64,000 nt of DNA from contig OX438745.1 of NCBI GenBank assembly GCA_949316235.1, forward strand, positions 1,245,001 to 1,309,000, in the 5' to 3' direction. Positions within the stretch are counted from its first letter, which is position 1; each line of letters starts with the position of its first letter. Under the pieces are notes generated by a model. The model saw nothing but the letters and a program-made list of their open reading frames with translations. It was not told where the DNA came from and did no database searches. Of this stretch, positions 1 through 64,000 are shown in pieces. Origin of the DNA: Oegoconia quadripuncta. Its lineage: Eukaryota; Arthropoda; Insecta; Lepidoptera; Autostichidae. The position numbers and the translations under genes are program-made.

Positions 1-1430
1 GGGGGTCGGTAGAGGCCACTCACTGCGTCAGTATCCACAGCTCCCCGGAGCAGGCCAGCGCGCGCTGCAGCGCGGCCCGGGCGGCGGCCACGTTGGTGAG
101 TCCGAGCTAATGGGGGTCGGTAGAGGCCACTCACTGCGTCAGTATCCACAGCTCCCCGGAGCAGGCCAGCGCGCGCTGCAGCGCGGCCCGGGCGGCGGCC
201 ACGTTGGTGAGTCCGAGCTAATGGGGGTCGGTAGAGGCCACTCACTGCGTCAGTATCCACAGCTCCCCGGAGCAGGCCAGCGCGCGCTGCAGCGCGGCCC
301 GGGCGGCGGCCACGTTGGTGAGTCCGAGCTAATGGGGGTCGGTAGAGGCCACTCACTGCGTCAGTATCCACAGCTCCCCGGAGCAGGCCAGCGCGCGCTG
401 CAGCGCGGCCCGGGCGGCGGCCACGTTGGTGAGTCCGAGCTAATGGGGGTCGGTAGAGGCCACTCACTGCGTCAGTATCCACAGCTCCCCGGAGCAGGCC
501 AGCGCGCGCTGCAGCGCGGCCCGGGCGGCGGCCACGTTGGTGAGTCCGAGCTAATGGGGGTCGGTAGAGGCCACTCACTGCGTCAGTATCCACAGCTCCC
601 CGGAGCAGGCCAGCGCGCGCTGCAGCGCGGCCCGGGCGGCGGCCACGTTGGTGAGTCCGAGCTAATGGGGGTCGGTAGAGGCCACTCACTGCGTCAGTAT
701 CCACAGCTCCCCGGAGCAGGCCAGCGCGCGCTGCAGCGCGGCCCGGGCGGCGGCCACGTTGGTGAGTCCGAGCTAATGGGGGTCGGTAGAGGCCACTCAC
801 TGCGTCAGTATCCACAGCTCCCCGGAGCAGGCCAGCGCGCGCTGCAGCGCGGCCCGGGCGGCGGCCACGTTGGTGAGTCCGAGCTAATGGGGGTCGGTAG
901 AGGCCACTCACTGCGTCAGTATCCACAGCTCCCCGGAGCAGGCCAGCGCGCGCTGCAGCGCGGCCCGGGCGGCGGCCACGTTGGTGAGTCCGAGCTAATG
1001 GGGGTCGGTAGAGGCCACTCACTGCGTCAGTATCCACAGCTCCCCGGAGCAGGCCAGCGCGCGCTGCAGCGCGGCCCGGGCGGCGGCCACGTTGGTGAGT
1101 CCGAGCTAATGGGGGTCGGTAGAGGCCACTCACTGCGTCAGTATCCACAGCTCCCCGGAGCAGGCCAGCGCGCGCTGCAGCGCGGCCCGGGCGGCGGCCA
1201 CGTTGGTGAGTCCGAGCTAATGGGGGTCGGTAGAGGCCACTCACTGCGTCAGTATCCACAGCTCCCCGGAGCAGGCCAGCGCGCGCTGCAGCGCGGCCCG
1301 GGCGGCGGCCACGTTGGTGAGTCCGAGCTAATGGGGGTCGGTAGAGGCCACTCACTGCGTCAGTATCCACAGCTCCCCGGAGCAGGCCAGCGCGCGCTGC
1401 AGCGCGGCCCGGGCGGCGGCCACGTTGGTG
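1..1430. repeat. 111-bp tandem array (at least 13 units) of APN exon-15 end plus splice donor
   Basis: A perfect head-to-tail repeat of period 111 bp. Unit starts fall at 110, 221, 332 and so on to 1331, and the first unit is cut by the window edge, so the true copy number may be higher. I saw no base differences between units. Read on the minus strand, each unit holds the last coding part of APN exon 15 (ending LWILTQ), the donor GTGAGT, about 20 intron bases ending in TTAG, and then re-enters exon sequence at CACCAACGTGG. The right-hand unit runs into the unique part of the exon at 1431. The 83-bp exon-like part and 28-bp spacer add to 111, a multiple of three, which makes a fortuitous plus-strand open frame. 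An assembly artefact is possible because the units are identical. Confidence 0.97.
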
Positions 1431-1523
1431 CGCTGAGTGCGCGCCAGCACGAAGCGCCAGTGCGCCACGCTGCCGCGCCTCACGCCCACACAGTACACCG
1501 TCTTGCGGAGGTCCAGGGGAATG
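1356..1523 (-). CDS. APN exon 15 (its end is the tandem-array unit)
   Basis: 168 bp, residues about 752-808: [20 protein letters not shown] to [13 protein letters not shown], the conserved family block with two Cys. Acceptor AACATTGCAG. The first donor is GCA|GTGAGT at 1356. The same 3' part and donor recur every 111 bp to the window edge (donors at 1245, 1134 ... 24). Only the first donor keeps the frame open, because the next in-frame codon after CAG is TGA. Confidence 0.92.
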
Positions 1524-4500
1524 CTGCAATGTTACAGCTGTTGTCATTATAATGCCTACGGTTATATTAAGCCCGACATAAATTTTTGTGGTTTTTAAAT
1601 AGATAATGATGTTCCAATCAAAAGTTCAAATCAATCTCGAAAATCGAATTCCTATTTTAGTGAGCCGGGCTTTTGGACTTGTATGAATTTGATACCGGCC
1701 CCGATCATGACGTAGAGAGTGATGAGGATGTTGGCGGTGAGGAGCGATATGCTTGCCCGCAGATTCACACGATGTCCTGCCGACGTCAAAGTGACCCTAT
1801 TTAAAGTTGTTATTGTACAAAACTTTCAGAACAGACGTCGATTGCCTCACACAGTTAGCTGTCTAATCTTCCAGACGGCATATGCTGCGGAACTCAATCT
1901 ACTTGCTAAATATTCTAGATGTGGTCCCCACTGAAACTTGGAGTCAAGAGTAATTCCTAAAAATACCGTTTTATCTACAAATTCTACTTTATCTTCGTCA
2001 ATCATAACGTTGCAATCAATTTTTCTTACATCAGGTATGAAGAAATTTATGCATTTTGGTTTTTAGCATTTAAACCAAATTATTAACTGTAAACTAGCGT
2101 AAAATTAACCTTGTTAAAAATATTGTCTTTTCTGTCAACTTTAAAAACTAATGATGTATCATCAGCAAATAGTACTATCTCGGTCAATCTCTGAACCATA
2201 AATGGGAGATCATTTATATAAACTAGAAACAGAAAAGGGCCTAATATTGAGCCTTGTGGCACGCCCATCCTCACTCGAGAGCCTGGTGATCTTACCCCAT
2301 TGACATTCTATTTTCTTTTTTTATATTCTATTTTCTAAATAAGACTGAGTCGTGATAACGCTCTCAGATTTGAATCCGCAATGTTTCAATTTCACTAATA
2401 ATGTTTTGTGATCAACACAGTCAAATGCCTTTGAACCATCGCAAAAAGCTAAACCATAACCAAAACATTACGTTAGGTACATTTTATATCGCGTTAATCA
2501 TACGAATGCAAATTAATATTTTTTTTAACACTCGTGGTTGTTCTAAACATTTTGGGTTTGGTTTTACTTTGGTAGCGTCTTCGATATAATAGTTCACCAA
2601 AAATAGCGCAATACCATTTTTTTACATCAGCTAAACCAAAACCAAAAACGTTCCGTTCGAACGGTAAAACCTTTGTAAAATAGCGCGATTGGTGCCATGT
2701 TGGTGAATCAGTAAATAATAAAAAAAAACGTTCTGTCAGTCATTTTACTCTAGTACTCCTGCATACACGCGCCGAGCCTACAACGTCCTGTTTTTTTTTT
2801 TTTTTTCGCGGAGAAATGCTTTACGCGTACCGCTCGCCTGGGGGGCGGCGAGACGGTTATGTGGGACTCCCCTCCCTGTCGCGAGGGATACCCACTAAAA
2901 CCCCGCGGCGACCTTCTTCGGCAGTAGGGAGGACCTGGGAACGCTTAGGCGGCTCCAGGCCCACCACCGCCTCGCCTCCCTTCACAAGCGGAGGCCCATT
3001 CCCGGAGGCCGTCTAGCGCACCCTCCGCGCTGTCGAGCCTCACACCGCGTGAGGCGAGCGGTATGAGGCGCGACAGGGCCTGATGCGACGACACCTCCCC
3101 GGTCGCTCCGGGGGGTGTCATCCTCTCCCGGGCCGCGTCCGACGACTATATCGCCCCGAGATGTAGCGTGTTCAGTACAACAATGCCTTCAGGATGCTGT
3201 TGGAGGAACCCTTGAAACACCTTGTGGATTCTTCACATCAATCATAGTTTTTCTACACCTTTATGTCCAAGGTTTATACTCACGGGTTGTCCTCGTCAGG
3301 GTTAGCAGTGTCCATCCAGCTCTGGAACAACGCGATCGCATTCTCCTCACAGCCGGGGACCTTCATCCGGCATGCCCAGCTGCTGGTTAACGTCTGCGGA
3401 AATCGTGTGCGTTAAACCAAGCAAAAAATCGGCCAAGTTCGAATCGGGAGGTACTTGTGGAATGAGCGTGCCGCAGTATTAAAAAAAACAAACATTTATT
3501 TTCCAGACATAAGAGCCATGTTTGTCAGTACAGTCACCTATAACTATATTAGTAAATAGTGCCGATAGACAGAAAATTTTTAAATAACATTTTATTTACA
3601 AAATCCAAAGGTCAATTGGAAAATTAAAACATAAAAATTCTAAAGTTAAACATTGAAAGTAAAATTATTATTATAGAAAATGTGAAATAAATAAATAAAT
3701 ATTTCGGGCACTTACTCCAATCATCTAATCCCGAACTAAGCAAAGCTTGTCCTATGAATACTAAATAACGGATAAACATAAATAAATATTCATATAAACA
3801 TCCATGACTCGGGAATAAATGTTTCAAATTCATCACACAAACATTTACCCGTCGCGGGAATCGAACGTGCAACCGTTGGTTTCGCTGATAGGTTCACTAT
3901 CCACTACACCAATCGGTTGTCATTATGTGTGTCGCAGATAGCGATAAATTAGCGATAGAATTCATTATTCGAACGGTCAACTGACTATCATATACGCGGT
4001 TAATGGGAAGTAAACCTGGTGGCGCTGGTATCGCCGGAAACGGCGCGGTGACGAAGTTAACGGTTATATTAGGTCTTCACATAGAAAGTAGGACACACTT
4101 TTGCTACCAGCCTTCAAAGGAGTCGGAGCTCCACTGAACACATCTACGACTGAGTGATTTGATTATTATCACCGACGCGTGGAAGAATCCGGTGAGTCGT
4201 TAGCTAATAAGAAGTTGATCATGGGATTTGAGCAAGGAGGAATTGAAGACTACTCCGATTTAATTCCACAGACTGCACGCGAGGGCCAAGTTGTATGGCA
4301 CGAGGGGCGTGCACATGTTTTCTCTTCAACAGAAAGCATCTCAGGTTCCATGATTATAATCGAATGTGAAGACGTTGCCGATTTGTCTATAGTAGCTTGC
4401 AATAATGTCGCCTTTGCCCGAGCCACCCTTTACCACGCGACTGGCACCGTCCCGGTCACTAGCAACGCCCACCCTCGAACCCGTCATTCTCCGACATATA

Positions 4501-7500
4501 TATTAAATATGTATGGATTATGATTAAACTGCACAACAAAGTATGTCAAGTTTCCTTCGAGCTAATTTTTTCACACCATATTTTTCCAATGTTCATGATT
4601 TTTTACAGATTTTCAAGCGACACTTTTGAAGATATGCTGAAGAACAGCGATTTTGAAGATATTAAAGAGAAATAGCGTTAAAATCATCTGCACTATGTCT
4701 CATCAGCTACTTCTATATTCCCTATATTTAAACGGTAGCTTCGTCGCCTGCATTATTATACTATTAAGTACTCGTATATTACACTTAATAAACAACATTG
4801 GGTTTACGATTCGGAGGTCGCGGGTTCGATCCCCAGCGGGGTACATGTTTAAGTACTCGGTTTGGTTGGTGGTAGGGCATTTTACATGGCCGCCTGGCTA
4901 GCTACCACCATCTTATCTAAATCTGCCGCCAAGCAGCAATGTTATGTTCCGATTGTCAGAGATAAGGTAGCCAGTTCCTCAAATATGATGGGGTTTCCGG
5001 GTCAGTACGCTTCCGCCTTCGCCCTCATCTTCACATAACATCTTTCTTAATAAGGGAACCTGATATACAAAATCTTCCTCTCAATAAATTTAAAGATACT
5101 ATAAAACAGAAACTTATTAACAAAGCATATTATAAAATCAGACTATTTAGATGATAATCATCCCTGGACATAATCAGATCGTTCACATGACAGGCTATTT
5201 TGCAATTAATAATGAAATATAAAAACCTTTTTGTAATATAAAAACCTTTATGTAAAATCAAAGCCATGATTTTAAAAGAGCAACCCCTCGAGTTTCTTGC
5301 TGGTTTTTCTCAGGCGAAATATGCATTTTGAACAGGCAGTAGCTTAAAACAATTAAAATTGACTATTTTAAGTGTACTCTGTGTACCTACAAAATAAAGC
5401 ATTTTTTACTTTGAATTTGACATCAGATGTGATTGAGGTCAAGTGCTAACCCGTTGATAAAAAAAAAAGTTATAGAAAATCTTGTGAAAAAAATTGGAGA
5501 ACATAACCAGGTCATAAGGACATATAAATGGATGTCAGTCCTCACCTGCATTTTAACACTATTCAGATCGTCAGGATTCACGATCGTCTTCTTGGCTAGT
5601 CCGCCAGCCTGCTCGTACTGGTCGCCGATCAGTTTCCTCACGAACTTCTGGAAGGCGCCGTAGTCCGAAGTGCGCTTTAGTACGGTCTCGATCTTAGCCA
5701 GCGCTTGTAGGCCGGTCGAGAGTGGAAGATATTCCGTCTCACGTTGGAGATAGTTCGCTAAGCTGTGTGAAAGAAAGAGGTGTAGCGGTGTTGTTACGGG
5801 GTTATGTATAACGCTTTCTCAATAAGGTTCCAGTTGAAGTTAAGGTTAGTTGTATACTTTTATATATAAAAAAAAAGAAAAGAAAATGATCCTGTGGGTT
5901 TCTTGCGCCGCTTCTTTTCCCACAGATGATTTCCCTTTCCGAAGCGGTGGTAGCTTGCACATACTGACTGACCGAAAAATGCTTAGCCCTATTTTTATTT
6001 CCAATAGATTTAAATTGACATTCAACAAATGATATCATGTATCTTACATTGAAATAAAATGCTTTGAGTTTGAGTTTGAGTTTGATATACAAAATCTTCC
6101 TCTCAACAAATTTAAAGGTACTATAAAACAAAAACTTATTAACAAAGCATATTATAAAATATCAGACTATTTAGATGATAATCATCCCTGGACATAATCA
6201 GATCCTTCGCATGCCAGGCTATTTCACAATTAATAATGAAATATAAAAACCTTTATGTAAAATCAAAGCCTGATTTTAAAAGAGCAACCCTTCGAGTTTC
6301 TTGCTTGTTCTTCTCAGGGGAAAATTGCATTTTGAACAAGCAGTAGCTTAAAACAATTAAAATTGACTATTTTATGTGTACTCTGTGTACCTACAAAATA
6401 AAGCATTTTTGAATTTCACTTTGTTCTTTTGAGCTGATACTCATTTGTGGGTTTGGGTTATTGGAGTTCAAATTCGAAATTTTAAACGACTGACTGATGA
6501 ACTGACGGGATCCTTTTTGTTTTTGGCACATTTATTTCTAGATTTCAACTCAGTCGCACCGTTATTCTAATCATTTTTTTTACATCTCAATAATAATGGA
6601 GGTCAAAAAAACGTAGGGCACCGTCTACCTTCAGTAGACCACTGTTGAGTCTTTCACTGAGTGTGGAGGCGGGAATATTGGATCCGATTATGTAATGGAA
6701 AAATCTAACGTATATTCCCAGCCTTATTGTTGCCGTCAATCCCCTTAAGTGTTGACTCACTGCAGCGTGGTGCTGTAGTCGAGCTGGTTGCTCCAGGCCA
6801 GCGCGAAGGCGTCGGACAGCAGCTGCACGCGGCCCAGCGCGGGCACGCCGCCGAAGCGCGAGCTGGACAGGGCGCTGGACAGGAGATCCCAGTTCCGCCG
6901 GTCGTAGTTCACTCGGTACAGCGCTGATGGTCAACAATCAAATTCTATGTCTTACCTCAAATATTTTTTGTCCCTTTTAAACAACTGGTCAAAATTTTCG
7001 GGACGATGGCGATCAAATCATACACGTGATCGCTGGATAATTGGCCCGTATAGGGTATTGAAATTTAGATACGTACAACGTACAGTATGACAATGTTGGT
7101 ACCACGACAGAACTTGTATACAAAAGTAATACGAATTGTCAACTTCATTATCATCATATCAGCCGAAAAACGTCCACTGCAAGATCGCAGGAAGCCGTTG
7201 GATGCCACCAGCCCAGGACCGATCGCTGTGGAGATCTTTGGGGTAGGTCTTGGTCCAGCAGTGGACATCTTTCGGCTATGTCGACACACTGCCACTTAAG
7301 TTTGGCAATTACTCGGGCTATCCTGCGGATCTCCTCATCCCTGATGCTATCCCGCAGGAGACTCCGAGCATAGCCCATCTCGATTGCCCTTTGGGTGACC
7401 TTGAACCTTCTTTGTCCATGTTTTTTCAGCTTTTCAACTTATCCATCATTAATCGTGCGTGATGCTTGAATGCACACATTTATTTATTGCCAAGAACATG

Positions 7501-10500
7501 GGTACAAATGTTATAGACAGGTAACAGGGGTTAGTTTTTGTACATTTCTGGTGTGCAAAACAATATACTTTTATATACTATAATATATTATTATAATTAT
7601 AACCTACTAGCTTTCCGCCCGCGGCTTCGCCTGCGTGGATTAACTTTATCGCAAAAATTTTTTTTTAAGCACGACGGTTTCGTTCTTCATCAATCACACC
7701 CGATGTTAAGTGAAGATGAGGTCGAAGATGGAAGCGTACTGACCCGGAAACCCCAACACATTTGGGGGACTGGCTATCTTATCTCTAACAACCGGAACAC
7801 AACAATGCTATTAACATTGCTGCTTGCCGGCAGATTTAGATAAGATGGTGGTAGCTAGCCAAACGGACATTTAAAATGCCCTACCACCAACCAAACCGAG
7901 TACTTAAACATGTACCCCGCTGGGGATCGAACCCGCGACCTCCGAATCGTAAACCCAATGTTGTTTACATTGAGCCACGGAGGCGGTTTATTTTAATCCA
8001 GAGCATGTTTTACCTAAATTTCATCCAAATCCACTCATCCGTTTCGCCGTGATTGAGCAAACATCCAAACTTTCTATTTTATAATATTAGATAATGTAAT
8101 TGTAAATTGTTGAGGCTAAATCTCAAATCTGTTGTAACCATTCCCTTACCAATCATATCTGGATTGAACAGAATCCATTCCTTGGCAGAGGCGGCGTGTT
8201 CGAATCTGTGCTGAAAAACATAACAGTCAGTCAGTGATAATGTAGTTTGGTCGCCATGTGGTATTCAAAATCAAAATCAAAAAATGCTTTATTTTGTAGG
8301 TACACAGGGTACACTTAAAATAGTCAGATTTTACATTTTTAAAGCTACTGCTTGTTCAAAAGGCAATTTTCTCCTGAGAAGAACAAGCAAGAAACTCGAG
8401 AGGTCGCTCTTTTTAAAAAAAGGTTTTTATATTACAAAATTATTATTTTATATTATGGACACCTTAACTTCTTGCAGACCTCTTTTTAAGCAATTAAACC
8501 TCCTAACCGTTCCAGGTCTGTATATTTACGAATCATGTGTCTTTGTTAGAACTCACCCGCATTTATTCCAAAAAGAAAAGGAGGTTTGTAACTTTAACAC
8601 CAGGTAGGTACCCCGAGAGACTTGTGCTTCCGCGTAAAACAACTAGCTTGTATAGCAGAAATGCATATTGCATGGCAATAAATATTTATAATAAGTTAAA
8701 TGACGAATTGAAGTCTATGCCCTTAAATTTTTTTAAGACGAAACTAAAAATCTCGTTAATTCAAAACTGTTTTTACTCTGTCGATGAATATTTTAATTAT
8801 TTGAAAGCTCAGAAGTTGTAACCCATATATTTAATTATTAATATTTAAGTTTGTATGACTAGGACTAGTATGTGTGTTTGTTTTATATTATTGTGTGACT
8901 CTGTAACGTAATATTGTTTTTTTTTTTTAAATTGTAAACTCTAGAAATTTCGCATGCTCGTTTCTGGTGAAAAGTGTGATTCCATTACCATAACAATGTA
9001 TCAACTTATCTTATTGTACCACTTTTCAAGCGAAATAAATACTTACTATTTCATTATTAATTGTGAAATTGATTGTTTATCATCTAAATAATCTGATATT
9101 TTATAATATGCTTTCTTAATAAGTTTCTGTTTTATAGTACCTTTAAATTTATTGAAAGGAAGATGTTGTATATCAACAGGAACTATATTGAAAAAGCGTA
9201 TACATAACCCTTTGAATGAATTACTGACTTTGTGGATTAAAGATGGTGGTTGGTCGAGGACGGGGGGTTCCGTAAATAAGTGTGTCTTAGGAATAAATTT
9301 AAAGAAATTAATATATTAACATTAGCATCGCAATATGTTTAAGAAAACTTAATGTATGTAAGAAAAAATCTAGAGCCGTTTAAGAAAAACAGTGATATAC
9401 ATAATGTTAATACAATATATTAAAATAAACTTGGTGTTCATGTCAGCCGTTTACACAAAGTCACTAAGTCATTTAAGGGGCAATGTATACGCTTTTATAA
9501 TAAGGTTCCAGTGGACATTCAAAATTTACCTTTAAATAAATTCAAAACCATCATAAAACAGACATTATTTACCAACGGCTACTATAAAATTTCTGACTAT
9601 CTGGATGATACGCAAGCATGGACATATAGACCGCTCGGCGATATTCAGTCTAATTACACAATACAATATAATTTGTAACCCAGACTTATTTAAAAGAGCA
9701 ACCCTTGAGTTTCTTGCTCGTTCTTCTCTGGGGAATCAGCTTTGTGAATGAGCAATAATGTCAAAAACTTTAATAATAAGATAAAAAATGTGACGTTTTC
9801 AAGTGATAATTTTTATCCTACGAAATAAATATTTTTTTGATTTTGATTTTGATTTTAAGACTAGTTGTCTATTGTGCTGTTGCACGAACAAGGCCCTTTA
9901 ATAATGAACAAGCCTATTTATTACATTGGTATCGGCGCTGACTAAGCGATATGCGTTTATATTGCAGTAAACCACTACGCTACAGTTAAACACCGAAATA
10001 AGGCAAGGTTATCAATATACTACAGAATTCTTCTAAATTTTTGAAGTTAAAAAAGTAAACTGAAACCTCAACTTTAGACTTCAATAAAGAAAAAAAACTA
10101 AAAGTGATTTGTTCTTCCAATTTTTTCAAAACATCTCTGGACTGTCCCCTTTCTAATGGTATTTTTTTTTTATGATTGACTGGATTCGCGTTTGACCACA
10201 ATCTCACCTGATGGAAAGTGACGATGTAGTCGAAGATGAAGCACGCGATCCCAGTAAATGCCTATTCACTCTGCTCTTAAAGATCCCAAGGTTGTAGGAT
10301 TCAGGAAAGACTGACGCCGGAAGGGAGTTCCATGCCTTGGCTGTTCGGATGATGAATGAAGAATCGAACTTCTTAGTGCGAATGTTCGGTATATTAACTA
10401 TATACGGTATGCAATAATAATGACAACCAACCTTATTTTTAACCCCTTCATTGTTCGCGAGCCATTCGATGGGATCCGGTTTCTGTCCAACGTCACTTTC

Positions 10501-13500
10501 ACACATAACACTCAGGGGGATCCACCAAGATACGGATGTGCTCGACTTCGCGCCAAGATTCAGGTAGCGTTTCTGTAATAACACTAGATTATTGCATCGA
10601 GGGTGTTAAATCACTCAATACGAGGTTCTCAATCTGCTTTTCTTACAATGAAAAACATATGCAAGATGAATATAAAAGAACACACTTTTTCATTGAAATC
10701 CGCCAAACTTTATTTTTCAATGTGTTTTTTTAAATTAAGAACAAACCAGCAGTGAAGGCCAAGCAGATGCTTCTAAATTCGCTTAAAAAAAAGCGAATTT
10801 AATTGCGTCGGAAAATATACTTGGAACTCCTGTAACTATTTTCAAAAAAAAAAACGATCAATAACTTGTTCATATTTCTGAAAAATTTCACAGAGGGCGC
10901 ATATCACGACTGAATAAACAATTTTTAGAAACTATAAAGTCGCCATTTATTGATTTTTAGAAAATTGTTTTAGGGGCTCTTTGCATCCTCTACAATGCAA
11001 ATGAACTTCACAGTGGTAACTTCAATTACTAAATACCTATGCTATACTTAAAGGAAGTTACAGAATTGTTATAAAACATTTATATTCTATTACTGAAACT
11101 TTAAAATTATAGGAAGTCACACCACAAAAATTTGCGTATTTTTACTGGATTATTATTGACCCCTGACCTGCGACACAGTGACCGAGTTGTCGCTGTAGTC
11201 CCTGGTGACCGTGAGCAGCGGGTAGCCGGTCTGCGTGGTCCAGGTGTCCATGACCTCCTTGACGGTGACGTTGCGCGTGAGGCCGCCGTAGCGCCGGCTC
11301 ACGGCCGTCAGCTCGGCCCACAGGTCGTCCTGCTCCGCGTTGCTGTACGAGTACTTCACTAGGTACCTGCAAACGTACCAACGTGGCATCGTCATCCATA
11401 GGAGAAGGTGATCATTTTGACTAATCATGCAAACAGACATTTGAAAAAACAGCTTTTTTATAATGAGGAGCCAGAATGTGTCCAAAAAAGCTTGGGTATG
11501 GCAAAAGAAGAATGAACGTAGCATAAATGCAGTGGAAATGAGATCATTGAGAAGTATGAATGGGGTGACTTTGTAAGATAGAATCAGAAATAGTGTAATT
11601 AGGGAGTTAAGCAGTGTGAATGAAGACGTAGTGACAATTATTGAAAAAGGTATGCTGAAATGTTTTGGACATGTGGAGAGTATGAATGAAAGAAGACTTA
11701 CGAAAGAGATATACAAAGCGAATGTGGATGGTATGTGTTAGAAGGGGAAGACCACGGCGAACGTACCATGATCAAATCGGGGACGTCTTAAAGAAAGGCC
11801 AAGTCAAGAGTACCCTAAACCGACGAGCATGTATGAACAACCTTATGAGAGTGAAGGAAGCAGAAGAGGTGTGTCAGGATCGTAGCAAGTGGAAGTCTGT
11901 GGTCTCTGCCTAGCCCTATGGGAAATAGGCGTGACATTATGTATGTATGTATGAATTTGAATTCGTATAATTCCCCAAGGAACCATAGACGAATTCGATC
12001 AAAAACTTTACGATTACCCATAGAAAGTAAATCATTCTGAAACCACCTTTATTATGGAAGTCCAACAATTTTCGGCTGATGACTCGCGACGCCACTATTA
12101 CTATTGGTATTATTATTCGCGGTAGCCTTTTGCTTCCTAAACATTGACACTGACTGTGTTGTGGCGCTGTCCGTGGTATATCAAAACCAAAATCTCATAA
12201 TGAATCTGGCGTAAGTCAGTATCCTTTTATTATAATGAAAAGATTGCTTACTGATGGAGGGCCTTCCTGAAGACATCCTCGCCGAGGAACATGGTCATCA
12301 TACGGATGAGCGTAGAGCCTTTGCGGTACGAGATCTCGTCGAAGATCTCCGAGATGCGCTTCGGATCATCCAACGGCGCTGACACCTAGTAAAAGGGATA
12401 ATGAATAAATATAAGGTCTAACAAAATTAACCCGACAAACGTTGCAGAATGTATGTATAGGATGTACCTATTACGAAAAAAATAAAACATTGAAGTTAAC
12501 AGATTTTATTAAAAAAATAAAAGATTAGAAATTTAAATTTTGTGAGTTGGACCTTAAGCCTGCGCCGAGGGAAATGTGCTAAAACAGCAGTTACTGTTAA
12601 GTTGATAAATTCAACAATACTTGATATACACATTAAAAAAAAATACTTTTACCATGACGAAGAATGTCTAAATATTTACTCCGTGGAAAAATGTTAAAAT
12701 TATTTATACATTACTCTACAAAATTACGGAAAGTTAGACAAAAATGCAAAAAACGTATGGTGGCGTTAAGTATTATTTTAGTTTATAACATTAGAAATCT
12801 ACGCTTATTTTTAGTTCAACCGAAACAGGAGTGTTTATACTACAAATTTACCGTCTCCAATATAAAAAATTGTATTAGGCAATTAAGATATGAATTTATC
12901 AAAATGCGCTTCAAATCCGCCATACATTTTTACTATGGCGGCCGCGCGGCGATATAAAATAATGTCGCGCATCGCTGTGATTCAGTCCAAAGACTACAAT
13001 GTATATACGGAGATAGACGGGTATGTTGGCGTTTGCAAGCGACTCGGGTTCACAGCGCCATCTATCCGCAATGATGTGTAACTAACCTCGTCAAGGTCAT
13101 GAAACCTAGCCGTACCTACCTAAACCTGGCAACTTGATAGTTACTTCAGAGATTTATTTTCAATGAAACATTGAAATTTCAATTGTTTCATCAAAATTTC
13201 AATGCTGTCATCGAAAATAAACCTCCGAAGTAACTACACATATAATCTAGTTAGGTATCGGTATACAATAAAACACGATTTAACACACAAATTTTATTTA
13301 AGAAAAGCAAACAATAACTATCATCAATTATAACCGTGGGAATAAAATTAATACCAAACAAAAACATAAGGAAAAAGACAAAAATACACTTGGGAATCCT
13401 GTCTCACAGAGTCCTATCTCACATACAATCTTGACTAAAGGTGGAGCAACCAAAACCCGCCCCGAAGGCTACACCGTGACCCTAAACTCACACCATTAGG

Positions 13501-16500
13501 AGCAAATGCACATCACAATCACCAAATCACACGGGAAATACTTTAAATTTTCAGAGAAAATGGAAAGTGAAAAAAATGCGCGTACACATCCAACGACAGC
13601 CGACATTTTTCTCAGTGTTGCCAAATCATCATTAGGTACTTTACGTGTTTTACTTACACAAAACCTAATGCTATCTCAAATATGAAAATTTAATAACTAG
13701 GCAAGAAAAAAATCACTTTAAATTTACTTAGGTACATATAGTTTATTTGTTTTTGAGAAAATATAGACTTTAAATATTTTACATGGTGATCATGGTATAA
13801 ACAAGTTATGACATATGGCGGCTAGGTGGCGCTAGTCTCTATTGGGATGGGAGTATTTGTTCTAAGAGACCACAGCATGATTCAGTCGCCCACAATTGCT
13901 CAGAGCGAGCGCATGTCACTTTGTTGAGCGCCACTATACACACCGATCGCGTCATTTCGTGTACCGGCGACGGCCGAAAACGGTGTAAGTATATTTTTCG
14001 GAGTTTTAAATAGACTGCTAACTTTTTCTTGCATACAAAAAATACCAAGAGACGTTACAGTAGTTAAGTATATGTGATGTATGTACATATTACATTTAGG
14101 TTATTGTTCTGTACTTTCATTAAGACATTGGTCAGTTGCGTAGCAACTTTATTCTGGTTTTGTCTGTCATGTTATAATTATCATATATTTTTAGTAAAGC
14201 TGTCCTTTCTAATAACCTCTCTTTTTTTTTTAATTTTAATTTTAATTTTCTTTTAACCACCGGTTGTCCGGAAGAGGTCACCGCAGTTTTACAATGTAGT
14301 TTATCATAACTGTAGTACCTATATTACTGTTGTTTCATTTCTTGTGCAATAAAGAGTATTCTTTCACTTATTTAATCATTCATTATTTTTTCGAAATAAA
14401 ATTTCGGATTGACAATATATTGGTCTAGTTGGGTGGAGTTCGACAAGATGAGCCAAGTTAAGAAAACTGCAATGGCGTCATTCATTACACTAATAAACTA
14501 TTATTTGTTTCAGTAAAATGGGAAACCGTAAAAAAAGATATTATAAATTAATAAGCAAGACGAGATTCAAGAAAAAAAATAAAACTACAACGCAAATTGA
14601 TAATGAACAGGTCAGTTCTTGTAATTGTAGCAAATATAAGGTCCAATTTGTACGGTGAATGTAGGTATGTAACATAACAAACGACTTTCACTGTGGCGAC
14701 ATGGTTGAAAAAAAATAACAAAAAATTTATTTCCCATCCTAATTTCGATCAGCTGATTGCCGATTTGTTTGGGGATTGGGGAGTGAATTTTTTTTTCGAC
14801 AAAGTCGCCATAGTGTAAGTTCTTTGTTATGTTACATAGATACATTCACCGTACACAAGGAACGCACTTAATTCAATTGGACATTTGATAAGAGTTTTCA
14901 TAATTGACTGAATAACTTATTTTGGACAACTACTAGTAATGCTGTTTTTTTTAGGAATCTCCGCAAGAAACGTCTGATTTTGAATTAAATATAGATATTG
15001 AAAATGAAAAGCAAGAAGAAATTACAATAAACGGAAACAGAATTATAAATTTTACTTACATTTATCAACAACTACAAGAAATTTTAAGTCATAACTCAGC
15101 ACTTGGTTGTATACATACATACAATCCTATACATCTGGAACTAGACATGTGCACTACGGTGTACCTCAAGGCCAGTGTATTAGGCCCACTCCTTTTTCTA
15201 ATATATATAAATGACATTCCGAAATCTACAAATCATCCTATGGTGTTATTTGCCGATGATAGCACTGTGGTATATGAGGATGAAGAGGATATCAACAGCA
15301 GTCTTTCATCTATCATTGACTGGTTGGAATGTAATAACCTTAAGATTAACCTAGACAAAACGAAAATAATGAACTTTAAACAAAGAAACCATTTAAATAT
15401 GACAACAAATGTACAATATAATAGTAAAAGGGTGGATGAAGCATCAGTAACTCAATTCTTGGGTATTAATATTGACAGTAACAAGAATGGACGACACAAA
15501 TAAATGAAGTATGCAAAAAAGTAACAAAGTTCTCATATGCATTACATATCTTAAGCAAAACTGTTAACCGCGGAGCTGTACTTACGGCCTATCATGGCTA
15601 CGTAGCTTCTACTCTGAGATATAGTATAATTTTCTGGGGGAATGCCACAGACAATGAACAAGTGTTTATAGCCCAGAAGCGATGTATAAGAGTTATTTGT
15701 AATTTGCGACGCACAGATTCTTGCAAACCCTTCTATAAGCAGCTGAATTTACTCACGGTTCCTTCTATTTATATTTACGAGACTGCAATTTTTGTTCGGT
15801 CTAATTCTGAGCATTTTGAACATGTTAAACGAGCACGGCGACGTGATCAGTTACGTTTAGTATCCTGTAAAACTACACTTTTTAGAAATAGCATCTTTGC
15901 AATGGCACCAATAATATACAATAAGATACCTAAATTCATTCGAGAATTTCATGATCTAAGTACATTCAAGAGTTCGTTGTTTAAATATTTAATAGAAAAA
16001 CACATTATTCCATTAAAGATTTCTTGAATGACAAATCTGCTTGATTGTTTCTGAGCGGGAAAACAGCACCTAATTTAAATTTGCAGTTGTTAATTTGCAT
16101 TGAGTTACTATTTGACTTGTTATATTATTATTGACTCTATGTGTTGAATAATGTATAAATGACTGAATATAATTCATGTTAAATATTCCATGACTATGTA
16201 ATTTTAATCTAATTTCATTTCAATTTGACATTTTTATTTACCAATTTCAATCGTATTTTACAATTTTAACATTGTCCTTAATAATTGACATGGAATTATA
16301 ATATTAATTTTTGAAACTAAGCTAATGGGTATCTACTGTAATATATTTGTTTTTTTTTTTTGCAAAAAATTCCTACCATCTTAGATAAGCCTATGTACCT
16401 ACCTTAGATAAATAACTAACCATTTTTTTTGTATGCCAAAATGGATCACAATCATCAAAATGGAGTAGATCACAGTGTTACTTATACCATAATATTTACT

Positions 16501-19500
16501 AACATCTTTTATACCTGTGTTTCACATTAATAAATTGAATTGAATTGAACTTTTGCGTTTTATAATCTGTAGATTTTGCAACATCACCAATAGTTTTACA
16601 TTATTGATAAACTTTCCTAAAAGATCAATAAAAATTAAATTTAACAAGGATTTTGTTTTAATTTTTAGCACATTTGGTCAATATTAAAAAGGAGTAGACA
16701 AAGTAAAAATAATTGATACTAAATAGCCCTGAAAATTATTGCGAGAAGAAATCCAATACAACCCCCAATAAAGAAAATGTGAGTTACATATGTTTACGCT
16801 CGGACGGTGTTCGGTCTGCCATACGCACATTCGCATCAAGCGAAATACCTAAACAGCGCGCGCGTCTTTCGCTCGGCGCAGCCTTAATGGCCGCGCGCTC
16901 TAAGTACTTTGCCACAACACACGCTCACGTGTCGCCCCCCTGGCGCCCGCTCGCCGCTCGCCGCTCGCCGCTCGCCGCTCGGCCCCCGGGGCGGGCGCTT
17001 GCCCCGGCGCCGCGACGCGCTGTGATTGGTTGCGCCCGCCCGCCCCGCCACCCCCTTTGACATCTTCCAAATCAATGGAACGTTGCCTATTTTTTCTCAT
17101 TGATAAAACAAGGTACAATCGAAATGAAGTAACTCTGTTAATGTGTACTTTCATTTGCACTTACATTTAATATTTTTAGTCGGAAACAAAATTTTTAAGG
17201 CTAAAACTAGCCTCGAAACTAAAATGATTTTTAATTAATATATTGTTTTATTGTCGTGTACGTGCAATTGCCAAAGTTTGTAGGGTTAATTTTGTTAGAC
17301 CCTATATACAGGGTAAGTCGGAAAGGGGGTACTAAGCCGAAAGGCTGTAAAAGTACCCGTTATAACGAACAACCTTTGTTCTACAACTTTCCTCAAAACT
17401 CAATACATTTCGAGAAAATGCCCTTTAAACATGTCATAACAAAATACTACCAAGTAGCCCTAATCAGCTGTGTTTCATTCATAAAAATGGTTAACATAGA
17501 GTGTGAAACTTTTCACTATTACGATATTTTGCCTACAGCCTACACCCTCCGTGAGGCTTGGTAAGCTGGTAACCAAAAAAAAACTTATTCCTTCAGTAAT
17601 GCTTTTAGGATTTCATAATTTATGCTGGCCCTAAATTAAGATTCCATAAGTAGGTTTGAACGCAAAAGTAAGAAAAAAAATTGACAATACATTCGATTTC
17701 AGAAAGGTTCCATCTTCTACTCTGGAGTGGATCATTGGCGATTTACCCTTCTCAAACAAGAAATATTTTTTTAATCGGGTAAAAATTTACGAAGATATCG
17801 CGTCACAAACGGTCGAATTTAAAACCTTCTTTTAGGAAATCGGTTAATAAATCATACTTTGGAACTTCCACATACCACTAAGCAGCTGGAAATCCATGTA
17901 AAATGTCCACGTCAATGAAATGCTACTAAAACTAATTGGTAATTAATGTCATTCTGAATTTAAAAAAATCGAAACATGTTTACGTATTGCTACCTACTAA
18001 CCCCTCTGCGTTTGCGCACATTACACAATCTTGACTTGACACACACACACATGCATGCGCAAGCCACGCCCTGCCTATCGGCAAGTGCATTCGAATCCGA
18101 ATTCGCCGAAATCCCTATAAAATACGAAGAAATAAAAAATACCTAAATTAAAGCCAGTCGCTTCTACCACTTCCGTGCAAGCAGTCGATTATTTTTGCGA
18201 GTCGTCCTAGTTCGTCGTTATTTGTTATTATCGTTAGAGATTGTCTTTGTTATTAGTTGTTGTCGCTATTAATTGTATTTGTTTGGTAGGTATTAGTTGT
18301 TATTGTTAATAATTCACGATATGCCGGTGGAGTATACCAATCAAAAATACTACGATATGAATTGTGTAGGAAGACGTGATCACGTAGGTACTTACGGAAG
18401 CTCGAGAAGCTTGATTACAAAGAGTGCCTTCAACTTGTGGTTAATGTAATACGCCTATTGTGTAGTTATGTGGACACAAAGGCCGCGCGTGTTTGTGTTA
18501 CGTACGGAATAACAACGTCATCATCAGAAAAGGTTAGTTGTTTCATTAAAAATTAAACCATCATTCTTGTTAAAAACCTAGGTTAGGTACCTAGGTACAG
18601 TAAGGTTCGAAAACGCGTATTTTTTTTTATGCACAACGGGTTTGTACTTGCCCTTAATCACACCTGATGTTAAGTGAAAATGAGGTCGAAGGTGGAAACG
18701 TACTGACCCGGAAACCTCAACACATTTGGGGGACTGGCTATCTTATCTCTGACAACCGGAACACAACAATGCTATTAACATTGCTGCGTAGAGGCAGTTT
18801 TAAATAAGATGGTGGTAGAAAATGCGTATCCAGTAACAGCTCAAACGATTAAAATCTTTAGATAGGTAAACTTTGATTTCAAACTAAAAGAATTTTTTAA
18901 GCCCCGTTACATAAAAAATATGTAATAACCTTGAAGCCTATGTCTGTCTGTGTCTTTGTTGGGCCGACGTGTTTGAAATCATTTAACACAGTTGCTTTGT
19001 TTACCTGGATGATTCAGTGGGGATTTCTGGAATAATTATTTGCCGTCAATACAAAATTTCAATAGTTTGAGGTGGAACTGGTTATGCACTTATGAACTTC
19101 ATGAAAATTTGATGGAATGTATGGGGCTCTGGTCACCCATAATCCCGCCATACACGTAATCCACATTTCGGTAACTTCCGACGGCACACGCTATGTCGGT
19201 GCCCGACAAAGGGCGGGCGGCGCGTCTCAAAGGGCGGACGGCCCGTGTCAACAGACGGCGGCGCGTTTGACGGACCCGACGCACACGCAGGGCAAAATGG
19301 GCGGGGTCCGCGTCATTTTGGGCGTCGATTATTTTGTCTCTTTTCATTCATGAATTATAGGGTTGTCCAAATTTTCTTAAATTAAATAATTTAATAACTT
19401 TGTATGGAAACAAAAATATGCGTTTTCCCCATGTTAGCGATTTTTGAAATTGTTATGCTGGTATTGATAGCGCGTCTGTGGCGCCGACGGTGGCGTTTTA

Positions 19501-22500
19501 AAAAAAAAGTCAGTGAAGTGTCATTCCATCTTTTCTGGTAAAATGCGGTAAGGAGATTATTTTTGGTGAAGCTTCGTAAAAGAGAAATAAAGAGTATCAG
19601 TGAGATAAGAGAGTTTTATTTTATTAGTTCAGAAGTGAAGTGGCTCACTAGCCCACTAAAGTGAACAGTAATTAGATAGTGTGACGATTGTACACTACAA
19701 CTGTTGTATCTACAAGTTCTCAGGTGAGTCATGTACAGTTTTATGTTGTAAACCTTTTATCATGTGTACCATACCTTGTTATAATTTGTTTACAAGGGTG
19801 TAAACCTATTTGATGTATAAAGTTACACCGATTTCCTTCAGAGTTAGAACAGCTTTAGATAAGATAACATTTATTTGCATTAAATGCAGTTACAATGATG
19901 TTTCATAGACACTAGGTTTCATACATTTAGATTTTATGATCATGCAAATATCAATTGTGAAGTAATATTACTTACAGTTATTTGTTCATGCAAAACATAC
20001 TAATCAATATGATAAGAATTTGTTCCTACAACTTATTATCCTAAAACAATGATTTCTAAGTCAAAAGAAAATATCAAGAATTTGAACAACTTACAAATGT
20101 CAACGGAGAATGTCAAACTAAGTAAACAATGAAATATTCACAATAGTCAATACAAACAAACATTCAATGTCACAACAATTGAATAACCACCTTAACAACA
20201 AAATAACTAGATTATAATTATAGAACTAGAAATACTAGAATATGCCTACATTAAAGGTCCTACTGTAATACTAGTAAGTACATGTTTTTCTTTGAGATAA
20301 TCTTGGACTGAGTAGAAACATTTGTTTGAATTGGCTTACAATGAAATCAGTACCTATATTTGTACTATCGCCAGCAAAAGTGCATGGTTAACATTAAGGT
20401 TGCTATTAGCTTGCATATTCGGGCACTAAAAAAGCTTCCGAACATTTAAATATGAGGAAGTTCACCGACGCATAGCCGGTGAGTGGTACAATTAGACACG
20501 ATATACCAACAGGTGGCGTTCTGAAGCGGCGCCTTCTGTCTTAATTTCGAAACAACCATGCAATTATGCAGGTGATAGTACCTAGTTTATTAAACTAGTG
20601 ACCTATCACCGAACACATTGATATTTCTTTCAACTTTGAGTAGATTAATATTTATAGTTAAACATATACTGACAATTTAACTAATTACTATTTAAACGGA
20701 ATGAACGTTACATATTTAATTTTTATTTCATACTGACAAATGATAAAATAGGAGTACCTATATGTGTAGTTCTTATAATTATTTAATTTATTACATAGAA
20801 ATATTATAAATGCCAGTTTTACACGTAAACAAAGTATACTCTGCCCTCGTTAATTAATAATATTGGAAATCTGTAAAAGTGAACGGTGTTTATGTATACT
20901 TAATATTTCACTACGTATTGGTGTAGGTAACATTGATGTATTTTATAATATGTTAATTTCAAGCATGATCAAAGTACCTAAATGAAAATAAACGAATTTA
21001 GTTAGTCGTATGAGTTTGTGCAAAAAAAAAAAAAAAAAAAAAAATCTATAAATTAACGTTGTAAAATCTCTTTGTTTCTACCGCACAGATATGTCAGACG
21101 CTCAAACTCCCCCTCTCAGTACGCAGTATGATGCAAATAAATCTGGAAACAAACGAAAACGTCATAAGAGGAGTAAAACGAGACATAGTGCAAGTTCTTC
21201 ATCTACTTACCGGGCACGTAGTAAAGATAAAAGAAAGCAAAGAAGAAGTCCATCTACTTCCAGTGATTCATCGTCTTCTCCTAAAAGAAGTCGAAAATCC
21301 AAGAAGTCTAAACGTGGCAGTACCTCCAGAAGACGACGAAGCTCCTCATCGTCTAGTAGTAGCTCAGTAAATAGAAGGAGTATGTCCTCGATAAAATCGC
21401 GTAGTACTGAGTCGTCCGTTTTGACACAGTTGGTAGCCGCTTTAGAAGGCAAAACTCGAGCCCCTCAGGGCCATGGTGCTCAGAACATCATCCCTGAGTT
21501 CGATCCTCAAGCCAAAACTCAAACGATGAAAGATTGGCTTACTAAAATCAATGAGTCAGCCACTGTCTACGGATGGTCAGAGAGGCAAACTATTTACTAT
21601 TCGTTACCCAGACTAAGTGGATTAGCTAAGCGATGGTACGATGGTTTGACGAGCGTGAAGTATTCTTGGGATGAATGGCAGACGAAACTCTTGAAAGCTT
21701 TTCCGTGTGAGGAAAATTATGGTGACCTCCTGACGGAAATGCTGGCAAGAAAGAGTAGGAGGAATGAAACCCTTGAGGAATACTATTATGATAAAATCAG
21801 ATTAATCAATAGATGCGATATAACTGGAACTAAAGCTGTTGACTGTCTCACTCACGGTATTTATGACCATAACATTCGTATGAATGCTCAAGGTTCATGT
21901 TTCAAGGAGCCTGAAGACGTTTTAACCTACTTCCGAAAAATATCGACGAAGAAGGACGATATCCCGCGAAAGGCAATAAGTTTACGGGGACCTTCGATCA
22001 TTGGACACCAGAAGCAATCACAGACTATGGATAAATCTCTGATCAAACCTGAAACCAAATGCTTCAACTGTGGAGTGCATGGTCATTACTGGCAGTCTTG
22101 TCCCAAGGACCTGGTCAAATGTGGGAGATGTAGACGGGTCGGACATACTGCTGAACGATGTGATAAAAATGGCGGCGTCGCAGAAAGAACACCATCAGGT
22201 CCTAATACAGCTAAAAAGGTTCTTCAAATTCAGACCGAATGTGACGCCGGGCAAAAGTATTATAAAAATGTTACCGTGGACGGCGAAAATTTAAAAGCGT
22301 TCATCGACTTAGGAAGTGAATGCACACTTCTCAGTGACAAGGTAATAATAAAGTCTGATGCATCACAAGTAGAAAGTGACCTACCTACGCTAAAAGGATT
22401 CGCAAATGGAAGTATAAAACCAAAAGCTAAGGTGCAAATACGTGTACGGATTGACAGTGTAGAAGAGGATATAGATGCATTCATCATTCCTGATTCACTC

Positions 22501-25500
22501 CTACCAACAGAAACAAGTATACTAATAGGACAAAACCTTACTGAACTTCCACACATTAGAATATACAAGACGGATACAGATCTGACGTTATTTAAATCAC
22601 ATGATAGGCCGATAAAAATCTCTGTACAAAGTGACATCGAAGTTGTTGGAGTGACAATGGTTTCAGTCGTCGCAGATGAACAGGCTGCATTTGTGCACAT
22701 TGCGTCGGAAGCTTGTATGAAGCCAGGAGCTGAGTATGTAATAGTACCAGGAATATACTCCTTTCAAGAAGGCAGTGCGGACATAATCGTCATGAGTTTG
22801 TCGTCTACAAAAGTTAAAATGACTGGTGGTCAATTGATAGCGAGAGGCACAGTGATACCTGACTGTGTCTTCGCCAGTTCTACTAGGTCGACATCTAACG
22901 TGACAAACGACAAGGTCACTTTGAATATATGTAGGGTATCAAAGGAATCCTCGCATGAAGATGAGTCAATGATAAATTTTTGTGATTTAAATGCAGATAG
23001 CGCTTTACATGGAGATGTGAAAGTCGAACTAACCAATTTACTAAATGGATATAGAGAGTGTTTTGCCTTCTCAACAGCAGAACTAGGTAAGACTACAATT
23101 GCAGAAATGCACATAAAGTTAAAAGATGATAGTCCTGTAACTTATCGCCCATATCGTCTATCATTCTCTGAGAGGCAAAAGGTCAAGGGTATTATTGAAG
23201 ACCTGTTAGTTAATGGGATTATACGTGAGTCAGAGTCCGAATACGCCAGCCCAATTATTGTAGTGCCCAAGAAGAATGGAGACCTACGGCTTTGCGTCGA
23301 TTATAGGGCGCTCAATAAAAAGACTGCCAAGGACAGGTATCCTATGCCTCTAATTGAGGATCAGATAGATAGTCTGTCTGGACAAAAGTTTTTCACGACT
23401 CTTGACCTCGCATCAGGCTATCACCAAATACCGATAGCGGAGGACTCGAAATACTTGACGGCGTTTGTCACGCCAGACGGCCATTTTGAATACAATCGAA
23501 TGCCGTTTGGTTTGTGCAATGCCCCGGCCGTATTTCAGCGGTTAATTCACAGAGTCCTAAATCTAAGGAAAATACCCGGAGTCTTAGCCTACATGGATGA
23601 TATCATCATCTCATCAAAAACGATACCCGAAGGCATGCAGAAATTGCGCCAGGTGCTCGAGGCTCTTAAAGAGGCAAACCTTACTCTTAAATTAAGTAAA
23701 TGCCACTTTTTCGGTACACAAATCGAGTATCTAGGCTATGAGATCTCGGCAGAAGGGGTCAAACCCGGACTAAAGAAGACTGAGGCAGTGGCCGCCTTTA
23801 AAAAGCCCGAAAATGTGCACGAGATTAGACAATTTATCGGACTTGCCAGTTTTTTCCGCCGGTTTGTGCCGGGATTCGCTACAATAGCGAAACCCCTCAC
23901 AAATCTTACAAGAGCTAGTGAAACATGGGTGTGGGGCCCACAGCAAGAACAAGCATTTGCCAGAATAAAAGAAATTCTTATTTCACGCCCGATACTCGCC
24001 ATATACAATCCGTCACACTTAACGGAATTACATACGGATGCGAGTCAAACGGGTATAGGCGGAATACTGTTGCAACGAAAAGACGAAAAGTCACCACTTT
24101 GTGCAGTAGCCTACTTCAGCAGACAAACAACCGCTGAAGAAAATCACTTTCACTCATTTGAGTTAGAAACTTTAGCGGTTGTGATGTCGCTCAATCGTTT
24201 CCGCCATTATCTCATCGGAGTTGATTTTAAAATAGTTACTGACTGCAATGCAGTTAGATTGACGTGGGCCAAGCGAGACATTGTCCCAAGGATTGCTCGA
24301 TGGTGGTTACAGGCTCAAGAGTTTAACTTCACCATTGAATATCGACCGGGAATTCAAATGGCACATGTCGACGCACTTAGTAGGAATCCCACGGGATCAG
24401 ATAGCTTCAACGAAAACCCTACAGCTGCAGAAGTTAAAATATTGGCAATAGCAACTTCTAAAGGTCTTGATGATTTGCAACTTACAGATCCAAGTTTACA
24501 ACACATAAAATGTATTTTAGATAACGACTGTGCAGAAGCCAAAGATATTCGTAATAATTATATGATAAAAAATGGTAAAATATATAGAAGAGTGGGGGAT
24601 TCGTTGAAGTGGGCTGTTCCTCATGATTCACGGTGGAAAATTTGTCACATGTCTCATGACGAGTGCGGACACATGGCATATGAGAAAACATTGGACAAGA
24701 TGAAACAAACTTACTGGTTTCCACACATGACTTCATTTGTTAAAAAATATGTAAAGGCATGTATACCTTGCGCCTATGCGAAACAACCTTCAGGTCGCAA
24801 GGAAGGCTATCTTCACCCAATACCCAAAACCCCGATACCGTTTTACTGCGTTCACATTGACCATTTAGGTCCTTTCGTAAGGAGTAAGAAGGGGAACACT
24901 TACATATTGGGAATAATTGACGGTTACACAAAGTTTATAATCCTCAAGGCCGTACGTAATACAAAAAGCAAGACTTCGATTGCTGTATTAAAAGATGTGT
25001 TTGGGATATTTGGTGCACCTAAACTGCTTATTTCGGACCGCGGTACAAGTTTCACGTCCAATGAATTTGCAGAATTCGCCAAAGAACTTGAGATTAAACA
25101 CGTTAAAAATGCTGTGGCAATGCCGAGGGCAAATGGCCAAATAGAACGGTATAACCGGACTATTTTGGCTTCGCTCGCTGCACTAACACATGGACAGGAT
25201 GACAAGGAATGGGACATGCATCTTAACACGGTGCAATGGAGTCTCAACAATACTCTGAACAAGGGTATTGGAAAAACTCCATCTGAAGTTATATTCTGTA
25301 AACAGACAGTGAATATCTCGGAAGCACACTTGCATGACCTAACAGAGGAAAACACAATGATTAATGATGTAATTATTACGGAGATAAGAGGACATGCATC
25401 TCAAACTATTAGCAATAACCAAACAGACATGGTAAAGAGATTTGATGCGAAGAGACGCCCAGCTAGGGAATATAAAGAAGGTGAATTAGTGCTAGTCCAG

Positions 25501-28500
25501 AAACAACTGAATAACCCTGGTGACAGTAACAAACTTTTACCCCGTTACAGCGGCCCATACAAAGTCACCAAAGCTTTAGGGCTGGATCGTTATGAAATAA
25601 GTAGCATTGAAGGACACTCTAAAAGAAAATATAAAAACGTGTATGCCGCTGACAGGATGAAACCTTGGGTTCGTCTTTCTACACCGGATGATGACAATAC
25701 AAATGGTGAATCTAGTTCTGATTCCGACCAAATGCAGTCTTAGTCTAAGGATACAATTATGAAAATTAAAATCAATCATAAGTAAATTACTGAATGTATA
25801 AACAAATATATCAATCAGGATAATAATAATAAAAAAATATCATTAGTAAAATTATAGTATTACATTTAAGTACAAAAATTTAAAATTGTTTACTTTAAAA
25901 ATTTAATAAAAAGGACGATTAAAGTTAATATACGGTTAACAAACTTCATAGGTTACTGATAATCACAACGTATGATTGTAATGAGTATATAATTGTTGAA
26001 ACTTTGTTTTGAGAGAATTAGCTTACTTATGTTTGTGTACATTTCCTCTTAATATTTTCTGTGATCGAAATAAAACAAGTCTAATTAAGAAAATTGAGGT
26101 TTTATTTTCTATTATAAATAAATTACATTCACAAAATTAATCGCGCACAATTATTAATAAAAAGAAAGAGTTTTAATGTTCTACATTAAATTATTCTATT
26201 ACTTACCAATATTTATGTTATAATTCGATCTCTAATCGGGAATTAATTCATTAATTGTAATAATTATTAACTATAACACTTGCAATAAACAAATACTGCT
26301 TTGGAATTCTGTTTTGCTGTTTAAGGTTCTTCGAAGAACCACCGAATCGAAATCATATGAAAATATTCAGCAATACAAATACCTAAGACGGCAAGAATGA
26401 TAAACCTGCCAGTCTTTGAAGCGAGCGTGTTGTCGATAAGGCCAGATTGGAAGAGTTGTCAGACCTCGGAGCCAGCGTGCTGCCGAGCCAGTTATCAGAC
26501 CTCGGGGTGAGAGTGCTGCCGATGGCTAGAATAAAATTCGTGAGACCTCGGAGCGAGCGTGCTGCCGACGGCAAGAACGAATAAGTTGTCAGATCTCGGA
26601 GTGAGCGTACTGCCGATCGCTAAAATGAATAAATTGTCAGACCTCGGAGTGAGCGTGCTGCCGACGGCTGACAAAGAATCAGTCGGACCATGGAGTAAAG
26701 TAGCACACAACAGGAAATTATTGATAAATGACATTTAGAATGAGGTCATTCCGTCCTCAGCAGGATGGCCGAAGTAAATTATTTCAACTGCTACAGGAAG
26801 ATACCAAAATTTGTGTTCATATGTGATGTAGCATGTAACCAAGATAACAATTTCTCAGGGTGCTGCATGCGACTTATGTTTTTTTTTCCTATGTCTGCGG
26901 TCAGACATAAGTCAGAATGGCCGAGTGTTAGCGATTTTTGAAATTGTTATGCTGGTATTGATAGCGCGTCTGTGGCGCCGACGGTGGCGTTTTAAAAAAA
27001 AAGTCAGTGAAGTGTCATTCCATCTTTTCTGGTAAAATGCGGTAAGGAGATTATTTTTGGTGAAGCTTCGTAAAAGAGAAATAAAGAGTATCAGTGAGAT
27101 AAGAGAGTTTTATTTTATTACCCATTTATCTAATGTGCAATAAAACACTTATCGATGACACTATAACCAACTTTCGGCTTAGTACCCCCTTTCCGACTTA
27201 CCCTTATAATAAATTTTTTAACAAAAAAAAAAACAACCGACTTCACTAAATCACTCACTATAAAGTAAAAATAATTTTATTGAAATGCTCCTTTTATTAT
27301 TTCTAGTATGTGCAAAAATATCTTTCGAAGTCGGCGCCAATATGTAACAGCGATTATAATGTAAATTGATTTACTTCTAATTGTAGCGCGAATTTAATTT
27401 TTTTCTGTTGAAAAGTTTTTATTTTTCACTTGCCAATCTCCCTGATCACTGTTGTGTGATAGCGACCCTTCTAGCTCCTACAGGTTAGGTGGGCAATTGG
27501 GGAATACCAGCTCGACCTGATGATCTTCTATTTGTCATACTTATTTGTAATAACACAGACTTTCTCTACAGTTTTCCATACCCAACTGCATCTAGTTTCC
27601 CTGTGCAAGAACTACACAATCGTCTAAATATGTAAGACTATCCTGCTTTTTATCATATTTCCCAAAAAAACTACTGAATTTTATTTGGACCATTTTGACC
27701 CCCTTTCATTTACATAAAGAATCACACAATCCTCCTTCAGTTAAAAATTGAGATCTAGACAGGAGATTTAAGGAGTTTGGCAGAATTTATCTCACCGGGT
27801 GCGAAGACTCGAGCGCGTCCAGCCCCAGCACGGACAGTATGCTGTCCACTGCGTAGTTCATGTCAGCGCGCCAAGTTGGCTCCACGGCTGCTACACCCAC
27901 GGACGCGACGTAAGTCGCAAAACCCTCGTTTAGCCATAGGTCCGACCACCACTTCATGGTGACAAGGTTGCCGAACCATTGGTGGGCCAGCTCGTGGGCT
28001 ATCACCTGCGGAATACCATAGTGAAAATGTAAATTATTTTCATTTCGCCCGCAAGTTGGCAGAGCATACCATTTAATCAAGAAAATACACTTGACTGCTG
28101 TATTGCACCATCCTCGAAGTTGTTGGGAATGCCTGTAAGGTCTGCTTGATGTAGAGACCTTATAGTTAAGAAGAAACAACTTTGTGAGGGAAACATCGGA
28201 CGATTCTGTTAGGCTAGGCAGCGTTTCTTATCTTTTTGTCGTCTATACCACAAATAAGATGGAAGTCTTCAATTAGCTCTACCAGTAAAGACGAACACAG
28301 TCGAAATATGACACAGACGGTATGGTTAGTCCCCATAACTTGTGCGGGATTAGAACAAGGAATTGATCAGCTGAAGTGGCAATAGGCTGGCTACATTTGT
28401 TTGGCTACAAAATACTCATGCCAACAAAACAAACTAGGAAGTTCCAGTCCCTACATCCCGGCTCCATCATCAGATCAGCTCGATGGTACTACAATATTGC

Positions 28501-31500
28501 ATTGTCACCGAACTTACATAAATATGCCAAATTTCAGCTCAACGGATGATGCCAAATCGGATGTTTGCAAATTTTGAAACTGACAACTTACATACGAACA
28601 TTGCGAACTAAATAAAAGCTTGTAATAAGAATACTCAACTTACCTCGGCTACTCTTTCCTTATTCAAAAAACTGCTCTCCTCCTTATCGTACAGCAGAGC
28701 GGTTTCTCTGTACGTGATGAGGCCCCAGTTCTCCATTGCCCCGGCTGAGAAGTCGGGTATGGCCATCATGTCCTGCTTCGGGAGTGGGAAGGACACGTTG
28801 AACCATTCCTCGAAGTGGGATAAGACTTTCGGGCCGATAGAAGCTGCGTATGAAGCCTGAAAAATATATCATGAACTCCTTTATTTTGGTTGGTGGAACA
28901 AATTTGAAAAAAAATTGCTGCATTACTGTGTCATTGGACAACGTTTTCAAATAATCAACTTACCTGATCAACAGCATCCTTTCTCGCCCATATCCTGAAC
29001 TTTGTCTGGGAGAGAGACCGCGGGCTCTCCAGGTATCCGAAACGGGAGACCACAAACGCGACAAGGTAAGTCGACATCGGTACAGATACTTCGAACTGGT
29101 CCCACACGAATTTCGACTTATCTTTGCTATCAAAAAAACATGCAATCATTACGTTTTATTAAAATATTAGGTCCTTACCTATGAAATTAGAATCTTTTTT
29201 TTATTTGTTTCATTATTCGTTATAGGATTTTTTCTTTTGCACACAATTTACTGCTAAACCCCAAATTTACTAAGTTTCCTATTACAATGCTCAGGTTGCC
29301 TGGAAGAGATCTCTTAAAGAGATAAGTCCACCTTTGTACGTGACCTATTGTTTGCACTCTGTTATTGTAATGTTTTGGTGCAATAAAGAATAAGAATAAG
29401 AAATTAGCTTTTTGTATGAAGAATTTCATTAAGACTGTTTTCTCCATACAAACATTTTTGATTTTTCTTTTTGGGAACGGCAAATCCAAATTTAGCTAAA
29501 CTTAGTGTGTATTATCGGATAACATTAAGTTAAGTATAGGCAGTGTTAATTATTAAAAGTAACCGCTTTTTAAAAGTTTCAGCGAATCTAAGAAATGATT
29601 ATGGGAAGTTTATGAAAAGGGCTCTGTTCAAGTTTTTTTTATTATGTGATTTGGGCCAGAAATTAAAAAAATATTTCATGTGAAACCTTGAAATAATATT
29701 CCATTTTCCAAATAAAAAACAAAATTTGGAAATAGCTTGGAAAATCCTAGGAGTTGGTACATATGATTAACGATGAAAAAAAACTCCAATTTCATAGGTA
29801 AAGACCCAATATTTATAGTAATATTTGTTTGTGTTTTCCAAAAAAAGGAGTAATAGAAAAATATAAATTGGTAATACGCAATGTGTATTGGTGTGATATA
29901 CTATGTAAATAAAATAGTAACTTACCTAAATGAATCTCCAACATCGCTCCAAGGCCAATAGTCTTCAAGAGCGCTGAAAAAAGAAATTAAGATTAGTTTA
30001 CGCACCTTGCGCAAGATTTAAACGCTTCTTTCATCAGCAGTCAATATACCATACAGCCCCCGTAGCTTGACATTACACAGACAGGTAACCGCCTCCGTGG
30101 CTCAATGTAAACAACATTGGGTTACGATTCGGAGATATTAGACTCCTTAAACTTATCTCTAGGTGACACTGTAGGTCTCAATTGGTAAATTGCATGAACG
30201 GCTCGTTCATGTAAAACAAAAATTGTTTTATATCCGCGGCATTTCCCCACAGCAAGATACCGTAAGGCTATGGAAATAACTAACATATACTAATCTAGCA
30301 GTTTTTACGTGCGATATTTGTCTATTTTTTTGACCGCAATTATGCTGCAGCACGGAGCGTCTTCGCTAATGAGGACCCCATTGCAATTTGGCGTCCAAAC
30401 TTACATTGGGTAGTACAAAAAAGGTTAGTTTTTTTTCCATTAAGTAACAAATTATTTGCCGTGAACCATTCTACTATTTGAGAAACAGCATTGTTCACGT
30501 CGTCATAATTCCATTTTAGTCTATTTTTTATTTACTTTAAACAATACAGAGGTATCGTCAGCAAACAATACCATTTCATGATTATCCTTTACAAGGCTTG
30601 GCAAATCATTTTTGTAAACCAAAAACAAAAATGGTCCGAGAATAGACCCTTGTGAGATGCTCATACAGACTAGGAACCCTGACCATTTATTGTCACTGAT
30701 ATACATCATCAGAACTCGGTTACTCAAATAAGAATTCAGAAGGTCGTGAGCATGGCCGGTTACACGAAAATGACGTAATTGCCTGATTAAAATGTCACGA
30801 TAAAAGCAATCAAACGCATTGGACAATTCGCAGAATACGTCTATTGTAGCCCGCGCATCTTCCACGAACCCTAAAAATGTAATAACAGTGGCAGAAAAAC
30901 AATAAGGCATACTTATCGTCTGTGCTATTCTGTAGAGGCATGTTGGAGACTGCTGTGTAGTTTCTATCGTGGCCAATGGTCATTTTGAAGGTGGCTTTGT
31001 AGATTGGCTCGTCAAAGCACGGGAATGCCTTCCGTGCCGATATGGCTTCGAACTGAGTCGTTATCAGATACCTGGTGAAAAGGATTTTTTTGGAAAAGTT
31101 ATTTATTTTGTTATGATGTAAATACTTAATAATAAAACTGGTAAAGTACGTGATGGACAAGAATTATAGGTAATTGCTAAATTCGCTTACTTTATGTGTT
31201 GTAAATGTAGTAACAATTGCTAATAATTAAGCATTTGTAAGAAACGCAAGTACCTATATATTTTACCAAGAAAGTTAAAGTTGAAAAATGTGTTTCTTTG
31301 AAAAAATAATGCTCAATTAATGGGTATTTCTTTTAATTCAAAACATTTAGGAAAATTATCGTTAGAAAATATTAAGTTCTCATTTTTATTTTTTATTTCT
31401 TAGGCAATGCAGATCGACGACATTTTCAGCTAAAACACCTAACTATGACATGCTTAGTTTTTTATCCATCGGTAAGTTATTAACTGTATTTAACACAAGT

Positions 31501-34500
31501 GTACCTAATTAAAATCAGTCAGTATTTATTGTTATTAAGATACAAATTAATAATAGTTTTCTAAAAAAATCTAGACTACGCTATCATTTTTTTTAGGCTT
31601 AGTTATTCAAAATTACTTCGCTAATATACCTCTATAAGATAGCAACTATTTAAGACCGTTCTGAATTATGTTTAGCTAAGCAAACTTTTTAGGAAGAGGA
31701 AGACCTAGGCGTAATTACTTTGACCAAGTGAAAGAAAAGGTGAATGTCGTGTCGTACCAAGAGGTTAAAACGAGGGCGGAAAGTAGAGGGACGTGGTCAT
31801 TACTCCACCCACAAGAGCATACACATGGAAATAAACAATAAATACTCACTCTTGCGTCTTAGTTACACTGTCAACGTAAGAACTAATGTACACTCCATCC
31901 AATCCCTGTTTCAAGTTACCATAGAACGGTATGGTCAGCGTGTAATTCTTGTTCTCAGTGAGACGACCATCGAGTTTCAGCGTCAGAATGTTGTAGGTGT
32001 TGTTGAGGTTCACGGAGCTGACGCGGGGGGACTTCGGACCAGCCAGGACGACGGTGCCGTCCGGGATCGTGTAGTCTTGCGCATGGATCAGGATTTTCGA
32101 TACGGGTTTTTTTGGTGTCAACTGTAACAATAATTTTACTAAATTAGAGGAACGGTTCTTATAGGGTTAGATCCGCCCCCGTGGCTCAATGTAAAGAACA
32201 TTGGGTTTACGATTCGGAGGTCGCGGGTTCGATCCCCAGCGGGGTACATGTTTAAGTACTCGGTTTGGTTGGTGGTAGGGTATTTTAAATGTCCGCCTGG
32301 CAGCAATGTTAAAAGCATTGTTATGTAGCCAGTTCCCTAGAGTAAGATTGGGGTTCCGGGTGAGCATGGATCCACAGTCGGCATCATCTTCACTTAACAT
32401 TGGGTGATTGAGGTCAAATGCTAACGCGTTGTGCATAACAAAAACACCATGTAGCTTATGTCTGTCCCAACATTTTACAAATACCTTCCAACGAAAAATT
32501 TTTTTTTATTTAGTATTCAAAACTGACCCTGGATATCATCTAGAAGCAGTGTACTTGTCAAAACAAATCAAACGAGCCCAAACTCGATTGTGTTCCATTG
32601 AATGAAGACTAACAAAACAGATAAGCGAATGTGGATGGTAGTGTTGGTAGGGGAACACCACGGCGACCGTACCATGATCAAATCGGGGACGTCTTAAAGA
32701 AAGGCCAAGTCAAGAGTGCCCTAAACCGATGAGCATGTATGAACAACCTTATGAGAGTGAATGAAGCAAAAGAGGTGTGTCTTGATTGTAGTAAGTGGAA
32801 GTCTGTGGTCTCTGCCTACCCCTACGGGAAACAGACGTGACTTTATGTATGTATGTAAGTACTTTCATAACATAATGGGCGCAATTTGTCTCAATACATT
32901 ACATAATTGTCCAGGAAAACCCCAACTTAGGTTTTTACCTATATAATCGCTATGACGGCTGTACTAAACGGATTCAAGTAAGTACTAAGTGTGTGCATTA
33001 TTTATTTTTTTGTGTGACGACTAGTTTGGTGTAGTGGTTAGAAACTCTGACTGTTATACCAAAAGGTCGCGGGTTCCAATCCCACTAGAGGCATATGATG
33101 AATACAGATATGTGTTCCCGAGTTATGGATGTTTTTCATTTATATATGTATTTATTTACAAAACTGTATTTGTGTAGTATATCAACCATCTGGTATCCAC
33201 AACACAAGCCTATCGTTGCTTAATGTGGAACTAGATGGCGTTGTGTGCATGACCAAGGATATTTATTATATTTATTATGATCGCATGAATTATAGTCAAA
33301 TAACTTTTACCATTTTAGTGTTTTATTTTTTACTGTCTAGTAAATGGATTTTTTTTTTTTTTTATGGTTAACTGGATACGCATTTGACCACAATCTCACC
33401 TGATGGGAAGTTATGATGTGGCCGAAGATGAAGCAAGCGATCTCAGTAGATGCCTATTCACCCTGCTCTTGAAGATCCCAAGGTTGTAGGATTCAGGAAA
33501 GACTGACGTCGGAAGGGAGTTCCATGCCTTGGCTGTTCGCAAATCTATTCTACTTACTTGCTTATTACAGGCTATCTTCCGAGATATTCATTTCATTTAT
33601 CTTATCCGATACTTGCATTACAAATAAATTGACTGATTGATCAAATACTCCGGATGACGATCATATAATTAAGTTACACACTCAACCATGTTTTCACCGT
33701 CCGACGTCGCAATCAAACCTTGAACGAACCAATTTCACGCTGCAGATTCCAAGGCAAAAAAAAAAACAAACGTTGACTTTTTGCTGTGCTCCGTCCAATA
33801 ACGACTTTTTTGGTTCATAAGTAGGTGTCATTTTGGACACAATACAAATTGAAAGTAGGTCACGTGGAGCACAGAACGAAAATAGATAAATAACTGTTCA
33901 AATCCAACGAATGAAATGTCTCTTTACAAGTTTTGCAATTTTCATTTTAAAAATTACCAGTAAAATTTGGTCATAATATGCGGTAAAAAATTTCAAGACA
34001 CCTAAATTTTGACATATAACAGTATCTCGGATTACAAATAAAATATAGCCTATAAGTCTGGCTGTGATTCGTGTTTCTTTTAACTTGACTGCCCAAGGAA
34101 GGAGGGTAATGTTTTTCGAGTGTTTATATGTACAAACCAATCATCCTAAAAGTATCACATGGGCTAAAGTGTTACCTCCAAAAATTTTTACTTTTCTTAT
34201 TTTCCTTACCTTTTTATTATTTTAATGAAGTGTTTACGTTTTATTTTCCTTTATAAAAAGAAAAAAACATCCAAATAGAAAAAAAAATCGAATAAAAATT
34301 GTCTTAGCCGGATTCGAAAACCGTGTCTTTTCGAAAGACGTTACCTAAGCACTCGTGTCGCTTGCCACTATACCACGATATCAATTAGCAGAGCTGACGA
34401 AATTTTCTTACTCATTTATATGTGACATATTATTATGGATTTGGTTTGAGTGTTGATATTGTATGAATACTTTCTAATAGATGGTGCTGGAGTGCTTCGG

Positions 34501-37500
34501 TCCATACGGTCCATATAATACTTTTAGGGAGATCCGTCTGTCTGTACTTAAGAATAAGAATCGTTTATTTGACCCCTTTAGCGACACACATAATATTATT
34601 ATTACGTGAAATATTAAATGAAATACTTCAATGTTTTTTAAGACTTGACCGGTTTCGAAGTGCAAGGTATCGTTAGATTCGTCTTGATGCCTGGAATTTC
34701 ATAGGATATATTTTATAGTAAAAAATATCCAACTTGGCGTACGTGAAATGCGAAATATGCTGTCGGATTTGTTTTATGCATAACGAGAAGAGAGAATTAG
34801 AATTTTTTTTTTTAGAATTAGAATTTATTTATTGCATACAACTGTGTTACAAAGATGTTGTTACATTAATTTGTAGGTACTTATACAGTTTACCCATTTA
34901 GGGTGTGCAACTTATTTCGACGAGTTAGCACTTGACATCAATCACACCTGATGTTAAGTGAGATGTGGCCATTTGGGGGATTGGCTATCTTATCTCTGAC
35001 AACCGGACCACAACAATGCTATTAGCATTGCTGTTTGGTGGCAGATTTGACAATTAAAATGCCCTACCATCAACCAAACCGGGTACTAAATATGTACCCC
35101 GCTGGGGATCGAACCCGCGACTTTTGACTCGTAAATCGTATGTTGATTACATTGATCCACAGACACAGTTGCTTTGTATCATCATCAGCGTTACACGCCC
35201 CCACTGTTGGGGCACAGTGTACTCTCACTGGCCTCTGCCATAAGCCACCACGCTGGCCCAGTGCTAATTTTTGGTGGATTTGTGACACACTAGTCACCTG
35301 ACTGTCAGTGTTTTTAAGCCGCTGCTGTAGGCCACCGACTTGGCTTAAGGACTGCCTTCAATTGAAAACAACCGAGACCGACTATTTAAAGTGCCCTCTG
35401 AAGTACGGAAGTGGTTAGTGGTCACCCATCCAAGGACTGACCGCGCTAGACATTGCTTAACTTCGCTAATCGAAAACGAATAGTGGTTCACGTGTGCTTT
35501 GTTTGTATACCTGGATGTTATTATTAAAACAATTTTTATATCATATCTTATCATATCATATTATTTATTGCCTCATTATGGTTACAAATGATGTCAAAAT
35601 ATGAATTCATTCGCATATTAATCCCCTCAGGGCACTGCTTCCATGTCTGAGCGACACTTTTCTAGTCGCAGCGACCTTTCTAAGGCCCGTATTAATAAAC
35701 TATTCTCAAGATTGAGAACAGTCTTGTGACCGGTCTCAAGTAAACGTGTTGATTAATAAACCTAACTTGAGACAAGAAAAGCACGTGCATACTCAAGCAG
35801 TACCCACTTGAGAGGTGCGCGTATTAATAAACGAAACTCAAGACTATCCTTCATTTGCCGCTGAGGCGAATACTTGAGGAGTTGATCTCAGCAGAGTAGA
35901 CCTCAAGATTGGTTTATAAATTAGGACGGAGTTTGAGATAGCGTCAACTGCTTAAGACGTATCTCGGTTGATACAGCCTCAAGACTTCTATTGAGATTGA
36001 TTTATTAATACGGGCCTAAAGCGTATCATTACCCCGCGACTACGACCGGGCTTTGTTGAGTAGTGATAAAACGATGCGGTAATCTTGTGTCGTGCCCTAC
36101 TACTTGCATCCCTTTCTGACCCATTTACATGTTGACAAGGGACAGGAATAGAGAGCGCGCGTAAATTTCAACGTCAAAGTTGGAAATGGACACGACCATT
36201 AATGTGCATTGTTTTATCGTGATTTAGCGACACAACAGGAAGGACTGATTTTAATCTATATTTGGCATTTTCCATTCATAACAAAAGTCTCTATCTATCT
36301 AGGCTCACTAATCACTTAATTATAATAGGTACGTATAGGTAATAGTTTATTTTTTATTTTTTTATCTCTGATTAGTTTTAGGAGGGTTTTTTCTAATAAG
36401 AAAATATCACCCCCATAGGCATTGGAAGGAGAGGTTAATCAACTACCTTTGTCTACGTTTTTCTGCTACTCTGGCTAATTTGTAAAGAGCTTTGGCCTTG
36501 TCTTTTTTTTTTTATGAACGACGGGTTCGTACTTACTTCGTTCGTTCGTTCGTACTTCGGACTGGTTATCTTATCTCTGACAACCGGAGCACAACAATGC
36601 TATTAGCATTGCTGTTTGGTGGCAGACTTGATAAGATGGTGGTAGCTAGCCAGGCGGACATTTAAAATGCCCTACCACCGACCAAACCGAGTACTTAAAC
36701 ATGTACCCCGCTGGGGATCGAACCCGCGACCTCCGAATCGTAAACCCAATGTTGTTTACATTGAGCCACGGAGGCGGTGTTTGAAGTGGGAAAGCCCAAA
36801 ATATTATTACACATACCCACTTCACAAGTTGAATTTACTAAGATAAAAAATTTATACCTCTCAGCTTCATTTCGGACACATTCCATTATAATATGATACA
36901 CTATCTCAATAATTCATTACAATTAGGTGAAGTAACTTTCTTTATCATGAAAGCAAACGAATTAAATGGAATGTGTACTGAACGAAGTCTGAATGCTTTA
37001 CTAATAATAAGTAATAGTTACAAGTAGGTAGATACCTATAGCACTAGATGGGCCATCAATGTCGCCAGTAACCATTTACGTAAGGCCAGTGACACATAAC
37101 AACCTGTTTTGTATGCTCACCTAGTCGCAAGTAGAGAGTACAGTCGGTGACAGAAACAATATGAATAAAAACTAGAAAAATAACTTATGAAAACCTAAAA
37201 ACGATTAAAAACAAAATGCGACTACGGTTATATCAACCTATAAAAAATGTAATTGATTTAGGCCGATGTCGGGAGCCTTTATGCGGAGAATTTGACCTGG
37301 GCATTGCTGATTCATGATTCGTTTTATCGGGTAAATTTCATTACCCGACGTTGATAGATAGATAGATTGAGTTTTTCATTATTTAATACGTAGTCAGTTT
37401 CTTATATTTTTTAAATGTTTTATTAGTATTTTTAATGAAATACTGATGCCTTTCTCGATGTGGTGCTGGAATTATTTGTAGTCAAGTACGACAAAATAAC

Positions 37501-40500
37501 TGCTAGCGTCTGCCATATTGGATTAATCATGACGTTATATATCGTATGACACTCTTGTGACTTAAACGAATCGAACAACACCTAATTTGGCTAAGGCGTT
37601 TAGGATGTACCTAAAAAAAAATCAAAAAGACGAATTAACTCGATTTAAGCCAGAGTGAGTCGGAGTTTACGTAAGCAAGAATTTGTTTGGTGGTAGGGCA
37701 TTGTAAATCTCCACCTGGCTAGCTACCAGCATCTTATCTAAATCTGCCGCCAAACAGCAATGTTAATAACATTGTTGTGTTCCGGTTGTCAGAGATAAGA
37801 TAGCCAGTCCCCCAAATGTATTGGGGTTTCCGGGTCAGTACGCTTCCACCTTCGACACTTCTTAAAGATACTATAAAACAGAAACTTATTAAGAAAGCAT
37901 ATTATAAAATATCAGATTATTTAGATGATAAACAATCATGGACATAACCAGCCCGTTCGCATAACCAGGCTATTTCACAATTAATAATGAAATATTATAA
38001 TATAAAATAATAATTTTGTAATATAACAACCATTTTTTAAAAGAGCGACCTCTCGAGTTTCTTGCTTGTTCTTCTCAGGGGAAAATTGCCTTTTGTACAA
38101 GCAGTAGCTTTAAAAATGTAAAATCTGACTATTTTAAGTGTACCCTGTGTACCTACAAAATAAAGCATTTTTTGATTTTGATTTTGATTTTGACCTCAAC
38201 TTCACTTAACATCATGTGTGATTGAGGTCAAGTAAAAAGTCATTGTGCATAAAAAAAAAGCATATTTCCTCCGATACACCAATCACGAATTGATATTACC
38301 TACAAACAAAGGTAGCAACTGATTCCAATACTAAAATTTATACTAAAATGAATTAGCGATTGCGTTTTATGCTATATATTATTTATATTTATATATTATT
38401 TATATATATTTATATAATATTTATATATATATTTATATTATTAATATGATTTTATTATTATATTTATGCATATTTATCTATAATTATTTCTTTAGTTGGT
38501 AGTATCGTGCACCCTACCTGTTTTTCTACCTACAAATATCCCATAGCTGTGGGTTGTCTGGATAAGACCGCCTAATTGTGTTCTATTGTTATCATCAAAA
38601 TGTATTGTAAATTATTTTGCACAATAAAGAGTATTTGTAATGTATTGTATTGTATAAATTTAATACGGCCAAGAAGAAAATATTAATGGATTGGCCATGA
38701 CATCGAAAGTGTTAGATACATACGAGATACGTGGCAAGGTTTAGTTATAAAACTTTTGCTGGCAATTGTACCTACTGCGTAGCCGGCACAGTTTTCCCTT
38801 CAATGATCGCATCGCAAATTAATTTTAGATATTGTGTGATAGCTTCTCATAAAGTTGAATTATCGGATGTTTCCATCTCTACTGTCGCTACTCATCAACA
38901 GCATGTACTCGTACAGAATCGTACAGCATCATCGAATTTGTTTTAAATATAGTATTTATTAGTTTCACGTAGAAGCACTCGTGACGCTGTCGCATTCTTG
39001 ATTTGTTGTACATGGATTATGTACAAAATCAAAATCAAGGTAAATTTTTTAAGCTACTGCTCGTTCAAAAGCCACCTTTTCCCTGAGAAGAACAAGCAAG
39101 AAACTCGAGAGGTTGCTCTTTTTTTTAAAAAAAAGGTTTTTTGTTACAAAATTATTAATTATTATTTTATATTATAATATTTCATTATTAATTGTGAAAT
39201 AGCCTGGTTACGCGAACGGGCTGTTCATGTCCATGAATGTTTATCATCTGAATAATCTGATATTTTATAATATGCTTTCTTAATAAGTTTCTATTTTATA
39301 GTATCTTTAAATTTATTGAAAGGAAGATTTTGTATATCAACAGGAACCTTATTAAAAAAACGTATACATAACCCTTTGAATGAATTACTGACTTTGCGGA
39401 GGCGACTTATGTGACCTGCAAGTTTATCTTTATTTTTGACATCATGTTTATCACTATTTTTCCTAAATGATGCTATATTTTTTTTGACATATATTAGATT
39501 TTCAAAAATGTACTGTGACGAAAAGGTTAGTTTTAAATCTGTCTTTAAAAAAACAAGAAATCAAGAATGCGATATGGATTGTAGGTACTGTCAGTGATAG
39601 AATCAATAAAAGTTCTAACAAATTGGTAGCTTGCTTTAGATATAATATAGATATTTAGTAATAAATCATAAACTATATGATTAAAATTACCACTTGCTAT
39701 TAGTCTACACGGAGCGGCATAGTCGATTCTCGACGAAGCTCCTTAAAAAAGATTAAAAAAAAAATTACCGCTGTGAATTTGAATGCACCGGAGAATATAT
39801 TTAGACCCTCTGTTTTAAAAAAAAAAATCGATCAATAACTTCTTTACATTTATGAAAAATTTCACCCAGGGCAAATATCCCAACTCAATAAACTATTTTT
39901 ATCAAAATATATACTACTCTGTGTAAAAAGTATCGGGAATATGTCAATAAAAAGACCCGCGTAAAAGAGGTCGTTCTAATTTTTTTACTGCATGTTGGTA
40001 GCACTGTACTGATTTAGCGCGCAAAATTTGAGCGGGATCTGTCATTTAATTTGTTTTAAACTACACTTTTTGTTGGTCATAGTTTTGAGTCCTCGGCGAT
40101 TTTTACAATGGAAAATATTGTTGAACAAAGAGTGTGCCTTAAATTTTGTGTTTCAAATGATATTTCATGTGGTGAATCACTAAAAATGTTGCGAAATACC
40201 TACGGCGAATCGTGTATATCGAAAACAAGGGCTTATGAATGGTATAAGGCTTTTAAAGAAGGCCGAGAAGTAGTAGTAGACTTGCCTCGTTCTGGTAGAC
40301 CTTCAACCGCTACGACCAAAGAAAACATCGACAGAATCAAGAAGCTAGTGCTCGAAAATCGACGTATGAGTCTGAGAGAGTTGGCTAGTGAGGTGAACAT
40401 ATCTTTTAAGTCCGTCCACAACATTCTCATTGACATTTTAGGCATGAAACGCGTCGCCGCTCGACTAGTTCCAAAAGAGCTCAATTTTGTTCAAAAAGCG

Positions 40501-43500
40501 CAGCGAAAGCATGTCGCTGAAGACATGGTTTCCCGAGCTTCTACGGATCAGACCTTTATGAAACGTATAATAACTGGCGACGAGACATGGGTTTATGAGT
40601 ACGACATGCAAACAAGCCAACAGTCTTCAGAATGGCGTCTCGAAAACGAGCCGAAACCCAAAAAACCGCGGCAAAGTCGCTCCAAAATCAAGGTGATGCT
40701 GACAGTTTTTTTTGACTACCGTGGTGTGGTTCACTCCGAATTCCTTCCAGAGGGAGAAACAGTGAATAAAGAATATTATTTAGGCGTCATGAAGCGTTTG
40801 CGTGAGAGTATCCGCCGAAAACGTCCAGATTTGTGGCAACACAACTCATGGATGCTGCACCATGATAATGCACCATCACACACAGCCATTATAGTGAAAG
40901 AGTTTTTAGCGAAAAATTCAACAAAAGTTCTCGACCAAGCACCGTATTCACCTGATATGGCTCCGTCTGACTTTTTTTTATTTCCCAAGTTAAAATTACC
41001 ACTTCGAGGAAAACGTTTTGAGTCGATAGAAGCCATAAAAGAAAATTCGCTGAATGAGCTAAAGGCCATACCGCAAATAGCCTATGAAAAATGTATGGAA
41101 GACTGGGTGAAGCGGTGGAGATGTTGTATTGCAAGCGATGGGGCCTACTTTGAAGGCGATAAAATAAATTTAGATGAATAATTTGTATTTTTTGTTTTAT
41201 TGACAAATTCCCGATACTTAGTACACTGAATGTATAACTCAAAGGTGACTGACATAGTGATCTATCAACGCCCAGCCCAAACCACTGGACGGATCGGGCT
41301 GAAATTTGGCATGCAGGTAGATGTTATGGCGTAGGCATCCGCTAAGAAAGGATTTTGATACATTCTACCCCCAAGTTATCCCCTTGGGGGTTTTTGTTTT
41401 CCAAAGATGGCGTTTACGAGATGGTCCTTCTGGCTTATTGGTTACCAGGGAGCGGCGCATAAAATTTCATGAAGATGTTTTTGTATGGATCTATTGTTGT
41501 GACCGCATTTTGTATGATAATCTGTTTCAATTCGTTGCATAACTTATTCACTTAACAATACAGCACACAAAAATTCAACAATGAAATTTGGTATGCAACA
41601 CACAAAAGTACAGAAATTTTGCTAAAAGATAATCGGCATTAAAGTAGCAATTGGTCTTACGTCAGCTAAAATTTAAAAGACAACAGATATTCCCGCCTTT
41701 GTTAAGATTAATGAACCAAACCGATTACTTAAACATGTACCCCGCTGGGGATCGAACCCGCGACCTCCGAATCGTAAACCCAATGTTGTTTACATTGAGC
41801 CACGGAGGCGGTGAATATTTGTATATACAGGGCGTCCCAAAGTTATGGGACATGAAGGGGAAGTACCTTAAATATCGTAGATAGTGAATTTTGCTCAAAG
41901 AAGACTTTATGTTATTTTTAAAAGTTAGTAATTCTGCATTCATAGATTTTCTAAAAATTATTTGCTTCGGCTGGGAATCGAACCGACTCAAATGTGAAAA
42001 AAAAAACACCCTACTTTTATGATGCCAATCGAAAGAATAGCTAAAAAATAATAACTCTGCCTAAGTAACATAGTATTTTAAAAGAAAGGAACAACGTGAA
42101 ATTAATCATTTTAATCAAATAAAAAACATACATGAAACTGCCGTAGTCAATTAAGTAGGTATTTTTTTGTAAATTAATTAATTAAATGCTCAAAATGTGA
42201 TCCCTCTTGTCTTACGCAAATCGCCAATCTTTTAATGAGCCCGCTGCCTGTTGATTTTCTAATCATTTTATGGTGAACACTCGATGTGATATGGCACAAT
42301 TCTGTTTGCAACTCGCCTACGTTCTCGTATCGCTTTTTGTATAGCATATCTTTCACGTATCCCCAAAAGAAGAAATCTAATGGTGTGAGGTCCGGGGATC
42401 TGGCCGGCCATCTAATCGGTCCATTTGTACCAATCCATGTAGGAAAACATTCATTTAGAAAATCTGCTGCTCTCCGACTATTATGAGCCGGAGCTCCATC
42501 TTGTTGGAAAATTAAGTTTTCTTGCTCCGCCGCGGAATGGTTTCTTATCTTATCCCTTAAAATTTGAAGTATTCCTAAATACTTTTCTGTGTTCAAGGTT
42601 CCTTGGTAAAAATGGATTAAGAAAACCCGGTTTTTTAAAAGTCCGCACCAACAGTTGAGTGAAAAACGCACTTGGTTATTAGTTTCAGTCACTCGTAGGG
42701 GATTTTCTTTAGACCAAATACGATTATTGTTGCGGTTATACATACCGTTATTGCTAAAGTTAGATTCGTCTGTCCAAATAATATTATCCAAAAAATTTGG
42801 ATCTTCGAGCAATCGTGCTTGGATATCAAGACAGAAATTTTTTCTCCTTTCTGTATCGCCCGGAAGTAATTTTTGAACCAATCGTCCTTCAACATAACTC
42901 TTAAAACCGTGTTTTTTTAATACACGGTGTATTTTACTTTTTGAAACTCCAATTTCATGTTCTCCTTCTCTCACCGATGCTTTCGGAAAAGCCGAAAAGT
43001 AAATTAAAATACCAAGTTCTTCGTCGTTGATCGTATGGTTTTCTTGCTGTGGTTCTCTTGGGCGTTTATCGAAACGTCCCAGAGTTTTCAAATTGTTCAC
43101 AAGCCTTTTCAAAACTTTACGAGACGGTATTTGTCTATCAGGATATTTTACGCCATACCACCGCAAACTTCTAGAGATATCTTTATCGTTCAAAAAATAT
43201 GCTTCCATTAGATCAAAACTTACTTGATATGCCATGTTCGCAATAAATTAACACAATAACACTTGTGTAAGTGAATTGAGACTAAACAGATCAATATCCG
43301 AAAAACAAACGCTCGCACATACTGTTCCATTTTCAAATTTAAGAACAACATTTAAAAATATCACTTCTTTTTAAAATATCTTAAAAAGTATGCATTCAAA
43401 CAAACGCTGTCATAAACTGTTCCATTTTCAAATTATAAATTATTTATTTTTGTTTTTAATTTGCCTTCTGTCTAGCTTACAGAGGACGTATTGAAATACA

Positions 43501-44184
43501 AGTTTTATCATTTCATCTACACGTGCACTTATAATAAGGAAAACTATGTTAGTACATATTTTATGAAGTGGGTACTTATTTACGAATAATCAATGCTATC
43601 TTTGGAATGATAATATCGCTACTTTTCGAACGTCGTCGGCAATAAATAACTTTCTTGAAATTTGACTCAATCATTTTATGTTGTTCCTTTCTTTTAAAAT
43701 ACTATGTTACTTAGGCAGAGTTATTATTTTTTAGCTATTCTTTCGATTGGCATCATAAAAGTAGGGTGTTTTTTTTTTCACATTTAAGTCGGTTCGATTC
43801 CCAGCCGAAGCAAGTAATTTTTAGAAAATCTATGAATGCAGAATTACTAACTTTTAAAAATAACATAAAGTCTTCTTTGAGCAAAATTCACTATCTACAA
43901 TATTTAAGGTACTTCCCCTTCATGTCCCATAACTTTGGGACGCCCTGTATATAAGTTACTTCGTAAACATTATTAGTGTTTGTGTGATGGCCGAGTATGG
44001 ATTTCAAATACACACTCACCAAAATATTGACTACGCCGAAGTAGCTGTAGTTAGTGGCCGGGTCGATGTCGAACGTGTACCGCACGTCGTAGTGCCGCGG
44101 CACCACATCCCTCGGCAACCGGTACTCCCCGCAGGTGGCCAACTGCACCGCAGCCAGCACGCATAGGGTTAGATGCCAGCCCAT
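1356..44184 (-). CDS. Aminopeptidase N gene (15 exons seen, 3' end outside window)
   Basis: M1-family zinc aminopeptidase of the insect midgut APN type, which removes N-terminal residues from peptides. Lepidopteran members are GPI-anchored on brush-border membranes and several bind Bt Cry toxins (known for the family). Seen here: a signal peptide (residues 1-19), GAMENWG at about 308-314, HELAH at 344-348 with the third zinc ligand Glu367 after 18 residues, and the catalytic Tyr430 in ISYRKG. The C-terminal ERAP1-like domain starts in exon 9. About 808 residues are encoded in the window, against roughly 930-1000 usual, so the final exons and GPI signal lie beyond base 1. The codon phases of all 15 exons join without a frameshift. 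Which APN class this is cannot be told without alignment. Confidence 0.95.
1840..2400 (-). mobile_element. LINE reverse-transcriptase fragment
   Basis: On the minus strand the core [20 protein letters not shown] and [11 protein letters not shown] are readable, followed after disruption by [20 protein letters not shown] and [13 protein letters not shown]. This is a 5'-truncated, mutated non-LTR retrotransposon of the Jockey/CR1-like type in APN intron 14. It is not a functional ORF. Confidence 0.85.
2401..2789. other. Intron DNA, no gene recognised
   Basis: AT-rich with a repeated short sequence (CTAAACCAAAACCAAAAACG-like text occurs around 2450 and 2635). No coding signal or clear element end seen. 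Confidence 0.5.
2790..3165 (-). mobile_element. GC-rich LINE 3' end with poly(A)
   Basis: Starts on the plus strand with a run of T (the poly(A) tail of a minus-strand insertion), then CGCGGAGAAATGC and a GC-rich body containing GGGTTTTAGTGGGTATCC (minus strand). This resembles the 3' UTRs of lepidopteran non-LTR elements. Base composition contrasts sharply with the AT-rich flanks. The short plus-strand ORFs inside it are not genes. Confidence 0.65.
3284..3393 (-). CDS. APN exon 14
   Basis: 110 bp, residues about 716-752: the cysteine-bearing stretch [19 protein letters not shown] and ALFQSWMD, ending inside the NPIP motif (NP|IPLDLR). Acceptor TTTCCGCAG, donor CCGTGAGT. A GC-rich LINE tail lies 120 bp downstream in the intron. 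Confidence 0.93.
3686..3917 (-). mobile_element. SINE family B (tRNA-derived), copy 1
   Basis: Minus strand reads ACCGATTGGTGTAGTGGATA (A-box region), then a B-box-like stretch GTTGCACGTTCGATTCCCGC, then a body with TGTTTATCCGTTATTTAG and a tail of AAATATTTATTTATTT. The same body recurs at 47152, 56899 and 62300. Confidence 0.85.
3918..4784. other. Intron 13 DNA, no gene recognised
   Basis: Contains an unexplained 114-codon open stretch (4179-4523, plus) without recognisable motifs. Nothing else can be supported. Confidence 0.4.
4785..5468 (+). mobile_element. SINE family A copy 1, split by a LINE tail
   Basis: The tRNA-like head has B box GGTTCGATCCCC and runs to CATCTTCACATAACATC at about 5043, where a LINE tail (to about 5421) interrupts it. 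The SINE 3' end (GTGATTGAGGTCAAGTGC then poly(A)) resumes to 5468. ACATC occurs on both sides of the insert and is probably its target-site duplication. Confidence 0.85.
5044..5421 (+). mobile_element. LINE tail (family L) inserted in SINE A
   Basis: A 5'-truncated non-LTR element whose 3' sequence (CTATTTTAAGTGTACTCTG ... CCTACAAAATAAAGCATTTTT) recurs about nine times in this window. In better copies the upstream part encodes the end of a reverse transcriptase ([11 protein letters not shown] ... YYKI). Confidence 0.85.
5546..5762 (-). CDS. APN exon 13
   Basis: 217 bp, residues about 643-715, with [20 protein letters not shown] and [12 protein letters not shown]. Acceptor TTTCACACAG, donor CAGGTGAGG, leaving phase 0. 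Confidence 0.94.
5815..6083 (+). mobile_element. LINE tail ending in TTTGAG repeats
   Basis: Non-LTR 3' end with TTACATTGAAATAAAATGC followed by the hexamer tail GAGTTTGAGTTTGAGTTTGA. It directly abuts the next family L tail. Confidence 0.6.
6084..6415 (+). mobile_element. LINE tail (family L), copy 2
   Basis: Begins GATATACAAAATCTTCCTC and ends CCTACAAAATAAAGCATTTTT, nearly the same as the copy at 5044. Confidence 0.85.
6761..6923 (-). CDS. APN exon 12
   Basis: 163 bp, residues about 589-643. It contains [15 protein letters not shown] and [13 protein letters not shown], conserved in the ERAP1-like C-terminal domain. Acceptor CCATCAG, donor CAGTGAGT in phase 2. Confidence 0.94.
7140..7410. 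repeat. Interspersed repeat fragment
   Basis: Contains ATCATATCAGCCGAAAAACG ... CCGATCGCTGTGGAGATC ... GTCCAGCAGTGGACATC, a text typical of lepidopteran LINE 3' ends. No coding capacity is assigned. Confidence 0.5.
7607..8091 (-). mobile_element. Helitron-like non-autonomous element with nested SINE
   Basis: On the minus strand it begins TCTAATATTATAAAATAG and ends with a GC-rich hairpin-like GCGGGCGGAAAGCTAG. A 5' TC and 3' CTAG agree with Helitron ends (5'-TC ... CTRR-3'). The body is interrupted by a SINE A copy (about 7655-7990). Family assignment is inference from the ends and from resemblance to common lepidopteran repeats. Confidence 0.55.
7655..7990 (-). mobile_element. SINE family A copy 2 (near full length)
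   Basis: Minus strand: GCCTCCGTGGCTCAATGTAA head, GGTTCGATCCCC B box, body GGTTGGTGGTAGGGCATTTT and CCCCAAATGTGTTGGGG, 3' end with poly(A). Inserted in a Helitron-like element. Confidence 0.9.
8150..8210 (-). CDS. APN exon 11 (61 bp)
   Basis: Encodes [26 protein letters not shown] is the conserved WilFN segment immediately before the YRVNYD motif in exon 12. Acceptor TTTTTCAG, donor GGTAAGG, leaving phase 1. Too short to appear as an ORF. Confidence 0.88.
8267..9290 (-). mobile_element. LINE tail (family L) copy 3, split by another LINE
   Basis: The minus-strand tail has its 3' end at 8267 (CAAAATCAAAATCAAAAAATG). It is interrupted at about 8456 and resumes at about 9050 (TTCATTATTAATTGTGAAAT). 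Comparison with the uninterrupted copy at 39019 shows the break point. Confidence 0.8.
8456..9049 (+). mobile_element. LINE reverse-transcriptase C-terminus, nested
   Basis: The plus strand encodes [20 protein letters not shown] and, after a frameshift near 8600, [20 protein letters not shown], the C-terminal part of a Jockey/CR1-like reverse transcriptase. A 3' UTR follows. Dead copy. Confidence 0.85.
9445..9865 (+). mobile_element. LINE 3' fragment (family L relative)
   Basis: Encodes a degraded [18 protein letters not shown] ... [10 protein letters not shown] reverse-transcriptase tail, followed by a 3' UTR ending GATTTTGATTTTGATTTT. Confidence 0.8.
10167..10431 (-). mobile_element. LINE tail (family F) copy 1, abutting APN exon 10
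   Basis: Minus strand encodes [20 protein letters not shown] ... [16 protein letters not shown], the C-terminus of a non-LTR reverse transcriptase, then a 3' UTR ending in poly(A). Other copies are at 33348 and 52085. Its 5' truncation point sits at the end of APN exon 10. Confidence 0.88.
10432..10572 (-). CDS. APN exon 10 (3' boundary uncertain, abuts LINE)
   Basis: Encodes [20 protein letters not shown] to about EWLANNEG. The WWIPL strand matches the WWVPI segment expected between exons 9 and 11. Acceptor GTTATTACAG. Two donors keep phase 0: GGG|GTTAAA at 10444 and AAG|GTTGGT at 10432. The second is closer to consensus and adds VKNK. The open frame runs straight on into a LINE reverse-transcriptase tail, so the element was inserted at or within about 12 bp of the exon end. 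Confidence 0.8.
10739..10960. repeat. Repeat H copy 1 with perfect hairpin
   Basis: Similar to 39740-39900 (shared text CGATCAATAACTT ... GAAAAATTTCAC). Holds the hairpin AAATTCGCTT-AAAAAA-AAGCGAATTT at about 10775-10800. Probably a degraded mobile element. Confidence 0.5.
11168..11366 (-). CDS. APN exon 9
   Basis: 199 bp, residues about 455-521. [19 protein letters not shown] and [19 protein letters not shown] are conserved at the start of the C-terminal domain. Acceptor GTTTGCAG, donor CAGGTCAGG, leaving phase 0. Confidence 0.95.
11473..11960 (+). mobile_element. LINE 3' end (family I) with ATGT tail, copy 1
   Basis: Plus strand encodes a broken [20 protein letters not shown] ... SKWKSVVSA reverse-transcriptase C-terminus, then GTGACATTATGTATGTATGTATG. 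Further copies are at 32612, 46525 and 46757. Confidence 0.8.
11961..12240. repeat. Interspersed repeat K copy 1
   Basis: Shares GAATTCGATCAAAAAC, ACCACCTTTATTA-like text and GAAGTCCAACAATTTTCGG with 46085-46320. No coding potential seen. Confidence 0.45.
12252..12385 (-). CDS. APN exon 8 (catalytic tyrosine)
   Basis: 134 bp, residues about 411-455. [20 protein letters not shown] then [10 protein letters not shown] continues directly from exon 7 in phase 0. Tyr430 matches the transition-state-stabilising Tyr of M1 enzymes. Acceptor TTTTACTAG, donor CAGTAAGC. Confidence 0.95.
12390..13137. other. Intron 7 DNA, no gene recognised
   Basis: AT-rich. Weak overlapping ORFs around 12664-13081 have no motifs and unusual codon use. 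Nothing supported. Confidence 0.4.
13135..13235. repeat. Imperfect inverted repeat
   Basis: TAGTTACTTC ... ATTTATTTTC on the left pairs with GAAAATAAA ... GAAGTAACTA on the right, with an AT-rich centre holding TTGAAATTTCAA. Could be a tiny MITE. Confidence 0.5.
13870..15111 (+). pseudogene. Mutator-like transposase-related gene, 5' part only (cut by LINE)
   Basis: The predicted structure is a noncoding first exon ending near 13982 (GAAAACG before GTGTAAGT), acceptor TTATTTGTTTCAG at 14513, ATG at 14518, a 31-codon exon ([20 protein letters not shown]...) ending GAACAG|GTCAGT at 14610, an intron, acceptor TTTTTTAG at 14954, then an open exon with [20 protein letters not shown]. The INGNRI...QLQEI stretch resembles the start of the Mutator-like transposase domain (PF20700 type) found in many insect proteins; that assignment is from memory of the family. 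The reading stays open until a LINE begins at about 15111. It lies in APN intron 7 on the opposite strand. Probably a dead transposon gene or captured copy. Confidence 0.45.
15112..16555 (+). mobile_element. 5'-truncated LINE (Jockey/CR1-like) with RT domain
   Basis: Encodes [29 protein letters not shown] and [11 protein letters not shown]. One frameshift near 15495 separates this from the second block ([40 protein letters not shown]) that ends at 16027. The 3' UTR ends TTAATAAATTGAATTGAATTG. Better preserved than other LINEs here but not functional. Confidence 0.9.
16556..16850. other. Intron 7 DNA, no gene recognised
   Basis: AT-rich, nothing supported. Confidence 0.4.
16851..17056. other. 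CpG- and GC-rich patch with GCTCGCC repeats
   Basis: A sudden GC-rich island in AT-rich DNA. It has about five tandem copies of CGCTCGC-type heptamers at 16947-16982, a CACGTG E-box, and a CCAAT-type element (GTGATTGGTTG). ORFs on both strands are composition artefacts. Could be a promoter or regulatory island, or GC-rich repeat debris; no transcript evidence is visible. Confidence 0.45.
18622..18812 (-). mobile_element. SINE family A copy 3 (head missing)
   Basis: Contains the SINE 3' half (poly(A) end at 18622 through TTAAATAAGATGGTGGTAG), lacking the tRNA-like head. Confidence 0.85.
19432..19626 (+). repeat. 5' LTR (195 bp)
   Basis: Starts TGTTAGCG and ends GAGTTTTATTTTATTA; contains AATAAAG, a likely polyadenylation signal. 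Base-for-base the same as the 3' LTR by eye. Confidence 0.95.
19724..21088 (+). other. Probable spliced intron in gypsy leader
   Basis: Donor CAG|GTGAGT at 19724 and acceptor TTTCTACCGCACAG ending 21088 frame a 1365-bp intron. The Gag-Pol ATG (21091) lies 2 bases after the acceptor, so splicing would join a short leader straight to the start codon and remove an A-rich stretch with many upstream ATGs. Confidence 0.6.
21091..25743 (+). CDS. Gag-Pol polyprotein of Ty3/gypsy element
   Basis: 1550 residues in one frame. In order: a Ser/Arg/Lys-rich N-terminus (about 1-110), a gag-like region, two CCHC knuckles ([14 protein letters not shown] at 324-337 and [14 protein letters not shown] at 344-357), an aspartic protease around [12 protein letters not shown] (Asp406), a reverse transcriptase with YMDD at 834-837, RNase H with Asp983 in LHTDAS, and an integrase with an HHCC zinc finger then D1257, D1316 and E1352 (D,D35E). 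The gene order RT-RNaseH-IN is that of Ty3/gypsy. Unusual: the protease triad reads D-L-G where D-S/T-G is expected. It makes the element's particle, DNA copy and insertion machinery. The start is the first ATG after a splice acceptor. Confidence 0.95.
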   Translation: MSDAQTPPLSTQYDANKSGNKRKRHKRSKTRHSASSSSTYRARSKDKRKQRRSPSTSSDSSSSPKRSRKSKKSKRGSTSRRRRSSSSSSSSSVNRRSMSSIKSRSTESSVLTQLVAALEGKTRAPQGHGAQNIIPEFDPQAKTQTMKDWLTKINESATVYGWSERQTIYYSLPRLSGLAKRWYDGLTSVKYSWDEWQTKLLKAFPCEENYGDLLTEMLARKSRRNETLEEYYYDKIRLINRCDITGTKAVDCLTHGIYDHNIRMNAQGSCFKEPEDVLTYFRKISTKKDDIPRKAISLRGPSIIGHQKQSQTMDKSLIKPETKCFNCGVHGHYWQSCPKDLVKCGRCRRVGHTAERCDKNGGVAERTPSGPNTAKKVLQIQTECDAGQKYYKNVTVDGENLKAFIDLGSECTLLSDKVIIKSDASQVESDLPTLKGFANGSIKPKAKVQIRVRIDSVEEDIDAFIIPDSLLPTETSILIGQNLTELPHIRIYKTDTDLTLFKSHDRPIKISVQSDIEVVGVTMVSVVADEQAAFVHIASEACMKPGAEYVIVPGIYSFQEGSADIIVMSLSSTKVKMTGGQLIARGTVIPDCVFASSTRSTSNVTNDKVTLNICRVSKESSHEDESMINFCDLNADSALHGDVKVELTNLLNGYRECFAFSTAELGKTTIAEMHIKLKDDSPVTYRPYRLSFSERQKVKGIIEDLLVNGIIRESESEYASPIIVVPKKNGDLRLCVDYRALNKKTAKDRYPMPLIEDQIDSLSGQKFFTTLDLASGYHQIPIAEDSKYLTAFVTPDGHFEYNRMPFGLCNAPAVFQRLIHRVLNLRKIPGVLAYMDDIIISSKTIPEGMQKLRQVLEALKEANLTLKLSKCHFFGTQIEYLGYEISAEGVKPGLKKTEAVAAFKKPENVHEIRQFIGLASFFRRFVPGFATIAKPLTNLTRASETWVWGPQQEQAFARIKEILISRPILAIYNPSHLTELHTDASQTGIGGILLQRKDEKSPLCAVAYFSRQTTAEENHFHSFELETLAVVMSLNRFRHYLIGVDFKIVTDCNAVRLTWAKRDIVPRIARWWLQAQEFNFTIEYRPGIQMAHVDALSRNPTGSDSFNENPTAAEVKILAIATSKGLDDLQLTDPSLQHIKCILDNDCAEAKDIRNNYMIKNGKIYRRVGDSLKWAVPHDSRWKICHMSHDECGHMAYEKTLDKMKQTYWFPHMTSFVKKYVKACIPCAYAKQPSGRKEGYLHPIPKTPIPFYCVHIDHLGPFVRSKKGNTYILGIIDGYTKFIILKAVRNTKSKTSIAVLKDVFGIFGAPKLLISDRGTSFTSNEFAEFAKELEIKHVKNAVAMPRANGQIERYNRTILASLAALTHGQDDKEWDMHLNTVQWSLNNTLNKGIGKTPSEVIFCKQTVNISEAHLHDLTEENTMINDVIITEIRGHASQTISNNQTDMVKRFDAKRRPAREYKEGELVLVQKQLNNPGDSNKLLPRYSGPYKVTKALGLDRYEISSIEGHSKRKYKNVYAADRMKPWVRLSTPDDDNTNGESSSDSDQMQS
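25744..26925 (+). other. gypsy 3' untranslated region
   Basis: AT-rich followed by a degenerate tandem repeat (see 26405-26675) and a hairpin before the 3' LTR. No env-like ORF. Confidence 0.8.
26405..26675. repeat. Degenerate ~36-48-bp tandem repeats in gypsy 3' region
   Basis: About six units share CAGACCTCGGAGTGAGCGTG followed by CTGCCGA; later units are near 48 bp, earlier ones shorter. Units differ at many positions, so the array is older than the insertion and is inherited with the element. Confidence 0.8.
26926..27120 (+). repeat. 3' LTR (195 bp)
   Basis: Identical to the 5' LTR, followed by the CCCA target duplication. Confidence 0.95.
27220..27750. repeat. Copy of the 'CCGACTTCAAAAAA' repeat family
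   Basis: Text such as CTACAGGTTAGGTGGGCAAT, CCAGCTCGACCTGATGATC and AGTTTCCCTGTG recurs at 57600-58030. Old copy ending about 45 bp before exon 7's donor. Confidence 0.6.
27796..28005 (-). CDS. APN exon 7 (HELAH zinc site)
   Basis: 210 bp, 70 codons, phase 0 at both ends. [20 protein letters not shown] followed by LNEGFATY gives HExxH-X18-E: His344 and His348 bind zinc, Glu345 is the catalytic base and Glu367 the third ligand. All catalytic residues are intact. Donor CCGGTGAGA. The next exon lies 15.4 kb away across the largest transposon cluster in the window. Confidence 0.97.
28010..28640. other. APN intron 6, nothing recognised
   Basis: No ORF or known repeat could be supported. Confidence 0.5.
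28644..28856 (-). CDS. APN exon 6 (GAMENWG)
   Basis: 213 bp, 71 codons, phase 0 at both ends. It carries [30 protein letters not shown] is the exopeptidase motif that binds the substrate N-terminus, here followed by [12 protein letters not shown]. Acceptor TTTTTCAG, donor GAGGTAAGT. Confidence 0.96.
28964..29126 (-). CDS. APN exon 5
   Basis: 163 bp, residues about 215-269, with [20 protein letters not shown], a hallmark of the family. The acceptor TTTTTTGATAG is preceded by a MITE whose end lies about 37 bp upstream. The donor CAGGTAAGT leaves phase 0. Confidence 0.94.
29163..29815. mobile_element. MITE family G copy 1, carrying a nested retroelement tail
   Basis: Terminal inverted repeats ATTAGGTCCTTACCTATGAA (left) and TTCATAGGTAAAGACCCAAT (right). 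The interior from 29400 matches 52526-52955 in reverse orientation. A segment at about 29193-29393 is absent from the other copy and is flanked by GAAATTAG on both sides: a nested non-LTR tail ending GCAATAAAGAATAAGAATAA. Confidence 0.8.
29926..29973 (-). CDS. APN exon 4 (48-bp microexon)
   Basis: A very short exon encoding [15 protein letters not shown]. It is supported by the acceptor CTTTTTTCAG, the donor GGTAAGTT, and phases (enters and leaves in phase 2) that join exon 3 to exon 5 exactly. It is easy to miss in automatic annotation. It occupies the variable loop before the MSTYLVAF motif. Confidence 0.85.
30095..30140 (+). mobile_element. SINE family A head fragment
   Basis: CGCCTCCGTGGCTCAATGTA through ACGATTCGGAGA, then sequence stops matching at about 30140. 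Confidence 0.8.
30150..30875 (-). mobile_element. LINE reverse-transcriptase fragment beside APN exon 3
   Basis: Minus strand encodes [39 protein letters not shown] and [14 protein letters not shown] (RT domains), then a degraded C-terminus. The Cys in the first motif replaces the usual Asp of DLSKAFD-type motifs. Same orientation as APN, in intron 3. Confidence 0.9.
30913..31071 (-). CDS. APN exon 3
   Basis: 159 bp, residues about 146-199. It contains [19 protein letters not shown], the diagnostic M1 family segment. The acceptor is TTTTCACCAG and the donor AAGTATGC. A LINE reverse-transcriptase fragment begins about 38 bp downstream of the donor in the same orientation. Confidence 0.95.
31080..31688. 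other. APN intron 2, nothing recognised
   Basis: AT-rich, no supported feature. Confidence 0.5.
31690..31823 (+). mobile_element. LINE C-terminal fragment beside APN exon 2
   Basis: Encodes [20 protein letters not shown] then [19 protein letters not shown], the conserved C-terminal tail of a non-LTR reverse transcriptase; opposite strand to APN. Confidence 0.75.
31850..32121 (-). CDS. APN exon 2
   Basis: 272 bp, residues about 56-146. It carries [10 protein letters not shown] and [19 protein letters not shown], standard for the N-terminal beta domain of M1 aminopeptidases. The acceptor is TTGTTACAG and the donor GAGTGAGT leaves phase 2. Contains possible N-glycosylation sites (NNT, NYT). 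Intron 1 upstream is about 11.9 kb and full of mobile elements. A LINE remnant on the other strand ends about 27 bp from the donor. Confidence 0.93.
32170..32447 (+). mobile_element. SINE family A copy 5
   Basis: Complete head (CCCGTGGCTCAATG, GGTTCGATCCCC) with a shortened body and the 3' end GTGATTGAGGTCAAATGC, in APN intron 1. Confidence 0.88.
32612..32860 (+). mobile_element. LINE family I tail, copy 2
   Basis: GCGAATGTGGATGGTAGTG to GACTTTATGTATGTATGT. The following 170 bp also match the region after the 47-kb copy. Confidence 0.8.
33018..33250 (+). mobile_element. SINE family C (tRNA-derived), copy 1
   Basis: Head GTTTGGTGTAGTGGTTAGAA, B-box-like GGTCGCGGGTTCCAATCCCA, body CTGGTATCCACAACACAAGC, TATTTATTAT tail. 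Related to family B. A minus-strand copy is at 50940. Confidence 0.8.
33348..33540 (-). mobile_element. LINE family F tail, copy 2
   Basis: Poly(A) tail at the left (T run), then ATCTCACCTGATGGGAAG and the [19 protein letters not shown] strand; truncated at 33540. Confidence 0.85.
33545..34300. other. APN intron 1, nothing recognised
   Basis: No gene; a small minus ORF at 33898-34140 has no motif. Confidence 0.4.
34303..34380 (-). other. tRNA-like remnant (old SINE head)
   Basis: Minus strand: ATCGTGGTATAGTGGCAAGC then GGTTTTCGAATCCGGCTAAG give A- and B-box-like blocks. The B box is imperfect and no cloverleaf is convincing, so a functional tRNA gene is unlikely. Confidence 0.45.
34797..35168 (-). 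mobile_element. LINE-tail fragment plus SINE family A copy 6
   Basis: 34797-34915 starts with TTAGAATTAGAATTTATTTA (reverse-oriented tail of a non-LTR element). 34918-35168 is a shortened minus-strand SINE A with its B box (GGGTTCGATCCCC) and diverged head. Confidence 0.75.
35684..36016. mobile_element. Harbinger-like MITE, intact copy (333 bp)
   Basis: TIRs GGCCCGTATTAATAAAC and ATTTATTAATACGGGCC, with the 3-bp target duplication TAA (35681-35683 and 36017-36019). The interior repeats ATTAATAAAC three times with CTCAAGAC-type text. A 3-bp duplication and GGCC ends fit PIF/Harbinger. Two other copies (54025, 61233) are broken by insertions. Confidence 0.85.
36503..36777 (-). mobile_element. 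SINE family A copy 7
   Basis: Minus-strand SINE with full tRNA-like head (GCCTCCGTGGCTCAATG at the right end); its 3' part carries a TTCG(TTCG)n expansion near 36538. Confidence 0.88.
36778..37684. other. APN intron 1, nothing recognised
   Basis: AT-rich DNA, no ORF above about 60 codons with any motif. Confidence 0.5.
37685..38262 (+). mobile_element. SINE family A copy 8, split by a LINE tail
   Basis: The SINE body runs to CCACCTTCGAC at 37858 and resumes at about 38192 (CTCAACTTCACTTAAC ... poly(A)). Between lies a complete family L tail (37859-38191) ending GATTTTGATTTTGATTTTGA. Confidence 0.88.
38370..38475. repeat. TATATTTA low-complexity tract
   Basis: Irregular repeats of TATATTTATATA/ATATTATTTA. 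Confidence 0.9.
39019..39560 (-). mobile_element. LINE tail (family L), uninterrupted longer copy
   Basis: Minus strand: tail with 3' end at 39019 (TTGATTTTGATTTTG), extending past GGTTCCTGTTGATATACAAA to about 39560. Useful as the undisrupted reference for the copy at 8267. Confidence 0.85.
39740..39900. repeat. Repeat H copy 2
   Basis: Shares CGATCAATAACTT and ATGAAAAATTTCAC with 10739-10960. Confidence 0.45.
39911..41233 (+). mobile_element. Mariner element, intact
   Basis: Imperfect TIRs GTGTAAAAAGTATCGGGAAT (from 39921) and, as reverse complement, GTGTACTAAGTATCGGGAAT ending at 41225. Encloses a full transposase. Exact outer ends are uncertain; TA dinucleotides occur at both. Confidence 0.88.
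40108..41181 (+). CDS. Mariner transposase (D,D34D), intact
   Basis: 357 residues, within the usual mariner length (about 345-360). The N-terminal half has two helix-turn-helix regions ([40 protein letters not shown]). RLVPKELN stands in the place of the family WVPHEL motif. The catalytic Asps are in [14 protein letters not shown] and [13 protein letters not shown]; 34 residues separate the last two, the mariner spacing. No stop or frameshift. It cuts and pastes the element at TA. A mariner in APN intron 1; may be active. Confidence 0.95.
   Translation: MENIVEQRVCLKFCVSNDISCGESLKMLRNTYGESCISKTRAYEWYKAFKEGREVVVDLPRSGRPSTATTKENIDRIKKLVLENRRMSLRELASEVNISFKSVHNILIDILGMKRVAARLVPKELNFVQKAQRKHVAEDMVSRASTDQTFMKRIITGDETWVYEYDMQTSQQSSEWRLENEPKPKKPRQSRSKIKVMLTVFFDYRGVVHSEFLPEGETVNKEYYLGVMKRLRESIRRKRPDLWQHNSWMLHHDNAPSHTAIIVKEFLAKNSTKVLDQAPYSPDMAPSDFFLFPKLKLPLRGKRFESIEAIKENSLNELKAIPQIAYEKCMEDWVKRWRCCIASDGAYFEGDKINLDE
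41250..41420. repeat. Interspersed repeat fragment
   Basis: Text ACGGATCGGGCTGAAATTTG and CATGCAGGTAGATGTTATGG is common in lepidopteran repeats. No coding function. Confidence 0.45.
41728..41812 (-). mobile_element. SINE family A head fragment
   Basis: Minus strand: GCCTCCGTGGCTCAATGTAA to GGGGTACATGTTTAAGTA. It ends 15 bp from the next element. Confidence 0.85.
41828..43947 (-). mobile_element. 2120-bp DNA transposon with ~270-bp TIRs, copy 1
   Basis: Ends CAGGGCGTCCCAAAGTTATG and its reverse complement, flanked by TATATA on both sides (TA target). The inverted arms extend about 270 bp. Same length to the base as the copy at 54632. Lies 72 bp from APN exon 1. Confidence 0.95.
42174..43235 (-). 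CDS. Transposase of Tc1/mariner superfamily, DD40D as counted
   Basis: 353 residues, intact. An N-terminal DNA-binding part with HTH segments ([20 protein letters not shown]) is followed by the DDE_3-type core: Asp in WTDESNF, Asp in [10 protein letters not shown], and Asp in [13 protein letters not shown]. Counting residues between the second and third Asp gives 40, unlike mariner (34) or Tc1 (D,D34E) and near the rosa/visitor-type DD41D groups. The protein is identical to the copy at 55344. It would catalyse excision and TA insertion of the element. Confidence 0.93.
   Translation of the reverse strand: MAYQVSFDLMEAYFLNDKDISRSLRWYGVKYPDRQIPSRKVLKRLVNNLKTLGRFDKRPREPQQENHTINDEELGILIYFSAFPKASVREGEHEIGVSKSKIHRVLKKHGFKSYVEGRLVQKLLPGDTERRKNFCLDIQARLLEDPNFLDNIIWTDESNFSNNGMYNRNNNRIWSKENPLRVTETNNQVRFSLNCWCGLLKNRVFLIHFYQGTLNTEKYLGILQILRDKIRNHSAAEQENLIFQQDGAPAHNSRRAADFLNECFPTWIGTNGPIRWPARSPDLTPLDFFFWGYVKDMLYKKRYENVGELQTELCHITSSVHHKMIRKSTGSGLIKRLAICVRQEGSHFEHLIN
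44020..44184 (-). CDS. APN exon 1 (signal peptide, start codon)
   Basis: The 55 codons begin with the ATG at 44184. The start is chosen because the first 19 residues form a typical signal peptide (hydrophobic [15 protein letters not shown]) followed by the conserved mature start [19 protein letters not shown]. The exon ends at GTGAGT in phase 0 after GVVNIL. An acceptor (TCTCTTTGCAG) sits just upstream at 44197, giving 12 bases of 5' UTR in this exon and implying a separate upstream noncoding exon, which I could not place. The donor is 72 bp from the end of a 2120-bp DNA transposon. Confidence 0.9.
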
Positions 44185-44295
44185 CGTGTGTGCTCACTGC
44201 AAAGAGATATACGAGTAAGTTTAATTTTATTATATTTTAGAAGTTTTCTAGCGGAGACCATGCACCAGAGCAATTTACCAAAATCGTTAAATTCG

Positions 44296-44362
44296 AATTC
44301 AAATCAAATGATTTGAATTTCTTGACATGTAACTTCACAATAAATATTGTGAAGTTACATGT
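44296..44362. repeat. Two adjacent near-perfect palindromes upstream of APN
   Basis: 44296-44319: AATTCAAATCA-AA-TGATTTGAATT. 44325-44362: two 18-bp arms (ACATGTAACTTCACAATA and its reverse complement) around AA. They lie 100-166 bp upstream of the first coding exon. Confidence 0.9.
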
Positions 44363-44369
44363 GATATAC

Positions 44370-45645
44370 ATATGTCAGATCAATGGAATGTCCAATGTAA
44401 CTTGCCCATTGTAAGCTGAATAAATGTTTTCTTTATTTCTTTCTTTCTTCTTCATTAGCCGTACAATGGAAAGTGTTAAATTTAAACAAAATGGTTCTCT
44501 CTAAACTAATCAAGGCAATCCAGATTTATATAAATGTCATCCATTTTCATCTATATAATTTGTAGAGTCTAGTGTATTGGATATTAAATTTTAAATAATT
44601 AATAATTAATACTACAATTTATCTTTGAGAAATTCGTCAACTGAATAATAACATTTATTTACTAGGATGTTAAGCGGGTTAAATAAAGCTTTCTATCCAT
44701 TATGACATAAAAACAGATTATAATTATTCATTATTATACGTAGAGTCCGTGCATAGGGAGCACTGAAAACCAGCGCTGTGATTCGTCGCAGCATGAGCTG
44801 AGTGCTAACGCATTTGTGTACGCCGCAACACGCGACAGCATTGTGCGCATTTTATTTATATTTTGTATTTCCTTATTTTAGCTATAATTTACTACTTTTT
44901 TGTTTTTGTATCGTGTTGTGGCGTTCCAAATAAATTATTCTTATTATTTACGTATCTTATTTTCCTGTAGCACACTTTACGTTCCCCAGTTGAATCCTAA
45001 AGCATTGGATACTTTCTAGGTAATGGTTGTTCTTCCTTACACGCATGACCGAACGACCGTTACCCTTTCAATACAGGGTGAATTTGAATTCGTTTAAACC
45101 ATTTATTTCCACACACCGAAAAAAAAAAAAACAAAAACCACAACAACATACAAGAAATCAAAACAGAGGTGACTAAAGCCCATATCCCACAAACCGCTCT
45201 CGAGACTGAGATGGCCACAAGCTGACGCTTGAGAATCAGTTGCATATTAAAACAGTATCAAAAAAAAGACGGAAAAGAAAACTATAATATCGAGACCGAG
45301 ACGTGATCCCTATCTCAAGATCGATCCATCAACACGGCTCTTTAACTATGTACTACAATGAGTGCGTGTGTGGGGGACAGTTTCAGTAAACACTGAGTGA
45401 TATAAATCACTCAGCACTGGTTTTCAGCCTGCCCTCAACATATGTTACAATTATATCTTTGTATTGCGGGCTTGTTACACAAGTTAGCAAAACCAACCGA
45501 TTTGTAGATGTTAACACTGTTTTTTACAAGAAGTAGGTACATAGACTATTTTCATTGAGTTAATCAAAATTATGTTGTATTTATCCATTATGTTGCAAAG
45601 CTCATGCTTTATCTATCCTTATCCTATTTAAAATTATGTTTTACA
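44370..45645. other. Upstream region, no gene recognised
   Basis: May hold the APN 5' UTR exon or promoter but no clear TATA/initiator pair could be placed. A short repeat tail (GCTGAATAAATGTTTTC) is at about 44417. Confidence 0.4.
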
Positions 45646-45649
45646 TTAC

Positions 45650-45996
45650 TTAAACTGTTTAAAATTATATTGGGAGTCAAACTGATCGACCGCGTCAGAA
45701 ATGCTACACTACGCTCACGGACTCAGATCTTTGACGTAGGGAAAAAAGCGGCAACGTTGAAGTGGGACTGGGCGGGTCACGTGGGCCGCATGCCGTGCGA
45801 GTTGTGGGCAAATGCGTCCACTATTTCGACTCCTACAACCGCCAGACGCAAACGTGGCAGACCGCGAAAACGGTGGAGAGACGAACTTGACAGTTTTAAT
45901 AAGGGATGGTTAGTGCTCGCCAAGAACAGAAACGACTGGAAACAGATGAGCGAGACCTTTGCCCAGCACTATGGGCCCTTAATAAATAATAAATAA
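45650..45996 (+). mobile_element. LINE reverse-transcriptase C-terminus
   Basis: Encodes VRNATLRSRTQIFDVGKKAA, LKWDWAGHVGRMP and RKRGRPRKRWRDELDSF, a standard C-terminal tail of lepidopteran endonuclease-reverse transcriptases. Truncated. Confidence 0.85.
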
Positions 45997-46084
45997 TTAC
46001 TTAAACTGTAGGTATGTATTACATATGCATCTTACTACTAAATTTGACATCACTTTTAGAACCATTTTATACAAAAACTTAATT

Positions 46085-46320
46085 AATTCGTGTAATTCCC
46101 ATTAACTATGGTGACGCCACTCTTGATTATGAAGAACTTTTCCAAGGATTCATTATCGAATTCGATCAAAAACATTTCGATTATCCATCAAAGTCGAAGA
46201 AACTACCTTTATTAAGGAAGTCCAACAATTTTCGGTTACGAACCATGGCCGAATTCATAGTCGAAAATTGCTCATATATAACTATCAAAACTATGAGTGT
46301 GTGCAAAATTTCGTATTCGT
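46085..46320. repeat. Interspersed repeat K copy 2
   Basis: Matches 11961-12240 (GAATTCGATCAAAAAC, AAGTCCAACAATTTTCGG). Confidence 0.45.
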
Positions 46321-46524
46321 GCCAGTGTGAGAAGATCCTGGCTGTAATATTAGTTCATATCTAGCACATAAATGTATTGCCATCACAATTAAACGTGTAT
46401 GCAACATTTCAGCTCCTTAGGGAAACGGGAAATGGTTCTAATTTGACTTGCAAATTTTGAACGGACATATACATACGAAGAAGTTACCTAAAAGCTTGTA
46501 ACAATGAAAAAAAAGTAGAATTAA

Positions 46525-47115
46525 TACGAAGCGAATGTGGATGGTAGTGTTGGTAGGGGAAGACCATGACGAACGTACCATGATCAAATCGGGGACGTCT
46601 TAAACCAAGGCCAAGAGTACCCTAAACCGAGGAGCATGTATGAACAACCTTATGAGAGTGAAGGAAGCAGAAGAGGTGTGTCAGGATCGTAGCAAGTGGA
46701 AGTCTGTGGGGTCTGTCTACCGCTACGGGAAACATACGTGACATTATGTATGTATTAATGCGGTGGAAAGGAGATCATTGAGAAGTATGAGTGGGGTGAC
46801 TTTGAAGGATAGAATCAGGCACAGCGTGAAAGAAGACGTATTTAGTGACATAGATTCAAAAAGGTATACGAAGCGAATGTGGATGGTAGTGTTGATAGCG
46901 GCAGACCACGACGAACGTACCATGATCAAATCGGGGACGTCTTAAAGAAAGGCTAAGTCAAGAGTACCCTAAACCGATGAGCAGGTATGAACAACCTTAT
47001 AAGAGTGTAGGAAGCAGAAGAGGTGTGTCAGGATCGTAGCAAGTGGAAGTCTGTGGTCTCTGCCTACCGCTACGGGAAACAGGCGTGACATTATGTATGT
47101 ATGTATGTATGTATT
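46525..47115 (+). mobile_element. Two LINE family I tails in tandem
   Basis: Copy 3 (46525-46756) and copy 4 (46757-47115) both end in TGACATTATGTATGTATG. Copy 4 starts further upstream (GTGGAAAGGAGATCATTGAG). Confidence 0.8.
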
Positions 47116-47151
47116 TTGAGATGAGAGATGAGATAATGGGCGCAATATCAA

Positions 47152-47380
47152 AGACGACCGATTGGTGTAGTGGATAGTGACCCTATCACCGAAACCAACG
47201 GTTGCGGGTTCGAATCCCGCGAGGGGTAAATGTTTGTGTGATGAATATAAACATTTATTCGCGAGTCATGGATGTTTACATAAATATTTATGTATGTTTA
47301 TCCGTTATCTAGTATCCATAGTACAAGCTTTGCTTAGTTTGATAGTGTCCGAAATATTTATTTATTTATATTTATAATAC
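47152..47380 (+). mobile_element. SINE family B copy 2 (best copy)
   Basis: Head GACCGATTGGTGTAGTGGAT, B box CGGGTTCGAATCCCGCG, tail TATTTATTTATATTTATA. The matching locus at 32878 lacks it (empty site). Confidence 0.88.
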
Positions 47381-47499
47381 ATTACATAATTGTCCAGGAA
47401 AACCCCAAATTAGGTGTTTACCTATATAATCGCTATGACGGTTGTACTAAACGGATTCAAGTAAGTACTAAATGTGTGCATTAAATTTTTTTTGTATGA

Positions 47500-47840
47500 C
47501 GACCAGTTTGGTATAGTGGTTTAAAACCGTGGTGGCGTACTTGACTTCAATCACACCTGATGTTAAGTGAAAATGAGGCCGAAGGTGGTGGCGTACTGAC
47601 CCGGAAACCCCAACACATCTGGGGGACTGGCTATCTTATCTCTGACAACCGGAACACAACAATGCTATTAACATTGCTGTTTGGCGGCAGATTTTAAATA
47701 AGATGGTGGTAGCTAGCCAGGCGGACATTTAAAATGCCCTACCACCTACCAAACCGAGTACTTAAACGTGTACCCCGCTGGGGATCGAACCCGCGACCTC
47801 CGAATCGTAAACCCAATGTTATTTACATTAAGCCTCGGAA
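47500..47840 (-). mobile_element. SINE family A copy 10, inserted after a SINE C head
   Basis: A plus-strand SINE C head fragment (ACCAGTTTGGTATAGTGG) at about 47500-47530 is followed by a minus-strand SINE A (47535-47840) with full body and head (CCTCGG end mutated). Confidence 0.85.
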
Positions 47841-48199
47841 AATAAATAAAATAAAAAAATATATTCTTTAGAGATAAGAAAGGAATAAGACCCGTAATCA
47901 GAATATAATGCATGACACAATGTCGCTCATGAATCTTTGTGAAATACTAGTGACATTTAGCACACCGTTTCGTTCCGGCACTGTACATTCAATACCCACC
48001 TACATCTGCTCCTAAAGGCCTGTTCAGATGACAATGTTAAATGGCACGCGTGTTAAAAAATATATTTGTCAAACAGACGATCGAAGTAAACATGGTACAT
48101 TATATCGACATACTTTTTCACTACATAACACTATACACTTGACGTCAATCTGAGGCTGACGCTGCCTGAGGTATCTTCCAGCTTTTTTAATTAACTTTT

Positions 48200-48590
48200 C
48201 TTATCAATAAGGCTCCTGTTGATATACAAAATCTTCCTTTCAATAAATTTAAAGATACTACCTATAAAACCGAAACTTATTAAGAAAGCATTTATAAAAT
48301 ATCAGATTATTTAGATGATAAACATTCATGGACATAAACAGCCCGTTCGTATAACTAGGCTATTTCACAATTAATAATGAAATATTATAATATAAAATAA
48401 TAATAAATAATTTTGTGATATAAAAACCTTTTTTTTTTAAAGAGCAACCTCTCGAGATTCTTGCTTGTTCTTCTCAGGTGAAAATTGCCTTTTGAACAAG
48501 CAGTATTTAAAAATATGTAAAATCTGACTATTTTAAGTGTACTCTGTGTACCTACAAAATAAAGCATTTTTTTATTTTGATTTTGCTCTC
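48200..48590 (+). mobile_element. LINE tail (family L) copy
   Basis: GATATACAAAATCTTCCTTT through CCTACAAAATAAAGCATTTTT. Confidence 0.85.
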
Positions 48591-48594
48591 TTGA

Positions 48595-49115
48595 TACCAG
48601 AGCTCACATCTCATTTATCTCAGATACCAATTTTTTATCTTAAACTTTATTTCAGCACAAAATACTCAAAATGTTTAGTATCATTCTTCGCCTTAGGGTG
48701 CCGATAATCGGGCCGATTTTTTTGTCAATACCTACTTTTATCACAGATATTGTGACCGATTTTTTGTAGTACGTGGCCTATCAGATATTGCAATCAGTAC
48801 GTTCTATTTTTCTCCTACAAAAAAATCGGTCACCGATTATGGGTCGTGGGCGGGCAGCCTTATTCCCCAGTGTCATAGAATACATTTTATTGTAAAAAAT
48901 CCAACATGGCGCCCGCAAAATATAAAACGCTCTGTTTTGTTTTGTTTTAAATACTTTAATTGTTATTAATTTAATGTTCTTTTGGATCCTGTCCAGCCTG
49001 GACCTCCAATATGTGACCATCTGATTAGAACGCTGGATTCGCCCTTGATGGAGACCAGACTGTCAGGTTTAGAGGTTTTATTTCATGGGATAATTTTAAA
49101 AGTGGTTGTTTACCA
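48595..49115. other. No gene recognised
   Basis: Repeated ATCGG motifs (GTGACCGATTTTTT / AAAAAATCGGTCACCGA) form a loose inverted repeat around 48750-48840; nothing else. Confidence 0.4.
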
Positions 49116-49119
49116 CATT

Positions 49120-49452
49120 TTTTTTTGTATGCATGACGGGTACGTACTTGACCTCAATCACACCTGATGTTAAGTGAAGATGAGGTCGAAGGTGGAAGCG
49201 TACTGACCCGGAAACCCCAACACATTTGGGGGACAGGCTATCTTATCTCTGATAACCGGAACACAACAATGCTATTAACATTGCTGCTTGGCGGCAGATT
49301 TAGATAAGATGGTGGTAGCTAGCCAGGCGGACATTTAAAATGCCCTACCACCAACCAAACCGAGTACTAAACATGTACCCCGCTGGTGATCGAACCCGCG
49401 ACCTCCGAATCGTAAACACAATGTCGTTTACATTGCGCCACGGAGGCGGTTT
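49120..49452 (-). mobile_element. SINE family A copy 11 (near full length)
   Basis: Poly(A) side at 49120, head CGCCACGGAGGCGG at 49452; all body blocks present. Confidence 0.9.
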
Positions 49453-49623
49453 ATTTAGCAGCTCAATTAGCACAGAACAAAAAGCGAAACTTGTTTATCA
49501 AACCGATAAGTAGAACGGCTCATAAGAAGCCAATATCACCTATTTATGAATATTATGTAAACCACGATATATGTAAAGTAGGTACGGTCGCCCGCACTAC
49601 CACTGTTTACACTGCCACTGTTA

Positions 49624-50390
49624 CAGAGGTGTGACTTATCTAAGATACAAGTATCTGAAATACAGATACAAGATGCAAGATACGTATTTTCATTTTGTAT
49701 CTAAAATACTTTTTAAAAATCATTTTGTATCTTGTATTTAAATATATTTTGTTTGGTATCTTAGTATTTTATAAATACTTTTTCTGATAAAATACTTTTA
49801 GTAATATATTAGTAGAAATATATAAAATAAATGCGTAAAATTGAGCATGTCATTATTAGTCCAACATCACATTGGTAGATGGCGACTCTTTCTTTGCACT
49901 GCACTGGCCTGTATCTATACAAGATGTGGCAAATGCACAAGTCGTGCGAGCCAAACAATTAAAAAAAAAAAAACTGAAATGTAATTTCATTTGAGAAGAT
50001 GACCGCCTTTTTGTATATATTACATTACATTAAGTTATTTACGAATAATTCGCAAATAACTTAATGTTAAGTTATTTACATACGTAAATAACATTAAGTT
50101 ATTTACGAATAAATCGTGTTATGTTATGTAACGTGTGTGTTATGTTATCGTGTTATGCTCGTGTTATGTCAATTAAGAAAAATAAACTTAGAATTCATTA
50201 AAATAAAATCTTGTTTTCTTACAAAAGTATTTGTATCTTAAGAAGTATTTAGAAGATACGTATTTGGTATTTAGTATTTCAGATACTATTCTCGAAAGTA
50301 TTTTGTATCTGGTATCTGAAATACTTTATTTAAAAGTATCTTGCATTTTGTATTGCAGATACTTTGTACAGGGTATTTTGTACATCTCTG
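49624..50390. mobile_element. hAT-type MITE (767 bp) with 8-bp target duplication
   Basis: Ends CAGAGGTGTGACTTATC and, on the other side, GTACATCTCTG (TIR core CAGAGRTGT). Perfect 8-bp duplication CACTGTTA at 49616-49623 and 50391-50398. Interior built of TATCTGAAATAC/AGTATTT-type subrepeats in both orientations and a palindromic core TTAAGTTATTTACGAAT around 50030-50115. No transposase. Confidence 0.88.
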
Positions 50391-50399
50391 CACTGTTAG

Positions 50400-50935
50400 T
50401 TGGCCTCACGACCATACCAGAAATGTAGGTAATCATGTACGTCACGCTGTAAGACGCAAAGCGATAATCTCAAAAAATTGTGCGAAATAGTGCCCAAAGA
50501 AAAAAATTGTGCTACTGTAGAAGCGTTATTCAATATTTTAGGTGAACATTCTGGCGTCACGTGTTGTTGGAGTCCACATTCTCAGCAGCTGATCGTTCAT
50601 TTTTAACAACTACAAACGACTATAACTCCTGAATGCACCACCAGATGTCAGTTTTACAAATACACATAGGTACCTACTATCCTATTTTCAGCCTTGCAGT
50701 TGATAGTTCATTTTTTGCAACCATGACGCAAGAAGAACTAAAATAATAATAAAAAAATTCAAAATGTTTCAAGCGTTCCTCTCAATGCTAGAACTAACAG
50801 GGTTGAGACCTCCTAGTAGTATTAAGATACTTGTATCATGAAATCTCGCTCCTCCATAAACAAGTGTTTATCTCACAAATGAACATTATTGCAACAAAAA
50901 CATAATTTTAAGAATAAATCAGTTATTACATTATA
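50400..50935. other. No gene recognised
   Basis: AT-rich flank; no supported ORF or repeat. Confidence 0.45.
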
Positions 50936-50939
50936 ATAT

Positions 50940-51232
50940 AAATAAATAAATAAATATCTTTATACATACACACAGCGCCATCTAGTTCCACACTAAGCAA
51001 CTCGGCTTGTATTATAGATACCAGATGGTTGATAAATTACACAAATACATTTTTTTTGTAAATAAATACATATATAAATGAAAATAATCCATAACTCGGG
51101 AACACCATGTCTGTATTCATCATACAAACATATGCCCCTAGCGGGATTCGAACCCGCGACCTTTTGGTGTAGCAGCAGAGTTTCTAACCACTACACCAAA
51201 CAGGTCGTCAAATATCAAAACAGGTCGTATAA
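50940..51232 (-). mobile_element. SINE family C copy 2
   Basis: Minus strand: CTGTTTGGTGTAGTGGTTAG head, GGTCGCGGGTTCGAATCCCG B box, CATCTGGTATCTATAATACA body, TTTATTTATTTATT tail. Confidence 0.85.
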
Positions 51233-51250
51233 TAAAAGTAGATTACAAGA

Positions 51251-51582
51251 ACCGCCTCCGTGGCTCAATGTAAACAAGATTGAGTTTAAGATTCGGAGGT
51301 CGCGGGTTCGATCCCCAGCGGGGTACATGTTTAAGTACTCGGTTTAGTTGGTGGTAGGGCATTTTAATTGCCCGCCTGGCTATCTACCACCATCTTATCT
51401 AAATCTGCCGCCAAGCAGCTATGTTAATAGCATTGTTGTGTTCCGGTTGTCAGAGATAAGATAGCCAGTCCCCCAAATGTGTTTGGGGGTTCCGGGTCAG
51501 TACGCTTCCACCTTCGACCTCATCTTCACTTAACATCAAGTGTGATTGAGGTCAAGTACAAAGCCGTTGTGCATAAAAAAAA
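51251..51582 (+). mobile_element. SINE family A copy 12 (full length, reference copy)
   Basis: Head GCCTCCGTGGCTCAATGTAA, B box GGGTTCGATCCCC, body to CCTCATCTTCACTTAACATC, 3' end TGATTGAGGTCAAGTACAAA then poly(A). About 330 bp; defines the family. Confidence 0.93.
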
Positions 51583-51839
51583 AGATTGCTGGAACATTGA
51601 GTCACACGAAGTGATTGATGTGACAAGTTATCACTTGCATAGTAAGTGTAATGATTATGTCTTTGAACGGCTGTATCTCCTGAACGCACCAACACCATGC
51701 GAGCAGACTCGCGCATCCTCATCACAAAAATGATCTACACGCTATGAATACTAATTCAGCCTTCCAGGCGATGGTATCCAAAAGTGCTCTTATCTTTTAG
51801 AACTTAAGCCATTTATGGAGCACTTTATACGCTTTAATT

Positions 51840-52440
51840 GTAATGTTCCAGTTGTCAATCAAAATTTTCCTTAAGAAGACAAAACTCCGTAAATATAAAT
51901 TAATATAAAATTAACTTGTCATGTCAGTCCACCTACACAAAGTCAAGCATGTGCTTTAGTTATAAGATTTCAGTGGACATTCAAAGTTTGCCTTTAAAAT
52001 GCAAAACAGAATATATGCAAAGCTATTGAAAAATGTCTGACTATTTGGATGGTAAGTTAATCAAGCATGGACGTGACCGCTGGAAGGAAGGAAGGCATGG
52101 AACTCCCTTCCGGCGTCAGTTTTTCCTGAATCCTACAACCTTGGGATCTTCAAGAGCAGGGTGAATGGGCATCTACTGATATCGCGTGCTTCATCTTCGG
52201 CCACATCGTTACTTCCCATCAGGTGAGATTGTGGTCAAACGCGTATTCAGTTAAGCATAAAAAAAAAGGTATTCAGTCTAATTAATGAAGAAATCCGTAG
52301 AAGTCTCTGGCATAGCCCAGCGGATTAGTAAGATGAAAAGGCAGTGGGCAGGTCACAGCTGGAAAACTGATGGCCGTGGGGAATTAAAGTTCTCGAGTGG
52401 CGACCACGCACCGGCAAGCGCAGCGTAAGATGTCCACTCA
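51840..52440 (+). mobile_element. Cluster of LINE tails (L-like, F copy 3, RT remnant)
   Basis: 51840-52084 degraded L-like tail; 52085-52272 family F tail with CTTGGGATCTTCAAGAGCAG and poly(A); 52300-52440 a remnant with AQRISKMKRQWAGH, the C-terminal reverse-transcriptase motif. Confidence 0.75.
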
Positions 52441-52525
52441 CAAAGGGACTCGGGAAATCTATGATGATTGTATAATCACTCAACTAATTATTGCACAAAA
52501 TTTAAGAAGATTTATTGTTAAAACA

Positions 52526-52955
52526 TTGGGTCTTTAACTATGAAATTAGAGTTTTTTTCTGCGTTAATCATATGCACCAATTCCTGCGATTTTCAAAGCT
52601 ATATCCAAACTTGTTTTTTATTTGTAAAATGGAATATTATTTCAAGGTTTCACATGAAATATTTTTTTATTTCTGGGCTAAACCACATAATACAAAAAAA
52701 TTTGAACAGAGCTCTTTTCATGTGCTTCCCATCCTTTCTTAGATTCGCTGAACCTTTTATAAAGCGGTTACATTTTAAAAATTAACGCTGCCTGCCTATA
52801 CTTAACTTAATGTTATCCGATAATACACACAAAGTTTAGATAAATTTGGATTTGCCGTTCCCAAAAAAAAATCAAAAATGTTTGTATGGAGAAAACAGTC
52901 ATAATGAAATTCTTCATACAAAACGCCAATTTCATAGGTAAGGACCTAATATTTT
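52526..52955. mobile_element. MITE family G copy 2
   Basis: TIRs ATTGGGTCTTTAACTATGAA and (reverse complement) ATTAGGTCCTTACCTATGAA. Interior matches 29400-29815 inverted. Confidence 0.8.
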
Positions 52956-53374
52956 CTCTTTGTCTTGTGACCTAAAATCTTTAGGTAGATTTTTTAGAGA
53001 GCATTTTAAACAGAGCTCTCTTTAGAGAGCAATTCACGAGTTTCCCGTAGAGACCGCCCGGGGTGACGTTCGCGTAATGTCAGAAAGTTAAATTCATTGG
53101 ACAGGCGGGTTTAAATCAAAAAAATGTGTTATCATTTTGTATCTGCATCGCATTATGGCAAACAAATTGTTGTTTGGCTTCTCAGCGAAGGAAACATTCG
53201 TGGGAGTGTTTGTATTCGCATTTGATCTTATTTTGTTTTGACTGAAGAGCCGTTCGTGCAATTTACCAATTGATACCTTCAGTGTCACTTAGAGATAACT
53301 TTAAAGAGTATAATATTGTAACCTTTTCGTTCTTGTTGAAAATTTAATATATGTCAAAAAAAAATATAGCACAA

Positions 53375-53740
53375 TTTAGGAAAAAATAGTGGATAAACAT
53401 GATGTCAATACAAGTTGCAGTACATGTAAGCAGACACCGCAAAATCGGTCATTCATTCAGAGGGCTATGTATACGTTTTTTTCTTAAGGCTCCCGTTGAT
53501 ATACAAAATCTCCCTTTCAATAAATTTAAAGATACTGTAAAAGGGAAACTTATTGAGAAGTCATATTATAAAATACCAGACAACTTAGCTGATAATCATC
53601 CTTGGACATAAACATGCTCGCTCGCATGCACGCCTCCGTGGCTCAATGTAAACAACATAATATTTACGAATCGGAGGTCGCGGGTTAGATCCCCAGCGGG
53701 GTACGTTTAGTACTCGGTTTGGTTGGTGGTAGGGCAGGGT
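53375..53740 (+). mobile_element. LINE family L with coding tail, followed by SINE A head
   Basis: 53399-53611 keeps an open frame for the C-terminus ([20 protein letters not shown]). A truncated SINE A (CGCCTCCGTGGCTCAATG ... GTTGGTGGTAGGGCAG) follows at 53632-53740. Confidence 0.8.
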
Positions 53741-54631
53741 TCACCAAATATTTCTTATGAAATGATCACTCCATTTGGGATAAAAAATCGTGACGCCATA
53801 TTGTTGTGAAGCTAGCCAACAACAGAACTGTCTGTATCTAATATTATCGTATCTATTATCGCTTGTATTTTGATTAATCATAATTTTATTCAGTTACATG
53901 TCGTAATAATATTAAATATAACTCATACATAACTTATGAATATGTAAAACATCGTTATTACTCTTTTACAAAACCCAATTTTACGTATAAAATTGTATCT
54001 AGCGCATCTCCTCGACGCGACATAGGCCCGTATTAATAAACCATTCTCAAGATTGAGAACAGTCTTGTGACCGGTCTCAAGTAAACGTGTTGATTAATAA
54101 ACCTAACTTGAGACAAGAAAAAGGATTTAAAAAAAAACTACTTCAAAAAACCCGGAAAAAATAATTTAATTAAACTACTGCAATAATAATAACTGAAAAG
54201 TATAAAATAATAAACCAAAGCAGAATGTTCTTTATAGATAGATGTACACTATTATATATAATGAGAATACAATACAAGTTATATGCTATACAATAATAGT
54301 TAGGTATAATAATGAAATTAAAAATATATACAATAGGTACTTTTTGAAGTCGGTGCCTGCCTAGCCTATAAAATACACAATCAACAAAACAGTAAAAATA
54401 CGCCCCGAATACAGGACCTCCTCCTTTTTTGAAGTCGGTTAACAAAGGAATTTTCATACAATTTAAATATTCAATTAATGAAGTTATTACTGTTTACTTT
54501 CATTCGATTGTGTATTTTATAGGCTACGCAGGCACCGACTTCAAAAAGTACCTATTGTATATATTTTTAATTTCATTATTATACCTAACTATTATTGTAT
54601 AGCATATAACTTGTATTGTATTCTCATTATA

Positions 54632-56751
54632 CAGGGCGTCCCAAAGTTATGGGACATGAAGGGGAAGTACCTTAAATATTGTAGATAGTGAATTTTGCTC
54701 AAAGAAGACTTTATGTTATTTTTAAAAGTTAGTAATTCTGCATTCATAGATTTTCTAAAAATTACTTGCTTCGGCTGGGAATCGAACCGACTTAAATGTG
54801 AAAAAAAAAACACCCTACTTTTATGATGCCAATCGAAAGAATAGCTAAAAAATAATAACTCTGCCTAAGTAACATAGTATTTTAAAAGAAAGGAACAACA
54901 TAAAATGATTGAGTCAAATTTCAAGAAAGTTATTTATTGCCGACGACGTTCGAAAAGTAGCGATATTATCATTCCAAAGATAGCATTGATTATTCGTAAA
55001 TAAGTACCCACTTCATAAAATAGGTACTAACATAGTTTTCCTTATTATAAGTGCACGTGTAGATGAAATGATAAAACTTGTATTTCAATACGTCCTCTGT
55101 AAGCTAGACAGAAGGCAAATTAAAAACAAAAATAAATAATTTATAATTTGAAAATGGAACAGTTTATGACAGCGTTTGTTTGAATGCATACTTTTTAAGA
55201 TATTTTAAAAAGAAGTGATATTTTTAAATGTTGTTCTTAAATTTGAAAATGGAACAGTATGTGCGAGCGTTTGTTTTTCGGATATTGATCTGTTTAGTCT
55301 CAATTCACTTACACAAGTGTTATTGTGTTAATTTATTGCGAACATGGCATATCAAGTAAGTTTTGATCTAATGGAAGCATATTTTTTGAACGATAAAGAT
55401 ATCTCTAGAAGTTTGCGGTGGTATGGCGTAAAATATCCTGATAGACAAATACCGTCTCGTAAAGTTTTGAAAAGGCTTGTGAACAATTTGAAAACTCTGG
55501 GACGTTTCGATAAACGCCCAAGAGAACCACAGCAAGAAAACCATACGATCAACGACGAAGAACTTGGTATTTTAATTTACTTTTCGGCTTTTCCGAAAGC
55601 ATCGGTGAGAGAAGGAGAACATGAAATTGGAGTTTCAAAAAGTAAAATACACCGTGTATTAAAAAAACACGGTTTTAAGAGTTATGTTGAAGGACGATTG
55701 GTTCAAAAATTACTTCCGGGCGATACAGAAAGGAGAAAAAATTTCTGTCTTGATATCCAGGCACGATTGCTCGAAGATCCAAATTTTTTGGATAATATTA
55801 TTTGGACAGACGAATCTAACTTTAGCAATAACGGTATGTATAACCGCAACAATAATCGTATTTGGTCTAAAGAAAATCCCCTACGAGTGACTGAAACTAA
55901 TAACCAAGTGCGTTTTTCACTCAACTGTTGGTGCGGACTTTTAAAAAACCGGGTTTTCTTAATCCATTTTTACCAAGGAACCTTGAACACAGAAAAGTAT
56001 TTAGGAATACTTCAAATTTTAAGGGATAAGATAAGAAACCATTCCGCGGCGGAGCAAGAAAACTTAATTTTCCAACAAGATGGAGCTCCGGCTCATAATA
56101 GTCGGAGAGCAGCAGATTTTCTAAATGAATGTTTTCCTACATGGATTGGTACAAATGGACCGATTAGATGGCCGGCCAGATCCCCGGACCTCACACCATT
56201 AGATTTCTTCTTTTGGGGATACGTGAAAGATATGCTATACAAAAAGCGATACGAGAACGTAGGCGAGTTGCAAACAGAATTGTGCCATATCACATCGAGT
56301 GTTCACCATAAAATGATTAGAAAATCAACAGGCAGCGGGCTCATTAAAAGATTGGCGATTTGCGTAAGACAAGAGGGATCACATTTTGAGCATTTAATTA
56401 ATTAATTTACAAAAAAATACCTACTTAATTGACTACGGCAGTTTCATGTATGTTTTTTATTTGATTAAAATGATTAATTTCACGTTGTTCCTTTCTTTTA
56501 AAATACTATGTTACTTAGGCAGAGTTATTATTTTTTAGCTATTCTTTCGATTGGCATCATAAAAGTAGGGTGTTTTTTTTTTCACATTTGAGTCGGTTCG
56601 ATTCCCAGCCGAAGCAAATAATTTTTAGAAAATCTATGAATGCAGAATTACTAACTTTTAAAAATAACATAAAGTCTTCTTTGAGCAAAATTCACTATCT
56701 ACGATATTTAAGGTACTTCCCCTTCATGTCCCATAACTTTGGGACGCCCTG
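54632..56751 (+). mobile_element. 2120-bp DNA transposon, copy 2
   Basis: Same ends (CAGGGCGTCCC...) and length as copy 1, opposite orientation, TATA flanks. I saw only about two base differences from copy 1, one synonymous. Confidence 0.95.
55344..56405 (+). CDS. Transposase of Tc1/mariner superfamily, DD40D as counted (copy 2)
   Basis: 353 residues, identical in protein sequence to the minus-strand copy at 42174-43235; DNA differs by at least one silent CAA/CAG change. Catalytic Asps in [15 protein letters not shown] and [10 protein letters not shown] are all kept. Two intact identical copies 12 kb apart in opposite orientation suggest very recent activity or local hopping. Confidence 0.94.
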   Translation: MAYQVSFDLMEAYFLNDKDISRSLRWYGVKYPDRQIPSRKVLKRLVNNLKTLGRFDKRPREPQQENHTINDEELGILIYFSAFPKASVREGEHEIGVSKSKIHRVLKKHGFKSYVEGRLVQKLLPGDTERRKNFCLDIQARLLEDPNFLDNIIWTDESNFSNNGMYNRNNNRIWSKENPLRVTETNNQVRFSLNCWCGLLKNRVFLIHFYQGTLNTEKYLGILQILRDKIRNHSAAEQENLIFQQDGAPAHNSRRAADFLNECFPTWIGTNGPIRWPARSPDLTPLDFFFWGYVKDMLYKKRYENVGELQTELCHITSSVHHKMIRKSTGSGLIKRLAICVRQEGSHFEHLIN

Positions 56752-56898
56752 TATAATAGTGTACATCTATCTATAAAGAACATTCTGCTTTGGTTTATTA
56801 TTTTATACTTTTCAGTTATTATTATTGCAGTAGTTTAATTAAATTATTTTTTCCGGGTTTTTTGAAGTCGTTTTTTTTTAAATCCTTTTTATTTAATT

Positions 56899-57140
56899 GA
56901 CGACCGATTGGTGTAGTGGATAGTCACCCTATCAGCGAAACCAACGGTTGCGGGTTCGAATCCCGCGAGGGGTAAATGTTTGTATGATGAATACGAACAT
57001 TTATTCCCGAGTATTGGATGTTTATATAAATATTTATGTATGTTTATCCGTTATCTAGTATCCATAGCACAAGCTTTGCTTAGTTTGGGACTAGATGATT
57101 GGTGTAAGTGTCCGAAATATTTATTTAATTCTTTTTAGTG
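56899..57140 (+). mobile_element. SINE family B copy 3
   Basis: GACCGATTGGTGTAGTGGAT head, GGGTTCGAATCCCGCG B box, GTATCCATAGCACAAGC body, TATTTAATTCTTTTT tail. Confidence 0.88.
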
Positions 57141-57176
57141 TCTGGTCAGACATTACAAAATAATAAAATATATTAA

Positions 57177-57479
57177 TTGACCAATATGGGCAGGCCTATG
57201 AAAGGTGCTGCTCGTTTAAATAACTGTCGGTCAAAAGAAACCGAAACTGAGAGGGTACTACGGCTTAAAAAAAATGCCTCACGGAACGCAATTTCGCGTT
57301 CCCAGGAGACGCCCGAAGCTTGCCGAGTACGTCTAGTAGCTATGAAAGATTACGTTAAATCACGTATTCGTCGGGAAACTCCCGAACGGAACGAGCATAA
57401 ACTCGGTCTTATACACGACCGGCTTGCCGAGGAGTCCGCTGAGCAGCGTGAGCACAGGCACGGCCTTATAATCATGTAA
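57177..57479 (+). CDS. Small ORF with STPR-like repeats, probably transposon-derived
   Basis: Up to 100 codons. Contains about 23-residue repeats with the pattern ...RNAISRSQETPEACRVRL, then RETPERNEHKLGLIHDRL and SAEQREHRHGL, rich in Arg, Glu, Ser and Thr. This resembles STPR DNA-binding repeats (23-residue units, first known in Bombyx FMBP-1) that also occur in lepidopteran Helitron/PIF1-type transposon proteins. It stands alone inside the composite insert with no splice signals seen, so it is likely a fragment. Whether it is expressed is unknown. The ATG at 57177 gives the longest frame; the ATG at 57186 (MGRPMKG) is equally possible. Confidence 0.5.
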   Translation: MTNMGRPMKGAARLNNCRSKETETERVLRLKKNASRNAISRSQETPEACRVRLVAMKDYVKSRIRRETPERNEHKLGLIHDRLAEESAEQREHRHGLIIM

Positions 57480-57480
57480 A

Positions 57481-58245
57481 TCGGACTAATCGATGTACAT
57501 ACATAAAGATTACAGAACCTCCTCCTTTTTTGAAGTTGGTTAAAAAAAGTTTTTAGTATTTATCCGTGGTTGCTAATCTCCATGATAATTTTTGTGCGAT
57601 GGCGAACCTTCTCGCTCTTACAGGTTAGGTGGGCACTTGGGGTGTACCAGCTCGACTTGATGATCTTCGATTTGTCATATTTATTGTTGATAATCACACC
57701 GACGTAAATTGGCTTAAAAATCTCGGACTAATCGATGTACATACATAAAGAATACAGAACCTCCTCCTTTTTTGAAGTCGGTTAAAAAAAGTTATTAGTA
57801 TTTATCCGTGGTTGCTAATCTCCCTGATAATTTTTGTGCGATTGCGAACCTTCTCGCTCCTACAGGTTAGATGGGCAGTTCGGGTGTACCAGCTCGACCT
57901 GATCATCTTCGATTTGTCATATTTATTGCTGACAATCACACCGACCTTCTCTACACTTTTTCCATACAAACCCAAACTGTATCTACTTAGTTTCCCTGTG
58001 TAAAAACTACAAAATCGTCTAAATGTGTAATGCCATTCTGATGTTTACCATGATTACACAAAAACTACTGGACCGATTGCGCTGAAATTACAATGGGACC
58101 AACTCGACGGTATCCCCTTTCATTTACAAAAAGAACCATGTGAATCAACCGCCAAATCTCGGAGATATCTGTGTACATACATAAAAAAAAAAAAAAAAAA
58201 AATACGCGCCGAATACAGAACCTCCTCCTTTTTTGAAGTCGTTTA
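57481..58245. repeat. 241-bp duplication and 'CCGACTTCAAAAAA' family repeats
   Basis: The text TCGGACTAATCGATGTACAT begins at 57481 and again at 57722 (period 241 bp). CCTCCTCCTTTTTTGAAGT occurs three times (about 57520, 57761, 58222). Related to 27220-27750. Confidence 0.8.
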
Positions 58246-58736
58246 AAAAGCACGTGCATACTCAAGTCGTACTCACTTGAGAGGTGCGCGTATTAATAAA
58301 CGAAACTCAAGACTATCCTTCATTCGCCGCTGAGGCGAATACTTGAGAAGTGAGCTCAGCTCAGTGGACCTCAAGATTGGTTTATAAATTAGCACGAAGC
58401 CTGAGATAGCGTCAACTGCTTAAGACGCATCTCGGTTGATACAGCCTCAAGACTTGTATTGAGATTGATTTATTAATACGAGCCATAGTGCCAACTACGC
58501 GTTGAATAGCAAGACTTTCTTTTGTAAAAGTTAACTCTGATCTTATAAAAGAATAAGCGTGTTCTAATAGGTTAAGGCAAGCTCCTTAAAGTAACTTGAC
58601 CTCAATTATCAAGGAAAATGGCGAAGGTGCAAGTAAGGAAACCGAGAGGTTAACACACATACATTTTGTAGGTAAGTGGCAGCTATTCGTCTATTCGAGT
58701 ATCTACACAATCTAACACTGTGCAGCTTCAGCATAT

Positions 58737-59000
58737 TATATGATAGATAGATAGATAAAGCCTTTATTTGTTTCCACAGTCACACACATACATTTATCTT
58801 ATACATATTGATACACAGATAAGTTAACACATCAACCACAATAACATAATATTGTAACACTAACGCATGTGTGTGCTGCAGCAATACAAATGGGTCATAG
58901 CTCAGTGTATTAGATTGCTCTTTGAGCAAAACACTGATTTTCAGCTATCCCCTAAGGAGCAGAGCAACTTGGAACCTAAACCAGAGGAAACAATAGGTAA
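58737..59000 (-). mobile_element. LINE-like tail with GATA repeats (family E), copy 1
   Basis: TAGATAGATAGATAAAGCC at the left is the reversed tail; body includes GGGTCATAGCTCAGTGTAT and CACTGATTTTCAGCTATCC. Also at 59339 and 61423. Confidence 0.65.
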
Positions 59001-59338
59001 TAAGTAAATAGCAATTTTCAGACTCTTGAAATAGTGATTGATGAGTGATAGTAGGTGCGAGTGAATATAAAGAGACGTAGTGTTTCTAAGTTGTGGAGCG
59101 CAAGAACAGTATATACGTAACTTTATCATAGTTGGATAATTTATAACATAAAAATATATATGTTATATGTAAAGCATAGATAATTAATAATAGAAGTAGT
59201 GTTTATATGAAGACTTAGCTTCAGTTAAGCAAACTGAAAAACTGGTATTCATGCATATACTTTTATATTAGTACCTACATAAATCAATGTTTTCAAGTCA
59301 ATATATAAATCAATCAATAAAATCAATAGTAAAAAAAA

Positions 59339-59665
59339 TATTAGATAGATAATGCCTCTATTTGTGTCCACGGTCACACATACATTTAGCTTATACATAT
59401 TGATACACAGATAAGGTAACAACAACGACAATAACATAGATTGTAACATTAGCGCATTATTTCTGTGCTACCGCGCAAAACACCGTCCGCCTAGCCAGCT
59501 ACCACCATCTAAATCTGCCGCCAAGCAGCAATGCTAACAGCATTGTTGTGTTCCGGTTGTCAGAGATAAGATAGCCAGTCCCCCAAATGTGTTGGGGTTT
59601 CCGGGTCAGTACTGATTTTCAGCTATCCACTAAGGAGCAGAGTAACTTGAAAGCCAAACAAGATT
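59339..59665 (-). mobile_element. Family E copy 2, with SINE A piece inside (59487-59613)
   Basis: AGATAGATAATGCC tail, interrupted by a partial plus-strand SINE A (CTACCACCATCTAAATCTGC ... GGGTCAGTA), then CTGATTTTCAGCTATCC resumes. Confidence 0.7.
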
Positions 59666-59914
59666 TAGAAAGGATTTCATTACGTTTGAGTCTTTTTTTT
59701 TAAATAGGAGGTTCTCAATTCGGCTGCATTTTTATAGTACCGAGATTGTGGAACTTTGTTTGAAAGGGTTACCTTCTGGGGGTTCTGGTGGAAGATCTGA
59801 TGATCATCAATGCATCAATGCACTCTGAAGATAGAGCAGTGGGCTCTACTGAAATCAGTTGTTTTGTAATTTTTTGTCGGTTCAAATATTACTTTTGAAT
59901 TGGCCATCCCTCAA

Positions 59915-60365
59915 AGTCAAAAATGCTTTATTTTGTAGGTGCACAAGGGTACACATAAAATAGTCGATTTTTTATTTTTTTAAGCTACTACTTGTTCCAA
60001 AAGGCAATTTTCCCCTGAGAAGAACAATCAAGAGACGCGAGGGGTTGCTCTTTAAATAACAGGTTTTTATATTACAACAAGGCACAATAATATTTCATTA
60101 TTAATTGTGAAATATTGGTGTCGATTCGGATGTACACCAACTAAACTAAACTAAAACCAGTTTTGGAGTGGTGCCTGATCGTACTGTTCCAGGGAGAAAG
60201 AGACAGTAGGTACTACTTTAAAACTAGTTTTAGTTTAGTTTAGTTGGTGTACATCCGCATCGACACCAATGGCACGCGAACGAGCTGGTTATGTCCCGGT
60301 ATTATCATCCAAATAGTCTGATTTTTATAATATACTTTCTAAATAAGTTTCTGTTTTATAGTATA
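59915..60365 (-). mobile_element. LINE family L copy with nested palindromic MITE
   Basis: Minus-strand L tail from 59915, interrupted at about 60113-60270, resuming TGGCACGCGAACGAGCTGG ... TTTCTGTTTTATAG. Confidence 0.82.
60113..60270. mobile_element. Small MITE with ~50-bp TIRs
   Basis: ATTGGTGTCGATTCGGATGT ... CTAAACTAAACTAAAACCAG on the left pairs with CTAGTTTTAGTTTAGTTTAG ... CGCATCGACACCAAT on the right; about 158 bp. Confidence 0.8.
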
Positions 60366-61014
60366 TTTAACTGGCAACCCTAAGTGTGATAACAGCTGAG
60401 TATTTACAACCGATCGCTCTCTAGTCGCAAGTTATAAGGTGAGCGTTCGCGGATTATTCTCCGTTTAGCTATTAAAGATTCTCCCACGAAATGAGACGTT
60501 TTCACATTGTGGACAAATATCGGCTATTGTTGCGAATTGAATCGATACTGCAACAAATTGCCGATCCAGAGCTTTTCGTTTAAAAAATACAAAATACTAA
60601 TATAGGTACTCACAGGTAGTAAATATAACGAATAACCACATAAGACTTCATGATTTTAACACAAAAATCGTCAATAATACCACAAACATAACACGAGGCG
60701 CCATAAATGTACATTAAAATAAATCGCGTTGGCTAAAATATGCTTGCAATTGGTAAATATATCACTCGGTGGTGGCGGAATAAACGTAAACACAGACTTG
60801 TGAATGGGAAAACGTCAAAAATGTCACCGTGGCAGGAATTAAAAAAATAGTTTGGAATGCTTTGGTGCTGGCATACGCCTTAACAAACCTTATTTCAAAT
60901 GGATATTAAAAAAAAATCGTAACTCGTTTGGCGGGAATGAAAAATGACCGACCACAGACTATAATAAAAATTTTGTACACTATAAGGGCGGGAAAATAAT
61001 AATGTCAGATTTTG
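60366..61014. other. No gene recognised
   Basis: No motif-bearing ORF, no clear repeat. Confidence 0.45.
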
Positions 61015-61422
61015 TTATTTTTTTATGCACAACGGGTTGGTACTTGACCTCAATCACACCTGATGTTAAATGAAGATGAGGTCGAAGGTGGAAGCGTACG
61101 GGCCCGGAAACCCCAACACATTTGGGGAACTGGCTATCTTATATCTGACAACCGCAACACAACAATGCTATTAACATTGCAGCTTGGCGGTAGATTTAAA
61201 TAAGATTGTGGTAGCTCGCCAGGCGGACATTCAGGCCCGTATTAATAAACCAATCTCAATACAAGTCTTGAGGCTGTCGTGCTGTCACCCGAGATGCGTC
61301 TTAAGAAGTTGACGCTCCGCTCCGTGCTAATTTCTAAACCAATCTTGAGGTCTATTCAGCTGCGATCATTTCTCAAGTATTCGCCTCAGCGGCGAATGAA
61401 TGATAGTCTTGAGTTCGTTTAT

Positions 61423-61453
<31 letters not shown>

Positions 61454-62110
61454 AGCGTTTATTTGCATATTACAGAAACACATACAAAAATATTCGACGC
61501 AACAATCATTCTGCTTGGTGTTATTCTTACAAAATGTAGCCTTATTTCGCAGAAATAAAAACTAAAATTAAGTATAACTGTTACAACTTATAATAGAGTT
61601 GTATGTGTATCTGTACCACAAATGGGCCATCGCTCAGTGTGGATCCTCACCTATAGCAGTAAGACACTGATTTTCAGCTAGTGCCCTGCGAGAGAAAGCG
61701 AGGGTAGGGTACCAGTGCAAAAATTTTCAATAACAACCATAAGTGTGTATTCTATAAAGATCATGTAGTACGGTGGTGTAGTAGTGGTGTAGCAATTGTA
61801 TGGATCATAATGATACTCGTTTAAAATAATAATTGTCAAAAGTGGACTTAACATAATTAACTAAATACCTACAACGCGAACGAGTCAAGATGTCTGTGAG
61901 CAGCTACCGCTAAGCTATTCGAAATGTTGCAAATGCTATTAATACATGAAACTCGTGCACCTCTCAAGTGAGTAGGTACTGCTTGAGTATGCACGTACGT
62001 TTCAGATCACAAGTAAGGTAACACGCTTACTTGAGACCGGCCACAAGACTGTTCTCAATCTTGAGAAGGGTTTATTAATACGGGCCTTAAAATGCCCTAC
62101 CCCCAACCTG
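61015..62110 (-). mobile_element. SINE family A split by Harbinger-like MITE copy 3, itself split by family E
   Basis: The SINE (61015-61232) stops at CGGACATTCA and resumes TTAAAATGCCCTACC at 62086. Between, the MITE ends GGCCCGTATTAATAAACC (61233) and GGTTTATTAATACGGGCC (to 62085) enclose a family E element with TAGATA repeats (61423 to about 61935). Confidence 0.85.
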
Positions 62111-62299
62111 CTATCATTTACTCGATACCCGTCCGATTGTTACATTACTTTTTCTGAACTCAGTCGTTCTCGAGCTATTATCCTGAGTGTTTGCATCCAG
62201 AGCGAAAAGAAAAAATGGACGACGAATTACTGTTACCTAAGCTGTTTCATGATGATGGTTTTGAAAAAAAAAACTACCTATGTCAATAACTTCTACCGA

Positions 62300-62780
62300 T
62301 GACGACCGATTGGTGTAGTCGATAGTGTCCTGTGGCGGGTTCGAATTCCGCGAGGGGTAATGCAGAGGGCTTCCGCGAGAGCAGAAGGTTTTTGTGATGA
62401 ACACCAACATTTATACCCGAGTAAGGGATGTTTATATAAATATTTATGTAAGTGTGTTAGGTGACGATCTAACCCGTAGACTGATGACGCTGCGTAATTG
62501 CATCGACTGAGGGAACCACGAGGCGCGGTGTCAGCACATGTGAGGCCCCGGCAACCGGCGGATGTTTATTCCAATTTCATTCACTTTTGTATCTGACATC
62601 GAACATTAGTCTCGTTCTATTTTTAACTCTGTAATATTTATTTTATTAATTTTAATAAGTTGTAATAAATTTTGTATTTTTTTTTGAATCCTCGGCTGCA
62701 GCCGTACTTAATTCGTTATCCAGTATCCATAGTACAAGCTTTGCTAAATTTAGGACTAGATGATTGGTGTAGGTAATAAT
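62300..62780 (+). mobile_element. SINE family B copy 4, split by an unknown insert
   Basis: Head ACCGATTGGTGTAGTCGATA and B box GGGTTCGAATTCCGCG, body to TATTTATGTAAG (62454). An insert (about 62455-62706) ends TTTTTTTGAATCCTCGG..., then the body resumes ATCCAGTATCCATAGTACAA. Confidence 0.78.
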
Positions 62781-63720
62781 AAACAAGTCAGGTAAATCCA
62801 ACGACATTTACGCGAGTAACTCAGCAGCGACAACGCTGCGTGCGGTCACAACAGCTTAAATTTAATTTATTGCAAGTTAAGTTTATTAGTTTACAAGCAC
62901 AGACACAGTGAGAAACTGTATTTTTTTTTTGTTTTACCTCCTTTTAAGCATCCTAGAAATTAAGATCTCAAAAAATGTTATATACAAAGACATATTTTAT
63001 GGTACAACACTTGTGATACTTTGTTAATTGGATGGGGAAGAGACTGGTTACCCACAACACAGGGAATCCTATGTGGGGACCAGGGCTACCTCACTGCTTA
63101 TATTGTAACACTGTTTTTGACACAATAAAAATGATTTTACTTTTTTAACCTCTGTGTCCTCTCTTTCCTTTTTATAATTCCGCGGGTCAAGTATCTCGGC
63201 GCGCCTGTCAAATTTTCGAAAATACCTGCGGTGTTAAAAACGTTTATAGATACTCTTCTACTGGGTGTATTTGTAATCTGTGAAAAGCTATAGCTACGGG
63301 AATATATTATCTATGGATATAATGAATGAACACTACTACAGCTATAATACAAAAAATCAGAAAAATGTTACGAGTTGTAATATGTAGGTATACCTATATC
63401 CACGATATAATTGGTATTTTTACGGAAAGTACAGATTTATTTCATGTTTTTCTTAAAAAAACGGGTAATTCAATAAATTGTTATGAGAATTGGAAGCTCT
63501 ATGGTCAGGTTCCTAAGCCTGTTCTAATAAAAAACAGTAGTTGGAATTCTATGCCTACACTCCCACCCAAAGAGAAAAAAAATATTTTCGCAAATACAGA
63601 CTAAATATCATAGCTAACATGACATGGCGCACATTATTGGATGCGGAATTTAATAGAGAACAAGTTCAAACACAGTCCAAAGGAATTGGAACTCTATAAT
63701 CATTACAATTGAGAGTTGAA
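62781..63720. other. No host gene recognised
   Basis: A 92-codon plus ORF (63326-63604) with no known motif. A non-LTR-like tail is possible at about 63110-63150 (CACAATAAAAATGATTTTAC). Confidence 0.35.
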
Positions 63721-63737
63721 AGTCGGGTGTACCGCCG

Positions 63738-63805
63738 ACACCGATCGGTGTTCGCGAGTGTTGAAGGTATAAAAGTATTTTGGACACCGATCGGTGTTCG
63801 CGTCG
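63738..63805. repeat. Duplicated palindrome ACACCGATCGGTGT flanking TATAAAAG
   Basis: ACACCGATCGGTGTTCGCG occurs twice, about 45 bp apart, and a TATAAAAG box lies between them. Confidence 0.7.
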
Positions 63806-64000
63806 TACCATATTCTTGCAAATAAATAATTTTTAATCTATTTTACATTTAATAAAATACTTTCCAAGACATACTCTGCTTTAAGAAGCGTGGAAAATAT
63901 TGTAATATGTAATTTAATTGTCATGTCCGAAATAGTTATTTATTATTATCATTTCATTTACTTACATAATATGGGCAATTTTTTTCCTTACGGTAAAAAC

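What the first reader, a model, noticed from the sequence alone, without database searches (positions are those of the whole stretch)
1..1523. Tandem array multiplies an APN exon end and its 5' splice site
At least 13 perfect 111-bp units each contain the last ~75 coding bases of exon 15 and the same GTGAGT donor. Donors fall at 1356, 1245, 1134 and every 111 bp down to 24. The primary transcript would present many identical competing donors in a row. Only the first keeps the frame: any later donor retains an in-frame TGA right after CAG. I know of no described case of an exon-plus-donor minisatellite in an APN gene.
Basis: partly seen in the sequence, partly recalled or inferred. Interest (0 to 1): 0.88.

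Follow-up and report, generated by a model that had tools for sequence, protein, structure and literature searches.

The report
Insect gene's splice site repeated 22-fold
In a moth or butterfly digestive-enzyme gene, the end of one exon with its cut-here splicing signal is copied 22 times in a row without a single difference, and by the reading frame only the first signal gives a full protein, so the gene is a natural test of how cells choose among identical splice sites.

Summary
Window 1-1430 holds 12.9 copies of a 111-bp unit at 100% identity. In the source genome (622.6 Mb, 45 contigs) the array runs on below the window: 2,450 bp, 22 copies plus 8 bp, no difference, inside a 39-Mb contig. 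Each unit is the last 75 nt of exon 15 of a lepidopteran aminopeptidase N (APN) gene plus the first 36 nt of intron 15, so the pre-mRNA carries 22 identical donors, GCA|GTGAGT. The first restores Q|YLEW with exon 16; later ones keep a TGA at codon 809. An 8-bp direct repeat, CACCAACG, bounds the unit in exon and intron, as expected if the minisatellite was born by slippage or unequal exchange. Most likely it is a young or homogenised array, tolerated because the first donor is used; no RNA was available. The kind is known: a 1995 title describes a minisatellite giving multiple splice donors (seen as citations). A Heliothis virescens gene model repeats the same exon end ten times, a hint of recurrence. 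New variant of a known kind.

The parts
1..1430 (-). Tandem array of the 111-bp unit, 12.9 copies here; continues outside the window to C4:1243981 (window -1019), 22.07 copies in all
1356..1523 (-). Exon 15 of the APN gene (168 nt, enters and leaves in phase 2)
   Evidence: joined to exon 16 it reads Q|YLEWAI
1356..1430 (-). Last 75 nt of exon 15: the coding part of the repeat unit
1320..1355 (-). First 36 nt of intron 15: the intronic part of the repeat unit
1350..1355 (-). First, productive donor GTGAGT; simple-matrix score 8.7, range 1.0-10.7 for the gene's fifteen donors in the window
18..1244 (-). Twelve further identical donors in the window (last exon base at 1245, 1134, 1023, 912, 801, 690, 579, 468, 357, 246, 135, 24); nine more lie outside the window
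1423..1430 (-). Exonic copy of the 8-bp direct repeat CACCAACG that bounds the unit; the intronic partner ends the array at C4:1243981-1243988
1356..44184 (-). APN gene, exons 1-15: 44184-44020, 32121-31850, 31071-30913, 29973-29926, 29126-28964, 28856-28644, 28005-27796, 12385-12252, 11366-11168, 10572-10432, 8210-8150, 6923-6761, 5762-5546, 3393-3284, 1523-1356. Exon 16 and hits for two more exons lie outside the window; the gene's 3' end was not traced.

Best explanation
It is a young or recently homogenised minisatellite that straddles the exon 15/intron 15 border of a lepidopteran APN gene whose frame is intact over the 16 exons joined here. Origin (inferred from the junctions): an 8-bp direct repeat, CACCAACG, present in exon 15 and 111 bp downstream in intron 15, allowed a first duplication by replication slippage or unequal exchange, and the array then grew to 22 identical copies. 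Action (inferred): the 168-nt exon 15 is defined by its own acceptor and the first donor, so the array is normally removed inside a 3.7-kb intron and a normal APN is made. Use of donors 2-22, or of a weak acceptor-like site inside the array, puts a stop at codon 809 or within about 30 codons of it, so leakage lowers output and copy number could set the size of the leak. Shown here: array, copy number, identical donors, open frame, stops, direct repeat. Inferred: which donor is used, leakage and its effect.
For: 22 identical copies with unique sequence on both sides. Open 15-exon frame, splice sites chosen by homology and all GT-AG. Exon 16 follows after the array and gives QYLEWAI with donor 1. 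43 of 46 related proteins with a residue aligned there have Q next; the other three have K, G, L. Donors 2, 3 and 22, tested with exon 16, stop at residue 809. The exonic junction GCG|CACCAACG|TGG and the intronic junction ACT|CACCAACG|AAT share 8 bp. A model of birth at 5-10 bp direct repeats by slippage or unequal crossing-over is described in PMC3389668 (passages seen). Exon 15 is the most GC-rich of the 15 exons (0.73; window 0.38).
Against: No RNA data, so first-donor use is not shown. The decoys are as strong as the true donor, and local RNA folding does not set donor 1 apart: chance of the 9-mer being unpaired 0.00036 against 0.00029-0.00032 for the other 12 donors in the window. From recalled work on competing donors, the one nearest the acceptor can win, which would favour a decoy. 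Exon definition as the deciding rule is recalled knowledge, not tested. The unit folds no better as DNA than shuffles (z 0.90), so a hairpin cause is not supported.
Confidence: 0.72

Rival explanations
1. The array is a selected attenuator: decoy donors divert a copy-number-dependent share of transcripts to stop-containing or truncated forms, and this lowers or regulates APN.
For: All 22 donors are identical and strong on a simple matrix; donors 2, 3 and 22 as tested stop at residue 809. Extra truncated APN transcripts are reported for Helicoverpa armigera APN1 and APN3 (PMC6722899, outline and part 1 of Results read), though through non-canonical junctions. A Heliothis virescens model repeats the same exon end.
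Against: No expression data and no sign of selection. The H. armigera paper says its data suggested that truncated forms did not influence translation of the wild type. A passenger array explains the sequence as well.
Confidence: 0.1
2. Assembly artefact: one or a few real units inflated by the assembler.
For: All copies are exactly identical; the four other TRF rows nearby with more than 10 copies are 81-90% matched. No reads were seen.
Against: The array is 2.45 kb with unique flanks inside a 39-Mb contig. In this genome the exon query matched at this place only (22 matches; the tool calls such counts lower bounds). A short-read assembly would hardly yield 22 perfect copies (inference).
Confidence: 0.1
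3. The array is exonised: weak acceptor-like sites in each unit (TTAG 28 nt and CTGCAG 70 nt after the donor) are spliced to the next donor, adding 83- or 41-nt pseudo-exons.
For: The CTGCAG site scores -1.1, close to the accepted acceptors of exons 9, 12 and 15 (-1.1, 0.3, -0.2). The H. virescens model strings copies together in a similar way.
Against: The TTAG site scores -4.1. The forms tested (1, 2 or 3 pseudo-exons of either kind) stop within the first one. The matrix rests on 14 acceptors only.
Confidence: 0.05
4. The repeat is a dispersed satellite family that happens to lie here.
For: Perfect tandem units with 100% identity.
Against: The unit is the gene's own exon and intron sequence. 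It matched only this place in the 622.6-Mb genome (counts are lower bounds) and nothing beyond position 1600 in the window.
Confidence: 0.01

Closest known systems
Minisatellite of a human interferon-induced gene (Turri, Cuin and Porter 1995, Nucleic Acids Res 23:1854; title seen as a citation, paper not held; that the gene is 6-16/G1P3/IFI6 is recalled, and agrees being a G1P3 paper)
   Same: By its title, a minisatellite supplies multiple splice donor sites within one transcript.
   Different: Recalled: that unit is about 12 bp. Here the unit is 111 bp, made of 75 nt of conserved coding exon plus 36 nt of intron, with 22 perfect copies, and only the first donor leaves the frame open.
Minisatellite birth at short direct repeats (Haber and Louis 1998; model seen as described in PMC3389668, passages)
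   Same: An 8-bp direct repeat bounds the unit, within the 5-10 bp of the model.
   Different: Here the two repeats lie in coding exon and intron, so the duplication carries a splice site.
Heliothis virescens aminopeptidase model A0A2A4JS21 (P0013)
   Same: The same exon-15 end repeated: 6 copies in frame and 4 in another frame, before the exon-16 residues QYLEW.
   Different: Its repeat also holds most of the exon and upstream residues (period 99 aa of the model), and it is a gene model whose DNA was not seen. It may be independent in origin or an artefact.
Dscam-type arrays of alternative exons (papers seen in search listing only)
   Same: Tandem copies of exon sequence in an arthropod gene.
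   Different: Here the copies are identical, lack a normal acceptor of their own and lead into a stop, so they cannot be exchanged for one another.

Membership tests
Minisatellite | Head-to-tail array of units of tens to about a hundred bases, with high identity | tested here: met
   111 bp, 22.07 copies, 100%
Minisatellite | Copy number varies among individuals | not testable with these tools
   One assembly only
Minisatellite born at direct repeats (Haber-Louis type) | Short direct repeats (5-10 bp) bound the founding unit | tested here: met
   CACCAACG, 8 bp, at the exon and intron junctions; criterion from PMC3389668
Splice-donor-supplying minisatellite (1995 interferon-gene kind) | Each unit carries a consensus 5' splice site within one transcription unit | tested here: met
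   22 identical GCA|GTGAGT between exons 15 and 16
Splice-donor-supplying minisatellite (1995 interferon-gene kind) | More than one of these donors is used in transcripts | not testable with these tools
   No RNA from this species
M1 aminopeptidase, lepidopteran APN | Full-length similarity to lepidopteran APNs, with GAMENWG and [10 protein letters not shown] sequences present | tested here: met
   The first 36 listed hits (P0013-P0048; 33 carry the name of an insect that I recall as lepidopteran, 3 are unnamed) are 64-76% identical over 98-100% of 807 aa; both strings are visible in the translation. No Pfam scan of the window was run.
Dscam-type mutually exclusive exons | Each copy has its own acceptor and donor and encodes an alternative in-frame segment | tested here: not met
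   Units have only weak acceptor-like sites and lead into a stop

The most novel reading that the evidence does not exclude
Exon 15 of this lepidopteran APN is a recurrent hot spot where exon end and donor are multiplied independently in different lineages, and the copy number acts as a length-variable dial on productive splicing of a gut surface enzyme.
Probability: 0.12. Interest if true: 0.78.

Novelty: new variant of a known kind. Interest (0 to 1): 0.52.

Why it matters
Choice among identical 5' splice sites is usually studied in built minigenes (recalled). Here nature offers 22 identical donors, each with 75 nt of identical upstream exon sequence, in one conserved gene, where only the first leaves the frame open. 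Reads over one junction would tell whether exon definition, distance or order decides, and alleles with different copy number, if they exist, would give a dose series. The H. virescens model hints that the same exon has been multiplied more than once. For annotation, such an array could mislead gene predictors into stringing copies together, as may have happened in that model.

Tried and rejected
Hairpin-driven fragility: the unit holds perfect palindromes of up to 14 bp, but as single-stranded DNA it folds no better than shuffles (z 0.90, 166 of 200 shuffles fold at least as well). RNA structure hiding the decoys: the 13 donors in the window hardly differ. Other copies of the array: none beyond position 1600 in the window; no APN paralogue among tblastn hits (E up to 1e-4, five query proteins) within 322.5 kb. 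Dendrolimus kikuchii P0132 looked like a second repeated case but is two APN genes fused in one model. Of 136 proteins collected, 121 hold an exon-15-like stretch; only P0013 and P0132 hold more than one, so one case of repetition within an enzyme. The 136 are the listed hits of three searches: 12 of 2,093 candidates, the best 120 of 7,989, 43 of 7,990. An array hidden in an intron would not show in a protein, so this is no estimate of frequency. Related DNA in viral contigs: four pattern matches but no relative and no exact match of a 40-base pattern; the tool says that records near the window may be left out. Age: zero differences over the 1,319 compared sites in the window give at most about 0.78 million generations for a star-like history at a recalled rate of 2.9e-9; homogenisation would void this. 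A first gene model lacked two exons and showed stops; corrected. The notebook entry miscounts the busy answers; one search corrects it.

Papers: searches. None of the listed papers showed, by title and start of abstract, an exon-plus-donor array in an APN gene; the listings were partial (20 of 34, 5 of 6, 4 of 4, 0, 15 of 155, 12 of 37, 15 of 818, 10 of 38, 0, 8 of 9). The library lacks most subscription journals.

Full report
Observation. Bases 1-1430 of the window are a tandem array of a 111-bp unit, 12.9 copies, 100% identical, no indels. The window starts inside the array. When the genome search at last answered, it placed the window at C4:1245001-1309000 of a genome of 622,649,726 bases in 45 contigs and gave 22 matches to the exon query, all in this one place and all 100% identical (the tool calls such counts lower bounds). 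The fetched sequence below the window shows the array running from C4:1243981 to 1246430: 2,450 bp, 22.07 copies, 22 donors, no difference between a base and the base 111 further on. Unique sequence lies on both sides, and the contig is 39,026,342 bases long. Around the locus, 322.5 kb holds 17 TRF rows of period 20 or more and score 200 or more; this array has the highest score. Four other rows have more than ten copies and are 81-90% matched; one two-copy row is also 100% matched.

The gene. On the minus strand lies an aminopeptidase N gene. I built the model from tblastn hits of related proteins and splice sites chosen to fit them: 15 exons in the window, 2,423 coding bases, 807 residues, no stop, GT-AG at each intron. 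Of the first 36 full-length hits, 33 carry names of insects that I recall as lepidopteran and 3 are unnamed; they are 64-76% identical over 98-100% of the query. Exon 16 follows below the window and stays in frame; two further exons are tblastn hits only, and the 3' end of the gene was not traced. A first attempt at the model missed two exons.

The unit. Exon 15 is 1523..1356. The unit is its last 75 nt plus the first 36 nt of intron 15. Each unit ends its exonic part in GCA|GTGAGT. On a simple matrix made from the gene's own donors this site scores 8.7, in a range of 1.0-10.7 for the fifteen. The matrix is small and only ranks sites. Donor 1 joined to exon 16 gives ...WILT-Q-YLEWAI.... In 43 of 46 related proteins with a residue aligned there the next residue is Q. 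With donors 2, 3 and 22, the ones I translated with exon 16, the frame meets TGA at residue 809; the units are identical, so the same stop follows for the rest. Two weak acceptor-like sites per unit, if used, also lead to a stop in the first pseudo-exon. So only donor 1 leaves the frame open.

Origin. The exonic boundary reads GCG-CACCAACG-TGG and the far end of the array reads ACT-CACCAACG-AAT. The unit is thus bounded by an 8-bp direct repeat, one copy in coding sequence and one in the intron; intron 15 is 3,704 bp, and 1,373 bp lie between the last donor and exon 16, which is what a single-copy intron would measure. A paper's introduction describes two models of minisatellite birth, one needing direct repeats of 5-10 bp with slippage or unequal crossing-over (PMC3389668, passages), which fits. 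Exon 15 is the most GC-rich exon, 0.73 against 0.38 for the window, but the unit is not unusually foldable.

Recurrence. One protein among 121 that hold an exon-15-like stretch (of 136 collected) repeats this stretch within one enzyme: Heliothis virescens A0A2A4JS21, with six in-frame and four out-of-frame copies and a 99-residue period, before QYLEW. Its repeat is larger than the window's and holds most of the exon. It is a gene model; its DNA was not seen. Read plainly, the same exon has been multiplied in a second lineage, or that assembly or model is at fault. Arrays that are spliced out would be invisible in protein sets.

How it works. The sequence shows 22 equal donors and one that keeps the frame. 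I think exon definition (recalled knowledge), which favours the 168-nt exon with its own acceptor, makes donor 1 the main site, with some leakage to stop-containing forms; this is inference. Against it, identical donors nearer the acceptor can win in some minigene studies (recalled), and RNA folding gives donor 1 no clear advantage. That the frame is open over the 16 exons joined here argues that a working product is made.

Known or new. A minisatellite that provides multiple splice donors in an interferon-induced transcript was reported in 1995 (title seen in reference lists; paper not held). So the kind is known. New here are the size and make-up of the unit, the perfect 22 copies, the single frame-keeping donor, and the place in a conserved APN gene. 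The partial listings of my searches showed no such array in an APN gene. In Helicoverpa armigera, APN1 and APN3 give many truncated transcripts through non-canonical junctions at short repeats (PMC6722899; outline and first part of Results read); I take that to be a different phenomenon.

Limits. The protein search of the own genome for paralogues did not complete; only 322.5 kb around the gene was checked, with no paralogue found.

Noticed in passing
P0013 (Heliothis virescens A0A2A4JS21), residues 753-1242: The same APN exon end is repeated ten times in a gene model of another moth, in two reading frames, with a 99-residue period.
   Followed up: partly
window 96-1322, + strand: The unit-to-unit junction makes a GTGAGT on the opposite strand too (12 in the window), and the + strand is open for 516 codons across the array; probably coincidence of a period divisible by three.
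   Followed up: no
window 55332-56405, + strand: Open stretch of 357 codons that looks like a mariner-type transposase (by eye, no family search run).
   Followed up: no
window 14955-16027 (+) and 2083-2467 (-): Reverse-transcriptase-like fragments of non-LTR elements (by eye, ORFs) within APN introns.
   Followed up: no
window 57481-57945: Tandem duplication of a 242-bp unit, 1.9 copies, 94% matches, upstream of the gene.
   Followed up: no
P0132 (Dendrolimus kikuchii): Gene model of 1,879 aa that joins two neighbouring-type APN sequences in one protein.
   Followed up: yes
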